From positions 1-63,533 of the forward strand of contig VXTP01000047.1 of NCBI GenBank assembly GCA_009837395.1: a DNA stretch of 63,533 bases, in the 5' to 3' direction. Below are positions 1 to 63,533 of the stretch, piece after piece. How positions within the stretch are numbered: position 1 is the first letter of the stretch; the number at the start of each line of letters is the position of its first letter. The translations under genes and the position numbers were made by a program. Source of the DNA: Gemmatimonadota bacterium. GTDB taxonomy: Bacteria; JAAXHH01. Below the pieces are notes generated by a model that saw only the letters and a program-made list of their open reading frames with translations, ran no database searches and was not told the DNA's origin.

Positions 1-167
1 GTGGGAGGGGGTAGGCGCTATTTACCCGTGGAAACCCGGTTGTCGATTTAGATGTTTCGATTCAGCTACATGACACGTCTGCACCATTTTGTTTTTGACG
101 TTTTAGGTCGCTAAGTCGTCCTACAATACGTAACGATACGCTTTAGACGATCCCACGAGCCGACTAC
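1..167. other. Upstream region of the ECF sigma gene
   Basis: This stretch holds no gene that I can support. It is visibly more AT-rich than most of the window. TTGACG at 95-100 and TACAAT at 122-127 resemble a promoter but are 21 bases apart, which is too long for a sigma-70 promoter. A TGAC (96-99) with CGTC (117-120) would suit an ECF-type, possibly autoregulated, promoter. Neither reading is secure. Confidence 0.3.
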
Positions 168-2054
168 ATGACGACTTTCTCACAGGACGACACGCACAAC
201 ATCCACCTGTGCCTGCAGGGAAACGCCGACGCCTTCGAGCCGTTGGTCCGGCGTTACCAGAATGCCGCTTTTGCCGTGGCCATGGGATTCCTTCGGGACA
301 GGACAGACGCGGAGGACGTGGTACAGGACGCCTTTGTGGCCGCCTACTGTAAGCTGTCGCAGTTGAAGGACCCGTCCATCTTCGGCAGCTGGCTGCACAA
401 AATCGTCGTCAACCGATGCAAGGAATGGAGCCGCCGGAAGAAAGCCAGCCGACTGGTTCGTGTCGATCCGAATACCGAACACATACGCGACGAATACCCC
501 GTGGCGGCTCAGAACCATCAGGATTACATCGAAAGCCTTGAACTCTGGGATGAAGTCGAAAGACTGCCCGAACACTATCGCCAGGTCGTCAATCTTTACT
601 ACTACACGGGCTTCTCACTGAAAGAAATCGCCGCCTTTCTGGACATTCCGGAATCCACGGCGAGAGGACGGCTTTACCAGTCCAGAATCCGCTTGAAAAA
701 CGCTTTGTCGCCCCAGGAAAAGGAGACCATTGCCATGAGCATGATCGATGTCACCGAAGATGTCCAGGATGTAGTCTGCAAGATCGCCAGAGAAGACTTC
801 AAAAAAACGATCGATATGGGCGATGTGCAAAACATCGTCCTCTATTGTGGTGTGAATACGGAAGTTGAGATTAAACAGGCCAAAGGAGAACGGGTTGTTC
901 TTGAAGGTTCAAAGATCGCGTTGGGGCTGACGGAGGAAGAAGCGCGAAGTAACCTCGGTGCCTTACATGTATCTCATGACCTGGTCGACGACTTCCTTGA
1001 AAGAGGCCCCCACGAAGGAGAGTTGTTTCTGGGTGTCAGTTCTCCGTACGGATCCAAAAACAACGTCGCCCATACAAAGCCGATCAGCGAACATTGGAAG
1101 AGTGACCTGATGAATGACCGCGCCCGGTGGGATGAAGTTGGCGGCGTCAGACCGGTTGACGTGTTTCCGGAGTTGCAACATGAAATCCATGCGTTTCTGC
1201 CCCTGCCGGAACCAATTGAGCACAGTCTGGGGAAATCGCTGAGCGTAACCGTACACGCATCAGACGTTCGATCCAAAGACTTGCCGAGGTCGGCACTGTC
1301 AGAAAACGTTGAGCGCATCTTCAGTGCTGTTCGTACCGATCCGAAACGGGTCTTCGGCTATGCCACGTACTGTCACCTGTCCATATCGGTACCCGAAAAC
1401 GCGACGCTATCAGTATTCAGGGGCGGACCGGTAAACGTGGTTGGAATGAATGGTTCGTTAGTTATGTACGATTGCCACGCTTGCCATATAAACGAGGTCA
1501 TGAAGGATGTCTACCTCTTGAACAGCGACTTTACAGAAATAGGCCGCATAGGTGGACGTGTGTTTCAGCGTACATACGGATATGGCGGGGGAGGGACCAG
1601 TCTGGACCACGGAATGTTACGACGATATCCCTATCAGGTAGAAGGGAAGATGGAGTCCATCAAGGGAGGCGTGGACATCGATATAGGATGTATCGAATTG
1701 GATGTTCGCGACGTAGCGGGAGTCGTGTCGATTTACAATCGGTATGGGACGACCCGGTTGTACCAGCCTGATCACAATCGAAATGGCAAATGCAGACTGC
1801 GAACTGTTTCCGGTGAGATCAAGCTCTTACTGGACGAGACCGTTGCGGAATCCGCCAGCCTGGTCACACATTCACTTTGCGGTGTAGTCAAGTATGAAGA
1901 GGTAAAAGATATCATGCCGCTCACCGCGTGGTCAAATAACGTATGTTGGATGTCGTTAGGTACGACTTACGATTACGGGAATACCGACTTCACCGTGATT
2001 ACAGAAAGCGGCACCGTCGAATTCGAAGTGACAAAGAACGGCAAACACCGTTGA
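168..2054 (+). CDS. ECF-type sigma-70 factor with a long C-terminal beta-rich extension
   Basis: Residues 1-185 form a complete extracytoplasmic-function sigma factor. Region 2 is near residues 20-75 (DAEDVVQDAFVAAY) and region 4 near 130-180 (LPEHYRQVVNLYYYTGFSLKEI followed by a helix-turn-helix ending ARGRLYQSRIRLK). A normal ECF factor would end there. This protein continues for about 440 more residues that are rich in alternating hydrophobic and Gly/Ser/Thr residues, as expected for beta strands, with no clear membrane segment. The end (about 480-628) resembles DUF4097-like beta-helix proteins, which is a weak visual impression. The extension may sense a signal or act as a built-in anti-sigma module. 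Base composition is lower in GC than downstream genes, so transfer is possible. It converges with the next gene. Confidence 0.8.
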   Translation: MTTFSQDDTHNIHLCLQGNADAFEPLVRRYQNAAFAVAMGFLRDRTDAEDVVQDAFVAAYCKLSQLKDPSIFGSWLHKIVVNRCKEWSRRKKASRLVRVDPNTEHIRDEYPVAAQNHQDYIESLELWDEVERLPEHYRQVVNLYYYTGFSLKEIAAFLDIPESTARGRLYQSRIRLKNALSPQEKETIAMSMIDVTEDVQDVVCKIAREDFKKTIDMGDVQNIVLYCGVNTEVEIKQAKGERVVLEGSKIALGLTEEEARSNLGALHVSHDLVDDFLERGPHEGELFLGVSSPYGSKNNVAHTKPISEHWKSDLMNDRARWDEVGGVRPVDVFPELQHEIHAFLPLPEPIEHSLGKSLSVTVHASDVRSKDLPRSALSENVERIFSAVRTDPKRVFGYATYCHLSISVPENATLSVFRGGPVNVVGMNGSLVMYDCHACHINEVMKDVYLLNSDFTEIGRIGGRVFQRTYGYGGGGTSLDHGMLRRYPYQVEGKMESIKGGVDIDIGCIELDVRDVAGVVSIYNRYGTTRLYQPDHNRNGKCRLRTVSGEIKLLLDETVAESASLVTHSLCGVVKYEEVKDIMPLTAWSNNVCWMSLGTTYDYGNTDFTVITESGTVEFEVTKNGKHR

Positions 2055-2091
2055 TGTGACCGCGAAGTATTCACGAGATTCAACCCACGCC

Positions 2092-3153
2092 TCACTCCAC
2101 CGAGACGGAAACCCTACCCGGGGATGAGGTGTAATTCCTGAACATGGTCGGAAACGACATTCGCATCTTAACGCGTTCACCGTCGTGTACTGCCGGCGTA
2201 TAGACCGTTTTTCGAGCCACGTCCACCATCAAAGAATCCACATCAGCGAAACCTGACGATCTTTCGACGAAAGCCGCGTCCACGTATCCAGAAGTGCCTA
2301 CCACGAGTTGAACCACCACGACGCCATCGAAATCCAGATCTACGTCGTTGGGAATCGGCGGATTGTAGATAACCTCGGCTTTCGTATCCACCGCAGTGGG
2401 CCAGTAAATCCCAACTTTTTCGTCCGCCAACTGGTCGGCCTTCCGGTCGGGTTGACCTCCTGCCGACTCGGGTTGACCTCCTGCCGACTCGGGTCGGTCT
2501 GCCAGGTTTGGTCGGCCTGCCAGATCCGGTGGTCCAGCCAGTTCCGGTTGTACTGCTGATTCCAGCCGGCTTACCATCTGTGCAAGTTCCGAGATTTGTT
2601 CCTCCACCGATGGGGTGTCGGAACCGATGGGTGACAGGTGTAACACGTTGCCGACCCCATCAATCAGCACGCTGTGGGGAGAATGCGGCAGATCGAAGGG
2701 AGAATCGACGGCCAGATACACCGGGAAGTCGTACCTGAATCTCTCCACAATCGGCGTGATCTCTTCGGCCGACTGTGCCTGGAGTACGCCGATAACAGGG
2801 ACACTGTCACCGATCACCGATCCAAATGTTGACAACATGTCGAGGTTGCCTGGATGATGCCACGACTCGAAAAACAAGAAGACCGCGTGCCCCTTGCCGA
2901 GATCCGGCATTGCAGCAGGTTCGCCGTGCCGGTCGACCGCGCTGAATGGGACAATAAAGGGCGTGCCGAAGATCTTCTCCGCCTGCAACACGCGGGCTTC
3001 CAACTGAGCGTTGTATAGACTGTGCTCCAGATTCTGAACTTCCAGTTTTTGTTGTTCGTTGCGCCAGAAGAGGGTGATGCTCAATACGAGGACGACTGCG
3101 ACGGCGATGTAAACGTATAGCCAGATGTTCGTGCGTGAGACGGGTGTGGACAT
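2092..3153 (-). CDS. Membrane-anchored redoxin-like / TonB C-terminal fusion protein
   Basis: The N-terminus has one membrane segment (about residues 10-28), then a coiled-coil-like stretch, then a thioredoxin/AhpC-like region (about 60-195). At the place where a TlpA-type redoxin has its WCxxC site this protein reads FFESWHHPGNLD, so both catalytic cysteines are absent. A Pro/Ala/Gly-rich linker (about 200-245) with an internal duplication leads into a TonB C-terminal-type domain (about 250-345, VVVVQLVVGTSGYVDAAFV). The periplasmic side is the likely location. The start is supported by AAGGAAA about 8 bases upstream. Function is unknown; a non-catalytic binding role coupled to TonB-like contact with the outer membrane is inference. 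Confidence 0.7.
   Translation of the reverse strand: MSTPVSRTNIWLYVYIAVAVVLVLSITLFWRNEQQKLEVQNLEHSLYNAQLEARVLQAEKIFGTPFIVPFSAVDRHGEPAAMPDLGKGHAVFLFFESWHHPGNLDMLSTFGSVIGDSVPVIGVLQAQSAEEITPIVERFRYDFPVYLAVDSPFDLPHSPHSVLIDGVGNVLHLSPIGSDTPSVEEQISELAQMVSRLESAVQPELAGPPDLAGRPNLADRPESAGGQPESAGGQPDRKADQLADEKVGIYWPTAVDTKAEVIYNPPIPNDVDLDFDGVVVVQLVVGTSGYVDAAFVERSSGFADVDSLMVDVARKTVYTPAVHDGERVKMRMSFPTMFRNYTSSPGRVSVSVE
2450..2491. repeat. 21-bp tandem duplication in the linker of the redoxin/TonB gene
   Basis: Two identical copies of a 21-bp unit lie head to tail at 2450-2470 and 2471-2491. They encode the repeated ESAGGQP heptad on the minus strand. Less perfect copies of the same kind of sequence flank them and give the ADRP/AGRP/AGPP repeats in the linker. 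Confidence 0.85.
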
Positions 3154-3452
3154 GTCGCTGTTTCCTTAGTTGGGGACAATAACCGGGTCAGGGACGATAA
3201 CCCGGTCAGGGACGATAGCTTAAGTAAAAACAACCATTGTAAAAGGATAACTATGGTATAGGGACGCAAACGTCCCGTCAACTGAACCGGTTCCCGCATG
3301 CATCGACCAATACACTGACGACTTGCTTGTGACCTGCTTGCTCGCTGTCTTGTAAGTTTCCTTAAAATCCTCATCCCCTACGAGATTCCCCCACGTAAAC
3401 ACGTCCATTCCTGTATAGCACCGAATCACACACCCGGTCACAGGGAGGCGTC
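3154..3452. other. Intergenic region with an 18-bp tandem repeat and a short hairpin
   Basis: No gene is supported here. At 3173-3219 an 18-bp unit (gggacgataacccggtca and variants) is repeated about 2.6 times. A perfect hairpin, GGGACG-caaa-CGTCCC, is at 3261-3276 and is not followed by a T run. This gap separates the divergent redoxin/TonB gene and the ABC ATPase gene, so it must hold both promoters, but I cannot place them with confidence. Confidence 0.6.
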
Positions 3453-4163
3453 GTGCTTCATTCCACTCATTCTACATTCCTGATCTCCATTGATGGATTG
3501 CATAAGTCCTTCCCGATGGGAGACGGCCGCATTCCCGCGCTCCGGGGGGTATCCGCCACCATCAGCCGGGGCGAATACGTGGCCGTGATGGGCCGGTCGG
3601 GATCCGGCAAATCCACCCTGATGAACATCCTGGGCTGCCTGGACACGCCCACGGCGGGCAGGTACGCCCTCGACGGCAGGTCCGTCGGAGATCTCACGGA
3701 CGACGAACAGGCCTTTATCCGGAACCGGATGATCGGGTTCGTGTTCCAGGCCTTCAACCTGCTCCCGAGAATGGACGCGCTGCACAACGTGGAACTGCCG
3801 CTCCTCTACCGCGGCATGGACAGCAGGGAACGGCGTTGGCGCGCCATGGAAGCCATGGAAGCGGTGGGCGTGAGCGACCGGGGCCGCCACAGGCCCAACG
3901 AGATGTCGGGCGGGCAGCGCCAGCGCGTGGCCATCGCCCGTGCACTGGTCGGCGAACCGTCCATCATACTGGCGGACGAGCCCACGGGGAACCTGGACAG
4001 CGGGACCGGGGAGGAGATCATGGCGATTTTCGATCGGCTGAACCGGGAAGGACATACGATCGTACTGGTGACCCACGAAGCGCACGTCGCCAGTCATTGC
4101 AGGAGGATCATTCGACTGCGCGACGGAGTGATTGAGGAGGATCGTTCGGTAAGTTCAAAATGA
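3453..4163 (+). CDS. ABC transporter ATP-binding protein, LolD/MacB type
   Basis: All ABC ATPase motifs are present: Walker [10 protein letters not shown] (about residues 48-56), Q loop FQAFNLLPR, signature SGGQRQR, Walker B IILADEP, and a switch histidine in VTHE. The length (236 aa) and the [11 protein letters not shown] sequence are those of the LolD/MacB/FtsE-like group, which drive lipoprotein release, efflux or peptide export with a separate membrane partner. No MacB- or LolC-type permease gene is adjacent, so the partner must be elsewhere. The GTG start is chosen because GGGAGG lies four bases upstream. Confidence 0.9.
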
Positions 4164-4181
4164 CCAGAAAAGGGGATGACC

Positions 4182-4397
4182 ATGGACGCTACCAACGTGA
4201 TAAGCAATGTGGTTGTAATCGGGATCCTGCTCATTGTCTGGCGCAGCCTCGACATGCGGATTTCTCAACTCTCAGAGCGGGTCTCGCAGATCGAAGTACG
4301 GATTTCTCATTTAGGCGAGCGCGTATCCCGGATAGAAGGATTGTTTGAGGCCTTCGTCCGGAAAAGCAACCCTTTTGAATCGGATAAGAAGAACTGA
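4182..4397 (+). CDS. Small membrane-anchored coiled-coil protein
   Basis: This 71-residue protein has one predicted membrane segment near its start (VISNVVVIGILLIVW) followed by a heptad-patterned helix (MRISQLSERVSQIEVRISHL) and a short charged tail. An ATG six bases earlier (4176) is in frame, but AAAGGGGA at 4169-4176 is better spaced for 4182. It starts just after the ABC ATPase gene and is followed by a second small gene of the same design, so the two may be a pair. The topology predicts a short outside N-terminus and a cytoplasmic coil, or the reverse. No family is recognised. Confidence 0.6.
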   Translation: MDATNVISNVVVIGILLIVWRSLDMRISQLSERVSQIEVRISHLGERVSRIEGLFEAFVRKSNPFESDKKN

Positions 4398-4467
4398 ATG
4401 GAGGAGACACATTCCGGTTCCTAAACGATATCTACGATCAAATCTCGAAACTTATCAAAGGAGCACC

Positions 4468-4731
4468 ATGGAAAACGTGCATCTCTGGGCTCAGCCCCTG
4501 ATCCTGATGACAGCATTCATCTTCTTCTGGCGCGAGGCGAAAGGCAGCCGGCGGGAACTGAAGGAGTACATCCGGGAAGAACTCACTAAGGTCGACGCGA
4601 GGTTCAACCGGTTCGAAAACGAAATGCGGAAAGACCTGGGTGAGATGGACAAACGGGTTGCACGTATGGAAGACAAAGTGGACGCCCGATTCGACCGGCT
4701 CGAGCGCATTTTGCTTGATCAGGGGAAGTAG
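4468..4731 (+). CDS. Small membrane-anchored coiled-coil protein, second copy of the design
   Basis: The 87-residue product has an N-terminal membrane segment (WAQPLILMTAFIFFW) and then a highly charged coiled coil with near-repeats of VDARFNRFE and VDARFDRLE. The open frame continues upstream to 4345, but ATG 4468 is preceded by a strong AAAGGAG (4457-4463) and is the likely start. It shares architecture but little sequence with the preceding small gene. Phage-like spanin or holin accessory proteins and small scaffold proteins have similar outlines, yet no phage gene is nearby. Function unknown. Confidence 0.65.
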   Translation: MENVHLWAQPLILMTAFIFFWREAKGSRRELKEYIREELTKVDARFNRFENEMRKDLGEMDKRVARMEDKVDARFDRLERILLDQGK

Positions 4732-4740
4732 ACGCCCACC

Positions 4741-7257
4741 ATGCAACGCCCGGCCCTGTTCATCGCGGTGTGCTTTGTCGTCGGCATCCTGCTGGGACAC
4801 CGCGTCGCCATATCGCCCGTCCTTTTCGCGCTGAGTGCAATCGCGGTCCTCGCGGCAGGATACGCGCTCTACCGGACCCGTGGGAACGACGCTTTGGCCC
4901 TCCGGATCTGCATGGCCCTGGGTCTCGTGTTCGCAGGCGCCTTCTGGTACGCGGTGCAGGTGCGGGTCGTGCCGGCGAACGACATCCGGCGATTCTGCGA
5001 CCAGCGGCAACGGCATGTGCTGACCGGGACGATCGTCCGATCGCCCGATGTGCGAGCACGTTTCACCCTGGTTACGGTGGACGTGGATTCCATCTCGCTG
5101 GGCGTTGTCGGCTGGGCTTCATGGGAGTCGCCTGGCATGTCGACCGCCACCGATCGGGCGGCACCCGTATCGGGACGCCTGCAGGTCCGCCTGAACAGCG
5201 GCATCGATTCCGGCCGGTACGGCGACCGCGTCCTCGTATCGGGACGTCTGCGCAGCCCTCAACCCGCCCGGAACCCCGGCGGGTTCGACGCACGGACCTA
5301 TTATGCGAGCAGGGGAGTGCATGCGCTGATGAGCGTGCGCGATGCGCGCAGCTATCGCGTGACGCTGCGCAACACGTCGTTCACCTGGCAGACCGGGGTC
5401 ATCGACCCGCTGCGCAACAGCATCGACCGGTCCATCGACCGGACCATGCGGGGCGATTCCGCCGCCCTGCTGAAAGGCATCCTGTTGGGTGAGCGGCGGC
5501 AGCTGCCCGAGGACCTGCTCCACACCTTCAGGTCGATCGGCCTGGCCCATATCCTGGCCGTATCCGGACTGCACGTCGGCCTGATTACCCTGGTGATCCA
5601 TACGCTGCTGTCCGTCCTGAGGCTGCCGAGGAACATCGTCGTCGCCGGCACGCTGGGCGTCCTGGTGCTCTACGCCTTCATCACCAACCTGACGCCGTCG
5701 GTCATCCGGGCCACAATCATGGCGGCGCTGTTCCTGGCGGGCCGCCAGCTGGACCGGCAGACCGACACCGTCAACATCCTGGCCGTGGCGGCCTTCGTCA
5801 TTCTCCTGATCTGGCCCTCGGCCCTCTTCGACCTGAGTTTCCAGCTTTCCTTCCTGGCGACCTACGCCATCATCACGGGTTATCCCAGGATGAAGGAACT
5901 ACTCCCCGAGCGGATTTCCCTGTCGGAGAAATGGTGGGCCCGGTGGCTGCGGGACGGGTTGCTGGTCTCGGTCGCGGCGCAATTCGGCGCGCTGCCCGTG
6001 GTGGCGGGTACGTTCTACCAGGTCTCCTGGATGTCGGCGGTGGCGAACCTCTTCATCGGTCCGCTGGTTTTTCTGAATTCGACCTTCGGTGTGCTCACCG
6101 CCCTGACCGGACCCCTGGCCATCGAAATCGCCCGCCTCTTCAGCGCGGCCAACGCGCTGGTCCTGTTCGCGATGATCCATCTCTCAAAGGCCTTCTCCGG
6201 CGCACCGTCCGCGCTGGTTGAGGTGCCGGCGCCTTCCATCCTCTTTTATGCATCCTTTTACGGCGCGGGGTTGTTGCTGCTTTGGAAACCGGATGGGTCT
6301 CGGGGACGGCGGACCCGGCAGGCGCGGCACGGACTGCTGGCCCTTTGCCTCCTGGTCTTCTGTTACAACCTGCTGCCCGACCGGTCGCTGAGGATCACCG
6401 TCCTCGACGTCGGACAGGGGGACGCCATCTTCATTGCCTGTCCCAACGGACGCACCTTGCTGGTCGACGGCGGCGCCCGCACGCCCTTCTACGACGCAGG
6501 TGCCCGCGTCATCCTGCCCTTCCTGCGTGCGAAGGGATACCGCCGCGTGGATACGATCATCGTCACCCATCCCGACCTGGACCACTACGGCGGTCTCCGG
6601 GCCGTCGTGGAGTCCGTCGAAGTGGGCGAGGTCCTTTCGAGCGGGGTCGGTTCGGAATCCGGTTCCTACCGGGCCTGGCGCGAGGCCATCGACCGGCACG
6701 GCATCCCGTATCGCACGGTCGTGAAGGGGGACACCCTGTCGGCGCTGGGTGGCGTGCGCGGCCTGTTTCTCCATCCGGACCCCCTGTTCCTGTCCGGCAC
6801 TGCGAAACCCAATTCCAACGAAGTGTCCGTGGTCCTGCGCCTGTCTCTTGGGGAGTTCAGCATGCTGTTGACCGGAGACATCGAGGCAAAAGGCGAGGCC
6901 GCTACCGTCCGCCGGCCGTCCATGCTTAAAAGCACGGTGCTCAAATCGCCCCATCACGGAAGCAGGTCGTCGAGCGGAACGGCCTTCCTGAACGCCGTCG
7001 ACCCGGAAGCGGTGGCCGTTTCTGCCGGCATGAACAACGCCTTCGGTCATCCTGCGCCCGAGGTCATCGAGCGGTACAGGCGGCGGAAAGCCGAGGTGTT
7101 CCGAACGGACCAGGGCGGCGCGGTCATGATCCGCAGCAACGGCCGGTCCTGGGACATGGCGTACTTTGCGCCGCCACGACCCCTCGGTCCCACGCCCGGG
7201 CAGGTGGTGGATGGGTTTCTCTTGACAGGAAAATCCCCTCGGTCTATATTCCGGTAG
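4741..7257 (+). CDS. comEC: ComEC/Rec2-type DNA uptake channel protein
   Basis: The 838-residue protein has the order expected for ComEC: N-terminal membrane helices (about 5-80), an OB-like/DUF4131 region (about 85-220), the Competence membrane domain with the HILAVSGLHVGLI signature (about 270-280) and many helices to about residue 545, then a metallo-beta-lactamase-like domain. That last domain has DVGQGDAIFI, the metal-binding THPDLDHYGGL motif and HHGSRSS. ComEC carries single-stranded DNA across the inner membrane during natural transformation. No other competence genes are next to it. Its last bases contain the promoter of the following gene. Confidence 0.95.
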   Translation: MQRPALFIAVCFVVGILLGHRVAISPVLFALSAIAVLAAGYALYRTRGNDALALRICMALGLVFAGAFWYAVQVRVVPANDIRRFCDQRQRHVLTGTIVRSPDVRARFTLVTVDVDSISLGVVGWASWESPGMSTATDRAAPVSGRLQVRLNSGIDSGRYGDRVLVSGRLRSPQPARNPGGFDARTYYASRGVHALMSVRDARSYRVTLRNTSFTWQTGVIDPLRNSIDRSIDRTMRGDSAALLKGILLGERRQLPEDLLHTFRSIGLAHILAVSGLHVGLITLVIHTLLSVLRLPRNIVVAGTLGVLVLYAFITNLTPSVIRATIMAALFLAGRQLDRQTDTVNILAVAAFVILLIWPSALFDLSFQLSFLATYAIITGYPRMKELLPERISLSEKWWARWLRDGLLVSVAAQFGALPVVAGTFYQVSWMSAVANLFIGPLVFLNSTFGVLTALTGPLAIEIARLFSAANALVLFAMIHLSKAFSGAPSALVEVPAPSILFYASFYGAGLLLLWKPDGSRGRRTRQARHGLLALCLLVFCYNLLPDRSLRITVLDVGQGDAIFIACPNGRTLLVDGGARTPFYDAGARVILPFLRAKGYRRVDTIIVTHPDLDHYGGLRAVVESVEVGEVLSSGVGSESGSYRAWREAIDRHGIPYRTVVKGDTLSALGGVRGLFLHPDPLFLSGTAKPNSNEVSVVLRLSLGEFSMLLTGDIEAKGEAATVRRPSMLKSTVLKSPHHGSRSSSGTAFLNAVDPEAVAVSAGMNNAFGHPAPEVIERYRRRKAEVFRTDQGGAVMIRSNGRSWDMAYFAPPRPLGPTPGQVVDGFLLTGKSPRSIFR
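7222..7250 (+). promoter_or_regulatory. Sigma-70-type promoter of the TPR/peptidase-MA gene
   Basis: TTGACA at 7222-7227 and TATATT at 7245-7250 are separated by 17 bases. Both boxes lie inside the last codons of comEC, 64 bases before the next start codon. The same -10 form TATATT recurs at other candidate promoters in the window. Confidence 0.75.
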
Positions 7258-7313
7258 CATACATAAGTCATTACCAATCATATATTTAACCCCCTATTCC
7301 TACCCGGTCCGTT

Positions 7314-10109
7314 ATGATCAGAACCGCCCGTCTGTTCATGGTGTTTCTGCTGCTCTCCGCGGTGGAAACCCCTCCTCCTGCAACCGCCCAGGAAAAAACC
7401 GCCCAGGACGGCGCCGCCCAGGACGACGCCTTCGAACAAGCGATCGAGGAAGGCCGCGCGGCGCGCCAACGCTACGTGGACCGGATCGAGACACTCCAGA
7501 CGGAGGTCACGAGGCAGAATGCCCGCCTGCGCAACGCCGGCGCCGGCAACGTGGAGGAGCAGGCGCGACACAACGAGACGATCCTGGCACTTGCGCGACT
7601 TCACGCGTCCGTCGGACAGTATGGGCAGGCCGTCGAACGCCTGAAGAGCGCGGTGGAGCAGACGGACGCGACGGGCGTTGCGGGCGAACCTGAAGCCGCG
7701 GGCGCGACGAGTGAGAACCGCGCGTCGGGATCAAACGACCAGGTGCAAGCCATGGCCGGAACCGCCCACGCCGCCGAGATGCGCGCGCTGCTCGGTAGAC
7801 TTCTCCTGCGTCTGGGACGGTACGACGAGGCGGAATCCGCCCTGGCCGCTGCCCGGTCTCGCGAGGGCGGACCGGCGCTGGCTACCGTTCGGCTCGCGGA
7901 GGTGTATTTCACGACGGGCAGGACCGAGGAAGGCCTCGAACTGTGCCGCGAAGTCCTGAGGGACACGGGAACGCAAGGTCCGGCGAACGCACCGAACCTG
8001 ATGGCCGCGGGGCTCGCCGCGCGGTACCTGGAGCTTTCTCACGAGGCTAACGCATTTCTGGCCGCGGCCACCCGTGCCGACAGCGGGCACCTCGATGCCT
8101 ACGTGTCATGGGGACGCCTCTTCCTCGACAAGCACAACAGCGCGGAAGCGACCGGGATTTTCGAGGACGCGCTGAAGATCGACCCCGGATATCCGCCCGC
8201 GCTGATCGGCCTGGCCGAGGCGGTTGCGGAAAAACAGCCGCTGCCGGCAGAGGCCGTGGTTAGGAAGGCACTCGCGATTAACCCCGCGCTCATGGAGGGA
8301 CGCCATTTTCTCGCGGGTCTATACCTGACGGACGAGGCCTATGATGATGCGATCGGCCAGCTGGACCAGGCCCTGGAGGTCAACCCGGAATCACCCGGAA
8401 CCCATGCCCTCCTGGCGGCCGCTTACCACGGCCAGGGCCGCCAGACCGATTTCGAAGCCGCCCGGCAGCGCGTCCTGGACATCAACCCTTCCTATGGCCG
8501 GATGTACGAAATCATCGCGAACCACCTCACGCGGCGCTACCGGTTCCGGGAGTCCGTGGAAATGGGCCGCCAGGCGATCGAGACCGACCCCGCGCTTTGG
8601 TCGGCCTATGCCGGACTGGGGATCAGCCTGACCCGGGTCGGCGAGATGGACGAGGCCCGCCGGATGCTGGAACAGGCCTTCGACCGAGACCCATTCGACA
8701 CCCGGACCTACAACACGCTGGAACTGCTCGACTCCTTCGAGGATTTCGAGACCCGGAAAAGCGGTCCGTTTATCCTGAAGATCCACGGGGACGAAGACGC
8801 CGTGTACGGAAAGCTGGCCCTCGATCTGCTCGAAGAAGCCCACCGGACGATCGCGCCGCGGTACGGATTCACGCCGGGTGGACACGTGCATGTCGAGATG
8901 CTGCCGGACAACGACGATTTCATGGTGCGCATCGCCGGCGTGCCGGGAACGGGCGGCCTGCTGGGGGTCTGCTTCGGCGAGGTGGTGGTGGCGAATTCGC
9001 CCAGGGCCCGGCCGAAGGGGACGTTCAACTGGGGGCAGACGCTCTGGCACGAGTACGTCCACGTCACCCATCTGCAGCAGACGCGCAACCGCATCCCCCG
9101 CTGGCTGGCGGAAGGCATCGCCGTCTACGAGACGCGTCTCGCCCGCCCGGAATGGGACATGGACCTGGAAGCGGAGTTCGTGGAGGCGGCGGTCCAGGGC
9201 GAACTGCTCGCCGTCAGCGAACTGAACCGGGGTTTCACCCGGCCGAAGTCACGGAACCAGATCGTCATTTCCTACTACCAGGCCTCGATCGTCGTGGAAT
9301 ACATCGTGGACACCTTCGGATTCGAGGCGGTCCGGAACATGCTGGACTTGTACAACCGGAATCGGACCACCGCCGAAGTCGTTCGCGAGGTAACGGGCCG
9401 GTCCATGGAAGACTTCGACCAAGATTTCGCGGACTATACCGAAAAGCGGATCGCCGGGCTCAGGCGCGTCCTGCAATTCAAGCCGTCGCGCGACGAGAAA
9501 CCGTCCATGGCCGAACTGGAGGCGATGGCGGCCGATCATCCGGAGAGTTTCTACGTACACCTGATGCTGGGCCAGGCGTTGCACATGCAGAAACGGTACG
9601 AAGAAGCCATCGCGCCGCTTGAGCGCGCCCGGACCCTCTACGCACATTACACCCATGCCGGCAATCCCCATGCATTGCTGGCGGAAATCTACCTCGAACA
9701 GGGGAACACGGAAGCGGCGATGGAGGCCCTCGAGGCACTCACCACCGTCGACGAGGACGACATCGCGTCCTGCAAGACCCTGGCCGGACTCTACGCCGGG
9801 GAAGGCCGGCGCGGGGACGCCCTCCGCATCCTGGAACGGGCCGTCATGATCGATCCCTTCGACGCCGAGCTCCGCAAGATGCGCGCCGACGCGTACGAAC
9901 GGGATGGAAGGCCGGACCTGGCCGTTCCGGAGTACGAAGCCGTGCTGGCGGTCGAGACCACCGACCGGGTGCAGGCGCAGTACGACCTGGCCCGCGCATA
10001 CCTGGCGGCGGGAAGGAAGGACGACGCCAGGAAGGCCGCGCTGAAAGCCCTGGAGGACGCGCCGGGTTTCGAAGCCGCCCAGGAGGTCCTGCTCCGGTCG
10101 CTGGAATAA
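7314..10109 (+). CDS. Secreted TPR protein with peptidase MA-like domain
   Basis: A signal peptide (about residues 1-25, ending ATAQ) suggests export. The mature protein carries several TPR units before and after a central gluzincin-type domain (about 490-720). That domain has HEYVH starting at His579 and a downstream LAEGIAVYE glutamate motif, the arrangement of peptidase MA-like zinc peptidases. TPR units on both sides would bind partner proteins or substrate. The gene has its own promoter inside comEC. It is probably periplasmic or surface exposed. Natural substrate unknown; assignment rests on the HExxH plus AEG motif and repeated A/Y/A pattern. Confidence 0.85.
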   Translation: MIRTARLFMVFLLLSAVETPPPATAQEKTAQDGAAQDDAFEQAIEEGRAARQRYVDRIETLQTEVTRQNARLRNAGAGNVEEQARHNETILALARLHASVGQYGQAVERLKSAVEQTDATGVAGEPEAAGATSENRASGSNDQVQAMAGTAHAAEMRALLGRLLLRLGRYDEAESALAAARSREGGPALATVRLAEVYFTTGRTEEGLELCREVLRDTGTQGPANAPNLMAAGLAARYLELSHEANAFLAAATRADSGHLDAYVSWGRLFLDKHNSAEATGIFEDALKIDPGYPPALIGLAEAVAEKQPLPAEAVVRKALAINPALMEGRHFLAGLYLTDEAYDDAIGQLDQALEVNPESPGTHALLAAAYHGQGRQTDFEAARQRVLDINPSYGRMYEIIANHLTRRYRFRESVEMGRQAIETDPALWSAYAGLGISLTRVGEMDEARRMLEQAFDRDPFDTRTYNTLELLDSFEDFETRKSGPFILKIHGDEDAVYGKLALDLLEEAHRTIAPRYGFTPGGHVHVEMLPDNDDFMVRIAGVPGTGGLLGVCFGEVVVANSPRARPKGTFNWGQTLWHEYVHVTHLQQTRNRIPRWLAEGIAVYETRLARPEWDMDLEAEFVEAAVQGELLAVSELNRGFTRPKSRNQIVISYYQASIVVEYIVDTFGFEAVRNMLDLYNRNRTTAEVVREVTGRSMEDFDQDFADYTEKRIAGLRRVLQFKPSRDEKPSMAELEAMAADHPESFYVHLMLGQALHMQKRYEEAIAPLERARTLYAHYTHAGNPHALLAEIYLEQGNTEAAMEALEALTTVDEDDIASCKTLAGLYAGEGRRGDALRILERAVMIDPFDAELRKMRADAYERDGRPDLAVPEYEAVLAVETTDRVQAQYDLARAYLAAGRKDDARKAALKALEDAPGFEAAQEVLLRSLE

Positions 10110-10179
10110 GCGCGCAGGCCAGCCCTGCCAGTGCTCGGTCCACCCGCCCCGCGGCGCACGGCCCGCCAGCACCCGGCGC

Positions 10180-10216
10180 GCCCGTATCGGCCCGGTTTTA
10201 ACGTTGCGATACGGGC
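10180..10216. other. 10-bp perfect stem-loop after the TPR gene
   Basis: GCCCGTATCG at 10180-10189 and its exact complement at 10207-10216 flank a 17-base loop. The hairpin lies 70 bases after the TPR gene stop and overlaps the carB -35 box. No T run follows, so it is either a weak terminator or an operator-like inverted repeat for carB. Confidence 0.55.
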
Positions 10217-10232
10217 CTTCTCACTTTATATT
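10204..10232 (+). promoter_or_regulatory. Candidate promoter of carB-argJ
   Basis: TTGCGA at 10204-10209 and TATATT at 10227-10232 are 17 bases apart. The -35 box falls inside the 3' half of a 10-bp inverted repeat, which would allow a repressor or RNA structure to influence it. Confidence 0.55.
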
Positions 10233-10317
10233 CAAGCGGTTTGCTCCAACTGCATGTAGGTGATGCGCGGGCACCTCGCCTCAGGCGCTTCGCTGCGGTC
10301 CCCTTTTGAGGGTCATC

Positions 10318-13300
10318 TTGCCGAAACGCACCGACATCGAATCCATCCTGATCATCGGCTCCGGGCCGATCGTCATCGGACAGGCCTGCGAGTTCGACTA
10401 TTCCGGCACCCAGGCCTGCAGGGCACTCCGCGAAGAAGGCTACCGCGTCGTGCTGATCAACAGCAATCCGGCCACCATCATGACGGACCCGGACATGGCG
10501 GACCGGACCTACGTCGAGCCCATCACCGCGGAATACGTGGAGAAGGTCATCCGGCGCGAGCGCCCCGACGTGCTGCTGCCCACGCTCGGGGGGCAGACCG
10601 CCCTGAACGTCGCCGTCGAGCTTGCCGAGTCGGGCACGCTGGACCGCTACGGGGTCGAGCTCATCGGCGCCAAGCTCGAGGCGATCAAGATGGCCGAGGA
10701 TCGGGAACTGTTCCAGCAGGCCATGGAGCGCATCGGTTTGGAGGTGCCCCGGGGCGGCTTCGCGCGGACCGTCGACGAGGCCTGGGAACTGGTGAAGGAT
10801 ACGGGCTTTCCCGCCATCATCCGACCGGCCTTCACCCTGGGCGGCGCGGGCGGGAGCATCGCGCGGAGCGAGTCGGAATATGCCGAGGCCGTCGAATGGG
10901 GCCTGTCCACCAGTCCCATCACCGAGGTGCTGATCGAGGAGTCGGTCATCGGCTGGAAGGAATACGAACTCGAGGTCATGCGGGACCTGGCCGACAACGT
11001 GGTGATCATCTGCTCCATCGAAAATTTCGACCCCATGGGCGTGCACACCGGCGACAGCATCACGGTCGCGCCCGCGCAGACCCTCACGGACAAGGAATAC
11101 CAGGCGCTTAGGGACGCCTCGATCAAGGTGATCCGGGAGATCGGTGTGGAGACGGGCGGATCGAACATCCAGTTCGCCGTCAGCCCGGAAGACGGCCGCA
11201 TCCTGGCCATCGAGATGAACCCCCGCGTGTCCCGCAGCTCGGCCCTGGCTTCCAAGGCCACGGGCTTCCCCATCGCCAAGATCGCCGCGAAGCTGGCGGT
11301 CGGTTACACGCTGGACGAAATCCCCAACGACATCACCCGCGAAACCCCGGCGTCCTTCGAGCCCACCATCGATTACGTGGTGGTGAAGATCCCGCGGTGG
11401 GCCTTCGAGAAATTTCCCAACGCCGACACCCAGCTCGGTACGCAGATGAAGTCGGTGGGCGAGACCATGGCCATCGGCCGGACCTTCAAGGAAGCGGTTC
11501 AGAAAGGGCTCAGGGGCCTGGAGATCGACCGCCACGGCCTCGGGGCTGACGGGAAGGACCAGGTGGACGGCGTGCTGGACGATCTCAGGGAACAGATGAC
11601 CCGGCCCACGGCGGAGCGCATCTTCCAGATCAAGACCGCCCTCCAGCTCGGCATGCCCATTGAAGAAATCTACACGTTGACCGGCGTCGATCCCTGGTTC
11701 CTGCACAACCTGCGGGACATCGTCGAGCTCGAGGGCGAAATCGGCGCACACCGGAACGGCTCCATGCCCCGGAAACTGCTGCACAGGGCCAAACAGGCCG
11801 GTTTCTCCGACATGCAGATCGCCCACCTGACCGGCAGCGACGAGCGGTCGGTCCGCGCCCGGCGCATCGAGGCGCGCGTGGATGCCGTGTTCAAGACTGT
11901 CGACACCTGCGCGGCCGAGTTCGAGGCCATGACGCCCTACTACTATTCGACCTACGAGACCGAGAACGAGACCCGGCCCAAGACGCGGAAGACGATCATG
12001 ATCCTCGGCGGCGGTCCGAACCGCATCGGCCAGGGGATCGAGTTCGACTACTGCTGCGTGCAGGCGGTCATGGCGCTGAAGGAGGACGGATACGAGACGA
12101 TCATGGTCAACAGCAACCCGGAGACCGTGAGCACCGATTACGACATCTCGGACCGGCTGTTCTTCGAGCCCCTCACCTTCGAAGACGTGATGAACATCGT
12201 CGAGACGGAAAAGCCAGACGGCGTTATCGTCCAGTTCGGCGGGCAGACGCCCCTCAAGCTGGCCCTGCCGCTCGAACGCGCGGGCGTGCCCATTATCGGC
12301 ACGTCGCCCGACAGCATCGACCTGGCCGAGGACCGCAAGCGGTTCGGCGCCCTGACGACGGAGTTGGGCATCCCCCATCCGCCCCACGGAACGGTCTTCT
12401 CCTTCGAAGAGGCCCTGGAGGTGGCGAGCGAGATCGGTTACCCCGTGCTGGTGCGGCCTTCCTACGTCCTGGGCGGCCGCAACATGGCCCTGGTCTACGA
12501 CGACGACTCCCTGCAGAACTACATGCGGACCGCCGTCCACGTGTCTCCCGAGCATCCCATCCTCATCGACAAGTTCCTCGAGGACGCCTTCGAGTACGAC
12601 GTGGACGCCATTTCCGACGGGACGGACGTCGTCCTGGGCGGGATCATGGAACACATCGAAGAGGCGGGCATCCATTCCGGTGACAGCGCCTGCGTGCTGC
12701 CGCCCTACATGGTCAAGCCCATGCATATCGACACCATGAGGAACTACACCCACGCCCTGGCAAGAAGCCTCAAGGTCGTCGGCCTGATCAACGTGCAGTA
12801 CGCCATCAAGAACGACGTGGTCTACGTGCTGGAGGTCAACCCGCGGGCCTCGCGGACGATACCCTTCGTGTCCAAGGCCATCGGCGTGCCCCTGGCCCAG
12901 TTCGCGGCGCAGGTCATGGCCGGGAAGACGCTGCGCGAACTCGGGTTCACCGAGGAGATCATCCCGCCCTACGCCTCGGTGAAGGAGGTCGTGCTGCCCT
13001 TCGTGAAATTCGCGGGGTCGGACAGCCTGCTCGGACCCGAAATGAAATCGACCGGCGAGGTCATGGGCATCTACGAAGAGCCGGGCATCGCCTTCGCCAA
13101 GGGACAGAGCGCGGCGGGCGGCTCCCTGCCCCTGTCCGGCACCGTCCTGGTCAGCGTCAACGCCTTCGACCACGAGAACGTCGTGGACATCGCCCGGGAG
13201 CTCGATCTGCTGGGTTTCACGATCATGGCGACGAGCGGCACCGGCCGCACGCTGGAGGAGGCCGACCTGGAGGTGGTCCGGGTCAACAAGGTCTGGGAGG

Positions 13301-13557
13301 GCGAACCGCACATCGTGGACCACATCCGGCGGAGCGACATCCAACTCATCATCAACACGCCACTGGGCAAGAGCGCGCGGGACGACGACTACATGATCCG
13401 CCGCGCGGCCATCGAGGCGAACATCCCGTGCATCACCACGCTCTCGGCGGCCTGGTCCGCGGTCAAGGCCATCCAGGCGCTCAAGAACGAGGGCCGGGAG
13501 ATCTCGGTAAAGAGCCTGCAGGAATGGCACGAGACGTTGAGGGAAGCGAGGGTTTGA
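10318..13557 (+). CDS. carB: Carbamoyl-phosphate synthase large subunit
   Basis: The enzyme makes carbamoyl phosphate for arginine and pyrimidine synthesis, using ammonia from the small subunit CarA. The two homologous ATP-grasp halves are visible, each opening with a nucleotide motif ([18 protein letters not shown] near residue 17 and [20 protein letters not shown] near 565) and followed by an MGS-like regulatory domain at the end. Length 1079 aa is typical. The frame opens with a TTG at 10306, but TTG 10318 gives the conserved start [13 protein letters not shown] and has GAGGG five bases upstream, so it is preferred. carA is not in the window. argJ follows after two bases. Confidence 0.95.
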
Positions 13558-13559
13558 CC

Positions 13560-14771
13560 ATGCAGACGGTAGACGGCGGCGTACTGGCCCCGAAGGGGTT
13601 CCTGGCCAACACGGCGGGCTGCGGCATCAACAGTCCGAAGGGCAGCCGCAAGGACCTGGTGGTGATCGACGCGGGCGGGACCGCCTCCGCGGCGGGGGTA
13701 TTCACCACGAACCGGGTGCAGGCCGCTCCGGTGACGCTATCCAAAGACCATCTGCAGACCGGCATGGCGCGGGCCGCCGTGGTCAACAGCGGCAACGCCA
13801 ACGCGTGCAACGGGGAACCCGGTATGGCGGACGCCCGGGAGATGGCCGCCCGGGTGGCCGAGAGGCTGTCCGTGCCGGCGAGCGAGATCCTCGTCGCGTC
13901 CACTGGGGTCATTGGACGGCCCCTGCCCATGGACGTAATCCGCGACGGCATCCGGGAGGCGCTGGACCGGCAGCCGCTGGGTCCTGACCCCGACGCCGCC
14001 GAGTCGATCATGACGACCGACACGGTGCCCAAGACCTGCGCGGTGCGGTGCGATCTCGACGGTACGGCCGCGACAGTCGGCGGGATCGCCAAGGGCGCGG
14101 GCATGATTTGCCCGTATATGGCCACGATGATCGGCGTGGTCACGACGGACGCCGCCATCGCGCCGGGCGCCCTCAAGTCGGCCCTCCGACGGGCCGTGGG
14201 CAAGTCCTTCAACTGCATCACCGTTGACGGGGACATGAGCACGAACGACACCGTGTTCATCCTGGCCAACGGCGCAGCGGGCAATCCGCCGATCACGCAA
14301 CCTTCCGGGGACGCCTACGAGCGGTTCACCGAAGCCCTGGAGCACGTCTGCACCGACCTGGCGAAGAAGATCGCCCGGGACGGCGAAGGCGCGACCAAAC
14401 TCGTGGAGATCCGCGTGCGGGGCGCCCGCTCGGACGAGGACGCCCGGACGATAGGCATGAGCGTGGCGAATTCCGCCCTCGTGAAGACGGCCATCTACGG
14501 CCACGATCCCAACTGGGGCCGGATCCTCTGCGCCGTCGGGTACGCGGACGCCGAATCGGACCCGGACACGATCGACCTGTTCCTCTGCGGCCACCAGCTG
14601 ACCCGGGACGGCCAGGGGCTCCCTCTCGACGAGCCGGCCATGCGGAAGGCTCTTTCCGTAGAGGAAATACCCGTCGAAATCGATCTCAAGCTGGGAGACG
14701 GCGCGGCCACGGTATGGACCTGCGACATGTCTCATGAATACGTGACCGTAAACGCGGAATACACTACCTGA
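13560..14771 (+). CDS. argJ: Bifunctional glutamate N-acetyltransferase / ornithine acetyltransferase
   Basis: ArgJ recycles the acetyl group from acetylornithine to glutamate in arginine synthesis. Visible family marks are NSGNANACNG, the STGVIGRPLP region, and the autocleavage site in GMICPYMATMIG, where the Thr becomes the N-terminal nucleophile of the beta chain. Length (403 aa) fits. The ATG at 13560 follows the carB stop by two bases with GAGGG upstream. Pairing with carB makes an arginine unit. Its presence shows that ornithine is made through acetylated intermediates, which bears on the role of the LysW genes at 36-44 kb. Confidence 0.95.
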   Translation: MQTVDGGVLAPKGFLANTAGCGINSPKGSRKDLVVIDAGGTASAAGVFTTNRVQAAPVTLSKDHLQTGMARAAVVNSGNANACNGEPGMADAREMAARVAERLSVPASEILVASTGVIGRPLPMDVIRDGIREALDRQPLGPDPDAAESIMTTDTVPKTCAVRCDLDGTAATVGGIAKGAGMICPYMATMIGVVTTDAAIAPGALKSALRRAVGKSFNCITVDGDMSTNDTVFILANGAAGNPPITQPSGDAYERFTEALEHVCTDLAKKIARDGEGATKLVEIRVRGARSDEDARTIGMSVANSALVKTAIYGHDPNWGRILCAVGYADAESDPDTIDLFLCGHQLTRDGQGLPLDEPAMRKALSVEEIPVEIDLKLGDGAATVWTCDMSHEYVTVNAEYTT

Positions 14772-14830
14772 CCCATACTATTCCACGCGGCCTGGCGGGC
14801 CTTCACCACGGAATACAAGGACGACGACCC

Positions 14831-16465
14831 ATGAAGCCACGTTATAAAACTGGTTATTTTGCGGCCGGCAACGTGCAGCGCACGCTCTGCCCGGTCACTT
14901 CCGTCGCACTGTCCACGATTTTAACTGCCGCGCTCTGGGGAATGGCTCTCTACGGCGTCACCTCGGCTTTCCCGGCTGCCGCCCAGACCGGGTCCGTGTC
15001 GATCACGGAGGACCCCGGGCCGGTGCCGGCGAAGGAGCTGGCGGAAAGGCGGGAACGGATACGCCAAGGCATGGGCAGCGGGATCATGGTCCTCTTCGGG
15101 GCGGAGCCCAAGGTATTCAGCAACGACGTGAACTATCCCTACCGGCAGGAAAGCAACCTCTTCTACCTGACCGGCATCAGCCAGCCCGGCGCCGCGCTCG
15201 TGCTGGTGCCCGGAAACCGAAGCCAGAAGGAGATCCTCTTCCTCCCCAGGCGCGACCCCGCACGGGAAATCTGGACCGGCCACATGATCGGGGTGGAAGA
15301 GGCCCGGCAACGGACCGGGATCGCCCATGTATGGCCGATCGAGGAATTCGACGCCTTCGTGGAGACTATCCTCAACGGTTCTGCCTATAAAAAACGTCCG
15401 TCCGATGACACCCGGGACTACCGGGCCATCGGCGAATCCATCGAGAATGGAACGCCCGTAGCCCTATGGCTCCTGGCCGACGCCAGTTCCAGGTACGGCA
15501 GCCGGTATCCGCAAGCCCTCCGGTTCGCGGCGGAGGCCGCCCGTTTTCCCGCCGTCCAGGTCCGGCTCGCGTCCGCCCTGTTCCGGGACCTGCGCGTCGT
15601 CAAATCGGACTGGGAGCTGCAGCGGTTGCAGCGCGCCGTCGACATCACCCGCCTGGCGCAGCGCGCCATCATGCGCCGGGCGGGCCGACCGGGCGTCCGG
15701 GGCGGCACCTTCGGAGCGGGCGGACCAGGCGGACCACTGAACGAATCCGTACTCGACGGCATCATTCTTTCCATCTACCGCGCCCACGGCGCGCACTGGG
15801 GTTTCCCGTCCATCGTGGCCTCGGGACCCAACGCCACGACCCTGCACTACGAGGAAAACAACCGGGAGATCGCGAGCGGCGAACTCGTCCTGGCCGATAT
15901 CGGCGCGGCCGTCGGATACTACACGGCCGACGTCACGCGGACCTTCCCGGTCGGCGGGGTCTTCTCGGAGGCCCAGCGCGAAGTATACGAGATCGTCCTC
16001 GACGCCCATGCCCGGGGCGTCGCCGCCGTCCGGCCGGGCATGACCATGCGCAGGGTGCATGAAGTGGCACGGAAAGTGATCGCGGACGGACTCCTGGAAC
16101 TGGGGCTGATCACGAGTACGTCGGGAAACCAGTACCGCATGTGGTACATGCACGGCACGAGTCACTGGATCGGGCTGGACGTCCATGACGTGGGCGGAAG
16201 GGACATGCCCTTCAGACCGGGCATGGTGATCACGGTGGAACCGGGCATCTACGTCCGGGAGGACACGCTCGAGAACCTGGACGACACCCCGCGGAACCGG
16301 GCGTTGATCGAGGAGATACGGCCCGCCTTCGAACGGTACCGGAATATCGGGGTGCGTATCGAAGACGACGTGCTGGTGACCGAAGACGGACACCGGGTGA
16401 TGTCGGAAGGCACGCCCCGGTCGATCGAGGACGTCGAAGCCTTCATGGCGAATCCCGTTCCTTGA
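14831..16465 (+). CDS. Exported Xaa-Pro aminopeptidase (M24B family)
   Basis: The product resembles PepP. An N-terminal creatinase/prolidase N domain (about 65-230) carries the LFYLTGISQPGAALVL motif. The C-terminal pita-bread domain has the five metal ligands in order: Asp356 and Asp367 (ADIGAAVGYYTADVTRTF), the His of HGTSHWIGLDVHD, the Glu of VEPGIYV and the Glu of RIEDDVLVT. A long N-terminal segment (about 1-52, hydrophobic core then AAAQ) looks like a signal peptide, unlike cytosolic PepP, so it probably works in the periplasm on proline-containing peptides. It sits alone between argJ and moeA. Confidence 0.9.
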   Translation: MKPRYKTGYFAAGNVQRTLCPVTSVALSTILTAALWGMALYGVTSAFPAAAQTGSVSITEDPGPVPAKELAERRERIRQGMGSGIMVLFGAEPKVFSNDVNYPYRQESNLFYLTGISQPGAALVLVPGNRSQKEILFLPRRDPAREIWTGHMIGVEEARQRTGIAHVWPIEEFDAFVETILNGSAYKKRPSDDTRDYRAIGESIENGTPVALWLLADASSRYGSRYPQALRFAAEAARFPAVQVRLASALFRDLRVVKSDWELQRLQRAVDITRLAQRAIMRRAGRPGVRGGTFGAGGPGGPLNESVLDGIILSIYRAHGAHWGFPSIVASGPNATTLHYEENNREIASGELVLADIGAAVGYYTADVTRTFPVGGVFSEAQREVYEIVLDAHARGVAAVRPGMTMRRVHEVARKVIADGLLELGLITSTSGNQYRMWYMHGTSHWIGLDVHDVGGRDMPFRPGMVITVEPGIYVREDTLENLDDTPRNRALIEEIRPAFERYRNIGVRIEDDVLVTEDGHRVMSEGTPRSIEDVEAFMANPVP

Positions 16466-16483
16466 AGGTCCGGCCGATAGCCG

Positions 16484-16519
16484 GGCGTTCACCCACAGCC
16501 AGGCGCTCACCCACAGACG
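16484..16519. repeat. 18-bp tandem duplication upstream of the first moeA
   Basis: ggcgttcacccacagcca (16484-16501) and ggcgctcacccacagacg (16502-16519) are adjacent near-copies. They lie between the aminopeptidase stop and the moeA start. Confidence 0.75.
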
Positions 16520-16556
16520 GGCGGTAAGCCGTACCTCCGATTTAAGGGATGGATAC

Positions 16557-17813
16557 ATGGACATGACAGCGGACCGAATGCTCACCGTGGAGGAAGCCCA
16601 GGAGATCGTGCTGGATTCGGTCTCCGTCTCGGGCATCGAGCGCGTACCGCTGTCCGAGAGCCAGGACCGGGTGCTCGCCGAAGACGTGGCGCCCAGGTTC
16701 GATGTGCCGCCCCAGGACAACTCCTCCGTCGACGGTTATGCCGTAATAGCAACGGACACCTCGGGCGCATCCGAGGAAGCTCCCTGCCGCCTCGAGGTCC
16801 TCGAAGAGATCCCCGCGGGCACCGTACCCACCGCGCACGTGGTCCCCGGCAAGTCTTCGCGCATCATGACCGGCGCCTTCCTCCCCGGAGGCGCGGACGC
16901 TGTCGTCATGGTGGAGAACACCAGGCAGCATGCGGAAGGCGTGGAGATCCTGAAGGCGGTTAAGGCGGGCCAGAACGTGCGCTACCGGGGGGAAGACGTA
17001 AAGCAGGGCCAGCGGGTCCTTTTCTCCGGCACCGAAATCGGTCCCGGCGAGATCGGCCTCCTGGCGGCCTTCCAACGGTCCCAGGTCGCGGTGCGCAGAC
17101 GCCCGGCCGTAGCCATCCTTTCCACGGGCGACGAGGTCGTCGAAATCGACGAGCGGCTCGTACCGGGAAAGATCGTCAACAGCAATAGCTATTCCCTAGC
17201 CGCGCTCGTGCGGGAATGCAATGGCCGGCCGGTCAACCTGGGCATCGCCAGGGACAGCGAAGCGGAGATCGCGAAGGCCATCCGGTCGGCGCTGAGCGCC
17301 GATATCGTCCTATCCACCGGCGGCGTTTCCGTGGGCGACTACGACTACGTGAAAAAAGTGCTGGAAGACCTCGGCGCGGACATGAGATTCTGGCGGGTGA
17401 AGATGAAGCCGGGCAAGCCCCTCGCCTACGGGTTGCTGCAGGGGAAGCCGTTCTTCGGCCTTCCGGGCAATCCCGTGTCCTGCATGGTCTCCTTCCTCCT
17501 CTTCGCACGGCCCGCCATGCGGAAGATGATGGGCTACAGCCCCCATGACTGGCGCCTGCCCACGGTTCAGGCGGAACTCGAAAACGATCTGACGGCCGGC
17601 GGGGACCGGCGGCACTATCTGCGCGCCAGAATCACCTGTACCGAAGGCCGGTTCTACGCCTCGACCGCCGCGGGCCAGGGATCCGGCATGCTCAGTTCCA
17701 TGACCGGGACCAACGGTCTCGTCGTCGTGGAAACGGGCATAACCTCCGTGCCCCGCGGATCCGAGGTCCAGGTGCTGCTGATGGGTGCGGCCGGGCAGGG
17801 CGCGGCCCGATAG
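16557..17813 (+). CDS. moeA: Molybdopterin molybdotransferase MoeA, first copy
   Basis: MoeA inserts molybdate into adenylylated molybdopterin to make the molybdenum cofactor. The protein has the family order: N-terminal DNSSVDGYAV, the substrate-binding STGDEVVEID (about 180), GGVSVGDYDYVKKVL, the LPGNPVSC motif and a C-terminal beta-barrel domain. Length 418 is normal. A second moeA begins 22 bases after this one. MoaA-E, MogA and MobA genes are not in the window. Two MoeA types often split between molybdenum and tungsten cofactors in bacteria with several molybdoenzymes, which is possible here but not shown. Confidence 0.92.
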   Translation: MDMTADRMLTVEEAQEIVLDSVSVSGIERVPLSESQDRVLAEDVAPRFDVPPQDNSSVDGYAVIATDTSGASEEAPCRLEVLEEIPAGTVPTAHVVPGKSSRIMTGAFLPGGADAVVMVENTRQHAEGVEILKAVKAGQNVRYRGEDVKQGQRVLFSGTEIGPGEIGLLAAFQRSQVAVRRRPAVAILSTGDEVVEIDERLVPGKIVNSNSYSLAALVRECNGRPVNLGIARDSEAEIAKAIRSALSADIVLSTGGVSVGDYDYVKKVLEDLGADMRFWRVKMKPGKPLAYGLLQGKPFFGLPGNPVSCMVSFLLFARPAMRKMMGYSPHDWRLPTVQAELENDLTAGGDRRHYLRARITCTEGRFYASTAAGQGSGMLSSMTGTNGLVVVETGITSVPRGSEVQVLLMGAAGQGAAR

Positions 17814-17835
17814 GACATACCGTGAGGAACGCGCG

Positions 17836-19077
17836 ATGATCTCCGTAATCGAAGCCCGGGACGCCATTCTGGACCGGATCCGGCCGCTCGGCGTGGAGCG
17901 CGTCGATATCGCCTCGGCCCGCGGCCGGGTACTGGCCGAAGACGTCCACGCCACGAGGAACCAGCCGCCCTGGGACAATTCGGCCATGGACGGCTACGCG
18001 GTGCGGTCCGTGGATACGGTACCGTCGTCGCCGGATTCCCCGGCGGAACTGGAGATCGTCGAAGACCTTCCCGCCGGATACGTGGCCAAACGTTCCGTCG
18101 GACCGGGACAGGCGATACACATCATGACGGGCGCGCCGGTGCCCGAAGGCGCCGATACCATCGTCCGCGCCGAACGTGCGCTTAAGGTCGATGCGCGCCG
18201 CGTACGCATACTCCAGGCCGTGGAATCCGGAACGGACCTCCGCCGGGCCGGCGAAGACATCCGCGATGGGGACCTCATCATCCCGTCCGGCATGCTGATC
18301 CGGCCGGCCGAAGTCGGCCTGCTGGCCTCGACCAACCGCTCCCACGTATCGGTCTACCGCCGGCCTCGCGTTGCCGTGCTGTCCACCGGCGACGAGATCG
18401 TCGACGTGGACGAACCCCTCGAGGACGGCAAGATCGTGGACAGCAACGGATACGCCCTTTCCGCGCTGGTGGCGGACGCCGGCGGCATACCCCAGCGCCT
18501 TGGCATCATTCCCGATACGCAGGAAGCGCTCGAAGAGGCGTTGCGAGACGGACTCCTCGCGGACGCGGTCATCACCTCGGGCGGGGTATCGGTGGGAGAA
18601 TACGACTACGTCAAGGCCGCCCTCGAGTCCGTCGGTACCTCCATGGCCTTCTGGAAGGTGTCCATGACGCCCGGACGCCCCCTCGCCTTCGGCTCCATTG
18701 ACGACACCATTGTTTTCGGCCTGCCCGGCAACCCAGTGGCCTCCATGGTTACTTTCGAGCTCTTCATGCGCCCCGCCCTGCTCAAGATGCAGGGATACAC
18801 CCACATTTACCGCCCTACGATCAAGGCCCGCCTCCTGGAAGACCTGACGAAATCGCTCGGCCGCAAACAGTTCATTCGCGTGACTCTCCAGAAGCGGGGA
18901 GACCAATACTACGCGTCGCGTACCGGCGCGCAGGGCTCCGGCATTCTGAGATCCATGTCCATCGCCGACGGGTTGGCCGTAAGTCACGAAGATCAGGAAT
19001 TCATGCCGGCCGGCCAGGAAATCGAGGTCATGCTGCTCGGGGGTTACAGCGGGCTCTCAGATGATCGTAACTACTGA
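17836..19077 (+). CDS. moeA: Molybdopterin molybdotransferase MoeA, second copy
   Basis: This is a full paralog of the preceding gene with the same motifs in the same order: DNSAMDGYAV, STGDEIVDVDEP, GGVSVGEYDYVKAAL and LPGNPVASM. It is 413 residues when started at ATG 17836, which has GAGGA seven bases upstream; an in-frame upstream extension to 17785 overlaps moeA1 and has no clear ribosome site. The two copies are clearly diverged and not a recent duplication. They probably form one transcription unit. The gene converges on rsmG. Confidence 0.92.
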   Translation: MISVIEARDAILDRIRPLGVERVDIASARGRVLAEDVHATRNQPPWDNSAMDGYAVRSVDTVPSSPDSPAELEIVEDLPAGYVAKRSVGPGQAIHIMTGAPVPEGADTIVRAERALKVDARRVRILQAVESGTDLRRAGEDIRDGDLIIPSGMLIRPAEVGLLASTNRSHVSVYRRPRVAVLSTGDEIVDVDEPLEDGKIVDSNGYALSALVADAGGIPQRLGIIPDTQEALEEALRDGLLADAVITSGGVSVGEYDYVKAALESVGTSMAFWKVSMTPGRPLAFGSIDDTIVFGLPGNPVASMVTFELFMRPALLKMQGYTHIYRPTIKARLLEDLTKSLGRKQFIRVTLQKRGDQYYASRTGAQGSGILRSMSIADGLAVSHEDQEFMPAGQEIEVMLLGGYSGLSDDRNY

Positions 19078-19184
19078 TAAATACGTCAGTTACATCATTT
19101 ACAAATTCGCTTCATAACGACGTATATTATTATGTATATCCGTATTTATTCCACGTGGGCCGATCGGTGCAGGGGTAGTCTGTT
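19078..19184. other. AT-rich gap between moeA and rsmG with a degenerate parS-like core
   Basis: This convergent gap is markedly AT-rich. At 19147-19162 the sequence TATTCCACGTGGGCCG keeps the central ten bases of parS but differs at four outer positions from the two perfect sites at 19928 and 21866. No parA or parB gene follows rsmG, where they are often found. Confidence 0.4.
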
Positions 19185-19913
19185 TCATCGGTGGGATTCT
19201 TGCTGTCTGACGCTCAATTTTCGATAAGATGTACCTTCTTGATTCCCGGGACTTCCATCTCGCACTTTTTTAAACACCACGAGGGTAGGAGCGTCAACAA
19301 CCCCTTCTTCGTATGAAACGGTGGCCTCCCATACCATACCCTGCGCCTCCATGGCCGACGCTGCCGATTCGATCTCTTCCTCCGGACCGGGTCCCTTGAA
19401 GCAGACCAGTTTCCCTCCGGGTTTCAAAATCGGTCCGCTCCATTCCACGAGCTGACCGATCGAACCGACGGCCCGTGCCACTGCAACATCATACCTGCTA
19501 TCCGGCGTCCGCTCCGGCAACCGCTCTATCCGGTCACAGTAGACGTTCAGATTATCCAGCGACAAAGCACGCCGCGCCAAATTCAGAAAGGCGCACTTCC
19601 TCTGGTTCGATTCGACCAACACAAACTTCGTTCCAGGCAGGAAAATGGCGAGGGGTATCCCGGGGAGACCGCCTCCGCTTCCGATGTCCACGATCACGCC
19701 GCTCACGGGCAGGACACCCTTCAGTACGGGCATGAGCGAATCGAGGAAATGACGAGACGGAATCCGTTCCACGTCGTTCGTGGATATGATGCGGAGTACG
19801 TGGTTTACACGCCGGATTTCGTACAGGTATCGCTCGAATGCTCCGATTTTACGGGCGTCAAGCCGATGACCGAGTTTTTCCACACCATGGACGAAATGCT
19901 TGATGGAGTCCAT
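19185..19913 (-). CDS. rsmG: 16S rRNA (guanine-527-N7)-methyltransferase
   Basis: RsmG (GidB) methylates G527 of 16S rRNA using S-adenosylmethionine. The SAM-binding motif VDIGSGGGLPGIPLAI is near residues 77-92 and is followed by the family's VESNQRKCAFL. Length 242 is slightly long because of a basic tail. It is the last gene of the leftward mnmE-mnmG-rsmG run and starts one base after the mnmG stop region. Loss of this gene is known in other bacteria to give low-level streptomycin resistance. Confidence 0.95.
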   Translation of the reverse strand: MDSIKHFVHGVEKLGHRLDARKIGAFERYLYEIRRVNHVLRIISTNDVERIPSRHFLDSLMPVLKGVLPVSGVIVDIGSGGGLPGIPLAIFLPGTKFVLVESNQRKCAFLNLARRALSLDNLNVYCDRIERLPERTPDSRYDVAVARAVGSIGQLVEWSGPILKPGGKLVCFKGPGPEEEIESAASAMEAQGMVWEATVSYEEGVVDAPTLVVFKKVRDGSPGNQEGTSYRKLSVRQQESHR

Positions 19914-19914
19914 G

Positions 19915-21852
19915 TCATGTCTTGGAATGTTCCACGTGGAACACCTGGTTTTCGGGGCGAGACTCTTCGGTGCGGGATCTAGCCGTAACGCGTTCGAGAT
20001 GTACGACGAGAATGGACAAATCGGCGGGTGTTACGCCCGGGACGCGCGACGCCTGACCCACGTTCGCCGGCCGGATGCTGGCCAGTTTTTCGCGCGCTTC
20101 GTGGGACATGGCCCGGATGGAATCATAATCGAATTCTTCGGGTATCGAACGAGTCTCCCAGGACCGCATGCGTTCGATCTCCTTGTGCTGGCGCTCCAGG
20201 TACCCGGCATATTTTACCGCGGTCTGTATCTGGCCGATGACAGACGGTTCATGGTCCATGGGATCCGGGTCTACGGCATAGAGATCGGAATACTGCATCT
20301 CGGGGCGGGACAGCAGCTTGTGCAGGGACACGGGCTCCGATACCGGCGTCGAGGATTTGGTTTCGAGTATGGGGTTTATCCTGTCCGGAGCCACGTATTC
20401 CCCTTTCATCCGGTTTGTTTCTGTTTCCACCAGCCGGCGCCGATTTACCGTGGTCTCGTGACGTGCCCTTGATATCACACCGATCTCGAAGGCTCGGTCC
20501 GACAGGCGCATATCCGCGTTGTCGTGCCGCAACAGCAGGCGGTATTCCGCACGGGAGGTGAACATCCGGTAGGGTTCGTCCGCTCCCTTCGTGATGAGAT
20601 CGTCCACCATCACGCCGATATAGGCCTCGCCCCGGTCGAGCGTGAACGCCGGCCGGTCACTGACCTTCAGCGCGGCATTGATGCCCGCCAGAATACCCTG
20701 TGACGCGGCCTCCTCATAGCCCGTGGTACCGTTGATCTGACCGGCGAGGAACAGCCCGTCTACCTGGCGCGTTTCCAGGGACCGGGTCAGGTTGTCGGGA
20801 GGAATGAAATCGTATTCGACGGCGTATCCGAATTGGAGGATCTCCGCCTGCTCCAGTCCCATTATCGTGTGCAGCGCCCGGTCCTGCACCGGTTCCGGCA
20901 GGCTGGTGGAGAAGCCGTTTACGTATACTTCGTCGGTATTCCAACCCTCGGGTTCCAGGATAATCTGGTGACTGTCCCGGTCCGCGAACCGCACGATCTT
21001 GTCCTCGACGGATGGACAATACCTTGGACCGCGGCCGGTGATCCGGCCGGAGTACATGGGCGACTGGTCCAGGGCGGAGCGGATGATGTCGTGGGTCCGG
21101 GCATTCGTAAAGGTCAGATAGCACGGCAGCTGCTCATCGGCCGGTGACAGTCTTTCCTGGGAGAAATGTTCGGGGAACTCGTCACCGGGGATTATCTCCA
21201 ACTCACTGTAATCTATGGAGTTGCCATCGACTCTGGGCGGCGTGCCAGTCTTCAGCCGGCCGATGTCGAACCCCAGGTCCCGCAGAGAATCGGACAGTTC
21301 CGTGGCCGCTCTTTCTCCGAGGCGTCCTCCGGGGGCATTGCTCGCGCCCCGATGCATGACGCCGTTCAGAAACGTGCCCGAAGCCACGACCACGGCACGG
21401 CAGGATATGGCGCGTCCATCGCTGGTCCGGATGCCCGTCACGCGGCGCTGTTCGACGTCCAGGCACGCGACCTCGCCTTCCACGACCGTCAGGTTCGGCG
21501 TCTCGCCGATGACCCGCTGCATGTAATCCCGGTAAGCCACGCGGTCGTTCTGGGATCTCAGGGACTGTACCGCCGGCCCCTTGCGCGTATTCAGCATCCT
21601 GACCTGTACGGCCGTCGCGTCCGCGGCCTTGCCCATCTCCCCGCCGAGTGCATCGACCTCCCTGACCAACTGCCCCTTGCCCAGGCCGCCGATGGACGGG
21701 TTGCAGGACATCTGCCCGATCTTCGATGCATCGAGGGTTACGAGCGCCGTCTCCACGCCCATTCTCGCCGAAGCCAGGGCGGCTTCGCATCCGGCGTGGC
21801 CTCCGCCGATGACGAGGACTTCAACTGATGTCAACCGTTCGTTTTCAACCAT
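19915..21852 (-). CDS. mnmG: tRNA uridine-5-carboxymethylaminomethyl modification enzyme MnmG
   Basis: MnmG (GidA) works with MnmE to build cmnm5U at the wobble position of certain tRNAs. The FAD-binding motif [19 protein letters not shown] is near residues 12-30, and the family sequences [22 protein letters not shown] and PEEFDYD-like [17 protein letters not shown] are present. The frame is open back to 21972, and an ATG overlapping the mnmE stop exists at 21885, but ATG 21852 has AGGGA upstream and matches usual MnmG starts (645 aa). The second parS site overlaps its last codons and encodes FHVEH. Confidence 0.95.
19928..19943. promoter_or_regulatory. parS site within the 3' end of mnmG
   Basis: TGTTCCACGTGGAACA is a perfect 16-bp palindrome and matches the ParB-binding parS consensus form known from Caulobacter and Pseudomonas. 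It lies inside the last codons of mnmG, just before the rsmG start. parS sites cluster near origins and load ParB for chromosome segregation. Confidence 0.92.
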
Positions 21853-21865
21853 CGCCTGGTCCCTG

Positions 21866-21881
21866 TGTTCCACGTGGAACA
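21866..21881. promoter_or_regulatory. parS site between mnmE and mnmG
   Basis: The same perfect 16-bp palindrome TGTTCCACGTGGAACA lies between the mnmE stop codon and the mnmG start. It is 1938 bases from the first site. Two identical sites this close to oriC argue strongly for a ParAB system encoded elsewhere in the genome. Confidence 0.92.
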
Positions 21882-23264
21882 TCATTTCCCGATACAGAAC
21901 CTGGAGAACACATGATCCAGCACCGCATCGCCGATTTCCTTTCCCACGAGTACGCCCAGCCGGTGCACGCATTCCCTCAGATCGACGGCGGCCATTTCGG
22001 CGCCGAGCCCTTCTTCCAGAACCCTGATACCCCGGTCAAGACTCGTTTTCGCCTGGTCGAGCAGCTCGCCCTGACGGGCATTGACGACGAGTCCCGACTC
22101 GAAACCGGCGGGATCGAATCGCGCGGTCTCGAGAATCGCTTCCCTGAGATTCTCCAGGCCTTCGCCTTGCTTTGCCGAGGTCCGGATCCACCGGCCGCCC
22201 GAGGTCAATTCCAGGTATGCGTCCGGATCATAAGCATCCAGGTCGCACTTGTTGAATATAAACAAGGCGGTCCGCCCGGACAACATCTTCACCAGTTGAC
22301 GGTCGTCGTCGTCCGGCGGGCTCGTGGCGTCGAAGACGGCCAGGGGGATATCGGCCTGTTCCAGTTCCGTACGCGACCGGATAACACCCTGCTGTTCCAC
22401 CCGGTTCGAGGTCTTCCGGATGCCCGCCGTATCCACGAAGACGACGGGCACGCCCTCGATGTCGACGCTTTCCTCGATAGTGTCCCGCGTCGTCCCCGAT
22501 TCCGGATGCACGATCGCCCGGTCCCGCGCCGTCAGCATGTTGAGCAGACTGGACTTCCCCACGTTCGGCTTGCCGAGCAACGCGACCCGGACCCCGTCCC
22601 TCAGTACGCGCGTTTCGTGGGAAGACTCGATGAGGCGGCCGAGCGCTCCCCGGACGGGTCGGAGCTGGTCGAGGAAGGTCTGCGGCGTCATATCCGGGAT
22701 GCCCTCCTCGGTGAAATCAAGCGTAACTTCAATATATGCAATTATTTGTATGAGTTTTATCCTGAATTCGTCGATCTGTTGCGAACAGGTCCCGTTCAGC
22801 TGCCTGAGGGCCGCCCGCGCGCAGGCATCGGTCCGCGCCCGGATCAACTCGCCCACCGCTTCCGCCTGCAGCAGGTCGATCCTTCCGTTGAGAAAGGCGC
22901 GCTTTGTAAACTCCCCCGGCTCCGCCAGCCGGGCGCCCGATCTGATCAGCACATCCAGGATCATCCCGCCCGGAACCATGCCGCCGTGGCCGCTGAACTC
23001 GATCAGGTCCTCCCGGGTGTAGGTACGGGGCGACCTGAATACGGACAGGAGCACTTCATCGACCCGCTCGTGACTCCGGGGATCGATGACGTGGCCGTGA
23101 TGGATGGTGTGCGTCCCGCACTCCGAAGGCCGGCTGGTGCCTCCGAACACCCTGTCGGCGATGGCGAAAGTGTCGGGACCGCTCATGCGCACCACGCACA
23201 GTCCGCCCTCGCCGGGTGGCGTGCCGATCGCGGCAATGGTATCGTTCGGGGCCTGCGAGGTCAT
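21882..23264 (-). CDS. mnmE: tRNA modification GTPase MnmE
   Basis: MnmE (TrmE) is the GTPase partner of MnmG. The N-terminal folate-binding domain has the usual [22 protein letters not shown] start. The inserted G domain shows G1 [10 protein letters not shown], the G2 SGTTRDTI, G3 DTAGIR and G4 NKCD. The protein ends in FCIGK, the conserved catalytic cysteine motif. Length 460 is normal. It lies directly downstream of yidC in the leftward run. A 15-bp tandem duplication sits just upstream of its start. Confidence 0.96.
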
Positions 23265-23279
23265 GGGGTTAACGAGGCT

Positions 23280-23309
23280 TGCTGCCGCACCCGGTGCTGC
23301 CGCGCCTGG
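23280..23309. repeat. 15-bp tandem duplication between yidC and mnmE
   Basis: tgctgccgcacccgg (23280-23294) is followed directly by tgctgccgcgcctgg (23295-23309). The pair fills about half of the short yidC-mnmE gap. Confidence 0.75.
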
Positions 23310-23324
23310 TGCCCTGCGGGTGCG

Positions 23325-25109
23325 TCATTTGGCGGGTTGAACGGGGAAGAACCGGTTTTGAAAAGCCTGCTGCACGATGGTCAGTACATTGATCATGGTC
23401 CAGTACAGGATCAGTCCGGAAGGCAGGTTCATCATGATGAAGAACAGCACCGCGGGCATGATGTAGACGAACATGGCCTGCCGGGGGTCCTTCATCGTCA
23501 TCTTGGACTGGATCAGCATCGTGGCCGCCATGAGTACGGGCAGCACGTAGTACGGGTCACGGAGGGACAGGTCCTGGATCCACCCGATGAAAGGCGCGTC
23601 CCGCAGTTCGATCGTGCTGCTGAAGATGGTGTAGAGCGCGATGAGGATCGGCATCTGCAGCAGCAGCGGCAGGCAGCCCCCCAGCGGGTTCACCCCCGCG
23701 TCCCGGTACAGCTTCATCATCTCCTGGTTCAGCTTGGTCGAATCGTTCTTGTGCTTCTCCTTGAGCGATTCCATCTTCGGCTGGAGCGCGGCCATGCCCT
23801 GCGTGGCCTTCATGCTCTTGTGGGTCAGGGGAAAGAGCAGGATCTTCACGATGATGGAAAGCACGATGATCACGACGCCGTAATTGGTGATGAACTGGTG
23901 CAGCCAGACCAGGGAAATGAGCGTGATCCGGCTGATCGGCTGTATGATCGTCCATCCGAGATCGACGGCGCCCTCGAGGCCGTATCCGTAACTCTCCAGG
24001 GTATTGTAGTGGACCGGGCCGAGATAGAGGAGAAAGTTGTCCGTGAGCGGGGAGGCGAGTCCCATGGACAGTTCCGCGGCGATCTGCCGGTCGTCGTATT
24101 GGGGGCGCTGCACGGGCCGGCCGTTCAGCCGGTATCCCCTGGCCTTCCGGTCCACCGGCACCATGGCGGTGAAGAAATACTTGCTTCGCACGCCGACCCA
24201 GTGGGTCTCTCCCGTGGTCTCCGGCCGCGGATCTTCGAACTCGGTCCCGAGGTCTTCATCGATCACCGTGTCGTTGAGCGAGGCGAATCCCCTGAAAGCG
24301 TACAGATCCTGGTCCCAGTCCCGCTCCGTCACGTTGATCCCGCCGCCCCACCGGAGATAGTACTTGCTGCCCAGGGCCAGGCCCTGCCCGCCGTCGATCC
24401 TTACCTGGAGATCCACGGCGTAATCGTCCCGGTTGATCACGAAGGCCTTGGTGATGGTCAGGCCCCCCGGCGCGTCGGCCGTCAGCGTCACGGATCCCGA
24501 AGACTGTCCGGGACCCAGCACGACCTCGTCGCGGTCCGCGGTGAAACGCAGGGCGCGGGTGCTGCGGGGCCCCCGCTCCGTGGTGAGCACGATGTCGGGG
24601 CCGGCTTCCCGATCGGGGGGGACGAGTTCCACCTCATCCCCGCCGATTCCCCGGTAACCCTTGAGTTTCCAGCTGGTTATCACACCGCCCATCGTATTGA
24701 TCACACCCCTGAAGTACTGGTTCTCGACGACGATGTCACGGGGCGCCGGCGCGCCTTCGGCCGGGGGGAGGAACAACACGCGTTCGGAGCGGTCCCAGCT
24801 GTCGGCGGCCAGGTCCTGCCGGGGGCGGTCTTCGATGTGGGGAGGCGGCGTCCGGCCGGGCTCCGTTACGGCGGCGTCCGGCGGCGCGTCGATGGACCGA
24901 GGCGCGTCGAAAGACTGTTCGGGAGCCTCGCCGGGCGGGTAGGCGCTCGCGGGATCGTCCCCGGTCGCGAAATCCCCCGGTTGCTGCTGCGGGACCGTCC
25001 GGTCGACCGGCGCGGGACGCTGGGGCGCGTACATGGGGTATATAATGTAGTAGTAACCGATCCAGGTCAGTATGATCAGTCCGAATGCGCCGAGTACCCG
25101 TTTTTCCAT
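23325..25109 (-). CDS. yidC: Membrane protein insertase YidC
   Basis: YidC inserts and folds inner-membrane proteins, alone or with Sec. The Gram-negative layout is clear: an N-terminal membrane anchor (about 5-25), a Pro/Gln/Asp-rich linker (about 30-110), a large periplasmic domain (about 115-350) and a C-terminal five-helix core with VDLGWTIIQPISRITL, the DAGVNPLGGCLPLLLQMPILIALY signature and a final LTIVQQAFQNRF. The large periplasmic domain supports a diderm envelope. 594 residues is usual. No jag/R3H gene separates it from mnmE. Confidence 0.96.
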   Translation of the reverse strand: MEKRVLGAFGLIILTWIGYYYIIYPMYAPQRPAPVDRTVPQQQPGDFATGDDPASAYPPGEAPEQSFDAPRSIDAPPDAAVTEPGRTPPPHIEDRPRQDLAADSWDRSERVLFLPPAEGAPAPRDIVVENQYFRGVINTMGGVITSWKLKGYRGIGGDEVELVPPDREAGPDIVLTTERGPRSTRALRFTADRDEVVLGPGQSSGSVTLTADAPGGLTITKAFVINRDDYAVDLQVRIDGGQGLALGSKYYLRWGGGINVTERDWDQDLYAFRGFASLNDTVIDEDLGTEFEDPRPETTGETHWVGVRSKYFFTAMVPVDRKARGYRLNGRPVQRPQYDDRQIAAELSMGLASPLTDNFLLYLGPVHYNTLESYGYGLEGAVDLGWTIIQPISRITLISLVWLHQFITNYGVVIIVLSIIVKILLFPLTHKSMKATQGMAALQPKMESLKEKHKNDSTKLNQEMMKLYRDAGVNPLGGCLPLLLQMPILIALYTIFSSTIELRDAPFIGWIQDLSLRDPYYVLPVLMAATMLIQSKMTMKDPRQAMFVYIMPAVLFFIMMNLPSGLILYWTMINVLTIVQQAFQNRFFPVQPAK

Positions 25110-25148
25110 GGTCGTTGTTATTCCGGGGTTTCAAGCCGTGGGATGCGG

Positions 25149-25484
25149 CTAATCTTGTCGTCCGCCCTGTTCGGCCGGTCCACCTGGTACGTCCGATCCG
25201 GTTGGCACGCCTGACTCGACGCGACCGCCCGATCCGTCCGTCCCGTCCGGTCGCTCCACCGGATCGTAACCGCCCGGGTGAAAGGGATGGCAGCGCAGCA
25301 GCCGCCACGCGGCCATGCGGGTTCCGGTGAACGGGCCCTTTCGTTCCAGTGCTTCGATGGCGTAATTCGAACAGGTGGGGGTAAACCTGCAACATGGCGG
25401 GAGGAGCGGGGAGATGACGAGCCGATAGCCGCGAACGCCCCAGACGAGCGTGGTCGTGATTGCCCTGGTCAGCCGTTTCCACAT
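25149..25484 (-). CDS. yidD: Membrane protein insertion efficiency factor YidD
   Basis: The conserved part (about residues 10-70) has the YidD pattern [19 protein letters not shown] followed by a [11 protein letters not shown] end. YidD assists YidC-dependent membrane insertion. The last 40 residues are a low-complexity Gly/Pro/Asp/Glu-rich tail not typical of the family and resembling the inserts in DnaA and GyrB here. Start ATG 25484 is chosen for homology (MWKRLTRAI). It overlaps the end of rnpA by 16 bases. Confidence 0.92.
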
Positions 25485-25840
25485 AAGCGTGTCACCGCGG
25501 TACGGTAGAGGGACAGGAACTCTTCGTTCATCTGGCGATAGGTCCATTCCCGGCCGGGACTGCGGGCGATGAGCACCAGGTGCACCCCCCTCTTCAGGCG
25601 GCACCTGTTCAACCGGTAGATCTCCCGCATTCTCCGGCGGACCTGGTTACGCTTGACCGCGCCGCCGTAGTGCCGGGTCACGATGAAACCGACCCGGCGC
25701 TCGAGCCGGTCCGGACACGCGGCCAGGGACAGGGTCATCGAACGTCCACGGACGGTCAGTCCGCATTTCCTGACCCGTTCGAACTCCCACCGGTGTCTCA
25801 TGCGTTCGTCGTGGGGAAAACGTCGGGAACCGGCGGCCAT
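25469..25840 (-). CDS. rnpA: Ribonuclease P protein component
   Basis: RnpA binds the RNase P RNA and helps process tRNA 5' ends. The family motif is seen as a basic patch, [16 protein letters not shown] (about 60-75), and the start [20 protein letters not shown] matches the usual opening of RnpA. The open frame runs upstream to 26047 in a different frame over rpmH, but ATG 25840 with AGGA upstream gives a normal 123-residue protein. It follows rpmH in the standard order. Confidence 0.93.
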
Positions 25841-25872
25841 GGTGCATCGGTCCTGCCGCGTTCGGGCGGCGC

Positions 25873-26007
25873 CTAAACGGCAACGCGTATCCTTCCCTTG
25901 GCCCGTCGGCGGTTCAGAATCAACCGTCCCGCCCTGGTGCTCATCCTTCGACGAAACCCGTGCCTGCGGTGCCGCTTGAGATTGCTCGGCTGAAAGGTCC
26001 GCTTCAT
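25873..26007 (-). CDS. rpmH: 50S ribosomal protein L34
   Basis: The 44-residue product begins [20 protein letters not shown] and continues with the basic [19 protein letters not shown] end, which is a full match to L34. It is the first gene of the leftward operon and is divergent from dnaA. A well-formed promoter lies 50-78 bases upstream. Confidence 0.98.
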
Positions 26008-26056
26008 CGTTTACTCCCGTTTTTTCTACCTGTTTTCGCAAAAACAACAGCCCTCC

Positions 26057-26085
26057 ATATTACCCCCGAAGCGCGCTAAAGTCAA
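26057..26085 (-). promoter_or_regulatory. Promoter of the rpmH operon
   Basis: On the minus strand TTGACT (26085-26080) and TAATAT (26062-26057) are separated by 17 bases. Transcription would start near 26050, about 43 bases before rpmH. Confidence 0.8.
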
Positions 26086-26132
26086 GTGGTTTTTGGTCTT
26101 GCCAGGGGCGCAAATCTTTTCGAGATATTCTC

Positions 26133-26162
26133 TTGACAGCACCCCATTCACCATACATACTA
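26133..26162 (+). promoter_or_regulatory. Candidate promoter of dnaA
   Basis: TTGACA at 26133-26138 and CATACT at 26157-26162 are 18 bases apart, or TACATA at 26154-26159 at 15. The start point would leave a leader of about 180 bases before dnaA. Confidence 0.6.
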
Positions 26163-26284
26163 AGATGAAGATACGACCCGCAACGTTTCCGCCTGCCGTG
26201 GATTTGTTGTCGCTCCTAATACCACCTTAAATGTAGTAATTTCAACAATTTAGCATGTTGCATGCGAGCGTACGAGTGTGTTTT

Positions 26285-26307
26285 CGGACCGGAAAATCAC
26301 CGGTCCG
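26285..26307 (+). promoter_or_regulatory. Hairpin in the dnaA leader
   Basis: CGGACCGG at 26285-26292 and CCGGTCCG at 26300-26307 form a perfect 8-bp GC-rich stem around the loop aaaatca. It ends 43 bases before the dnaA start. It could protect or pause the transcript, or be bound as DNA. The arms contain the GGACC motif found in repeats elsewhere in the window. Confidence 0.6.
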
Positions 26308-26350
26308 TTCAAAGGCGTTCCATTCCCTTCGGTCCACAAGGTAATACGCA

Positions 26351-27748
26351 ATGAAGCAGGAAGATCCTGCACAGCTCTGGTCGGTGTGCTTGTCGGAACT
26401 GAGGGGCATGATGCCCGCGCAGACGTTCGCGACCTGGTTCGAGCGGACCAAGGGGCATGACGTAACACCGGAAAAATTCACGATCGAGGTACCGAACCCG
26501 TTCTCCGGCGAACGGATGCTGAAGCGGTTTCACGACAAGATCAGCCAGGTCGTGACGACCCAACTCGGCCGCCAGGTCGTCATTGACTACCACATCTTCG
26601 AGGGCAATTCACAGATCATCCCCGTGCTTACCGACCTGCCCTCCTACGTGACGGACCGGGCGGACCGGGCGGACCAGGCGGACCAAGCTGACCGGGAAAA
26701 GCAGGCCGCGGGCGAGGCGGAATCGGACAACCTCTACGACAACTACACCTTCGAGAACTTCGTCGTGGGGGAGTGCAACGACTTCGCCCACGCGGCGTCC
26801 CTGGCCGTGGTGAAATCTCCGGGCCAGCAGACCTTCAACCCCCTAGTCATCTACGGCGGCGTCGGCCTGGGCAAGACTCACCTAGCGCAGGCGATCGCCC
26901 ACGAATCGAAGCGGCTCGGCACCGTCGACCGCAGCCGGTACGTCACATCGGAGATCTTCTACAACGAATTCATCGAGTCCATCCAGGAAAAGAAGACGAA
27001 GGAGTTCGCCCAGACCTACCGGAACGTCGACCTGCTGATCGTGGACGACATCCAGTTCTTCTGCAAGGGGCACAAGGACCGCACCCAGGAGGAGTTCTTC
27101 CACACCTTCGACGTGCTGCGCCAGAAGGGCAAGCAGATCGTCCTGACCAGCGACCGCATTCCGAAGGAGCTTTCCGGCCTGGAGGAACGGCTGGTGTCCC
27201 GGTTCGAGTGGGGGCTTCTCGCGGACATGAAGCCGCCCGACTACGAGACCCGGGAAGCCATTCTACAGAAGAAGGCGGACAAGGACGGGCTGTCGCTCAG
27301 CCCGGACGTCATCGCCTATATCGCCGACCGCGTCGCATCGAACATCCGGGAACTGGAAGGCGCCGTGCTCAGCCTGCTGGCCTACGCGTCGCTGAGTCAC
27401 TGCGACATTACCATCGAAGTGGCGAAGCGGGTGCTGAGCAACAAGATCCGCAGAAAACAGCGCTCAGTGGGGATGGAAGACATACAGAAGGCCGCGGCCG
27501 GCCATTACGGCGTGTCCGTCGAGGATCTCGCCGCGAAGACGCGAAAGAAGCACGTGGTGGCAGCCCGCCAGGCCGCCATGTACCTTTGCCGGGACATGAC
27601 GCGCGCGTCGCTCAAGGATATCGGCGCGGTTTTCGGCAAGAGAGACCACACCACCGTCATACACGCCTGCCAGACGGTCAAGAAGCTCCTGTTGAACGAC
27701 GAAACCCTCCAGGAAGACCTCGATAAGATCAGAAATTCGCTGGCTTAG
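26351..27748 (+). CDS. dnaA: Chromosomal replication initiator DnaA
   Basis: DnaA binds DnaA boxes, opens the origin and recruits the helicase. Domain I is at about residues 1-85 ([22 protein letters not shown]). Domain II is a short low-complexity linker with four RAD/QAD units (about 97-120). Domain III has [10 protein letters not shown], Walker [11 protein letters not shown] and Walker [11 protein letters not shown]. Domain IV ends with the DNA-binding signature [16 protein letters not shown]. Length 465 is normal. The linker repeats are DNA-level near-copies of a GGACC-type repeat, and part of them recurs near 54619. Confidence 0.98.
26653..26710. repeat. GGACC-type nonamer repeats in the dnaA linker
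   Basis: Units of about nine bases close to gcggaccgg are repeated four to five times and encode the [13 protein letters not shown] run of domain II. The last part, 26690-26710, encodes ADREKQAA and matches 54619-54639 at 20 of 21 positions. Confidence 0.85.
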
Positions 27749-27795
27749 CCCGCCTGCTGTTCAGCAACGCCCACGACACAGTCAAACCACGCCTG

Positions 27796-27829
27796 AAATT
27801 GTGGATAACCACCACCTTATCCACAATTT
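27796..27829. promoter_or_regulatory. Inverted pair of DnaA boxes
   Basis: AAATTGTGGATAA (27796-27808) and TTATCCACAATTT (27817-27829) are perfect inverted 13-mers around ccaccacc. Each arm contains a consensus DnaA box. The symmetry extends beyond the box on both sides. Confidence 0.9.
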
Positions 27830-28139
27830 GTCAACAAATCTCGCCTGTCTTAACCCCAGTCCCAGTATGAAGTTGCATATTGTATATACCAAATTTCCAC
27901 ACCAATCCACCGAGGGAAATGCACCTGGGTGTGGATAGGTCCCCGGCCGCGGCGCCAGAAGGCCTCGTTTCGACCTGGAACAGGCTTCAAATCGGCTTAC
28001 AGGCACCCGATCGCACATCGGCGTGGATCTGGCGCGTTTACGGACTGGAGATGATGTGGATAACCCGGGGGATAAGGGGATGGGTCGTGTCGATGATTTG
28101 TGTATAACCGGGAGTTTTGTCCCTTTTCGGTTTCTAGTG

Positions 28140-28157
28140 TGTGGATAATGTGGATAA
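28140..28157. promoter_or_regulatory. Two abutting direct-repeat DnaA boxes
   Basis: TGTGGATAA occurs twice with no spacer (28140-28148 and 28149-28157), 30 bases before the AT-rich unwinding stretch. This is the natural place to nucleate a DnaA filament. Confidence 0.88.
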
Positions 28158-28251
28158 ACACCTGTTTAGTTGCCGGTTTCTCCACATCATTTATTTTACG
28201 TAATTAATTGTTTTTATTACAACTTATCATCGTAAATACGCATTTATGCAC

Positions 28252-28276
28252 ATATCCACATTCCTTATTATTATTA
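28252..28276. promoter_or_regulatory. Candidate DnaA-trio element
   Basis: A one-mismatch box ATATCCACA (28252-28260) is followed, after ttcc, by four TTA triplets (28265-28276) in the AT-rich stretch. The box-spacer-triplet layout resembles DnaA-trio elements described in Bacillus subtilis, where each triplet contacts one DnaA on single-stranded DNA. The match is by eye. Confidence 0.45.
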
Positions 28277-28389
28277 TTCCTTTTTTAATACATACATAAT
28301 AAAAACAAGGTATACACAATATATTGTACGTTTATTTGAGTCATTCCGTGACGTTATACAATATAGGGTAGTTTTGCCTCACAAAACCC

Positions 28390-28417
28390 TTGCACTGTTC
28401 CGAGCATATTCTATATT
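28390..28417 (+). promoter_or_regulatory. Candidate promoter of dnaN
   Basis: TTGCAC at 28390-28395 and TATATT at 28412-28417 are 16 bases apart. Transcription would start about 110 bases before dnaN. Confidence 0.5.
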
Positions 28418-28536
28418 ATATTCAATAATAGTGATAGGTTACTGTACAAGAAACCTCCCTGGTTCATTCTGTACAGTGCGGACCCGACGAGGTAACCGGC
28501 GAAGAACGCCCAGCAGACTGCCCAAAGGAGTACCCT

Positions 28537-29667
28537 GTGAAAATCACCATTCCGTCCAGTGCCACCCTGATGAGCGGTATACAGACCGTTCTGAATGTCG
28601 TTCCCCCGAAGACCACCCTGCCCATCCTGTCCAACATGCTGCTGGAGACGGAAGACGGCCACCTGACCATCGGGGCCACCGACCTGGACATCTTCATCAT
28701 GACGAAGATCCCCGCCCAGATATCGGGAGAGGGATCGATCACGGTACCCGGAAGGAAATTCGCGGAAATGGTGCGCGAGCTGCCCGACGCGCCCGTGGAT
28801 ATCGAGGTGGACGGAGTCAAGGTGATCATCCGGTGCGACCGCGGGGTTTTCCGCCTGGTGGGCATCAGCAAGGACGAGTACCCGGCACTGCCGGACGTGA
28901 CGTCCGAACAGACCATAGAGATTCCGTCGTCTTCGCTGCAGCGGCTGATCCGAAAGACGGTGTACGCCGTATCGAAGGACGAGATCCACCCGAGTCTCTG
29001 GGGCGCGTTCCTCCGCATTGGCCGCGGCGCCGTCCGGATGGTGGCCACCGATGGGCACCGGCTGGCCAAGACGACGCTCCCCTGCGATGTTTCCGATGCG
29101 GCCACGGAGGGGATTATCGTGCCGCCCAAGGCGCTTAACAACCTTTCGCGCCTCATCGGGGAATCGGATTCGCCGTCCCGGATCACCATCGGCGAGAATC
29201 ACGTCCTCTTCGAACTGGAGAACGCCCGGTTGTTCGCCAGGCTGATCGAAGCGACCTATCCGGACTACGAGCGGGTGATTCCCTCGGGGAACGACAAGGT
29301 GGTCAAGGTGAACCGCGAGGAGCTCGAGAGCGCCGTCCGCCGCGTGTCCGTGCTGTCCAATCCCACCACACGGCAGATCCGGTATTCGTTCCGGCCGGGT
29401 TTCGTCGAACTGAGTTCCTTCAGCCACGATATCGGCGGCGAGGCCCGGGAAGAAGTGCCGGCCGAATACGAAGGCGAAGCCATGGATACGACCTACGATT
29501 TCCGCTACCTCCTCGACGTCGTGGAGCGGATCGAGAGCGAAGACGTGGTTTTCAAACTGGATACGCCGGTCAGCGCGGGGATCATCACCCCCTCCCGGGA
29601 AGAAGCGGAGGGCGAGGACTACCAGTGCCTGATCATGCCCTTCAGGACGACCGAGGCGGAAAGCTAA
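28537..29667 (+). CDS. dnaN: DNA polymerase III beta subunit (sliding clamp)
   Basis: The clamp encircles DNA and tethers the polymerase. The 376-residue product has the three-fold domain repeat and family sequences such as PILSNMLLE near the start, LGATDLDI-like IGATDLDIFI, and the C-terminal CLIMPFR. A GTG start at 28537 is supported by AAAGGAG six bases upstream. recF begins two bases after its stop, so translation is probably coupled. Confidence 0.97.
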   Translation: MKITIPSSATLMSGIQTVLNVVPPKTTLPILSNMLLETEDGHLTIGATDLDIFIMTKIPAQISGEGSITVPGRKFAEMVRELPDAPVDIEVDGVKVIIRCDRGVFRLVGISKDEYPALPDVTSEQTIEIPSSSLQRLIRKTVYAVSKDEIHPSLWGAFLRIGRGAVRMVATDGHRLAKTTLPCDVSDAATEGIIVPPKALNNLSRLIGESDSPSRITIGENHVLFELENARLFARLIEATYPDYERVIPSGNDKVVKVNREELESAVRRVSVLSNPTTRQIRYSFRPGFVELSSFSHDIGGEAREEVPAEYEGEAMDTTYDFRYLLDVVERIESEDVVFKLDTPVSAGIITPSREEAEGEDYQCLIMPFRTTEAES

Positions 29668-29668
29668 G

Positions 29669-30766
29669 GTGCACCTTCAAGGGCTGTCCCTCAGTCATTT
29701 CAGGAATTACGCATCCCTGTCGCTGGCCTGTGATTTGCAAACGAATGTTTTCATCGGATCGAACGGACAAGGAAAAACCAACCTCCTGGAAGCGGTCTAC
29801 TACCTGTGCGTGGCCCGGTCCTGCCGCGAGGCACAGGACCGGGATCTCGTGCGCATGGGGGCGGACCACTTCCTGATACAGGGACAGGGCCGGTCCGCGG
29901 AGGGCAGGGAGGTCGAGGTACAGATCCGATACGCCCGCCCGTCGGGGAAGAAGGTCTTTGTAAACGAGTCGCCCCAGCGGAACCTGTCGGACCTGTACGG
30001 TATTTTGGCGGCCGTCGTGATCTCGCCGGACGACCGGAGGCTGGTCCAGGGCTCGCCGGGCTCGCGCCGGCGGTTCCTCGACATCGCGATCTCGCAGTCC
30101 AACGCCGCGTATCTTTCGGCCCTGCAGGAATACAGGCGGGTGGTCCGGCAACGCAACGAGGCGCTGCGCGCGTACCAGGAGCGGCCGGGAAGCACGGAGG
30201 GCCTGGAAGTCTGGAACACTCCCCTGGTCGCGCTGGGCAGCCGGATCATGAGAAAGCGGGTGGAAGTCGTCGAGGACCTGAAGGAAGAAGCCAGCCGCAT
30301 TCACGCCGCCGTCAGCGCCGACAGCGAGAGTCTCGAGATCGACTACGCGCCCTCCTTCGAATACAAGGCCCTCGCGGATATCGAGCAGGCCTTCGAGGAG
30401 GCGCTGGACCGGGCCGCGCCGCGGGAGAGGGCGCGGTGCATGACGGAGGTGGGGCCCCATAGGGACGACCTGTCCATCCGGATGAACGGGGTCTCGCTGC
30501 AGGCCTTCGGGTCGCAGGGACAGCACAAGACGGCGGCGACGGCCCTGAAGCTGGCGGAAGCCCGCTTTCTGTGGCGCCGGCTGCAGGCCCCGCCGCTGCT
30601 GTTGCTGGATGACATATTCGCGGAGATCGACGCCGCCAGGACGGGCCGCCTGATGGAAATGGTACCCGCCTACGGCCAGACCTTCATTACGACGGCCAAG
30701 GAAAGCGATATAGGGGACTACCGCCGGGGGATCACCCGGTTCCGCGTCCACGGAGGCGCGGTGACG

Positions 30767-30778
<12 letters not shown>
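29669..30778 (+). CDS. recF: DNA replication and repair protein RecF
   Basis: RecF is an SMC-like ATPase that helps load RecA at gaps. The protein starts with HLQGLSLSHFRNY, has Walker A GSNGQGKTNLLEA (about 32-44), the family motif SPGSRRRFLDI, the ABC signature region QGQHKTAATALKLAE and Walker B PLLLLDDIFAEID. Length 369 is normal. GTG 29669 is the start next to the dnaN stop. The stop region is duplicated: ccctacgactga occurs at 30767-30778 and again at 30781-30792. Confidence 0.96.
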
Positions 30779-33573
<2,795 letters not shown>

Positions 33574-33630
33574 TACCCGGCGCCTGCCCGGCGCGATCAT
33601 AACACGATTTAACACGTTCAAGGGGAAAGC

Positions 33631-36129
33631 ATGGCGGTAGAACAACACGACAACATCCAGCCGATCTTCATCGAAGACGAGATGAAGAGTTCCTATCTCG
33701 ATTTCTCCATGAGCGTGAACCTGTCCCGGGCGATTCCGGACGTCCGCGACGGGTTCAAGCCGTCCCAGCGGCGCATTCTCGTGGCGATGCGCGACCTGAA
33801 CCTCACGCCGGGAAGGCCCACGCGGAAGTGCGCCAAGATCGTCGGCCAGACGATCGGGGACTACCACCCCCACGGCGACCTGGCCGTGTACGATACCCTC
33901 GCGCGGATGGCCCAGCCCTTCAGCATGCGCTACCCCATGGTCTTCGGCCAGGGCAATTTCGGGTCCATCGACGGCGATCCGCCGGGCGCCATGCGGTACA
34001 CCGAATCGCGGATGTCCCGCCTGGCCATCGAGATGATGGAGGATATCGACAAGAACACGGTCGATTTCATGCCCAACTACGACGAGTCGAAAGACGAGCC
34101 GACCGTGCTGCCGGGCAAGTTCCCCAACCTGCTCTGCAACGGCTCCCTCGGCATCGGCGTGGGCATGGCCTCCAATCTCCCGTCCCATAACCTCAGCGAA
34201 GTGGTGGACGGCATCGTGGCGGTGATCGACCACCCGGAAATCACGATCGGGGAGCTCGCCGCGCACATCCAGGGCCCCGATTTCGCCACCGGCGCCATCA
34301 TCTACGGCCGCAACGCGATCAACGAGTATTTCCACACCGGCCGAGGGAAGATCAAGGTGCGCGCCCGCACGACGATCGAGGTGCACGAGCAAAGCGAAAA
34401 GGAAACCATCGTCGTTACGGAGATCCCCTACAAGGTCAACAAGTCCAGCCTGATCGAGAAGATCGCCGACCTCGTCCGCGAAAAGCAGATACTGGGCATT
34501 ACCGACATACGGGACGAGTCGGACCGGTCGGGCATGCGCATCGCCATCGACGTGCGGCGGGACATCCCGGGCAACATCGTGCTCAACCACCTCTTCAAGA
34601 TGACGCCGCTGGAGACCACCATCGGCGTCACCATGCTGGCGCTCGTGGACGGGCGGCCCCGGGTCCTGAACATCAAGGAGTGCATCCAGCACTTCATCGA
34701 CCACCGCCACGAGGTGCTGGTGCGCCGGACCACCTTCGACCTCGAGAAAGCCGAGCAGCGGGCCCATATCGTGGAGGGCCTGCGCGTCGCGCTGGACAAC
34801 GTGGACCGCGTCATCGAAGTCATCCGCGGATCGCATACCGGCGAGGAGGCCATGGAGGTCCTGGGAGACGAGTTCGGCCTGTCCCGCGCCCAGGTCGAGG
34901 CCATCCTGGACATGCGCCTGCAGCGCCTGACCGGGCTGGAAAGAGACAAGCTGGAGGAAGAATACGAAGAGCTGGTCGCGCGGATCGCCGATTACCGGGA
35001 CATCCTCTCGCGCCTGGAACGGCGGATGCAGATCATCAAGGACGAGATGATCGACCTGAAGGAACGCTACGGCGACGAGCGGCGGACCGAGCTGATCGAC
35101 ATCGAGGGCGATCTCAGCATCGAGGACCTGATCGCCGACGAGGAGATGGTCATCACCATATCCCACGCCGGTTACGTCAAGCGCCTGCCCATGGACACCT
35201 ACCGCAGCCAGAACCGCGGCGGCAAGGGGATCACCGGCATGAAGACCCGGGAAGAGGATTTCGTAGAGCACCTCTTCTCCGCCTCGACCCACTCCTACAT
35301 CCTGTTCTTCACGAACCGCGGCAAGTGCTACTGGCTCAAGGTGTGGGAGATCCCCGAAGCCGGCCGCACGGCCCGCGGCAAGGCCGTCGTCAACCTGCTG
35401 CAGCTCGACCAGGGAGAGAGCATCGCGGCCTTCCTGCCGATCAGGAACTTCGACGACGAGCATTATATCCTGATGGTGACGCGGGGAGGCCTTGTGAAGA
35501 AAACCGTGCTGTCGGCCTATGGGAATCCCCGGCGGAACGGCATCGTGGCGCTGAACATCCTCGAGGGCGACGCTCTCATCGAGGCCCTGCTGACCGACGG
35601 CGACAACGACATCGTCATCGCCAGCCGGAACGGCCAGGCCGTCCGCTTCCACGAGAGCGACGTCCGGACGATGGGCCGCGGCGCGCAGGGGGTGCGGGGC
35701 ATACGCCTCGGCGAAGGCGACCGGGTCGTGGGCATGCTGGCGTCGGATCGGGACACCACGCTGCTATCCGTCACGGAGAACGGCTACGGGAAGCGGACGG
35801 ACATCGAGAACTACCGGCTGACCCGCCGCCACAGCAAGGGCGTGAGCAACATACGCACCAGCGAACGCAATGGCCCCGTCGTGTCGATTCACGCGGTATC
35901 CGACGAAGATGAGCTGATGATCATTACCACGAACGGGCTCATCATACGCCTGCCGGTCCGCGACCTGCGCCCCATCGGCCGGAACACCCAGGGCGTCCGG
36001 CTCATCAACCTGGGCGAAGGGGACCGGGTGATCGATGTTTCCCGGATTACGCCGGGCGACGAAGAGGACGATCCGGCAACTTCCGAATCGGACGAATCAC
36101 CCGGTAAGGACGGCGAAGAGGAAGAATAA
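33631..36129 (+). CDS. gyrA: DNA gyrase subunit A
   Basis: GyrA cuts and rejoins DNA. The active tyrosine is Tyr123 in AMRYTESRM. The C-terminal beta-pinwheel domain contains a GyrA box (QNRGGKG), which marks a supercoiling gyrase rather than topoisomerase IV. In the quinolone region the sequence is HPHGDLAVYD: Leu84 takes the place of the usual Ser (E. coli Ser83), while Asp88 (E. coli Asp87) is kept. The tail is short and acidic. 832 residues is typical. No second gyrA/parC is seen in the window. Confidence 0.97.
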   Translation: MAVEQHDNIQPIFIEDEMKSSYLDFSMSVNLSRAIPDVRDGFKPSQRRILVAMRDLNLTPGRPTRKCAKIVGQTIGDYHPHGDLAVYDTLARMAQPFSMRYPMVFGQGNFGSIDGDPPGAMRYTESRMSRLAIEMMEDIDKNTVDFMPNYDESKDEPTVLPGKFPNLLCNGSLGIGVGMASNLPSHNLSEVVDGIVAVIDHPEITIGELAAHIQGPDFATGAIIYGRNAINEYFHTGRGKIKVRARTTIEVHEQSEKETIVVTEIPYKVNKSSLIEKIADLVREKQILGITDIRDESDRSGMRIAIDVRRDIPGNIVLNHLFKMTPLETTIGVTMLALVDGRPRVLNIKECIQHFIDHRHEVLVRRTTFDLEKAEQRAHIVEGLRVALDNVDRVIEVIRGSHTGEEAMEVLGDEFGLSRAQVEAILDMRLQRLTGLERDKLEEEYEELVARIADYRDILSRLERRMQIIKDEMIDLKERYGDERRTELIDIEGDLSIEDLIADEEMVITISHAGYVKRLPMDTYRSQNRGGKGITGMKTREEDFVEHLFSASTHSYILFFTNRGKCYWLKVWEIPEAGRTARGKAVVNLLQLDQGESIAAFLPIRNFDDEHYILMVTRGGLVKKTVLSAYGNPRRNGIVALNILEGDALIEALLTDGDNDIVIASRNGQAVRFHESDVRTMGRGAQGVRGIRLGEGDRVVGMLASDRDTTLLSVTENGYGKRTDIENYRLTRRHSKGVSNIRTSERNGPVVSIHAVSDEDELMIITTNGLIIRLPVRDLRPIGRNTQGVRLINLGEGDRVIDVSRITPGDEEDDPATSESDESPGKDGEEEE

Positions 36130-36137
36130 AAAAGCGC

Positions 36138-36165
36138 TTGACACCCTTAGCGCGCACCCTATATT
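36138..36165 (+). promoter_or_regulatory. Promoter of the lysW operon
   Basis: TTGACA at 36138-36143 and TATATT at 36160-36165 are 16 bases apart. The boxes begin nine bases after the gyrA stop. Transcription would start near 36172, giving a leader of about 92 bases before lysW. Confidence 0.8.
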
Positions 36166-36178
36166 GCGTCCGTTCTTT

Positions 36179-36233
36179 GAGGAGGAAAGGCCTCTTCCGA
36201 AGGGTGAAATGGCCTTCGGGAACGATTCGTTCC
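36179..36233 (+). promoter_or_regulatory. Structured lysW leader with three consecutive hairpins
   Basis: Three inverted repeats follow each other in the lysW 5' leader. Hairpin 1: GAGGAGG (36179-36185) with CCTCTTC (36191-36197), one G-U pair. Hairpin 2: CCGAAGG (36197-36203) with CCTTCGG (36213-36219). Hairpin 3 or operator: GGAACGA-t-TCGTTCC at 36219-36233, nearly a perfect 15-base palindrome. No T run follows. It is too short for a lysine riboswitch. Hairpin 3 could be an operator half-site pair. Confidence 0.6.
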
Positions 36234-36263
36234 GAGGCTGCATTGGTGTAAAGCGGGGGTATT

Positions 36264-36431
36264 ATGAGCGGGATCTGCCCGGAATGTGGCGCCGAGATCA
36301 CCCTGGATTATGATGTCGTGGTAGGCGAAATCATAACGTGCCCGGAGTGCGGCGCGGAACTGGAAGTGATCAGCGTCGACCCACTGGAGTTCGCGCTGGC
36401 ACCGGAAGAAGAGGAAGACTGGGGAGAATAG
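36264..36431 (+). CDS. lysW: Amino-group carrier protein LysW
   Basis: LysW is a small acidic protein whose C-terminal glutamate gamma-carboxyl is joined to the amino group of alpha-aminoadipate (or glutamate), protecting and carrying it through the pathway. The 55-residue product has two CPECGAE knuckles (CxxC near residues 5-8 and 26-29) for zinc, then an acidic end finishing in EDWGE, the diagnostic C-terminal motif. A GGGGG ribosome site precedes ATG 36264. It heads the operon and is separated from the enzyme genes by a leader peptide and a terminator. Confidence 0.97.
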
Positions 36432-36485
36432 GCCCAAGGACGGATGGGCGGTTTCGAGAACTTACGGGATATCAGGGAAATCACG

Positions 36486-36563
36486 ATGAGCAAACGAATG
36501 AAACATAAACATGGTAAACATGATTGTGATTTGCGTTCGTCCGCTCGTCGGGCCCCGCGATAA
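36486..36563 (+). CDS. Leader peptide rich in Lys, His and Arg (attenuator peptide)
   Basis: This 25-codon ORF starts MSKRMKHKHGKH and ends with an Arg-rich tail (RSSARRAPR) before TAA. It contains four Lys (all AAA), three His (all CAT) and five Arg codons, so 12 of 25 residues are basic. Lys and His alternate in codons 3-12. AAA and CAT stand out in GC-rich surroundings where AAG and CAC are common. AGGGAAA lies five bases before the ATG. An intrinsic terminator ends 86 bases after its stop codon. These traits match a control peptide whose translation senses charged tRNA rather than a functional protein. Confidence 0.75.
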   Translation: MSKRMKHKHGKHDCDLRSSARRAPR

Positions 36564-36601
36564 TCCTGCGCAAGGGATAACGGGGTCACGGGAACAGTTG
36601 G

Positions 36602-36649
36602 GAGCCGTGTTCCTCTTCGATTGAGCGAAGAGGCCGGCTCTTTTTTTTT
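36602..36649 (+). terminator. Intrinsic terminator between lysW and lysX1
   Basis: GAGCCG (36602-36607) pairs with CGGCTC (36635-36640), and CCTCTTCG (36612-36619) pairs with CGAAGAGG (36626-36633), around a six-base loop. Nine T follow (36641-36649). It is the strongest terminator seen in the window and lies inside an operon, 46 bases before the lysX1 start, as an attenuator would. Confidence 0.92.
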
Positions 36650-36695
36650 GCATGACGGGCAAGGGGACGCGGGATACCCGGAGGATGAGGTTTAC

Positions 36696-37550
36696 ATGGA
36701 ATTGGGCATCGTGCTGTCGCGTATCAGGAAGGACGAGAAGCGGTTGATCGCCGAGGCGGGCCGCCGCGGCATCGACGTGACGACGATCGACAACACGCGG
36801 CTGGTCTTCGAACTGGATCGGCGTCACATGGACCTGGACGTGGTCCTGGAGCGCTGTATCGATCACCATCGCGCCGTGTACGCGCTGACCGTCTTCGACC
36901 ACTGGGGCATTCCGACGGTGAACCGCCAGTCGGTGGTGGAGACGTACGGGAACCGGCTGCTGACGTCCCTGGCCTTGCGGGAGAACGGCGTACCGGTGCC
37001 GGAAGTGCGCGTTGCGTACACGCCGCGTTCCGCCCTGGAAGCCATGGAGGACATGGGGTACCCGGTCGTCCTCCGGCCCGTGGAGGGTCCCGAGGGCCAG
37101 CTCGTTTCCCGGATCGGGGACAAGTACACGGCGGCGACGGTCCTGGAGCACAAACGCATCCTCGGCGCCTATCACCACTCCATCTTCTTCATGCAAAAGC
37201 ACATCGATTCGCCCGGACACGACATCAGGGCGTACGTGGTCGGCGACGAGACGGTGGCCGCCGTCTCGGTGCTGACCCATCACTGGATCGGGACCATCAC
37301 CGCCGGCGGACTGATGAAGCAGGAGCCCGTCACGGAGGAACTGAACGACCTGGCGGTCGCCGCCGTCCGGGCGATCGGCGGCGGTATCGCGGTGGTGGAC
37401 ATGGTTCGCACGAAGGATGCCTGGTTCGTGCAGGAGATGGGGCCGCCGTCCGGGCTTTCGGATGCGTCGGACGTCACCGGCGTCAATATACCGGGGAAGA
37501 TCATGGACTACGTGGCGGACTCGGTGGCACAGGGAGGGCGCAACTCGTGA
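36696..37550 (+). CDS. LysX-like ATP-grasp protein, diverged first paralog
   Basis: This 284-residue protein aligns along its whole length with LysX2 encoded next to it and with Thermus LysX, the ligase joining LysW to alpha-aminoadipate. Fold markers remain ([45 protein letters not shown]). Functional positions differ. The GSWGR loop at 131-135 is GPEGQ, the NTxRGG-type substrate loop reads GTITAGG, and the metal-binding NEVN at 246-249 reads QEMG, losing the Asn ligand. It may be inactive and act as a partner of LysX2, or bind another substrate. ATG 36696 is preferred because the upstream part of the frame runs through the terminator. Its stop overlaps lysX2. Confidence 0.85.
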
Positions 37551-38386
37551 AGATCGGCATGCTGCTGTCCATCGTTTCCACGGAACAGAAGATGCTCTTC
37601 GAGGCCGCGGCGAAACGGGGTATTGTCTTCGACCGGCTGGACGACCGGCGCATCGTCTTCGACCTGGAGAACCACCGGTACGACCACGACGTCATACTCG
37701 AGCGGTGCATCAACCATTCCAGGGCCCTCAACTCGCTGAAGATACTCAACGCCAGCGGCATCAGGACCGTCAACTCCTACGAGGTGGCCCGCGTGTGCGG
37801 GAACAAGTTCCTGACGACCATGGCGCTGGTAGACCACGGGGTGCCCACGCCGAAGGCCCGCGTCGCGTTCACGGCCGAGTCGGCCCTGGAGGAAATGGAA
37901 TCCATGGGCTATCCCGTCGTGGTCAAGCCGCCCATCGGCTCGTGGGGGCGCCTCATCGCGCGGATCAACGACCGTCATGCCGCCGAAGCGGTGCTCGAGC
38001 ACAAGGAGACGCTGGGGTCCTATCAGCATTCGGTGATCTACATCCAGGAGTACGTTGAGAAGCCCGGCCGGGACATCCGGTCCTTCGTGGTCGACGGCGA
38101 GACCATCTGCGCCGTCTACCGGTACTCGGAACACTGGAAGACCAACACCGCCCTGGGCGGGACGACGGCCGACTGTCCCGTGGAGGGCGACGTGGGGACG
38201 CTTTCCGCCCGCGCCGCGGAAGCGGTGGGCGGCGGCGTGGTGGCCGTCGACCTGCTGGAATCGCGGGACGGGATCCTGGTCAACGAGGTCAACTACACCA
38301 TGGAATTCCGGAACAGCATACAACCGACGGGAGTGGACATTCCCGGCCGAATCATCGATTATCTGGTAAAGGTGGCCCAATCATGA
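37547..38386 (+). CDS. lysX: LysW-L-2-aminoadipate ligase LysX
   Basis: The enzyme uses ATP to ligate alpha-aminoadipate (or glutamate in ArgX relatives) to LysW. The sequence keeps the key family regions: [15 protein letters not shown] (GSWGR at 131-135), [31 protein letters not shown], and [20 protein letters not shown] with Mg ligands Glu247 and Asn249. Length 279 is usual. The GTG start overlaps the lysX1 stop by four bases, and its own stop overlaps lysY by four bases, so expression is coupled. Substrate choice between aminoadipate and glutamate cannot be read safely from sequence alone. Confidence 0.92.
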
Positions 38387-39426
38387 TCAAGGTGTCTATC
38401 GCCGGCGCGTCCGGATACGGCGGTGGGGAACTGCTCCGCCTGCTTCTGTTCCACCCGGAAATCGAAATCGGGCAGGTGACGTCGGAATCGCTCGCGGGCA
38501 AGCCCGTAGGCCGGTCCCATCCGAACCTGCGGCGCGTCACGGAACTCAAGTTCAGCGCCCTGGCCGACCTCGAGTCCTGCGACGTCCTGTGCCTGTGCCT
38601 GCCCCACGGGGAGGCGATGAAGAGATGGGACGACTTCTCCGGCCTGTCGGCCCGCGTCATCGACCTGAGCGCGGACTTCCGCCTGCGCGATCCGGCGGAC
38701 TATCCGACCTGGTACGGACATGCCCATGCCCATCCCGACGTCCTCGGCCGGTTCGTGTACGGCCTGGCAGAGCTCTACCGGGACGAGATCCGGGACGCCG
38801 AATGCGTCGCGTGCACCGGGTGCCTGGCCGCCACGGCGATCCTGTCGCTGGCGCCCCTCGTCAGGGCCGGCGCCGTCGACCCCTCCCGGCTGTTCTTGGA
38901 GGGCAAGATCGGCTCCTCCGCGGCGGGACACCGGGCCGACCGGTCCACCCATCACCCGGACCGCAGCGGGGCCGTGCGGTCCTTCAAGCCCACGGGCCAT
39001 CGCCACACGGCGGAGATCGTGCAGGAGCTCACCTTCGATGGGCAGGCGCCCACGGTCCATTTCTCGGCGACGGCCATCGAACTGGTGCGCGGCATCCTGA
39101 TGACCACGCACGCTTTCGCAAAGGGCAACCTGTCCGACAGGGATATCTGGGGCATCTACCGGGAAGCCTATGGCCGGGAACCCTTTATCCGCATAATCAA
39201 AGAGCGCACCGGCGTGTTCCGCTATCCCGATCCGAAGTTTCTCGCGGGCACCAATTACTGTGACATCGGGTTCGAGCGCGACGAGCACAGCGACCGGGTC
39301 GTGGTCATGGGCGCGCTGGACAACCTGGTCAAGGGGGCGGCCGGACAGGCCGTGCAGGCCCTCAACATCATGCACGGGTGGGACGAGCGGACGGCCCTGG
39401 AGTTTCCGGGCCTCCACCCGGTATAG
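38383..39426 (+). CDS. lysY: LysW-aminoadipyl-6-phosphate reductase LysY (ArgC family)
   Basis: It reduces the LysW-bound acyl phosphate to the semialdehyde with NADPH. The NADP-binding start [20 protein letters not shown] and the catalytic cysteine in [15 protein letters not shown] are visible, followed by [17 protein letters not shown] and HRHTAEI, typical of ArgC/LysY. Length 347 is normal. It overlaps lysX2 by four bases and precedes hisS. Acetylglutamyl-phosphate reductase (ArgC) is the alternative, but the LysW context favours LysY. Confidence 0.92.
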
Positions 39427-39461
39427 GATAGATGAAGACGCCCGGCACAGGAAGCAGTCGA

Positions 39462-40723
<1,262 letters not shown>

Positions 40724-40727
<4 letters not shown>

Positions 40728-41521
40728 TCGTGGTGAAGACGGGCGGAAGCCGGGGCATCAACCTGGATTATGTCTTGGAAGACATCGCCCGGCAGACCGA
40801 ACCGCTGGTGCTGGTGCACGGCGCGTCCGACGAATTGAACCAGATTTCCGAGCAACTGGGCAAGCCGCCCCGCATGGTCACGTCGCCGTCCGGATACACG
40901 AGCCGGGTCACCGATCAGGAAACGCTGGACATCTTCACGATGGTGTACTGCGGAAAGCGCAACACCCGCATCGTGGAGAAACTGCAGCAGTTGGGCGTCA
41001 ACGCCGTCGGCCTGAGCGGCGTGGACGGCCGGCTGCTCGAGGGCCGCCGGAAACCCAATATCCGCATCGTGGAGGACGGCCGGACGAAGATCCTGCGGGA
41101 CGACTACACCGGCCGGATCGAAAGGGCGAACGTGTCGCTCCTGACCACGCTCCTCGACCAGGGTTACCTGCCCGTCATCAGTCCCCCCGCCATCAGCTAC
41201 GAAGGCGAAGTGATCAACATTGACGGCGACCGCGCGGCTGCCGTGATCGCCGATGCCCTCGGCGCGGAACGGCTGGTCATCCTCTCCAACACGCCGGGGT
41301 TCCTTGAGGATGCGGACGATGAGGACACGTTGATACCGCGTATAGCCCGGGACGAAATCGACGAGGCGATCGCGACCCATGCCAGGGACCGCATGAAGAA
41401 GAAGCTGCTCGGCGCGAAGGAGGCGCTGGAAGTCGGCGTGGGCCAGGTGATCCTGGGGGACGGACGCATACCCGAACCGGTCACGGCGGCCCTGCGCGGC
41501 GCGGGCACGGTGATCGGGTAG
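40724..41521 (+). CDS. lysZ: LysW-aminoadipate 6-kinase LysZ
   Basis: A member of the amino acid kinase family that phosphorylates the side-chain carboxyl of LysW-bound aminoadipate. It starts MIVVKTGGSRGIN, which is the LysZ/ArgB glycine loop, and has LVHGASDELN, NIDGDRAAAVIADALGAERLVILSNTPGFL and MKKKLLGAKEAL. Length 265 fits. It overlaps hisS by four bases. N-acetylglutamate kinase is the alternative reading, less likely in this context. Confidence 0.92.
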
Positions 41522-41601
41522 CGGGCGGCGGGCGGCCCCACCGGACAGGGACGGCCCGCGGCAAGACGAATGTATCGGAATCGTAAATTGGAGCGCGCAA
41601 A

Positions 41602-42861
41602 ATGACGGACTACCAGGCCATGGAAAACCAGGCATCGATGGGTATTCTGCCCAAGCGGGACGTGGTGATCGTCCGGGGCAGCGGCGCCCGTCTCTGGGAC
41701 AGCGCCGGCAAGGAGTACATCGATTGCATCGGCGGGATCGGCACGGCCAATGTGGGCCACTGCCATCCGGCCGTGACGGAGGCGATCGCGCGGCAGGCGG
41801 AACGGCTCGTGATCTGTCCGGACACCTTCTACAACGACCTCCGGGCGGAACTGGCCACGGCCCTGACCCGGACCGCCCCGGAGGGGCTGGACCGGCTCTT
41901 CCTGTGCAATTCGGGTACGGAGGCCGTGGAGGCGGCGTTTAAATTCGCCAGAGTCGCCACGGGGCGGACCGGCATCATCGCGGCCCAGCGCGGATTTCAC
42001 GGACGTACCTTCGGGTCCCTGAGCGCGACCTGGAATCCCAAGTACCGCGCCCCCTTCGAGCCCCTCGTTCCCGGTTTCACCCACGTGAAATACAACGATG
42101 CCTCCGCCATGGAGGAATCCATCGGCGACGGGACGGCTGCGGTGATCCTGGAGGTGGTGCAGGGCGAGGGCGGCGTTCGCATCGGCGACGGCGCGTATCT
42201 GAAGCGCGTGGCGGACCTGTGCCGGGAGCGCGGCGCCCTGTTCATCGTGGACGAAGTGCAGACCGGATTCGGCCGGACCGGTGCCATGTTCGCCTGCGAG
42301 CACCATGGCCTGCGGCCGGACATGCTCTGCCTGGCCAAGGCCATGGCCGGCGGCCTGCCCGTAGGCGCGACGCTCTGCGCCGAAACGGTCCGGAACGTCC
42401 CCGCCATGTCCCACGGCAACACCTTCGGCGGCAGTCCGGTGGTCTGCGCGGCCGCTCTGGCCACGCTGCGCGTGCTGGAGGAGGAAGGTCTCGTAGAGAA
42501 CGCCCGGGAGAACGGCGCGTATTTCCGGGATGCCCTCGCGGCGCTGGACGCGCCTTTCGTCCGGGAGATCCGGGGCATGGGCCTGATCATCGGCGTCGAG
42601 ATGAAGGGACGGGTCACCCCCATCCTCCGCGGACTCATGGAACGCGGCGTGATGGCCCTGCCCGCGGGCAACACGGTGCTGCGCTTCCTCCCGCCCCTGT
42701 CGATTTCCAGGGAAGAGATCGACCAGGTAGTAGAGGCTGTCGGCGCGGTGCTGGGATCGCTGGAGGTAAATTCGGCGGACGGCTCGGACCGCCCGACCGG
42801 TACGGTCCGGAACAGAAGACGTGCGCGGCAAAATCCTGCCGGAGCCCGGGAGACGGAATGA
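41602..42861 (+). CDS. lysJ: LysW-lysine/ornithine aminotransferase LysJ
   Basis: This class III PLP aminotransferase converts the LysW-bound semialdehyde to LysW-lysine with glutamate as donor. Motifs include NSGTEAVEAAFKFAR, the aspartate in FIVDEVQTGFGRTG, the PLP lysine in CLAKAMAGGLPVG and SHGNTFGGSPVVCAAAL. Residues 393-419 form a basic tail absent from most relatives. TTGGAG precedes ATG 41602 after an 80-base gap, so it may be translated independently. Its end overlaps lysK by four bases. Acetylornithine aminotransferase activity is possible too. Confidence 0.9.
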   Translation: MTDYQAMENQASMGILPKRDVVIVRGSGARLWDSAGKEYIDCIGGIGTANVGHCHPAVTEAIARQAERLVICPDTFYNDLRAELATALTRTAPEGLDRLFLCNSGTEAVEAAFKFARVATGRTGIIAAQRGFHGRTFGSLSATWNPKYRAPFEPLVPGFTHVKYNDASAMEESIGDGTAAVILEVVQGEGGVRIGDGAYLKRVADLCRERGALFIVDEVQTGFGRTGAMFACEHHGLRPDMLCLAKAMAGGLPVGATLCAETVRNVPAMSHGNTFGGSPVVCAAALATLRVLEEEGLVENARENGAYFRDALAALDAPFVREIRGMGLIIGVEMKGRVTPILRGLMERGVMALPAGNTVLRFLPPLSISREEIDQVVEAVGAVLGSLEVNSADGSDRPTGTVRNRRRARQNPAGARETE

Positions 42862-43910
42862 GTACCGCCCGCGACGACATCGCGCTGCTGCGGGGCCTGG
42901 TCGAGCGGTACAGCCCTTCCACGCAGGAAGGCGAGGCCGTTTCCTTCCTGGTGGACGCCATGGATCGCCGGGGGCTGCGCGCCCATGTCGACGAGGCCGG
43001 CAACGCGGTGGGCGAGGTTGGTAGCGGCGAACCGCACATCGCCCTGGTCGGGCATATCGACACGGTACCCGGCATCGTACCCATCCGGGAGGAATCGGGC
43101 AGGCTTTACGGCCGCGGTACGGTGGACGCGAAGGGGCCCCTTGCGGCTTTCGCGGCCGCCGCGAGCCGGTTCACACAGCCCGGGCGCGGCCGGATCACGG
43201 TCGTCGGCGCCGTGGAGGAGGAGTGCCCCACCTCGAAGGGCGCCCGCCACCTGGTGGACCGCATGCGCCCCGACTGCGTGATCATCGGCGAACCGAGCGG
43301 CTGGGACAGCGTCACCATCGGGTACAAGGGCCACGTGGGGTTCGACTACCGCCTCGAGCAGCCCAACGCCCATCACGCCGGCGACCACAAACGCGCTGCC
43401 GAGCGGGCGATCGATCTGTACAACGCCATGCAAGCCCGCGTCGCCGGCCAGGCCACGGAAAGCGAATTCGGGTCTCCCCGGCTCGAGTTGAGGCGATTCA
43501 ACACTACGGACGAGGGATTGACCGAGGGCGTCGAGGCGTACTTCTCGGTGCGCGTGCCGCCCGGTTACGACCTCGATGGCCTGATTAGTTTTGTGATGGA
43601 ACAGGCGGGCTCGGCGGAAATCGTATGCGACCAGCGCCTTCCTGGCGTGGTTGCCGAGAAGAACACGGCGCTGATCCGGGCACTTTTACGGGGCATCCGC
43701 CAGGAAGGCGGCCGGCCGACCTTCAAGAAGAAAACGGGCACGTCGGACATGTGCATCGTCGGACCGGCCTGGAACTGCCCGATAGCCGCCTACGGTCCCG
43801 GCGACTCCAGCCTGGACCATACGCCGGACGAGCACATCGTCCTGGAAGAGTATCTGCGCTCCGTCGAAGTGTTGACGGCCGCGCTGAAGCAGCTCACCTC
43901 AGCCGATTAG
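42858..43910 (+). CDS. lysK: LysW-lysine hydrolase LysK
   Basis: LysK releases lysine (or ornithine) from LysW. It is an M20 family metallohydrolase. Metal ligand motifs are LVGHIDTVPG, GRGTVDAKGPLAAF, VEEECPTSKGARHL, IIGEPSGWDSVTIGYKG and a C-terminal GPGDSSLDHTPDEHI. At 350 residues it is the usual size. ATG 42858 overlaps the lysJ stop as ATGA; an open frame continues upstream inside lysJ but is a shadow. It is the last gene of the operon and converges on the DUF4159 gene. Confidence 0.93.
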   Translation: MSTARDDIALLRGLVERYSPSTQEGEAVSFLVDAMDRRGLRAHVDEAGNAVGEVGSGEPHIALVGHIDTVPGIVPIREESGRLYGRGTVDAKGPLAAFAAAASRFTQPGRGRITVVGAVEEECPTSKGARHLVDRMRPDCVIIGEPSGWDSVTIGYKGHVGFDYRLEQPNAHHAGDHKRAAERAIDLYNAMQARVAGQATESEFGSPRLELRRFNTTDEGLTEGVEAYFSVRVPPGYDLDGLISFVMEQAGSAEIVCDQRLPGVVAEKNTALIRALLRGIRQEGGRPTFKKKTGTSDMCIVGPAWNCPIAAYGPGDSSLDHTPDEHIVLEEYLRSVEVLTAALKQLTSAD

Positions 43911-43934
43911 TCCATCTTCAGAACTGACGCAGGC

Positions 43935-44726
43935 TCAGTGCGTCATCGCGTAGATGGCGTAGTTCACGGCCAGCCGGTACGCGATCACGGAATACGCCCG
44001 CGGGTACCCGGGATCGGCCGCGTGTTCCCAGCCGTCGCCCAGGTCCGCGTTCCAGTTCATCAGCACCATGAGCCGGCCGTTGTCGTCGGTTATGCCCCGC
44101 AGCCGGTGGCCGTACAACGCGCCGTCCCGCTCGTAGTTGCCCGGTCTCCACAGGGCCGCGGTACCGGGCACCAGGGGATACTCGTCGAAATCGTAGTAGC
44201 AGTGGAATATCGCGTGGCCGGCGGGGACTTCCTCGATGTTCCTTTCGGGGAACACCCGCTTCATCTGCGATTCCCAGACCGCCCACTGGCGCGATCCGTG
44301 GAAATCGTCCACCATCAGGAACCCTCCGCGCAGCAGGTACTCCCGCAGGGCGTCCACTTCCTCCTGGCTGAACTGCAGGGATCCGACTTCCAGGATATAC
44401 AGGAAGGGAATATCGAACAGATCGGGGTCGGTGAGTTCCACGGCCTTCGGTTCGTTGATCTTGAGGGAGGTCGTGGCCCGCAGGGCGCGGATTACGTTGG
44501 CGTCGGCCGACGGGAAGTCCACCGACCACCGCCCCCATCCCCATCCCCGGTAGAACCCGCCGGAGTTCTGGTACACGACCCGGCCGAAGGTGAAATCATT
44601 GCGCAGAAAGAGGTCGTGGCCGGAATCGCCGCTGCCGCGGGCCGTCCACAGCGCCACGCCGGTCAGGCAGGCCAGGCAGACCGCCAGGGCCATTCCGATG
44701 CATTTGGGAAGGCGTGCGTATTTCAT
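43935..44726 (-). CDS. DUF4159 family exported protein
   Basis: The N-terminus has a signal or anchor segment (about 12-30). The rest matches the DUF4159 pattern: FTFGRVVYQN, NVIRALRATTSLKI, DLFDIPFLYILEVGSLQFSQEE, LREYLLRGGFLMVDDFHG, and an RLRGITDDNGRLMVLMNWNADLGDGWEH end. The region LLRGGFLMVDDFHG suggests a glutamine-amidotransferase-like fold. The gene follows MoxR and VWA genes on the same strand, and such genes often travel together. Its function is not established. Confidence 0.85.
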   Translation of the reverse strand: MKYARLPKCIGMALAVCLACLTGVALWTARGSGDSGHDLFLRNDFTFGRVVYQNSGGFYRGWGWGRWSVDFPSADANVIRALRATTSLKINEPKAVELTDPDLFDIPFLYILEVGSLQFSQEEVDALREYLLRGGFLMVDDFHGSRQWAVWESQMKRVFPERNIEEVPAGHAIFHCYYDFDEYPLVPGTAALWRPGNYERDGALYGHRLRGITDDNGRLMVLMNWNADLGDGWEHAADPGYPRAYSVIAYRLAVNYAIYAMTH

Positions 44727-44744
44727 TTTCGAATCCGATCGGGC

Positions 44745-45980
44745 TCACGCCCTGAGGATCAGTTCGCCGATTTCCTGGAGCTGGGCCAGGTTCCGGCATT
44801 CCAGCACGTGATCGCAGTGCGGGCTGTACCTGGACATGACGGAATCGTCGGTGTCCCAGTACTGTATGGGTTCGGGGTTCAGCCAGATCGTCTGGTGGAC
44901 CCTTCCCTGGATTTCGCCCAGCACCCAGTCCTGGGGGTCGAACCAGTTGGTCCGCGCGTCGCCCAGGATGACGAGCACCGTGTCCCGGGAGAGGGACAGC
45001 AGCTGTTCGTCGTGGAACTGGTAGAAGGCCCTGCCGAAATCGCTCAGGCCGAAGAAGTTCAGCGCGTGGTCGTCTTTCATGTTCTCGACGATCTCTTCGA
45101 AGGGCCTGCGGTCGAACTCGTCCGTCACCTCGTTGATCCGGTCCACGAAGAGGAAGCTTCGGGCCCGGCTGAACTGGTTCTGCATCTCGTGGACCAGCTT
45201 GATGAAGAACCGGGCGACCTCCCAGACCGATCCCGACACGTCGCACAGCACGACCAGTTCGTTCTTCTTGATCTTGCGGTGCCTGTAGATGATGTGAAAG
45301 GGCAGATTGCCCGTGCGGAAACTCCGCTGGATCGTCTTCTTGATGTCCACCCGGCCATGGCGCGACTTCCTGAATCGCAGGGACTTGCGCGTCACCAGGT
45401 TCCGGGCCAGTTCCTCCACCGCCTCGTACAGGTTCTCTACGTCGCCCGGTGGCAGTTCCTGGTAGAGGTCGACGTCCTCCGCCTGCTGGTTCGGCTGCGT
45501 GCCGGGTTCGGTGACCGCGTCGGAAGCCTGTTCACCCACCTGAACGCGGGCGAGCATCCGCTCCAGCTCGCCTTCGAGTTCCCCGGTCTCGTCGTCGTCA
45601 GCGGGGTCTCCTTCCCCGTCCCCCGCCACGGCCTCGCCCTGCTCATCCTGGAGACGCCGGATTTCCTGGTCCCCATCGTCCTGCCCGTCGCCCAGGTCGG
45701 GTTGGCCGTCGGGCGGCCCTTCGGTTTCCCCGCAGGGATCGTCGAGTTCCTCCCCGTCTTCGCCCACCTGGACCAGGAAGAACCGTTCGAAGGCCTCGTC
45801 GAAGGCGGGTATGTCCTCTCGGGTCTTGACCAGGGTGGCCCGCAGGGACGCCTTGAAGGCCGGCCGTTCGGTGACCTGCGCGTGCCGTAGAACCTCGGCG
45901 GCGTCCAGGGTCTCGGCCATGGAAACGCGCACGCCGGATTGCCTGAGCAGCCTGGCGAACTCAACCAGCCGCTTGATCAT
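44745..45980 (-). CDS. VWA domain protein (CoxE-like)
   Basis: The C-terminal half (about 225-411) is a von Willebrand A domain with a MIDAS motif DVSGSVW, a FVDRINEVTDEF middle and LGDARTNWFDPQDW. The middle (about 75-170) is a long acidic low-complexity segment. The N-terminal part resembles the VWA/CoxE family. MoxR ATPases paired with VWA proteins act as chaperone-like systems that mature or activate metal enzymes. Its start overlaps the MoxR gene by 20 bases, so the two are made together. Confidence 0.88.
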   Translation of the reverse strand: MIKRLVEFARLLRQSGVRVSMAETLDAAEVLRHAQVTERPAFKASLRATLVKTREDIPAFDEAFERFFLVQVGEDGEELDDPCGETEGPPDGQPDLGDGQDDGDQEIRRLQDEQGEAVAGDGEGDPADDDETGELEGELERMLARVQVGEQASDAVTEPGTQPNQQAEDVDLYQELPPGDVENLYEAVEELARNLVTRKSLRFRKSRHGRVDIKKTIQRSFRTGNLPFHIIYRHRKIKKNELVVLCDVSGSVWEVARFFIKLVHEMQNQFSRARSFLFVDRINEVTDEFDRRPFEEIVENMKDDHALNFFGLSDFGRAFYQFHDEQLLSLSRDTVLVILGDARTNWFDPQDWVLGEIQGRVHQTIWLNPEPIQYWDTDDSVMSRYSPHCDHVLECRNLAQLQEIGELILRA

Positions 45981-46878
45981 GGTAACCGTCCCGCATGATC
46001 CGTTCGATGTCCTCCCGGTCTTTCATCAGGACGTTCAGCGTGCTTGAAAGGATGTCGCGCGAGAGGTGCTGCGCGTTCAGGACCACCAGCGCCAGCGCCC
46101 AGTCGATCGTTTCGGCGATGCTCGGAGGCTTGCGCATGTTGAGCGTCCTGATCTTCTGGACGAACCGGACGACCTGGTTGGCCAGTTCCTCGTCGATGCC
46201 CGGGGTCTTGCGAAGGACGATCCGGACCTCCTGCTCGAGGGAGGGATAGTTGATGTAAAGGTACAGGCACCGACGTCTGAGCGCTTCGGAAAGCGTCCGG
46301 TTGGCGTTACTCGTCAACACCACGAGGGGGCGTTGGGCCGCGGTCAGTGTGCCGAGTTCCGGGATGCTGACCTGAAAATCGCTCAGCACCTCCAGGAGGA
46401 AGCTCTCGAATTCATCGTCCGACCGGTCGATCTCGTCGACCAGGAGGACGACGGGTTCCGGCGAGAGAATGGCTTCGAGCAGGGGGCGCGGCAGCAGGAA
46501 ATTACGGGAGAAAAAGGCGCTGTCCTCCCGGTTGAGCGCTTCCACCGCGTTGCCGAGCGTGTCCGTACTGTTCAGCAGTTCGCCGATGCGGTCCTTGAGC
46601 ATCTGCGTGTACAGCAGCTGCTTGGTGTATTCCCATTCGTAAAGGGCCTTGGATTCGTCCAGCCCCTCGTAGCACTGCAGGCGGATCAGGCGGCGGTCCA
46701 GCGCGCCGGCGAGCATCTTCGCGATCTCCGTCTTCCCCACGCCGGGCGGTCCCTCGACCAGCAGCGGTTTCTCGAGCCGTTCCATGAGGTACACGGGCGT
46801 GGCCAGGTCGGGCCCGCAGATATATTGCTGGGCTTCGAAGCGTTGGATGACATCCTGGGCAGACGTGAAAGCGGTCAT
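45961..46878 (-). CDS. MoxR-family AAA+ ATPase
   Basis: The 305-residue protein has Walker A EGPPGVGKTEIAKMLA (about 41-56), Walker B VVLLVDEIDRSDDEFESFLLEVL, a sensor region VVLTSNANRTLSEALRRRCLYLY, and ends with lid helices. The form is closest to the CoxD/APE2220 type that partners with CoxE-like VWA proteins. It is the first gene of the leftward MoxR-VWA-DUF4159 operon. The client enzyme is unknown. Confidence 0.92.
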   Translation of the reverse strand: MTAFTSAQDVIQRFEAQQYICGPDLATPVYLMERLEKPLLVEGPPGVGKTEIAKMLAGALDRRLIRLQCYEGLDESKALYEWEYTKQLLYTQMLKDRIGELLNSTDTLGNAVEALNREDSAFFSRNFLLPRPLLEAILSPEPVVLLVDEIDRSDDEFESFLLEVLSDFQVSIPELGTLTAAQRPLVVLTSNANRTLSEALRRRCLYLYINYPSLEQEVRIVLRKTPGIDEELANQVVRFVQKIRTLNMRKPPSIAETIDWALALVVLNAQHLSRDILSSTLNVLMKDREDIERIMRDGYHDQAAG

Positions 46879-47170
46879 GATGCTCCTGAAGACAAAGACG
46901 AATCGGGGCGCGAAAACGGGTGGTTACGGGGCAGGCGCCATGATCTCCGGACGTGATTCCAAAGGGCGTCGACTCCGGCGTAAGGTAGGCGCGGCCGGGG
47001 CGATAGTCAAGCACATTTACCCCCGCGCCGGACCGGTGATCTCGCCGCCGAAGACCCCTGTCCACGGGCGGTCGCGGGCGTAGGCGCAGGACCAGAATGT
47101 GCTTGCCGAAACGGACCGTATGGCCTATATTGCGGAGGTCGAGCAATTCAGGAGAACATAGGAGAAAGCC
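46879..47170. other. Divergent MoxR-ccmE control region
   Basis: No gene is supported in this 292-base gap. It holds a plus-strand promoter for ccmE close to its right end. The remainder is GC-rich with no clear repeats or boxes. Confidence 0.5.
47105..47133 (+). promoter_or_regulatory. Candidate promoter of the ccm cluster
   Basis: TTGCCG at 47105-47110 and TATATT at 47128-47133 are 17 bases apart. Transcription would begin near 47140, about 30 bases before ccmE. Confidence 0.6.
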
Positions 47171-47644
47171 ATGAAAGAACGCCAGCGGAAGAAGCAGCGC
47201 AAATTCCTGGTGGGCTTCGGTATGGTGATCGCCGCCATCGGTTATCTGATCTACACCGGTGCGACCGACGCGACCATGTACTACCTTACCGTGAGCGAAC
47301 TTAAGGCCGCCGTGGAAACGGGCGACGTGGCCTACGACGAGAACATGCGCCTGCACGGCAAGGTCGTGAACGGGTCGATCCAGCGCGATGAGGTGGGCAC
47401 CATGCGCATCCGTTTCGTCGCCCACGAGGGCGGTGTCGAGGCCCCCGTCGTCTACACCGGCGTAGTCCCGGACACCTTCAAGGACGATTCGGAAGTGGTC
47501 GTGGAGGGCGGATACGGCCGGGACGGCACCTTCAACGCCCATACGCTGTACGCCAAGTGTCCTTCCAAGTACGAGGCCGAGGGGGGATACGGCCAGTATG
47601 AGCAGGCCGAGCCGCAGTCTCCGGAACCGCTTCCCCAATCCTAG
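47171..47644 (+). CDS. ccmE: Cytochrome c maturation protein CcmE, cysteine type
   Basis: CcmE is a membrane-anchored periplasmic heme chaperone. The basic N-terminus and membrane helix (about 12-30) lead to the OB-fold domain with MRLHGKVVNGSI and VVVEGGYGRDGTFNAHTLYAKCPSKY. In most CcmE proteins heme binds covalently to the His of HxxxY; here the motif is CPSKY, with Cys130 and Tyr134. This CxxxY variant is known from Desulfovibrio and archaea and goes with a modified system I. The gene heads the ccm cluster. Confidence 0.93.
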   Translation: MKERQRKKQRKFLVGFGMVIAAIGYLIYTGATDATMYYLTVSELKAAVETGDVAYDENMRLHGKVVNGSIQRDEVGTMRIRFVAHEGGVEAPVVYTGVVPDTFKDDSEVVVEGGYGRDGTFNAHTLYAKCPSKYEAEGGYGQYEQAEPQSPEPLPQS

Positions 47645-47664
47645 CCGGCCGGCGTTCCGGTCCG

Positions 47665-47724
47665 GCCGTGTCGCACACGAGAGGAACCGGTTCAGCCGTG
47701 TCGCGCACGAGAGGAGCCGGTCTT
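47665..47724. repeat. 30-bp tandem duplication before the CcmI-like gene
   Basis: Two 30-bp near-copies, 47665-47694 and 47695-47724, both contain gccgtgtcgc and cacgagagga. They fill the space between ccmE and the next gene. The second copy supplies the AGGAG closest to that start codon. Confidence 0.8.
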
Positions 47725-47729
47725 AGACT

Positions 47730-48422
47730 ATGACACTGGTTGCGTGCGGGCTGCTCGCGCTGGGCGTCCTCGCCTACATGATCAGTCCGATGCTGGACGG
47801 TTCGGTCCGCCGCCCCCGGATCGCCCGGTCCGCCGGGTCCCGCCGGGACGACCTGCTGAAGAAGAAGGATTTCATCTATTCTTCCATCCGCGAACTGAAT
47901 ATCGACTACAACATGGGCAAGCTGGCCGCCGAGGATCACGAGGCGCTCCGGCAGGAGTACATGAAGGAAGCTTCGGACGTGCTGGACGAACTGGACCGTA
48001 CCGCCGTCAGCGACCTGCCCGTGGAGGAACAGATCGAGGAGGCGGTACGGGAAATCCGGCGGCGCAGTGAACCGGGATCCGAAGAGACCGTGACCGTCGA
48101 CGACGATGCTGCGGGAGTGAAGGAAGCCAAAGACGAGGTCGATGGCGACGAGGCGGCGGTAGAAGAGACCGCTGTAAACGCGGCCGCAGAAGACGCGCCC
48201 GCAGAAGACGCGCCCGCCGGAGGCGCGCCCGCCGACGACGCGCGGCCCGTTCCGTCCGCACAAGTCCAGGTATGCAGGATTTGCCGAACGGTCAACGAGG
48301 CGTCCGCCAGATTCTGCATCGAGTGCGGCGTTTCGCTGAAAACCATCACCTGCGCCGGTTGCGGTGCGGAAAACCCGGCATCGGCCAGGTTCTGCGCCCA
48401 GTGCGGAGGAAAACTGATCTAG
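47730..48422 (+). CDS. Membrane protein with CcmI-like N-terminus and double zinc ribbon
   Basis: An N-terminal membrane helix (about 2-20) is followed by a helical region (about 38-110: KKDFIYSSIRELNIDYNMGKLAAEDHEALR) similar to that of CcmI/CycH-type assembly factors. Residues 115-180 are an Ala/Asp/Glu/Pro low-complexity segment with an EDAP repeat. The end holds two zinc ribbons: CRICRTVNEASARFCIECG and CAGCGAENPASARFCAQCG. Its position between ccmE and ccmA suggests a role in cytochrome c assembly. The zinc-ribbon addition is unusual for that role. Function inferred only. Confidence 0.7.
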   Translation: MTLVACGLLALGVLAYMISPMLDGSVRRPRIARSAGSRRDDLLKKKDFIYSSIRELNIDYNMGKLAAEDHEALRQEYMKEASDVLDELDRTAVSDLPVEEQIEEAVREIRRRSEPGSEETVTVDDDAAGVKEAKDEVDGDEAAVEETAVNAAAEDAPAEDAPAGGAPADDARPVPSAQVQVCRICRTVNEASARFCIECGVSLKTITCAGCGAENPASARFCAQCGGKLI

Positions 48423-48432
48423 TGGTGATCTT

Positions 48433-49620
48433 ATGAAGTACCACCCGCCTGCCAGCCCTTCGGGGCTTTTTGTTTATGGACCGTTCCTGGTGGCCTGGTT
48501 CTGCTTGGCGGTCTGCGTGTTCTGTCCGGTCCGGACCGCGCAGGCACAGGGAACCGGGAGCATCGGGCTCACGGTCGTGAACGGCACGACGGGCCAGCCG
48601 ATGGCCGGACACGAGGTCGTGCTGCTGAATCGCAGCAGCCTGGAGGCCCCGGAACAGACCCTTGCGAGAGTCGTTACCGACGATGCCGGCCGCTACGAAT
48701 TCACCGGGCTGGCGGTCGACGGGTCCCATTACGTGGTCGCCACCCGGTACCTGGAGGTACCCTATCTGACCGGTCTCATCACCCTTGATCCGGGCGCCGG
48801 ACGCATAGATCACCTGCTCCAGGTCTTCGATATCACGACCGATGAAACGGCCCTGGTCCACAGTGCGGTCCACCTGGTCATCGATACCGCCCCCGAGATC
48901 CTGAACGTCACGGAAATCATCGTGGTGGAGAACCGCGGCATCCTCACCTTCGCGCCACCGCCCGGTGTGGGGCTGGGCCTCGTCTATAACCTGCCCGCGG
49001 CCGCCTTCGGACTGCAGCCGATGATGGAAGGGCTTCAGCACACCGAGCGCGGTCTCCTGTTCTCGGCGCCCATCCCTCCCGGGGCCTCGCGGATCGTGTA
49101 CGCCTACAACGTGGACCGGGCGTCCATCGATCACCGGTTCAACAGGCAGATGGACTATGACGTCGAACGCGTCCAGGTGCTGGTCTCACCGAGTACCCAG
49201 CCGGTGACGGCCACCAACCTGACCAATGACGGCGTGCAGCAGATCGCCGCCGATGAATACTTGCTGCTATCGAACCGTGTGGGCGTGGGCAGGGGCATGT
49301 CGGTGGAGGTCGCCTTCCCCCGCGTGCTGGCCTGGCAGGACGTCATGAAGTGGGGAATGCTCGGATTCGTGGTGCTCATCGTGGCTGCAGGTCTGGTGGT
49401 GGGCATCCGCGTCAAGCCCGAACAGCCGGACGAACCACCCGCCCTGAGCGATCTCTCGCCGGAGGACGAACGAAAATTCGACGCGCTCGTCCAGGCCCTG
49501 GCCGCCCTGGACGACCAGTTCGCGGAGGGAGGACTGAACCCGGACGCCTACAGGACCCGCCGCGCCCGCCTCAAGGACCGGGCGCTCCGGCTGCGCCAAC
49601 CCGGGAGCGGCGATGGGTGA
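48433..49620 (+). CDS. Exported membrane protein of the ccm cluster, unknown function
   Basis: A signal peptide (about 1-39, ending AQAQ) precedes a carboxypeptidase regulatory-like beta sandwich (about 43-120: SIGLTVVNGTTGQPMAGHEVVLLN). A second beta-rich region follows, then a membrane helix (about 303-325), then a short cytoplasmic part with LDDQFAEGGLNPDAYRTRRARLKD. This last motif resembles the spacing of CcmH/CcmI cytoplasmic tails. It overlaps ccmA by eight bases, which ties it to heme export or cytochrome assembly. No experimental function is known to me. Confidence 0.7.
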   Translation: MKYHPPASPSGLFVYGPFLVAWFCLAVCVFCPVRTAQAQGTGSIGLTVVNGTTGQPMAGHEVVLLNRSSLEAPEQTLARVVTDDAGRYEFTGLAVDGSHYVVATRYLEVPYLTGLITLDPGAGRIDHLLQVFDITTDETALVHSAVHLVIDTAPEILNVTEIIVVENRGILTFAPPPGVGLGLVYNLPAAAFGLQPMMEGLQHTERGLLFSAPIPPGASRIVYAYNVDRASIDHRFNRQMDYDVERVQVLVSPSTQPVTATNLTNDGVQQIAADEYLLLSNRVGVGRGMSVEVAFPRVLAWQDVMKWGMLGFVVLIVAAGLVVGIRVKPEQPDEPPALSDLSPEDERKFDALVQALAALDDQFAEGGLNPDAYRTRRARLKDRALRLRQPGSGDG

Positions 49621-50440
49621 TCGATCCGCCTCGGACCTTGCTGGCACCTCCGGTGTCAATGTTTCCTCCGGCGTCGCTGGCGCCCCCGGTGTCGATGGTG
49701 CCGCCGGTGCTCCCGGCACCTCTGGCGCCCCAGGAATCGCTGGCGCCCCAGGAATCAGCGTCCGCCAGTTGACGAAGACCTACGGGCGTTTCAGGGCCCT
49801 TCACCGGGTGGACATGGACGTGGCGCCGGGATCCTTCCTGGCCCTGTTCGGTCCCAACGGCGCGGGCAAGTCGACCCTGCTGGGTATCATCGCCGGGCTC
49901 GTTCGCCCATCCCGCGGACAGGTGTTCCTGGACGGCGAGGAAATCACGAAGGACCGCGACGAAGACCTGGGGAAGCGGATCGGCGCGCTGTCCTACCAGA
50001 CCTATCTCTACGACGAACTGACCGTGCTGGAGAACCTGCGGTTCTACGGGAGGCTCTTCGGGGTGGAAAACCGCGAGGACCGGATAGGATCGCTGCTGAC
50101 CACGGTGGGCATGGAGGCCAGGTCGGGGAGCCCGGTACGGACCCTGTCGCGCGGCATGCGCCAGCGGGTAGCCCTGGCCCGCGCCCTGCTGCACGATCCT
50201 GATATCCTGTTGCTCGACGAGCCCTACTCGGGTTTGGACCAGGACGCGATGGTCATGCTCAAGACGGTCCTGGCCGCCCGGGACAAGACGGTCCTCCTGG
50301 TGACGCATGACCTGGTCCGCGGACTGGAATCCGCAGACCGCGTCGCCATCCTGAACCATGGACGGCTGGTGTTCGACGCCGAGACCAGCGAACTGTCGCC
50401 CTCGGATTTCGAGCAGACCTACCGCGATCACGTGGTGTAG
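49613..50440 (+). CDS. ccmA: Heme exporter ATP-binding protein CcmA with collagen-like N-terminus
   Basis: CcmA drives release of holo-CcmE with CcmB and CcmC. Walker A GPNGAGKSTLL, signature LSRGMRQRVALARALL, Walker B ILLLDEPYSGLD and switch VTHD are present. Before the conserved start (ISVRQLTKTYG, about residue 48) there are about 47 extra residues made of G-A-P-G/G-x-x units like collagen (GAPGTSGAPGIAGAPG). The repeats are visible in DNA as near-copies of about 18 bases. An internal start is possible but no good ribosome site is seen. Its start overlaps the preceding gene. Confidence 0.92.
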   Translation: MGDRSASDLAGTSGVNVSSGVAGAPGVDGAAGAPGTSGAPGIAGAPGISVRQLTKTYGRFRALHRVDMDVAPGSFLALFGPNGAGKSTLLGIIAGLVRPSRGQVFLDGEEITKDRDEDLGKRIGALSYQTYLYDELTVLENLRFYGRLFGVENREDRIGSLLTTVGMEARSGSPVRTLSRGMRQRVALARALLHDPDILLLDEPYSGLDQDAMVMLKTVLAARDKTVLLVTHDLVRGLESADRVAILNHGRLVFDAETSELSPSDFEQTYRDHVV

Positions 50441-50465
50441 GAACGTATAGGGAGTTGCCGCAACG

Positions 50466-51146
50466 ATGAGATCCATGCTCGCCCAGTCCTGGCAGATCTA
50501 CCGCAAGGACATGCTCGTGGAGTACCGGACCCGCGAGCGGGTCGTGACCATGTTCGTCTTCTCGCTGATCGTCGTGATCATCTTCAACTTCGCCTTCAAC
50601 GCGGGGGCGGACGTGCTTCAACGGGTGGCGCCCGGCATGATCTGGGTGGCCTTCGCCTTCGCGGGCATGCTGAGCGCCAGCCGGTCCTTTTCACCGGAAA
50701 AAGACCGCGGCACCTTCGAAGGGCTGCTCCTCGCGCCCATCGACCGGGGATCCATCTTCCTGGGCAAGCTGATGGGCAACGTCACGCTCATCGGCCTGGT
50801 CCAGCTGGCGGTGCTTCCCCTCTTCGTCCTGTTTTTCAACATGACAATCCTGCCGTATCTTTCTAAACTGTTGGTGATCTTCTTTCTGGGAACCGTCGGA
50901 TTCTCGTCCGTCGCCACCCTGTTCGCGGCCGTGGCCGTCAACACGCGCATGCGGGACGTCATGCTGCCGGTCCTGCTGCTGCCCGTCGCCTCGCCGGTGC
51001 TGATCGCGCTGGTGGAAACGACGCGGACCACCTTCGAGGGCGGGGACTGGCAGGACATGACGAACTGGATCAGGCTGCTTTCGGTGTTCACGGTCGTCTT
51101 CCTGATCGCGTCCGTCATGCTGTTCGAGTACATCGTGGAGGAATGA
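50466..51146 (+). CDS. ccmB: Heme exporter membrane protein CcmB
   Basis: CcmB is the membrane partner of CcmA. The 226-residue protein has six hydrophobic segments and the family sequences YRTRERVVTMFVFSLIVV near the start and SFSPEKDRGTFEGLLLAPIDR in the middle. It follows ccmA after 25 bases and overlaps ccmC by four (ATGA). An inner membrane location is clear. Confidence 0.93.
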   Translation: MRSMLAQSWQIYRKDMLVEYRTRERVVTMFVFSLIVVIIFNFAFNAGADVLQRVAPGMIWVAFAFAGMLSASRSFSPEKDRGTFEGLLLAPIDRGSIFLGKLMGNVTLIGLVQLAVLPLFVLFFNMTILPYLSKLLVIFFLGTVGFSSVATLFAAVAVNTRMRDVMLPVLLLPVASPVLIALVETTRTTFEGGDWQDMTNWIRLLSVFTVVFLIASVMLFEYIVEE

Positions 51147-51871
51147 ATATGGCCGGCATAGCCGCCCGCCTGCGCATCACGCCCTTCGGCCTCATCTGTC
51201 TCGTGGGACTCGTTGCCACGCTGTACCTGTCGCTGATCTGGGCGCCCCGGGAGCGGGTCATGGGGGACGTGCAGCGGATCATGTATTTTCACGTCGCTTC
51301 CGCCTGGATCGCGGAGTTCGCCTTCGTGCTGGTGGGCGTTTCCAGCGTCATCTACCTGTGGCTGCGAGAGCGCAGGTGGGACATCGTGGCCTACAGCGCC
51401 GCGGAAGTCGGGTTCGTCTTCTGCTGCTTCGTCATGATTACCGGGCCGATCTGGGGCAAGCCGGTGTGGGGTACGTGGTGGACCTGGGACCCCCGGCTCA
51501 CCTTTTCCATGATCCTCTGGCTCATCTACGTCGCTTACCTGATGCTGCGCGTCTACGGCGACGACCTGCCGCAGGTGAAGACCTTCCTCGCCGTGCTGGG
51601 CATCCTCGGCACCATCGACATCCCCTTCATCCACTTCGCGACCCTGTGGTGGCGGGGCCTGCATCCCGACTCCCTGGTCATGACGGAGGAGGGGCTCGGC
51701 GCGGGCATGGAAGTCGACATGCGCATCGCGCTGGGCGTGTCGGCCGTCGTCTTCACCCTCCTGTTCTTCTATCTCATGAGCCGGCGGATGGCGCTGGAGC
51801 GGCTGCGCGACGAGACCGAGGCCCTGCGGGAGCGCGTGGAGCACCGGCATCCCGGCAGCGTTGGGATTTGA
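51143..51871 (+). CDS. ccmC: Heme-handling membrane protein CcmC
   Basis: CcmC transfers heme to CcmE. It has six membrane helices, conserved histidines (YFHVASAW and the FIHFATLWWRGLH region) and the tryptophan-rich WWD motif in GKPVWGTWWTWDPRLT. Length 242 fits. The C-terminus is a charged helix of about 30 residues. The start overlaps the ccmB stop; a second ATG at 51149 is possible. Confidence 0.94.
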   Translation: MNMAGIAARLRITPFGLICLVGLVATLYLSLIWAPRERVMGDVQRIMYFHVASAWIAEFAFVLVGVSSVIYLWLRERRWDIVAYSAAEVGFVFCCFVMITGPIWGKPVWGTWWTWDPRLTFSMILWLIYVAYLMLRVYGDDLPQVKTFLAVLGILGTIDIPFIHFATLWWRGLHPDSLVMTEEGLGAGMEVDMRIALGVSAVVFTLLFFYLMSRRMALERLRDETEALRERVEHRHPGSVGI

Positions 51872-51887
51872 AAGGAGATTTTGAACC

Positions 51888-52055
51888 GTGGATCAGAACT
51901 TCTGGTATCTGTTTTCCGCCTACACGCTGATATGGCTCGGGCTGTTCCTGTATCTCTTCACGATCGCCGGCCGCGAGAAGAAGCTGGAGGCGGAGATCGC
52001 CGAACTGAAGGCCGCCGTGAAGGAACTGGAGTCGAAAGAGGAGGGACGGGCCTGA
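51888..52055 (+). CDS. ccmD: CcmD-like small membrane protein
   Basis: The 55-residue product begins with an aromatic patch, NFWYLFSAYTLIWLGLFLYL, that forms one membrane helix and continues as a charged coiled coil (KKLEAEIAELKAAVKELE). This is the CcmD design, which stabilises CcmABC and helps release holo-CcmE. The GTG start at 51888 has AAAGGAG about ten bases upstream. Its stop codon TGA is the first three bases of a 17-bp tandem repeat. Confidence 0.88.
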   Translation: MDQNFWYLFSAYTLIWLGLFLYLFTIAGREKKLEAEIAELKAAVKELESKEEGRA

Positions 52056-52120
52056 CGCTGGCCCACTGCTGTCGCTGGTCCATAGCTGACGGTGGCCCGT
52101 AGCTGACGCCGGCCCATCCA
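52053..52120. repeat. Four 17-bp tandem repeats starting at the ccmD stop codon
   Basis: Units tgacgctggcccactgc, tgtcgctggtccatagc, tgacggtggcccgtagc and tgacgccggcccatcca follow each other without gaps at 52053, 52070, 52087 and 52104. They fill the ccmD-trmJ gap. A shorter echo (cctgaccc) continues to the trmJ start. Confidence 0.88.
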
Positions 52121-52146
52121 TACCCGTCCTGACCCGGACCTGACCC

Positions 52147-52962
52147 ATGGCCGATCGAACGGAAAGTATCGCGCCGGACTGTTTCTCGCACATTCACATC
52201 ATTCTCGTAGAACCGAAAGTGCCGGGGAACATCGGCGCCGTCGCCCGGGCCATGACGACCATGGGGCTTTCCCGCCTCGTCCTGGTCAATCCGGCCGAAT
52301 TCCGCCACGAGGCCGAGGCCCGTTGGATGGCCCACGGGGCCGGGGATATCCTCGACAACGCCCGCGTCGTCCCGGCGCTGGACGAGGCGGTGAATGATCT
52401 CGCCCTCGTCGTCGGCACGACCAACCGCACCCGCGGGATCTGGCTAAGCCCCATACAGCCCATTGAAGCGGCCTGCGCCGAACTGTCCTCCGTTGCGCGG
52501 AACCAGCCCTGCGGCATCCTCTTCGGGCGGGAAGACCGCGGCCTGCTGAACGACGAACTCCAGCACTGCAACGTCATCGCCCGGATCCCCGCGGCGACAT
52601 CCTACCCTTCACTCAACCTGGCCCAGTCGGTCATGGTCTGCGCGTACGAACTGTTTCGCCAGAGTGTGGATGGTGGAGAGGCGCCGCACCCGTCCGACGT
52701 ACGCCTGGCGGAGCACCGGGCCGTGGAGCGCGTTACTCGGCGCGTGCACGAGACGCTGCTCCGGCTCGGATTCGAGTCCACGCCGAACGAGGAAACCTTT
52801 CTGCGCTCCATCCGCCGCGTCCTGCGCCGCAGCCTGCGGCTGGAGCAGCGCGACGTCGCCGTGCTGCACAAGGTATGCGACGAGATCGACGCGTACGTGG
52901 ACCGCCGCTCGGCATCGCCCGGTCCGCCGGACGCACCCGGTCCGCCCGGTCAGTCCGATTAG
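52147..52962 (+). CDS. trmJ: tRNA (cytidine/uridine-32-2'-O)-methyltransferase TrmJ-like
   Basis: A SPOUT-class methyltransferase of the TrmJ/LasT group. Motif 1 is IILVEPKVPGNIGAVARAMTTMGL; the knot motifs follow as CGILFGREDRGLLNDEL and RIPAATSYPSLNLAQSVMVCAYEL. A helical C-terminal part is typical of TrmJ. The last 20 residues are Pro/Gly/Asp-rich repeats similar to the low-complexity tails of other proteins here. It converges on truA with a 17-base gap. Confidence 0.9.
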   Translation: MADRTESIAPDCFSHIHIILVEPKVPGNIGAVARAMTTMGLSRLVLVNPAEFRHEAEARWMAHGAGDILDNARVVPALDEAVNDLALVVGTTNRTRGIWLSPIQPIEAACAELSSVARNQPCGILFGREDRGLLNDELQHCNVIARIPAATSYPSLNLAQSVMVCAYELFRQSVDGGEAPHPSDVRLAEHRAVERVTRRVHETLLRLGFESTPNEETFLRSIRRVLRRSLRLEQRDVAVLHKVCDEIDAYVDRRSASPGPPDAPGPPGQSD

Positions 52963-52979
52963 CCCGATCAGCCCGACCC

Positions 52980-53726
52980 TCATATCCCGAATTCGGAAGG
53001 ATAGCGCACCGCCTCGAGGCAGAGCCCGTGGGCCGGAGCATTGGCGCCCGCGGCACGGCGGTCTTTCGCCGCCAGCATCTCCGCCATGACGCTCTCCGGC
53101 CATCGACCCCGGCCGATATCCACGGCCGTGCCCACGATCGTCCGCACCATGTGGTGGAGAAAGCGGTTCGCCTCGATGCGCAGGCGGAGTTCGTCCTCAG
53201 CCTCGATCCATTCCAGTTCCCGCACCTCGCAGATTGTGCCGTCGGCCGTCGACGTGGCCTGGCAGAAGGAAGTGAAGTCGTGGCGGCCCACCAGGGGAGC
53301 GCAGGCCCGGCGCATGGCGTCCACGTCCACCGGGTAGGCCACGTGCCAGGCCTGGTGCCTTCGCATGGCGCTCGGGCGGCGGATGATCCGGTAGGCGTAC
53401 CGTCGTCCCACTGCGCTGAACCGGGCGTGGAAATCATCGGGCGCCTGCGTGGCTTCGAGGATGCGCACGTCCGGCGGCAGGACCCCGTTCAGCCCCTTCT
53501 TCAGCCGGTCCACCACCATGTCCGAATCCGTCCTGAAGTGGACGACCTGCCCGGTGGCGTGCACCCCGGCGTCCGTGCGGCCCGCCGCGGTCGCCCGGAG
53601 GTCGGACCGCAGGATAGTGTGCATCGCCTCCTCCAGGACGCCCTGCACGGTCCGTCCCTCGGGCTGGAGCTGCCAGCCGAGAAAGTCGGTGCCGTCGTAT
53701 TCGATCGTGAGGACCAGGGTGCGCAT
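52980..53726 (-). CDS. truA: tRNA pseudouridine(38-40) synthase TruA
   Basis: TruA makes pseudouridine at positions 38-40 of tRNA anticodon arms. The active-site motif AAGRTDAGVHATGQVVHF carries the catalytic Asp near residue 52. The start LVLTIEYDGTDFLGWQLQP and the later FHARFSAVGRRYAYRI and NRFLHHMVRTIVG match the family. Length 248 is normal. It follows ecfT on the same strand by seven bases, an order kept in many Gram-positive and other bacteria. Confidence 0.96.
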   Translation of the reverse strand: MRTLVLTIEYDGTDFLGWQLQPEGRTVQGVLEEAMHTILRSDLRATAAGRTDAGVHATGQVVHFRTDSDMVVDRLKKGLNGVLPPDVRILEATQAPDDFHARFSAVGRRYAYRIIRRPSAMRRHQAWHVAYPVDVDAMRRACAPLVGRHDFTSFCQATSTADGTICEVRELEWIEAEDELRLRIEANRFLHHMVRTIVGTAVDIGRGRWPESVMAEMLAAKDRRAAGANAPAHGLCLEAVRYPSEFGI

Positions 53727-53732
53727 GGCGGA

Positions 53733-54554
53733 TCAGAAAAGTAGACCGGCGGTGCCGATGCTGTTGACTGCCGCGCCGAGGACGAGCAGGGCCGTCACGG
53801 CCGCGATGGCCACGAAGTCGTTCCGGGCCAGGGCCATGACGCGGAACTGCGTGCGTCCGGCGCCGCCCCGGTAGCAGCGGGATTCCATGGCGACGGCCAG
53901 CTCCTCCGCCCGCCGGAAAGCCGAGAGCATGAGGGGCACCAGCAGGGCGGTCATCTTCCGAACGCGCCGGATCGGATTGCCGGTGAAGTCCGCGCCCCGG
54001 GCGGCCTGGGCCTTCTGCAGGCGGTCCGCTTCCTCCACCAGCGTCGGGATGAACCGCAGGGCGATGACCATCATCATGGCCAGCTCATGGGCGGGCAGTC
54101 CGAACCGTTCCAGGGGCTTGAGCAGCCGCTCGATGCCGTCCGAAACGTCCAGCGGCGCCGTGGTCAGCATCAACAGCGCAGCGATCAGCATGATGACCAC
54201 CAGGCGCAGCGTGAACACCGCCCCCTGGAACATCCCTTCCCAGGTGGGTCCCGGCACGGTGTATCCCGCGATGATCACGGCGTCTCCCGGCGTGAAGCAC
54301 GCATGGGCTGCGAAGGTGATGATCAGGATCAGGCGGAAGGCCTTCAGGTTGTTCATCGGCAGGTGGAGCGGAACGCCGGAGACCCGCACCAGTGCCGCGA
54401 CCACGGCCAGCATGAAGAAGAACAGCGGCAGGGTCTTTATCCAGATCAGCGCCGCCATCAGCACCAGGGCGCCGCACAGCTTGGTTCGCGGGTCCAGGCG
54501 GTGGATGGGAGACTCGCCGGGATAGTACTGACCCAGCGTCAGGTTCTGGAGCAT
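53733..54554 (-). CDS. ecfT: Energy-coupling factor transporter transmembrane protein EcfT
   Basis: EcfT is the membrane scaffold of ECF vitamin and metal transporters. It has about five membrane helices and the two coupling-helix signatures: KAQAARGADF after ALRFIPTLVEEADRL, and SRCYRGG. ATG 54554 (MLQNLTLGQYYPGESPIHRLDPRTKL) fits the family start, although the ribosome site is weak and the frame extends upstream to 54656. No EcfA ATPase or substrate-binding S component gene is adjacent, so those must lie elsewhere. Length 273 is normal. Confidence 0.9.
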   Translation of the reverse strand: MLQNLTLGQYYPGESPIHRLDPRTKLCGALVLMAALIWIKTLPLFFFMLAVVAALVRVSGVPLHLPMNNLKAFRLILIITFAAHACFTPGDAVIIAGYTVPGPTWEGMFQGAVFTLRLVVIMLIAALLMLTTAPLDVSDGIERLLKPLERFGLPAHELAMMMVIALRFIPTLVEEADRLQKAQAARGADFTGNPIRRVRKMTALLVPLMLSAFRRAEELAVAMESRCYRGGAGRTQFRVMALARNDFVAIAAVTALLVLGAAVNSIGTAGLLF

Positions 54555-54998
54555 GGAGGTTCTTGAACTGAAATCATCAGCAAGGCGGGGTGAGACAGGT
54601 GAGCCGGCGGGCCGGGCGGACCGGGAAGAGCAGGCCGCGAAGGATGGGAACATCACGCTTCACGGTCGACGCCCCACGGTCGCGTCCAGGCAATAAAAAA
54701 CCCCACACAGGCGAGCATAAGTATTTTTAGGAGAACCTGTTCGGAACAGTGGTTGTCCCCCCGGGCAGTTCTGACGTCCTCCGTTCTGGTGAGGCATGCC
54801 ATCGATACCCGGAGCAGGATTCCCTATGGTATAGCAAAGGTTCTTTTAAAATGACTTTGCTGGAAACCTGTGTGAGGTAACCATCATTATACCTGATGCG
54901 AGGCGGGCCTGCAAGAGTTTTTGAGTTTTTCTCAACCGGCGTGACACGGGGCGTCAGGGATTGCCGCCGGGTTCTGCCTGCCGGCGCGGGGATAGCTG
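54555..54998. other. Gene-free region upstream of ecfT
   Basis: This 444-base stretch has no gene that I can support. It contains a GGACC-type repeat patch (about 54601-54645) that matches the dnaA linker, a short direct repeat (acggtcgac / acggtcgcg near 54662-54682), AT-rich patches near 54690-54720 and 54840-54890, and a small hairpin TTGAG-ttttt-CTCAA at 54921-54935. None is a convincing terminator. Confidence 0.6.
54619..54639. repeat. Dispersed copy of the dnaA linker repeat
   Basis: These 21 bases match 26690-26710 inside dnaA at 20 positions. Read on the plus strand they would encode ADREEQAA, compared with ADREKQAA in DnaA. Here the sequence is non-coding, upstream of ecfT. Confidence 0.85.
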
Positions 54999-56249
54999 TC
55001 AGGTTTTGCGCTTCTTCTTCTTGGCCGCGGGAAAGAGGACGTTGTTCAGGATGAGCCGGTAACCGGGGGAGTTCTTGTGGAGGGCGAGATTGGTCGGCGG
55101 ATCGCCTACCAGGTGCTCCTCGTCCTCCGGATCGTGCCCCCCGTAGAAGGTGAACGTCCCCATCCCGTAGTTGCCGTGGAGGTACTTGACGTGGTCGGTT
55201 CCGGCTTCTTCGGCGAGGACGACCACAGTGCGCTTGAGCACGTCGCGGTGGAAGGAAGTGGACAGGCCGTAGAAGCCGGCGATGTAGTTCACGTGGTTCT
55301 GCGTGAGCATGGAGGGCACCGGGTCGTACTTGGCCGAGAAATCGAAGAGGGTAAAGGGTCCGGTCAGCACCTTGCCGGCGTTGACCTGGTTCACGTCGAT
55401 GTTTGAAAAGGAACCGATGAGCGGGTTCAGTTGCAGCGTGAAATTCTCGAAGGCGAAGGTCTGGTGGAAGTCCAGCCGGGACTGGGCATCCGGATCGACG
55501 GGGGTGTGGTCGTACTCCGGCGCCACGATGTCGGTGTGGACCGAGGCCAGCGCGATCTCCAGGGTTTCCGTCGCCGCGCACATGGCGAAGACGAACCCGC
55601 CGTTCCCCACGTAGGACTTGATGCCTTGCGCCACGGCCTTCTTGGCCTCCGCGACCGTGGAATACCCCAGGCTTCGCGCCAGGGCCTCGTCGGTGGCCTG
55701 CTGCTGCTGGTACCAGGGCGTGCGGTGATAACTGTAGAACTTGCTGTACTGCCCTGTGAAATCCTCGTGGTGCAGGTGGAGCCAGTCGTATTGCTTCAAC
55801 GTTCCGTCCAGCACTTCCTGATCGAAGATTTTGCCGTAGGGCACCTCGGCGTATTCCAGCGCCAGGGTCACGGCATCGTCCCACGGCCGCTGGTCGGGCC
55901 GGGTGTATACGGCGATTTCGGGCGCTTTTTCGAGCAGCACCCGGTCCATGTTGTTTTCCTCGATATGAGCGTAGATCCGGACCAGTTCCGCGCCGTCGAT
56001 CACCTGGAAGCTCACGCCCCGCAGGTGGCAGGACCGCACCCGATCGGCCGTGGGGTCCATAATGAAGGACCCGCCGCGGTAGTTCAGCAGCCATTCGACG
56101 GTATACCCCTGTTCCAGGGCCTGAAAGGCGATGCCGTAGGCCTTGAGATGGTCCTGCTGTTCCAGGTCCATGAAGATGAGCATCTTCTGGGCGCTGGCGG
56201 GGGCCGGCAGGAGGAAGAGCAGGGCGAACAGTAAGATCAGACGTCGCAT
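54999..56249 (-). CDS. Exported protein of unknown function, amidotransferase-like
   Basis: A clear signal peptide (about 1-20, LFLLPAPASA) precedes a 396-residue mature protein. Recognisable stretches are KMLIFMDLEQQDHLKAYGIAF, EWLLNYRGGSF, and GNGGFVFAMCAATETLEIAL (about 222-241), the last of which looks like the nucleophile elbow of class I amidotransferase folds with a candidate catalytic cysteine. Later segments include HLHHEDFTGQYSKFY and LHKNSPGYRLILNN. Homologs are sometimes labelled asparagine synthetase B, a name the sequence does not justify. The C-terminus is a short lysine tail. Probably periplasmic; substrate unknown. Confidence 0.6.
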   Translation of the reverse strand: MRRLILLFALLFLLPAPASAQKMLIFMDLEQQDHLKAYGIAFQALEQGYTVEWLLNYRGGSFIMDPTADRVRSCHLRGVSFQVIDGAELVRIYAHIEENNMDRVLLEKAPEIAVYTRPDQRPWDDAVTLALEYAEVPYGKIFDQEVLDGTLKQYDWLHLHHEDFTGQYSKFYSYHRTPWYQQQQATDEALARSLGYSTVAEAKKAVAQGIKSYVGNGGFVFAMCAATETLEIALASVHTDIVAPEYDHTPVDPDAQSRLDFHQTFAFENFTLQLNPLIGSFSNIDVNQVNAGKVLTGPFTLFDFSAKYDPVPSMLTQNHVNYIAGFYGLSTSFHRDVLKRTVVVLAEEAGTDHVKYLHGNYGMGTFTFYGGHDPEDEEHLVGDPPTNLALHKNSPGYRLILNNVLFPAAKKKKRKT

Positions 56250-56309
56250 GTTTTACCGTATGAGATGATGGCAGGATGGACCGGAAGGGCGATTCATTGA
56301 GCCGTCATG

Positions 56310-56609
56310 CTAGCGAGGATCGTCCGACGGCCAGGGTACCTCGACGCTCTGGATGGTCGACTCGGTCGAACTGGGCAGAAAATGGATGATCTCCCTGCCT
56401 GCATCCATATTCAGGTCCGGCCCCACGGGATTCGGACCTCCCTGCTCGTCCAGAAAATCCAGATACCGTTCTATCGCAGGTATCGTCCGATCACGGGCTT
56501 CCTCGAACGTGGGCGCATTGCTGTGGATGCCGGGCAATGCCGGGCAGAACGCATGGAACTGTTCGCCGTCGGATTCTATGACAACGGTAACTCTGGTCTT
56601 CATGTTCAT
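56310..56609 (-). CDS. HicB-like (UPF0150) protein without an adjacent HicA
   Basis: The 99-residue product has the partial RNase-H fold pattern of HicB antitoxins: RVTVVIESDGEQFHAFCPALPGIHSNAPTFEEARDRTIPAIERYLDFL. HicB normally neutralises the HicA ribonuclease encoded just upstream. I find no HicA-like frame (GSHHxY motif) on either side, and the protein lacks an obvious DNA-binding tail. It may be an orphan regulator. Starts at 56609 and 56603 are both possible. Confidence 0.7.
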   Translation of the reverse strand: MNMKTRVTVVIESDGEQFHAFCPALPGIHSNAPTFEEARDRTIPAIERYLDFLDEQGGPNPVGPDLNMDAGREIIHFLPSSTESTIQSVEVPWPSDDPR

Positions 56610-56825
56610 CTTCTCTTCGATTGCGCGGACCGTGCGGGCCATGCGGACCGGTGGAAGCAGCCCAGCGGCACCGTCCGCTGGTTAAAATATGACGCGGGTT
56701 TTCCCCATGGTCAACGGAAACAGAGCGTTGAGGCCTGTTATTGAGGCCGTGTTATAATGAGTAGTCGGAGCGTGAACTACAATCTAGCATACCGGCGTGA
56801 TAAAAAAGTCCTCTTGCGATGAACC

Positions 56826-58016
56826 TCAGGCGTCCTGGTCGCCGTGCAACGCATCCAGGTTGTCCACGTACTTGTGCCCGCTGCCCGTATTGAAGAGCAC
56901 GACCCGGTCTGACCGGTCGATGCGTCCCAGCGCGATCATCTTCCGCAGTCCGGCCAACACGGCGCCGCCTTCGGGCGCCGCAAAGATGCCCTCGCAGGCT
57001 CCGATTTCCCGCACGCCGCGCACCATGTCGCCGTCGGGTACGGCCACCGCGTCTCCTCCGCTCTCCCGGATCGCTGCCAGCATCAATTTGTCCCCCACGG
57101 CGGCGGGCACGCGCAGCCCGCTGGCGAGCGTGCGGGCGTTCTCCCACTCCGGGGCGTCCGGCCATTGCTGTTCCCAGGCCCGGACGATGGGCTGGCAGCC
57201 GGCGGCCTGCACCGCGACCATGCGGGGCCGCTCCGGTCCGATCCACCCGAGGGCTTCCATCTCGGAAAAGGCCTTCCACATGCCGATCAATCCGGTCCCG
57301 CCACCCGCGGGGTAGAGGATCGCGTCCGGCAGGACCCATCCGCACTGTTCGGCCAGTTCGTACCCCATGGTCTTCTTGCCCTCCACGCGGTAGGGTTCCT
57401 TCAGTGTGGAGACGTCGAACCAGCCTTCCGCGTCCTTCCGCGCGGCCACCTGCTTGCCGCAGTCCGTGATCAGGCCGTCCACGAGTTCCACCGCCGCGCC
57501 GTGGGCCCGGCACTCGACGATGAAGGGCAGGGGCGTGTCCCGGGGCATGAACACGTGCACGGGGATGCCCGCCCTGGCGCCGTAGGCCGACAGCGCGCCC
57601 GCCGCGTTTCCGGCGGAGGGTACGGCCAGGGATTCCGCCCCCAGTTCCAGGGCGCGGGACACCGCCATGGCCAGGCCCCGGGCCTTGAACGAGCCGGTGG
57701 GGTTGACCGATTCGTCCTTGATGTAGAGCCCGTCCATGCCCAGCCGTTCACCCAGCCGCCGGGCGTGCATCAGGGGCGTGCCGCCCTCGCCCAGGGTGAC
57801 GATGGCCGATTCGTCTCGCACGGGGAGCATCTCGCGGTAGCGCCACAGGGTCGGTTCGCGCATCGCCAGGATGTCCGGCGTCAGTGCCTTGCCGGCTTCT
57901 TCGGTGTCGTACCGGGCAAGCAGCGGCCGTCCGCAGTCGGGGCACAGGTTCCGCAGCCGGTCCGCCGGCAGCTGTTTTCCGCAGTCGCTGCATTCCAGGT
58001 CGATGAGAAAGCTCAT
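56826..58016 (-). CDS. thrC: Threonine synthase
   Basis: The PLP enzyme converts O-phosphohomoserine to threonine. The protein begins with a zinc-ribbon-like CSDCGKQLPADRLRNLCPDCG, as in archaeal-type threonine synthases. It then has the PLP lysine in NPTGSFKARGLAMAVSRA, SAGNAAGALSAYGARAGIPVHVFMP and the phosphate-binding AGGGTGLIGMWKAF. Length 396 fits. Other threonine genes are not adjacent. Confidence 0.92.
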   Translation of the reverse strand: MSFLIDLECSDCGKQLPADRLRNLCPDCGRPLLARYDTEEAGKALTPDILAMREPTLWRYREMLPVRDESAIVTLGEGGTPLMHARRLGERLGMDGLYIKDESVNPTGSFKARGLAMAVSRALELGAESLAVPSAGNAAGALSAYGARAGIPVHVFMPRDTPLPFIVECRAHGAAVELVDGLITDCGKQVAARKDAEGWFDVSTLKEPYRVEGKKTMGYELAEQCGWVLPDAILYPAGGGTGLIGMWKAFSEMEALGWIGPERPRMVAVQAAGCQPIVRAWEQQWPDAPEWENARTLASGLRVPAAVGDKLMLAAIRESGGDAVAVPDGDMVRGVREIGACEGIFAAPEGGAVLAGLRKMIALGRIDRSDRVVLFNTGSGHKYVDNLDALHGDQDA

Positions 58017-58083
58017 GGAAGTTTCCGTCCGTGGGATTTATGGGTCTCTGCGATCGGGGGCGCTTGTCGGCCCCGCCTCAGGC

Positions 58084-59046
58084 TCACAGGTCGAAGAACA
58101 GCCCGATCCCCGCGTAGTCGTCCTCCAGGTGATGGAACTGTCCGTGCTCGCTGCGGCCCCCGTGGTATACGAAGGCAATGCGTAGGCCCCGTGAAGCCTC
58201 GTTGTGAAACAGAAGGCCCGCGTGGGCCGTGCGGTTGACCGAGATGTCCCCGTCCCGAAACAGCCGCACGTCGCAGGCCAGGTAGGCCCGGGTTGTGCCG
58301 CCATCGCCCGAGAGGGGACGGAAGACCAGCTCGGCGCCTCCCTGGACCCGCCACCGCCGCACGTCAGGGATGGCGTGGTTCGACCACCGCAGGCTGCCGT
58401 AGACACGGGCGGAACCGATCGCGGATCCGACGGCGGATCCTGGCGCGAAGCGCAACTCGCTGGCGCCGTAAACCGTGAAATACTCCCGGCTGTAGGTCAT
58501 GGCCCGCCTGGCTCGCATGGTCCGGTCTGCCTTGTCGGCCTTGCCCGCGTGGTCCGCGTGGCTCGGTCCTTCGTACCCTTCGTACCCGCCGTACCCTTCG
58601 TACCCGTCGGCCAGGTGGGCGCTCACATGGGCGTATTCGAACCGCCCGGTGTACCTGTCGTTTCCCAGGTCCGCGTGGAAGCCGATCAGGTAGTCGGCGG
58701 TCTCGAGGGGAAAGGTCGTTCCCGACCGGCGCAACTTCGAGAAGACGCCCGCATGGATCCCGGTACGGAACCGCAGCCCGCCGTCCGCGCCCCACGCATA
58801 GTCGGCGGCCTCCCAGGAACCGCCGATGTCGCCGTTCAGCCGGTCGCCCAGGTTGGACGTTATCGCCAGCCGCGCCTCGGTCGGGTCGGCCAGCAGCGGA
58901 CGGAACAGCCGCTGCTGCGGGGCGGCGAAGCGCCAGGTCCCGCCGGAGGCCTCCACCGAGCCAAGGGCCGGGCCGATAGTGAGGAATAGAACCCCCATGC
59001 CGGCGAACCAAGGTAACCTTCGCAGGATAGTGTACATAATTGCCAT
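58084..59046 (-). CDS. DUF1207 family outer-membrane-type protein
   Basis: A signal peptide (about 1-30) is followed by the DUF1207 start pattern FRPLLADPTEARLAITSNLGDR. The rest alternates hydrophobic and polar residues with many aromatic ends, as in a beta barrel, finishing with YAGIGLFFDL, which has a terminal aromatic or Leu typical of outer-membrane proteins. An inserted loop (about 148-178) is made of YEGYGGYEGYEG and then HADHAGKADKADR, low-complexity units like those in other proteins here. Function unknown. Confidence 0.75.
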   Translation of the reverse strand: MAIMYTILRRLPWFAGMGVLFLTIGPALGSVEASGGTWRFAAPQQRLFRPLLADPTEARLAITSNLGDRLNGDIGGSWEAADYAWGADGGLRFRTGIHAGVFSKLRRSGTTFPLETADYLIGFHADLGNDRYTGRFEYAHVSAHLADGYEGYGGYEGYEGPSHADHAGKADKADRTMRARRAMTYSREYFTVYGASELRFAPGSAVGSAIGSARVYGSLRWSNHAIPDVRRWRVQGGAELVFRPLSGDGGTTRAYLACDVRLFRDGDISVNRTAHAGLLFHNEASRGLRIAFVYHGGRSEHGQFHHLEDDYAGIGLFFDL

Positions 59047-59128
59047 GATATCAACGGGTTAGGAACGATATAGCGCAGTTAAGGCCGCGTCGTGGTGAAT
59101 TCCGGCATCCCGGATTCAGAGCGTACCG

Positions 59129-59157
59129 ATGATAGGACGGGGCCCACCCGGTGTCAA
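59129..59157 (-). promoter_or_regulatory. Promoter of the DUF1207 gene
   Basis: On the minus strand TTGACA (59157-59152) and TATCAT (59134-59129) are 17 bases apart. Transcription would start about 75 bases before the gene. Confidence 0.75.
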
Positions 59158-59225
59158 GGCATCTGTACCTGCCGCGAACCCCGATGGAGCGGGCATATCG
59201 GGGGTGGCCGGCTACGGGAATGTCC

Positions 59226-59255
59226 TTGACACCACGTGTGTTAGGCCGTTAGTTT
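59226..59255 (+). promoter_or_regulatory. Candidate promoter of acnA
   Basis: TTGACA at 59226-59231 is followed at 18 bases by TAGTTT (59250-59255). The -35 box is good and the -10 box is poor, so an activator may be needed. Confidence 0.45.
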
Positions 59256-59303
59256 GAGGATTCTTGGAAAATCCATGACTTGAAGACCGGGAGACAGGCA
59301 ACA

Positions 59304-62066
59304 GTGCCGCGTAACCTGAACAGCTTCGGTGCCCAAGCCGCATTGATAGCGGGCGGAAGCGCCCCTACATACTATTCGCTTGCCAGGGCCGAGGAAGGCG
59401 GCGCCGGAGACATCTCGCGCCTTCCCTTTTCCCTCAAGGTCATGGTGGAGAACCTGCTGCGCCACGAAGACGGCGTGTCGGTCTCCGCTGAAGACGTGGC
59501 CGCCGTCGTCGAAAGCGCCGCGGGCGGACCCTCCGAACGGGAGATCGCCTTCCGGCCGGCGCGGGTGCTGATGCAGGACTTCACGGGCGTGCCGGCCGTC
59601 GTCGACCTGGCCGCCATGCGGGACGCCATCCGGAAGCTGGGCGGCGCGGCCGACCGCATCAATCCCCTGCAGGACGTTGACCTGGTCATCGACCACTCCG
59701 TCCAGGTGGACGAGTTCGGTTCCCGCCGCGCTTTCGCGGCCAACGTGGACCGCGAATTCGACCGGAACCTGGAGCGGTACCGCTTCCTCAAGTGGGGACA
59801 GCAGGCCTTCGACAACTTCCGCGTCGTCCCGCCCGGCACGGGCATCGTGCACCAGGTCAACCTCGAGTACCTGGCCAAGGTGGTCTTCGCCCGGGAGCGG
59901 GACGGCGAATGGATCGCCTATCCCGATACCCTGGTGGGGACGGACTCCCATACGACCATGATCAACGGGCTCGGCGTCGTCGGCTGGGGCGTGGGCGGCA
60001 TCGAGGCGGAAGCGGCCATGCTCGGCCAGCCGGTATCCATGCTCATCCCGTCCGTGGTGGGGTTCAGGATGACCGGCGCATTGCCGGCCGGGGCCACGGC
60101 GACGGACCTGGTCCTGACGGTGACCCAGATGCTCCGGGCACACGGCGTTGTCGGCAAGTTCGTCGAATTCTGCGGTCCCGGGCTGGACAGCCTGTCCCTG
60201 CCCGACCGGGCCACCATCGCCAACATGGCCCCTGAATACGGCGCGACCGTGGGATTCTTTCCGGTGGACGGCGAGACGCTGTCCTACATGGAACTGACCG
60301 GCCGCGCCGCGGACGAAATCGAACTGGCGGAAGCCTACACGAAGGCGCAGGGCCTGTTCCGGACGCCCGGCACCCCCGACCCGTTCTTCTTCGACACGCT
60401 GGAACTCGACCTCGGCACCGTCGAACCGAGCATGGCGGGCCCCCGCAGGCCCCAGGACCGCGTGTCGCTGTCCAGCGTCAAGCCGTCGTTCCGCAAGGAA
60501 CTGGCCGCCATGCTGGCCGACGAGAACCCGGACCTGTCCGACGAGACCGTCGACCAGTGGGTGGACGGCAACGGACACGCGCCCGGCGACCTGGGCACGC
60601 TGACAAAAAAAGCGCCTGTCGACATGGAAGGATCGTCCTTCGACCTGGGACACGGCTCGGTGGTGATCGCGGCGATCACCAGCTGCACGAACACGTCCAA
60701 CCCGGCCGTGCTCGCCGCCGCCGGCGTCCTGGCGAAGAAGGCCGTCGAACGGGGCCTCTCCACCCAACCCTGGGTGAAGACCAGCCTCGCACCGGGCTCG
60801 CAGGTCGTGACCCGGTACCTGGAAGACATGGGCCTGCTGCCCTACCTGGAGCAGCTCCGTTTCCACGTCGTGGGCTACGGCTGCACGACGTGCATCGGCA
60901 ACAGCGGCCCCGTGCCCGCCCCCATCGGCGACGCGGTGCGGGAATCCGACCTGGTCGCGGCCGCGGTACTGAGCGGCAACCGGAATTTCGAAGGTCGCGT
61001 GAACCCCATCGTCAAGGCCAATTACCTGGCCTCGCCGCCGCTCGTGGTGGCCTATGCCCTCGCGGGACGCATGGACGTGGACCTGTACAACGAACCCATC
61101 GGAACGGACCCGAAGGGCGACGACGTCTATCTCCGGGATATCTGGCCCACGCCCGGGGAAGTCCGGGAGGCCGTGCGAACCTCCGTACGCCGGGAGATGT
61201 TTCAGTCGATCTACGCCGACGTCTTCACGGGCGACGACCGCTGGGCCGAACTGGAGGCGACGGGCGACGAGTCCTATGCCTGGGACGAAGTCTCCACCTA
61301 CGTCAAGCTTCCGCCCTACTTCGATGATATGCCGCCTGAACCCGGCGAAATCACGGACATCCGGGGCGCCCGCGTGCTGGCGGTGCTCGGCGATTCCGTC
61401 ACGACGGACCACATTTCGCCGGCCGGTTCGATACAGGCCGACAGCCCCGCGGGCCGGTACCTGGTCGAGCGCGGCGTCGCACCGAAGGATTTCAACTCAT
61501 ACGGCGCGCGGCGGGGCAACCACGAAGTCATGATGCGGGGCACCTTCGCCAACATCCGGCTGCGCAACCGCCTGGCGCCGGGCACGGAAGGTGGCTGGAC
61601 GAAGACCGCGCCCGACGGCGAACCGGTCGCCATCTACGATGCCGCCATGGCGTACCGCGAATCGGCCACGCCCCTGGTGGTAATCGCCGGCAAGGAATAC
61701 GGATCCGGCTCGTCCCGGGACTGGGCCGCCAAGGGGCCCAATCTCCTCGGCGTCCGGGCCGTGATCGTGGAAAGCTACGAACGCATACACCGCAGCAACC
61801 TCATCGGTATGGGGATCCTGCCCCTGCAGTTCGAGGAGGGGGAAAGCGCCGAATCGCTCGGCCTGACCGGTTTCGAAACCTTCGACATCGAGGAAATTGA
61901 GGGCGGCATCACCCCCCGGCAGCGCGTCCGTGTCCGCGTGACCGCCGCGGACGGCGCCACGAAGACATTTAACACACTCGTGCGCATCGACACCCCGGTC
62001 GAGGTGGAATACTACCGCCACGGCGGCATTCTGCAGTATGTGCTGCGGGGGTTATTGAAAGGTTGA
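59304..62066 (+). CDS. acnA: Aconitate hydratase AcnA
   Basis: Aconitase interconverts citrate and isocitrate. The three iron-sulfur cysteines are in [10 protein letters not shown] and the [12 protein letters not shown] pair. Other marks are [38 protein letters not shown] and the C-terminal [17 protein letters not shown]. The family-like start [13 protein letters not shown] favours GTG 59304 (CAGG upstream); a TTG at 59280 is in frame. Length 920 is usual. It could also supply homoaconitase-type activity for lysine synthesis, but AcnA sequence features argue for the citric acid cycle. Confidence 0.96.
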
Positions 62067-62153
62067 GAAGCGCGGCTGTACGGCGCGAGGGCACAGGAGA
62101 ATAGCGGCACGCGCTGTGAAATAGCAGCGCGCATCGCAAACCAGCAAAGATAA

Positions 62154-63239
<1,086 letters not shown>

Positions 63240-63440
63240 CGAAGTAGCGCTGCGGCACAGAGACATCCCGCCTTGATCTGTGCCTGCCAGCCATATCATT
63301 CGAATTACCAACCTATCAATTAAAATCGTTGATATTTCACACTGTTGACTTTCTAATGACAGAAAAGCGCATTAAATTGAGCTTTAACCTGTAAAGGAAC
63401 ATCCCATGTAAAACGATCTTCTCCTTCAGTTGAAACCATC
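63240..63440. other. AT-rich gap after gapA
   Basis: The second half of this gap (about 63290-63440) is clearly AT-rich compared with the genes before it. TTGACT at 63345-63350 could be a -35 box, but no -10 box lies at a good distance. No gene is supported. Confidence 0.4.
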
Positions 63441-63533
63441 ATGATCAGCATTCGTCGCTGTTTTGTCGTGGTCTTTGTACTTCTGGCTTTGCTTGCGAGT
63501 ACCATGTGCGGCAAAGACGGCCCGACTAAGACC
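63441..63533 (+). CDS. Start of a probable lipoprotein or exported protein (truncated by window end)
   Basis: Only 31 codons are visible. They encode MISIRR followed by a hydrophobic run (VVVFVLLALLAS) and then TMCGKDGPTKT. The cysteine after the hydrophobic core suggests a lipoprotein, although the residue before it (Met) is not standard for a lipobox. The composition is AT-richer than its neighbours. Nothing more can be said about function. Confidence 0.55.
   Translation, partial: MISIRRCFVVVFVLLALLASTMCGKDGPTKT

Follow-up and report, generated by a model that had tools for sequence, protein, structure and literature searches.

Tandem arrays in linkers, protein ends and intergenic DNA of a bacterial genus converge on one nonamer

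Unrelated tandem arrays in the window (the whole stretch of 63,533 nucleotides analysed here) and in related genomes converge on one and the same DNA nonamer. The arrays are probably inherited coding minisatellites whose copy number changes in place by slippage and which are tolerated in linkers, protein ends and intergenic DNA. The safest reading of the data is that short tandem duplication and slippage occur at a raised rate in this genus, and a function of the encoded protein segments is not needed to explain the arrays. The enrichment concerns the tandem arrangement and not the nonamer word itself.

The window belongs to a genome of 3,796,658 bases in 47 contigs (95.6% complete) which together with 11 others forms the set of 12 genus genomes used here. 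The organisms are uncultured bacteria and seemingly live in association with sponges, as isolate names and papers on sponge Latescibacterota suggest. Of the named relatives in which DnaA is near-identical, most carry the label Candidatus Latescibacterota. Two records within the genus (L061 and L067) are labelled Gemmatimonadetes and have near-identical relatives labelled Latescibacterota. Among the titles and abstracts listed, no report of a GGACC-type nonamer repeat in Latescibacterota was found. In a paper on sponge Latescibacterota (PMC12993501) the word "tandem" does not occur and "repeat" occurs 16 times in four places, all of these uses referring to eukaryotic-like protein repeats and to CRISPR.

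The array in the DnaA domain II linker is a 9-nt array (ACCGGGCGG) that lies on the forward strand within dnaA (26351–27748). A reading of the window made from its sequence only had placed this repeat at 26653–26710, which overlaps the array, while the 9-periodic run itself extends from 26646 to 26694; Tandem Repeats Finder (TRF) reports 5.0 copies of CGGACCGGG at 26652–26696. The array sits between the Pfam domains DnaA_N (residues 8–69) and Bac_DnaA (residues 130–291), and across the sister species 0 to 36 nt are added in steps of 9 nt. Domain II is known as the most variable domain of DnaA, one that accepts an insertion of GFP, and changes of this kind are known to be tolerated there (PMC5448010).

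The sequence-only reading had named similar inserts in the linkers or ends of several other proteins, and translation and the Pfam domain limits confirm that these sites are periodic or repeat-rich and variable in length. GyrB carries an N-terminal, repeat-rich extension of 48 residues with a degenerate 9-nt period (31114–31257, forward strand) that precedes HATPase_c (residues 78–218) and varies in length among the species at 31156–31200 and at 31248. In YidD the degenerate C-terminal tail (25152–25256, reverse strand; residues 117–151) lies beyond the YidD domain (residues 52–116), and its length varies by nines at 25171–25180 and 25220–25228. The linker preceding TonB_C (2434–2550, reverse strand) contains a 21-nt repeat at 2447–2494; the sequence-only reading had called it a redoxin/TonB linker, and Pfam scored no redoxin domain in the protein. 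A CcmA-like ABC ATPase has an N-terminal collagen-like extension with 18-nt and 9-nt periodicity (49631–49756, forward strand), of which residues 13–49 precede ABC_tran (residues 63–205); the protein also gave a match to the Pfam Collagen family below threshold. Nonamer arrays are also found in the C-terminal tail of a SpoU/TrmJ methylase and the bases directly after it (52917–52978, forward strand) and in a loop of a DUF1207 protein (58567–58609, reverse strand), where CCCTTCGTA nonamers encode GYEGYEGYE and the family-type ADHAGKADKADR follows further on in the protein. Strict nonamers are not universal among these inserts: the TonB linker is built on a 21-mer, the CcmA extension on an 18-mer, and the GyrB extension and the YidD tail are degenerate.

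Three further sites were found. Within an M24 aminopeptidase gene (14831–16465) a family-type GGCGGACCAGG array at 15684–15735 (forward strand) varies by 0–63 nt. At position 11559 (forward strand) carB is free of any insert in the window and in genome G002, and in G010, G003, G001 and G006 in-frame inserts of 54–90 nt are present at this site between the CPSase_L_D2 and CPSase_L_D3 matches. An array of a 15-nt unit (ACGCGCCCGCAGAAG) preceding a zinc ribbon (48156–48243, forward strand) exceeds its counterpart in three of four sister genomes by 45 nt.

In 624 called genes 12 two-copy nonamers with at most one mismatch in 16 positions are observed versus 0.5 in codon shuffles, the comparison that the sequence-only reading had proposed as a check; with at most two mismatches there are 45 versus 7.1 and 9.6 in the shuffles. 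In 348 called genes, taken from the window and from 400 kb sampled at fixed positions, coding runs of period 9 number 10 versus 0.2 after codon shuffling and 0.5 after shuffling within 15 codons. Periods 12, 15, 18, 30 and 36 likewise exceed the shuffles, and periods not divisible by three never gave more than one coding run each. Units therefore stand head to tail in excess of chance, as in coding minisatellites of the VNTR type. Since tandem arrays of periods 12, 15, 18, 21 and more are as common as those of period 9, the GGACC nonamer forms the most numerous single class in a broader excess of tandem repeats. In single copy outside arrays GGCGGACC is not enriched (134 occurrences versus 135 expected), so that a dispersed single-copy signal word is rejected.

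Two-copy nonamer matches with at most one mismatch number 20–130 per genome in all 12 genus genomes and 0–2 in each of the 17 other genomes; a control with the reversed pattern is unusable here because that pattern belongs to the same circular nonamer family. Tandem arrays of any unit reach 22.7 per 100 kb in the window's genome, 33.5 in G001 and 28.3 in G006, as compared to 2.5–12.8 in seven of eight non-genus genomes and 35.0 in the remaining one, G031. Since this unrelated control (L175, L176; 40 kb sampled) is equally dense in arrays, density alone does not distinguish the genus. None of the arrays of G031 has period 9.

The orthologous windows of five sister species are collinear with the window and 91–94% identical to it. 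In eight aligned segments of together about 52 kb, 56 sites differ by at least 6 nt in length, 31 of them inside called genes. Of 154 site-by-species comparisons at arrays of period 9, 22 showed no difference in length, 111 a difference divisible by nine, eight another multiple of three, and 13 some other difference. Thus, 111 of the 132 non-zero differences are multiples of nine, and at the level of species the arrays vary by whole units. Array orientation is the same in 78 of 80 ortholog comparisons (about 23 distinct sites by a reading of the list), and the two flips lie 1.7 kb apart in one region. These orientation and length comparisons are not independent, as DnaA, GyrB, TrmJ and the peptidase each entered repeatedly. 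The kept orientation together with the whole-unit changes indicates that the arrays were passed on by descent and alter their length where they stand. It also disfavours repeated re-insertion at the same site. Clean tandem duplications are seen in the alignments at 30767, 47830 and 48047. Indels of at least 9 nt number 9.6–15.4 per 1000 substitutions in six pairs of genus genomes versus 4.3–6.1 in five pairs from a control genus of high GC and 2.9 in one pair of another genus, the control pairs being more diverged. The earlier proposal of a genome-wide process had been tied to counts above those expected from base composition and to linkers that vary between strains. The counts do exceed composition and the linker lengths do differ, here between species and not between strains, so that the proposal stands in this respect.

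We suggest the following course of events. Short tandem duplication together with slippage at replication or repair would often add or remove whole units, most characteristically of 9 nt and also of 12–30 nt. Selection would purge arrays that break the reading frame or hit folded cores, and linkers such as DnaA domain II would thus hold the survivors. A sequence-biased mutational step would make unrelated arrays converge on one nonamer that is read in six frames. Hairpin-driven expansion, as with CAG repeats, was considered since GGNCC is a quasi-palindrome with a central mismatch, and the test did not support it: 73 units fold with a mean of −15.4 kcal/mol versus −14.8 for GC-matched (P = 0.36) and −16.8 for permuted sequences, and hence no better than the controls.

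The convergence is seen when array units are compared across three species. At 34 of 63 nonamer-array loci the unit is at most two mismatches from the consensus CGGACCGGG (circular, on either strand), and without the window this holds for 32 of 60 array units. When 63 9-mers are drawn at random from the genome, their best consensus gathers on average 8.9 and at maximum 13 members within the same distance. The same likeness to CGGACCGGG is reached by 12.5% of the 9-mers flanking the arrays, 8.2% of genomic 9-mers and 17.0% of shuffled units. The CGGACCGGG-type unit occurs at many unrelated loci and on both strands, as expected of a dispersed simple-sequence repeat with a single unit. A list of 62 family arrays, in which several orthologous sites are counted once per species, contains 49 that can be placed in a coding frame and 13 that are noncoding or uncertain. 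The unit is on the sense strand in 34 arrays (17, 4 and 13 by frame) and on the antisense strand in 15 (6, 4 and 5), and the tripeptides that result are of the types Gly-Gly-Pro, Arg-Thr-Gly, Ala-Asp-Arg, Arg-Ser-Ala, Arg-Pro-Val/Asp and Gly-Gln-Pro (also GPP). As the unit is read in six combinations of frame and strand, the likeness resides in the DNA and not in the protein, and the collagen-like and the GGACC-type inserts are partly one DNA repeat in different frames.

A single consensus that prevails at unrelated loci, in every frame and on both strands, and that is confined to the genus, could also come about by dispersal, that is by copying of the nonamer or of pieces of arrays between loci through gene conversion, template switching or illegitimate recombination, followed by expansion. 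We regard this as conceivable, though rather unlikely. Of 60 array entries with an ortholog, 12 offer a usable sister site that is short or empty. The best seed there matches on average 7.42 of 9 positions versus 6.63 in random windows, and one of the 12 individually falls below P = 0.1, a slight advantage that would fit weak local seeding as well as insertion; the 11 sites without a clear seed would suit an arrival from elsewhere, as would the opposite orientations of two species at one region. Against dispersal speak the otherwise constant orientation at orthologous sites and the absence of any enrichment of single copies outside the arrays. In addition, by eye the alignments contain no fixed-length element with ends of its own, and inserts at one site vary in length among the species. 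For the same reason a mobile insertion of the MITE or palindromic-element type is rejected: neither a fixed length nor shared ends were seen. Thus, of the earlier suggestion that a genome-wide process spawns or spreads such repeats, the spawning agrees with the genus-wide excess, and the spreading does not follow from arrays that keep their orientation and change by whole units. In its boldest form, which we hold to be distinctly doubtful, one nonamer would actively seed new genomic sites, whatever the frame or strand, before expanding there, and so be a nine-base "micro-parasite" without transposase or reverse transcriptase. If this were true, even DnaA, GyrB and carbamoyl-phosphate synthase would gain and lose such sequence.

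Arrays favour protein ends, linkers and intergenic DNA. In called coding sequence there are 14.6 arrays per 100 kb versus 65.1 elsewhere. All arrays taken together are thus denser outside called genes, yet most of the family arrays can be placed in a coding frame. Of 106 coding arrays 98 have a period divisible by three and hence keep the frame, and 40 are no more than 40 codons away from a gene end versus 20.6% expected; the borders of domains are likewise favoured. This agrees with the earlier statement that linkers and ends tolerate the arrays, with the exception of the M24 aminopeptidase, whose array falls within the Peptidase_M24 match and not in a linker. The preference for linkers and ends, and products that are hydrophilic or rich in glycine and proline, might point to selection at the level of the protein, with linkers requiring hydrophilic, disordered sequence of low complexity and similar tripeptides being selected. 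This explanation is disfavoured and in our view highly improbable, because one DNA unit yields six kinds of tripeptide (GGP, RTG, ADR, RSA, RPV/RPD and GQP/GPP types), because the density of arrays rises four- to fivefold outside called coding sequence and because 13 of the 62 family arrays cannot be placed in a coding frame.

If the genus had lost mismatch repair, or carried a telomerase-like reverse transcriptase, either would be a simple cause of the arrays throughout it. In a search that covered RVT_1, mutS1 and mutL, both repair genes were found in all 14 genomes, nine of them of the genus, each scoring over the cut-off in 13 of the 14, and RVT_1 had no match in the window's genome and matched in only four of nine genus genomes. 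Hence these causes are mostly refuted, and hardly any credence is left for them. Chance or an assembly artefact of GC-rich composition is refuted: the genome has 62–63% GC and lone nonamers are common in it, but codon shuffles and Markov controls lie far lower, the unit is absent from other genomes of similar GC, and the same sites carry arrays in separately assembled MAGs.

The arrays of the genus are a variant of known dispersed tandem-repeat families, among which the heptamers of Xanthomonas/Nostoc and of Beggiatoaceae come nearest; these either avoid coding DNA or are found mainly upstream of genes. Bacterial coding minisatellites or VNTR loci consist of in-frame tandem units whose copy number is variable among relatives and whose units are usually specific to the locus. 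The arrays of the genus share the in-frame, variable units with them, but a single unit is common to over half of their nonamer loci. Rickettsia palindromic elements are in-frame additions in essential proteins and are longer palindromes of roughly fixed length; they are likewise tolerated in essential proteins but do not form tandem arrays. The GGGNATC heptamer arrays of Xanthomonas and Nostoc are similar in having one short G-rich tandem unit in variable copies, genome-wide, on both strands and characteristic of certain genera, are under-represented in coding regions and are tied to G-quadruplexes, with a preference for four units; in contrast to their 7-nt unit, the unit described here has 9 nt, keeps the frame and is largely intragenic (PMC4692102). 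The TAACTGA repeats of Beggiatoaceae also show one dominant short tandem unit at many loci, near essential genes as well, and with an origin that is not known, but they have 7 nt, lie mostly just upstream of start codons and are distributed patchily over distant phyla (PMC4679880). The PARCEL intragenic tandem repeats are comparable as repeat coding sequence scattered among genes, and differ in that they encode a 25-residue amphipathic motif with hydrophobic residues and are associated with mobile elements (PMC2996958).

The interest of the finding lies in the convergence on one nonamer, which raises the question why the same DNA unit should prevail at unrelated loci irrespective of the protein encoded. 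The arrays in addition document, in 12 related genomes that are collinear in parts, how the length of linkers in essential proteins grows and shrinks in nature. "Domains" of the collagen-like, ADR-like or RTG-like kind in proteomes of this sort should be viewed with caution, as a single DNA repeat read in several frames may lie behind them.

Three minor observations were made in the alignments of the window. At the stop codon of recF a 14-nt tandem duplication (30762–30792) is common to the window and G003 and absent in four sisters. At position 56735 of the window G010, G006 and G001 have 58–106 nt extra, part of which by eye resembles the 3′ half of a tRNA gene. At 43909–43932 two blocks that directly adjoin each other in the window stand about 7.6 kb apart in G003 (42171–49816 of its joined reverse strand), in a region that is otherwise collinear.

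Follow-up and report, generated by a model that had tools for sequence, protein, structure and literature searches.

A 21-bp match between the dnaA linker and the ecfT spacer probably marks the edge of a genus-restricted family of dispersed 9-bp tandem repeats

The DNA analysed here, a stretch of 63,533 nucleotides referred to throughout as the window, holds dnaA, a gene essential for replication, in one part and, in another, the CbiQ-family gene ecfT with a divergent 6S-like RNA gene on its 5′ side. Each of the two places contains one of a pair of closely similar 21-base segments:

26351 to 27748, plus strand: dnaA, with Pfam domains PF00308 (Bac_DnaA), PF08299 (Bac_DnaA_C) and PF11638 (DnaA_N)
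26690 to 26710, plus strand: dnaA-side 21-mer, made of 7 bp of the last unit of a tandem array and 14 bp of native dnaA linker (codons EKQAA)
53733 to 54554, minus strand: ecfT (CbiQ family), assigned by Pfam PF02361 and by synteny in the genus
54619 to 54639, plus strand: spacer 21-mer, non-coding, between the 6S-like gene and ecfT, present also in congeners G010 and G006 and absent from G005 and G008
54696 to 54881, minus strand: divergent 6S (SsrS) RNA gene, matching Rfam RF00013 over its full length (1-187) at 24.4 bits, below the gathering score of 46.4

The dnaA-side segment lies between DnaA domain I (residues 8-69) and the AAA+ domain (residues 130-291), hence in the linker formed by domain II, which is unstructured and the least conserved part of DnaA (PMC5742627). 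Its counterpart begins 65 bp upstream of the conserved start of ecfT, between ecfT and the 6S-like gene, in a region taken as non-coding because congeners keep the ATG at 54554 and the DNA before it diverges. Here and below, G000 is the source genome in a genus set of 12 genomes, and the labels G001 to G010 denote congeners. The spacer between the 6S-like gene and ecfT (54555-54695) is itself variable, with about 5.6 kb separating both genes in G003 and unrelated DNA preceding ecfT in G001, G002, G004, G007 and G009. The RNA gene is nearly identical in congeners, and its orthologues score 25.6-29.1 bits against RF00013; at 24.4-29.1 bits overall the gathering score is not reached despite the full-length match, and the Rfam threshold would miss the 6S-like gene in this phylum.

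Direct comparison within the window shows that 54619-54639 (GACCGGGAAGAGCAGGCCGCG) and 26690-26710 (GACCGGGAAAAGCAGGCCGCG) share 20 of their 21 bases, read in the same strand, as the initial annotation of this DNA had stated, and that the two copies are placed as it had said, one in a coding linker of dnaA and the other in non-coding DNA upstream of ecfT. Both directly follow tandem 9-bp units in the same register, and each forms the right-hand edge of an array. The unit has the consensus CGGACCRGG (profile C.86, G.62, G.75, A.61, C.77, C.90, A/G.95, G.89, G.76) and occurs in tandem elsewhere in the window, where the array sites, some of the high-scoring ones quite degenerate, are as follows:

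15681 to 15736, plus strand: array in the aminopeptidase P (pepP) gene, read as GGPGGP, with constant flanks and a fully different interior in five congeners
25160 to 25252, minus strand: array forming the C-terminal tail of a gene (25149-25604, minus strand) that was recognised as yidD-like by eye from its translation
26652 to 26706, plus strand: array in the dnaA linker, 58.9 bits, encoding 18 residues
31137 to 31222, minus strand: array close to the C terminus of a protein of 1511 residues
47815 to 47846, minus strand: array antisense to the gene of a zinc-ribbon protein
52916 to 52975, minus strand: array covering a SpoU methylase gene's C-terminal tail with its stop codon, together with the spacer between that gene and truA
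54606 to 54635, plus strand: short array in the ecfT spacer, 27.8 bits, with about two copies at 54606-54625
56625 to 56651, plus strand: array at the start of a HicB-like gene
58522 to 58561, minus strand: array in a DUF1207 gene

The dnaA array, for example, has 5.0 copies at 26652-26696 (86% matches, period 9), and with short units repeated head to tail at period 9 the arrays have the form of variable-number tandem repeats of the 5-11 bp class. The yidD-like gene belongs to the dnaA region and has rnpA and yidC next to it. Tandem arrays of other units are also found in the window, at 2447-2494, 48178-48243, 49650-49756 and 58568-58609 (units of 21, 15, 18 and 9/18 bp, respectively), several of them variable in length between congeners, and the genome is generally rich in short tandem repeats.

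Members of the 9-bp family run in both orientations and in all three codon phases, sense and antisense, as well as through intergenic DNA, and the peptides they encode include ADR/ADQ, GGP, RTG, QAG and others. Because the unit is retained on both strands, in all phases, in spacers and under such varied peptides, it is kept at the level of DNA. By a simple codon-usage gene caller, 55 of the 65 arrays detected in 862 kb of the genome fall within predicted genes and 10 in spacers, and since this genic share (about 85%) is close to the coding fraction (about 90%), there is no strong avoidance of genes. Selection on protein, with the genus favouring charged or glycine-proline linkers and the repeat in the DNA as a by-product, would be in keeping with the position of most strong arrays within genes or beside them, often in linkers or tails; but the use of every codon phase, the antisense and intergenic placements, and a genic share no higher than the coding fraction make this very improbable, and the use of phases and strands largely refutes it.

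The family extends well beyond the window. The 15-base pattern CGGACCNGGCGGACC has 171 matches at up to one mismatch in the source genome, and a periodic profile detected 65 arrays, 61 of them non-overlapping, in 862 kb of it. Since the unit is nearly mirror-symmetric, its reverse being a rotation of itself, a reversed pattern is not a valid control for array patterns, and permuted units and other genomes served instead: in a 343-kb subset the true unit gave 36 arrays against 0-11 for the permuted ones, which numbered only ten and included one GC-rich permutation that reached 11. Across the genus, a 24-mer array pattern has 39-246 matches per genome in 12 of 12 genomes, compared with 0-2 in two genomes from other genera of the family and two genomes of the order. 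These other-genus relatives have a GC content near dnaA of only 0.39-0.50, and seven further genomes, several of 59-64% GC, were therefore searched; each gave 0-3 forward or reverse array matches (0-6 with both directions and the control). An artefact of GC content was rejected on the basis of the permuted units and of the other GC-rich genomes, in which the pattern is all but absent. The arrays thus form a dispersed family, with one unit at many loci in some lineages only, and are restricted to one genus of uncultured Ca. Latescibacterota, for which no earlier description of these 9-bp repeats was found in the open-access library searched.

Against this background, the 21-bp match probably represents, jointly with the wider explanation given below, the edge of the dispersed 9-bp family. 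The 21-mer arises at the junction of the dnaA array with the native linker codons that directly follow it (consensus GAACAGCAGGCCGCG), and it is not itself dispersed. The initial annotation had proposed a dispersed repeat able to land in genes in frame; yet in the whole 3.80-Mb genome, searched with up to three mismatches, only these two copies are found at up to one mismatch, the next-best match has two mismatches and adjoins no array, and the matches at two to three mismatches (5, against 4 for the reversed pattern) are background. Among 11 genomes of the genus, matches at up to two mismatches are mainly dnaA itself and the ecfT spacer of G000, G010 and G006, besides a few unrelated low-grade ones. 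A dispersed repeat lying in frame in many genes does exist, and it is the adjoining 9-bp tandem repeat. It had also been argued that chance identity of this length is unlikely, which overstates the case: shuffled windows yield a mean of 0.08-0.20 direct 20/21 pairs, so that the pair alone is weak evidence.

The array does not account for the whole match at ecfT, where the bases beyond it also agree. The 14 bases after the dnaA array (AARAGCAGGCCGCG) are native to dnaA, as the dnaA of G009 has GAACAGCAGGCCGCG without an array, and they match the spacer at 13 of 14 positions, for which the background is 2-4e-6 per position; given the same array at both loci, this agreement is less easily credited to chance. 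The spacers of G000, G010 and G006 carry array and tail side by side; those of G005 and G008, though alignable, have neither. A piece of 30-40 bp of the dnaA linker, comprising the array end and the native tail, may have been copied from a template into the spacer between the 6S-like gene and ecfT in an ancestor common to G000, G010 and G006. Template switching during repair is one way in which this could have happened, and the homology of the arrays may have guided it. We rate such a templated copy at somewhat under even odds: the presence of the tail in the array-less dnaA of G009, the behaviour of array and tail as a block, and the closeness of the tail match speak for it, as does a second candidate in the window, in which carB 11473-11493 recurs inverted at 21 of 21 bases at 16458-16478, immediately following pepP (with 31/39 when a longer stretch is compared), a match confined to G000 and G010 and absent from four other congeners; the similarity stops at the tail with no further likeness of flanks, however, the genome has no third copy, arrays generally lack common flanks, and shuffled windows already contain 0.1-0.2 direct 20/21 pairs each. 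Such copying cannot be argued from the genome-wide excess of short isolated repeats, which consists mostly of conserved motifs of paralogues and is therefore unusable as evidence of templated insertion.

The other account of the tail, to which we give about an even chance, is coincidence: the same array stands at both loci, and the neighbouring GC-rich, unit-like bases agree fortuitously. The yield of direct pairs in shuffled windows (0.08-0.20) is in keeping with it, and the tail lends itself to being read as a pair of decayed units (GGGAARAGC AGGCCGCGR). By our own estimate from the tail background, about one such tail match is expected over all pairs of arrays in the genome, but the conditional chance over the arrays of the window is only of the order of 1e-3.

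How the arrays themselves change can be followed in five congeners that have stretches collinear with the window at about 84-94% identity. At ten array sites compared, the flanks, where a species has them, map to unchanged window coordinates, and the interiors differ in length and sequence while staying near the family consensus. Coding indels peak at 9 bp (26) and 18 bp (17), compared with 20 for a length of 3 bp and 15 for 6 bp. Of the 143 indel calls of at least 6 bp in genes, 30 coincide with arrays, which fill about 1% of the window; indels common to several genomes are counted more than once in these figures. The DnaA linker measures 27, 27, 33, 33, 36, 36, 39, 39, 42, 45, 45 and 48 residues across the 12 species; every one of these lengths is divisible by three, which in DNA makes it a multiple of 9 bp. 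Copy number therefore varies by whole units between related genomes, one genome per species having been compared.

These observations bear on whether an element carrying the array (of MITE, REP or RPE-like type) has been inserting in genes. A dispersed distribution and restriction to one genus would suit such an element, but no terminal inverted repeats or hairpins were found in the arrays, whose DNA folds no better than shuffled sequences (z -0.7 to +0.9), and flank sharing between different arrays is not above that of random positions; the sites are old and common within the genus, with the turnover taking place inside them. Both a hairpin-driven element and the copying of arrays with their flanks as a general mode were rejected on these grounds; the hairpins that the initial annotation had advised looking for did not appear beyond the level of shuffles, and the fuzzy boundaries of the arrays blur any target-site duplication. 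With no such hairpin, no common flanks and no element boundaries, a mobile element is scarcely probable, and the gain and loss of units in place fits better than the landing of an element.

The explanation we consider probable is instead a genus-specific minisatellite family with a 9-bp unit, whose units are gained, lost or replaced in place and which is tolerated in linkers, tails and spacers. Each array would gain, lose or replace whole units where it stands, through slippage during replication or through unequal exchange among its units. The dispersal of the arrays, their confinement to the genus, their constant flanks with changing interiors and the 9-bp steps in dnaA are direct observations; slippage or unequal exchange, judged from the differences between species, is the most likely mechanism. 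Arrays are tolerated in genes because nine is a multiple of three and the unit contains no stop codon in any frame, and they would persist where length matters little, as in flexible regions such as the DnaA domain-II linker, in C-terminal tails and in spacers; we infer that tolerance rather than benefit is the reason for the sites they occupy. One unit common to unrelated loci needs more than slippage, namely biased birth, seeding (old, with loss) or inter-locus exchange. An extended form of the explanation, which we hold to be rather unlikely, is that old, fixed array sites are kept near one consensus by inter-locus exchange and rewrite protein linkers and tails in frame, sometimes copying pieces of flanking genes; if true, the rewritten proteins would include DnaA, YidD, aminopeptidase P and the SpoU methylase, and the piece of dnaA in the ecfT spacer would be an example of such copying.

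Several known systems resemble parts of this picture. The PGRS sequences of mycobacteria consist of GC-rich 9-bp core units that encode glycine-rich, length-variable tracts in one protein family; the present arrays are likewise GC-rich, with 9-bp units encoding tracts of variable length, but they are spread over unrelated genes, both strands, all codon phases and spacers. Rickettsia palindromic elements are units of 100-150 bp that sit in frame within protein genes unrelated to one another and also in spacers, a distribution that the arrays share, whereas the arrays have neither a palindrome nor a fixed element length. The closest known kinds are the dispersed heptanucleotide families. The STRR and heptanucleotide families of cyanobacteria, Beggiatoaceae and Xanthomonas comprise many dispersed arrays with a patchy occurrence among relatives (PMC4679880, PMC4692102), and in Xanthomonas over 90% of the heptanucleotide arrays are intergenic, and the arrays were found to be rather stable (PMC4692102). 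They and the 9-bp arrays have in common one short unit in many dispersed tandem arrays, patchily distributed among relatives; the STRR unit, however, is 7 bp long and almost only intergenic, whereas the unit here is 9 bp and its arrays are mostly genic (55/65), in frame and of fast turnover. Work by Mrazek and colleagues on long bacterial SSRs with units of 5-11 bp, as PMC4679880 summarises it, describes multiple-of-three units as those tolerated in coding DNA and proposes slippage. The arrays agree with these in unit length and proposed mechanism, but that work deals with classes of repeats by length, whereas in the present case one and the same unit turns up in unrelated genes throughout a genus. 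The 9-bp family thus belongs to the broad kind of dispersed tandem repeats, set apart by its 9-bp unit, its in-frame genic sites and its fast turnover.

For the analysis of such genomes, the case carries the warning that agreement of two places at 20 of 21 bases may reflect the edge of an array and not a mobile element. For the biology of the genus, one 9-bp unit at unrelated loci alters the length of the DnaA linker, and of further protein regions, by whole units at a time with no frameshift. The 12 species offer a natural series for asking how far the DnaA linker can vary, and with the family as a whole one can ask by what route a single short tandem unit has come to stand at unrelated loci.
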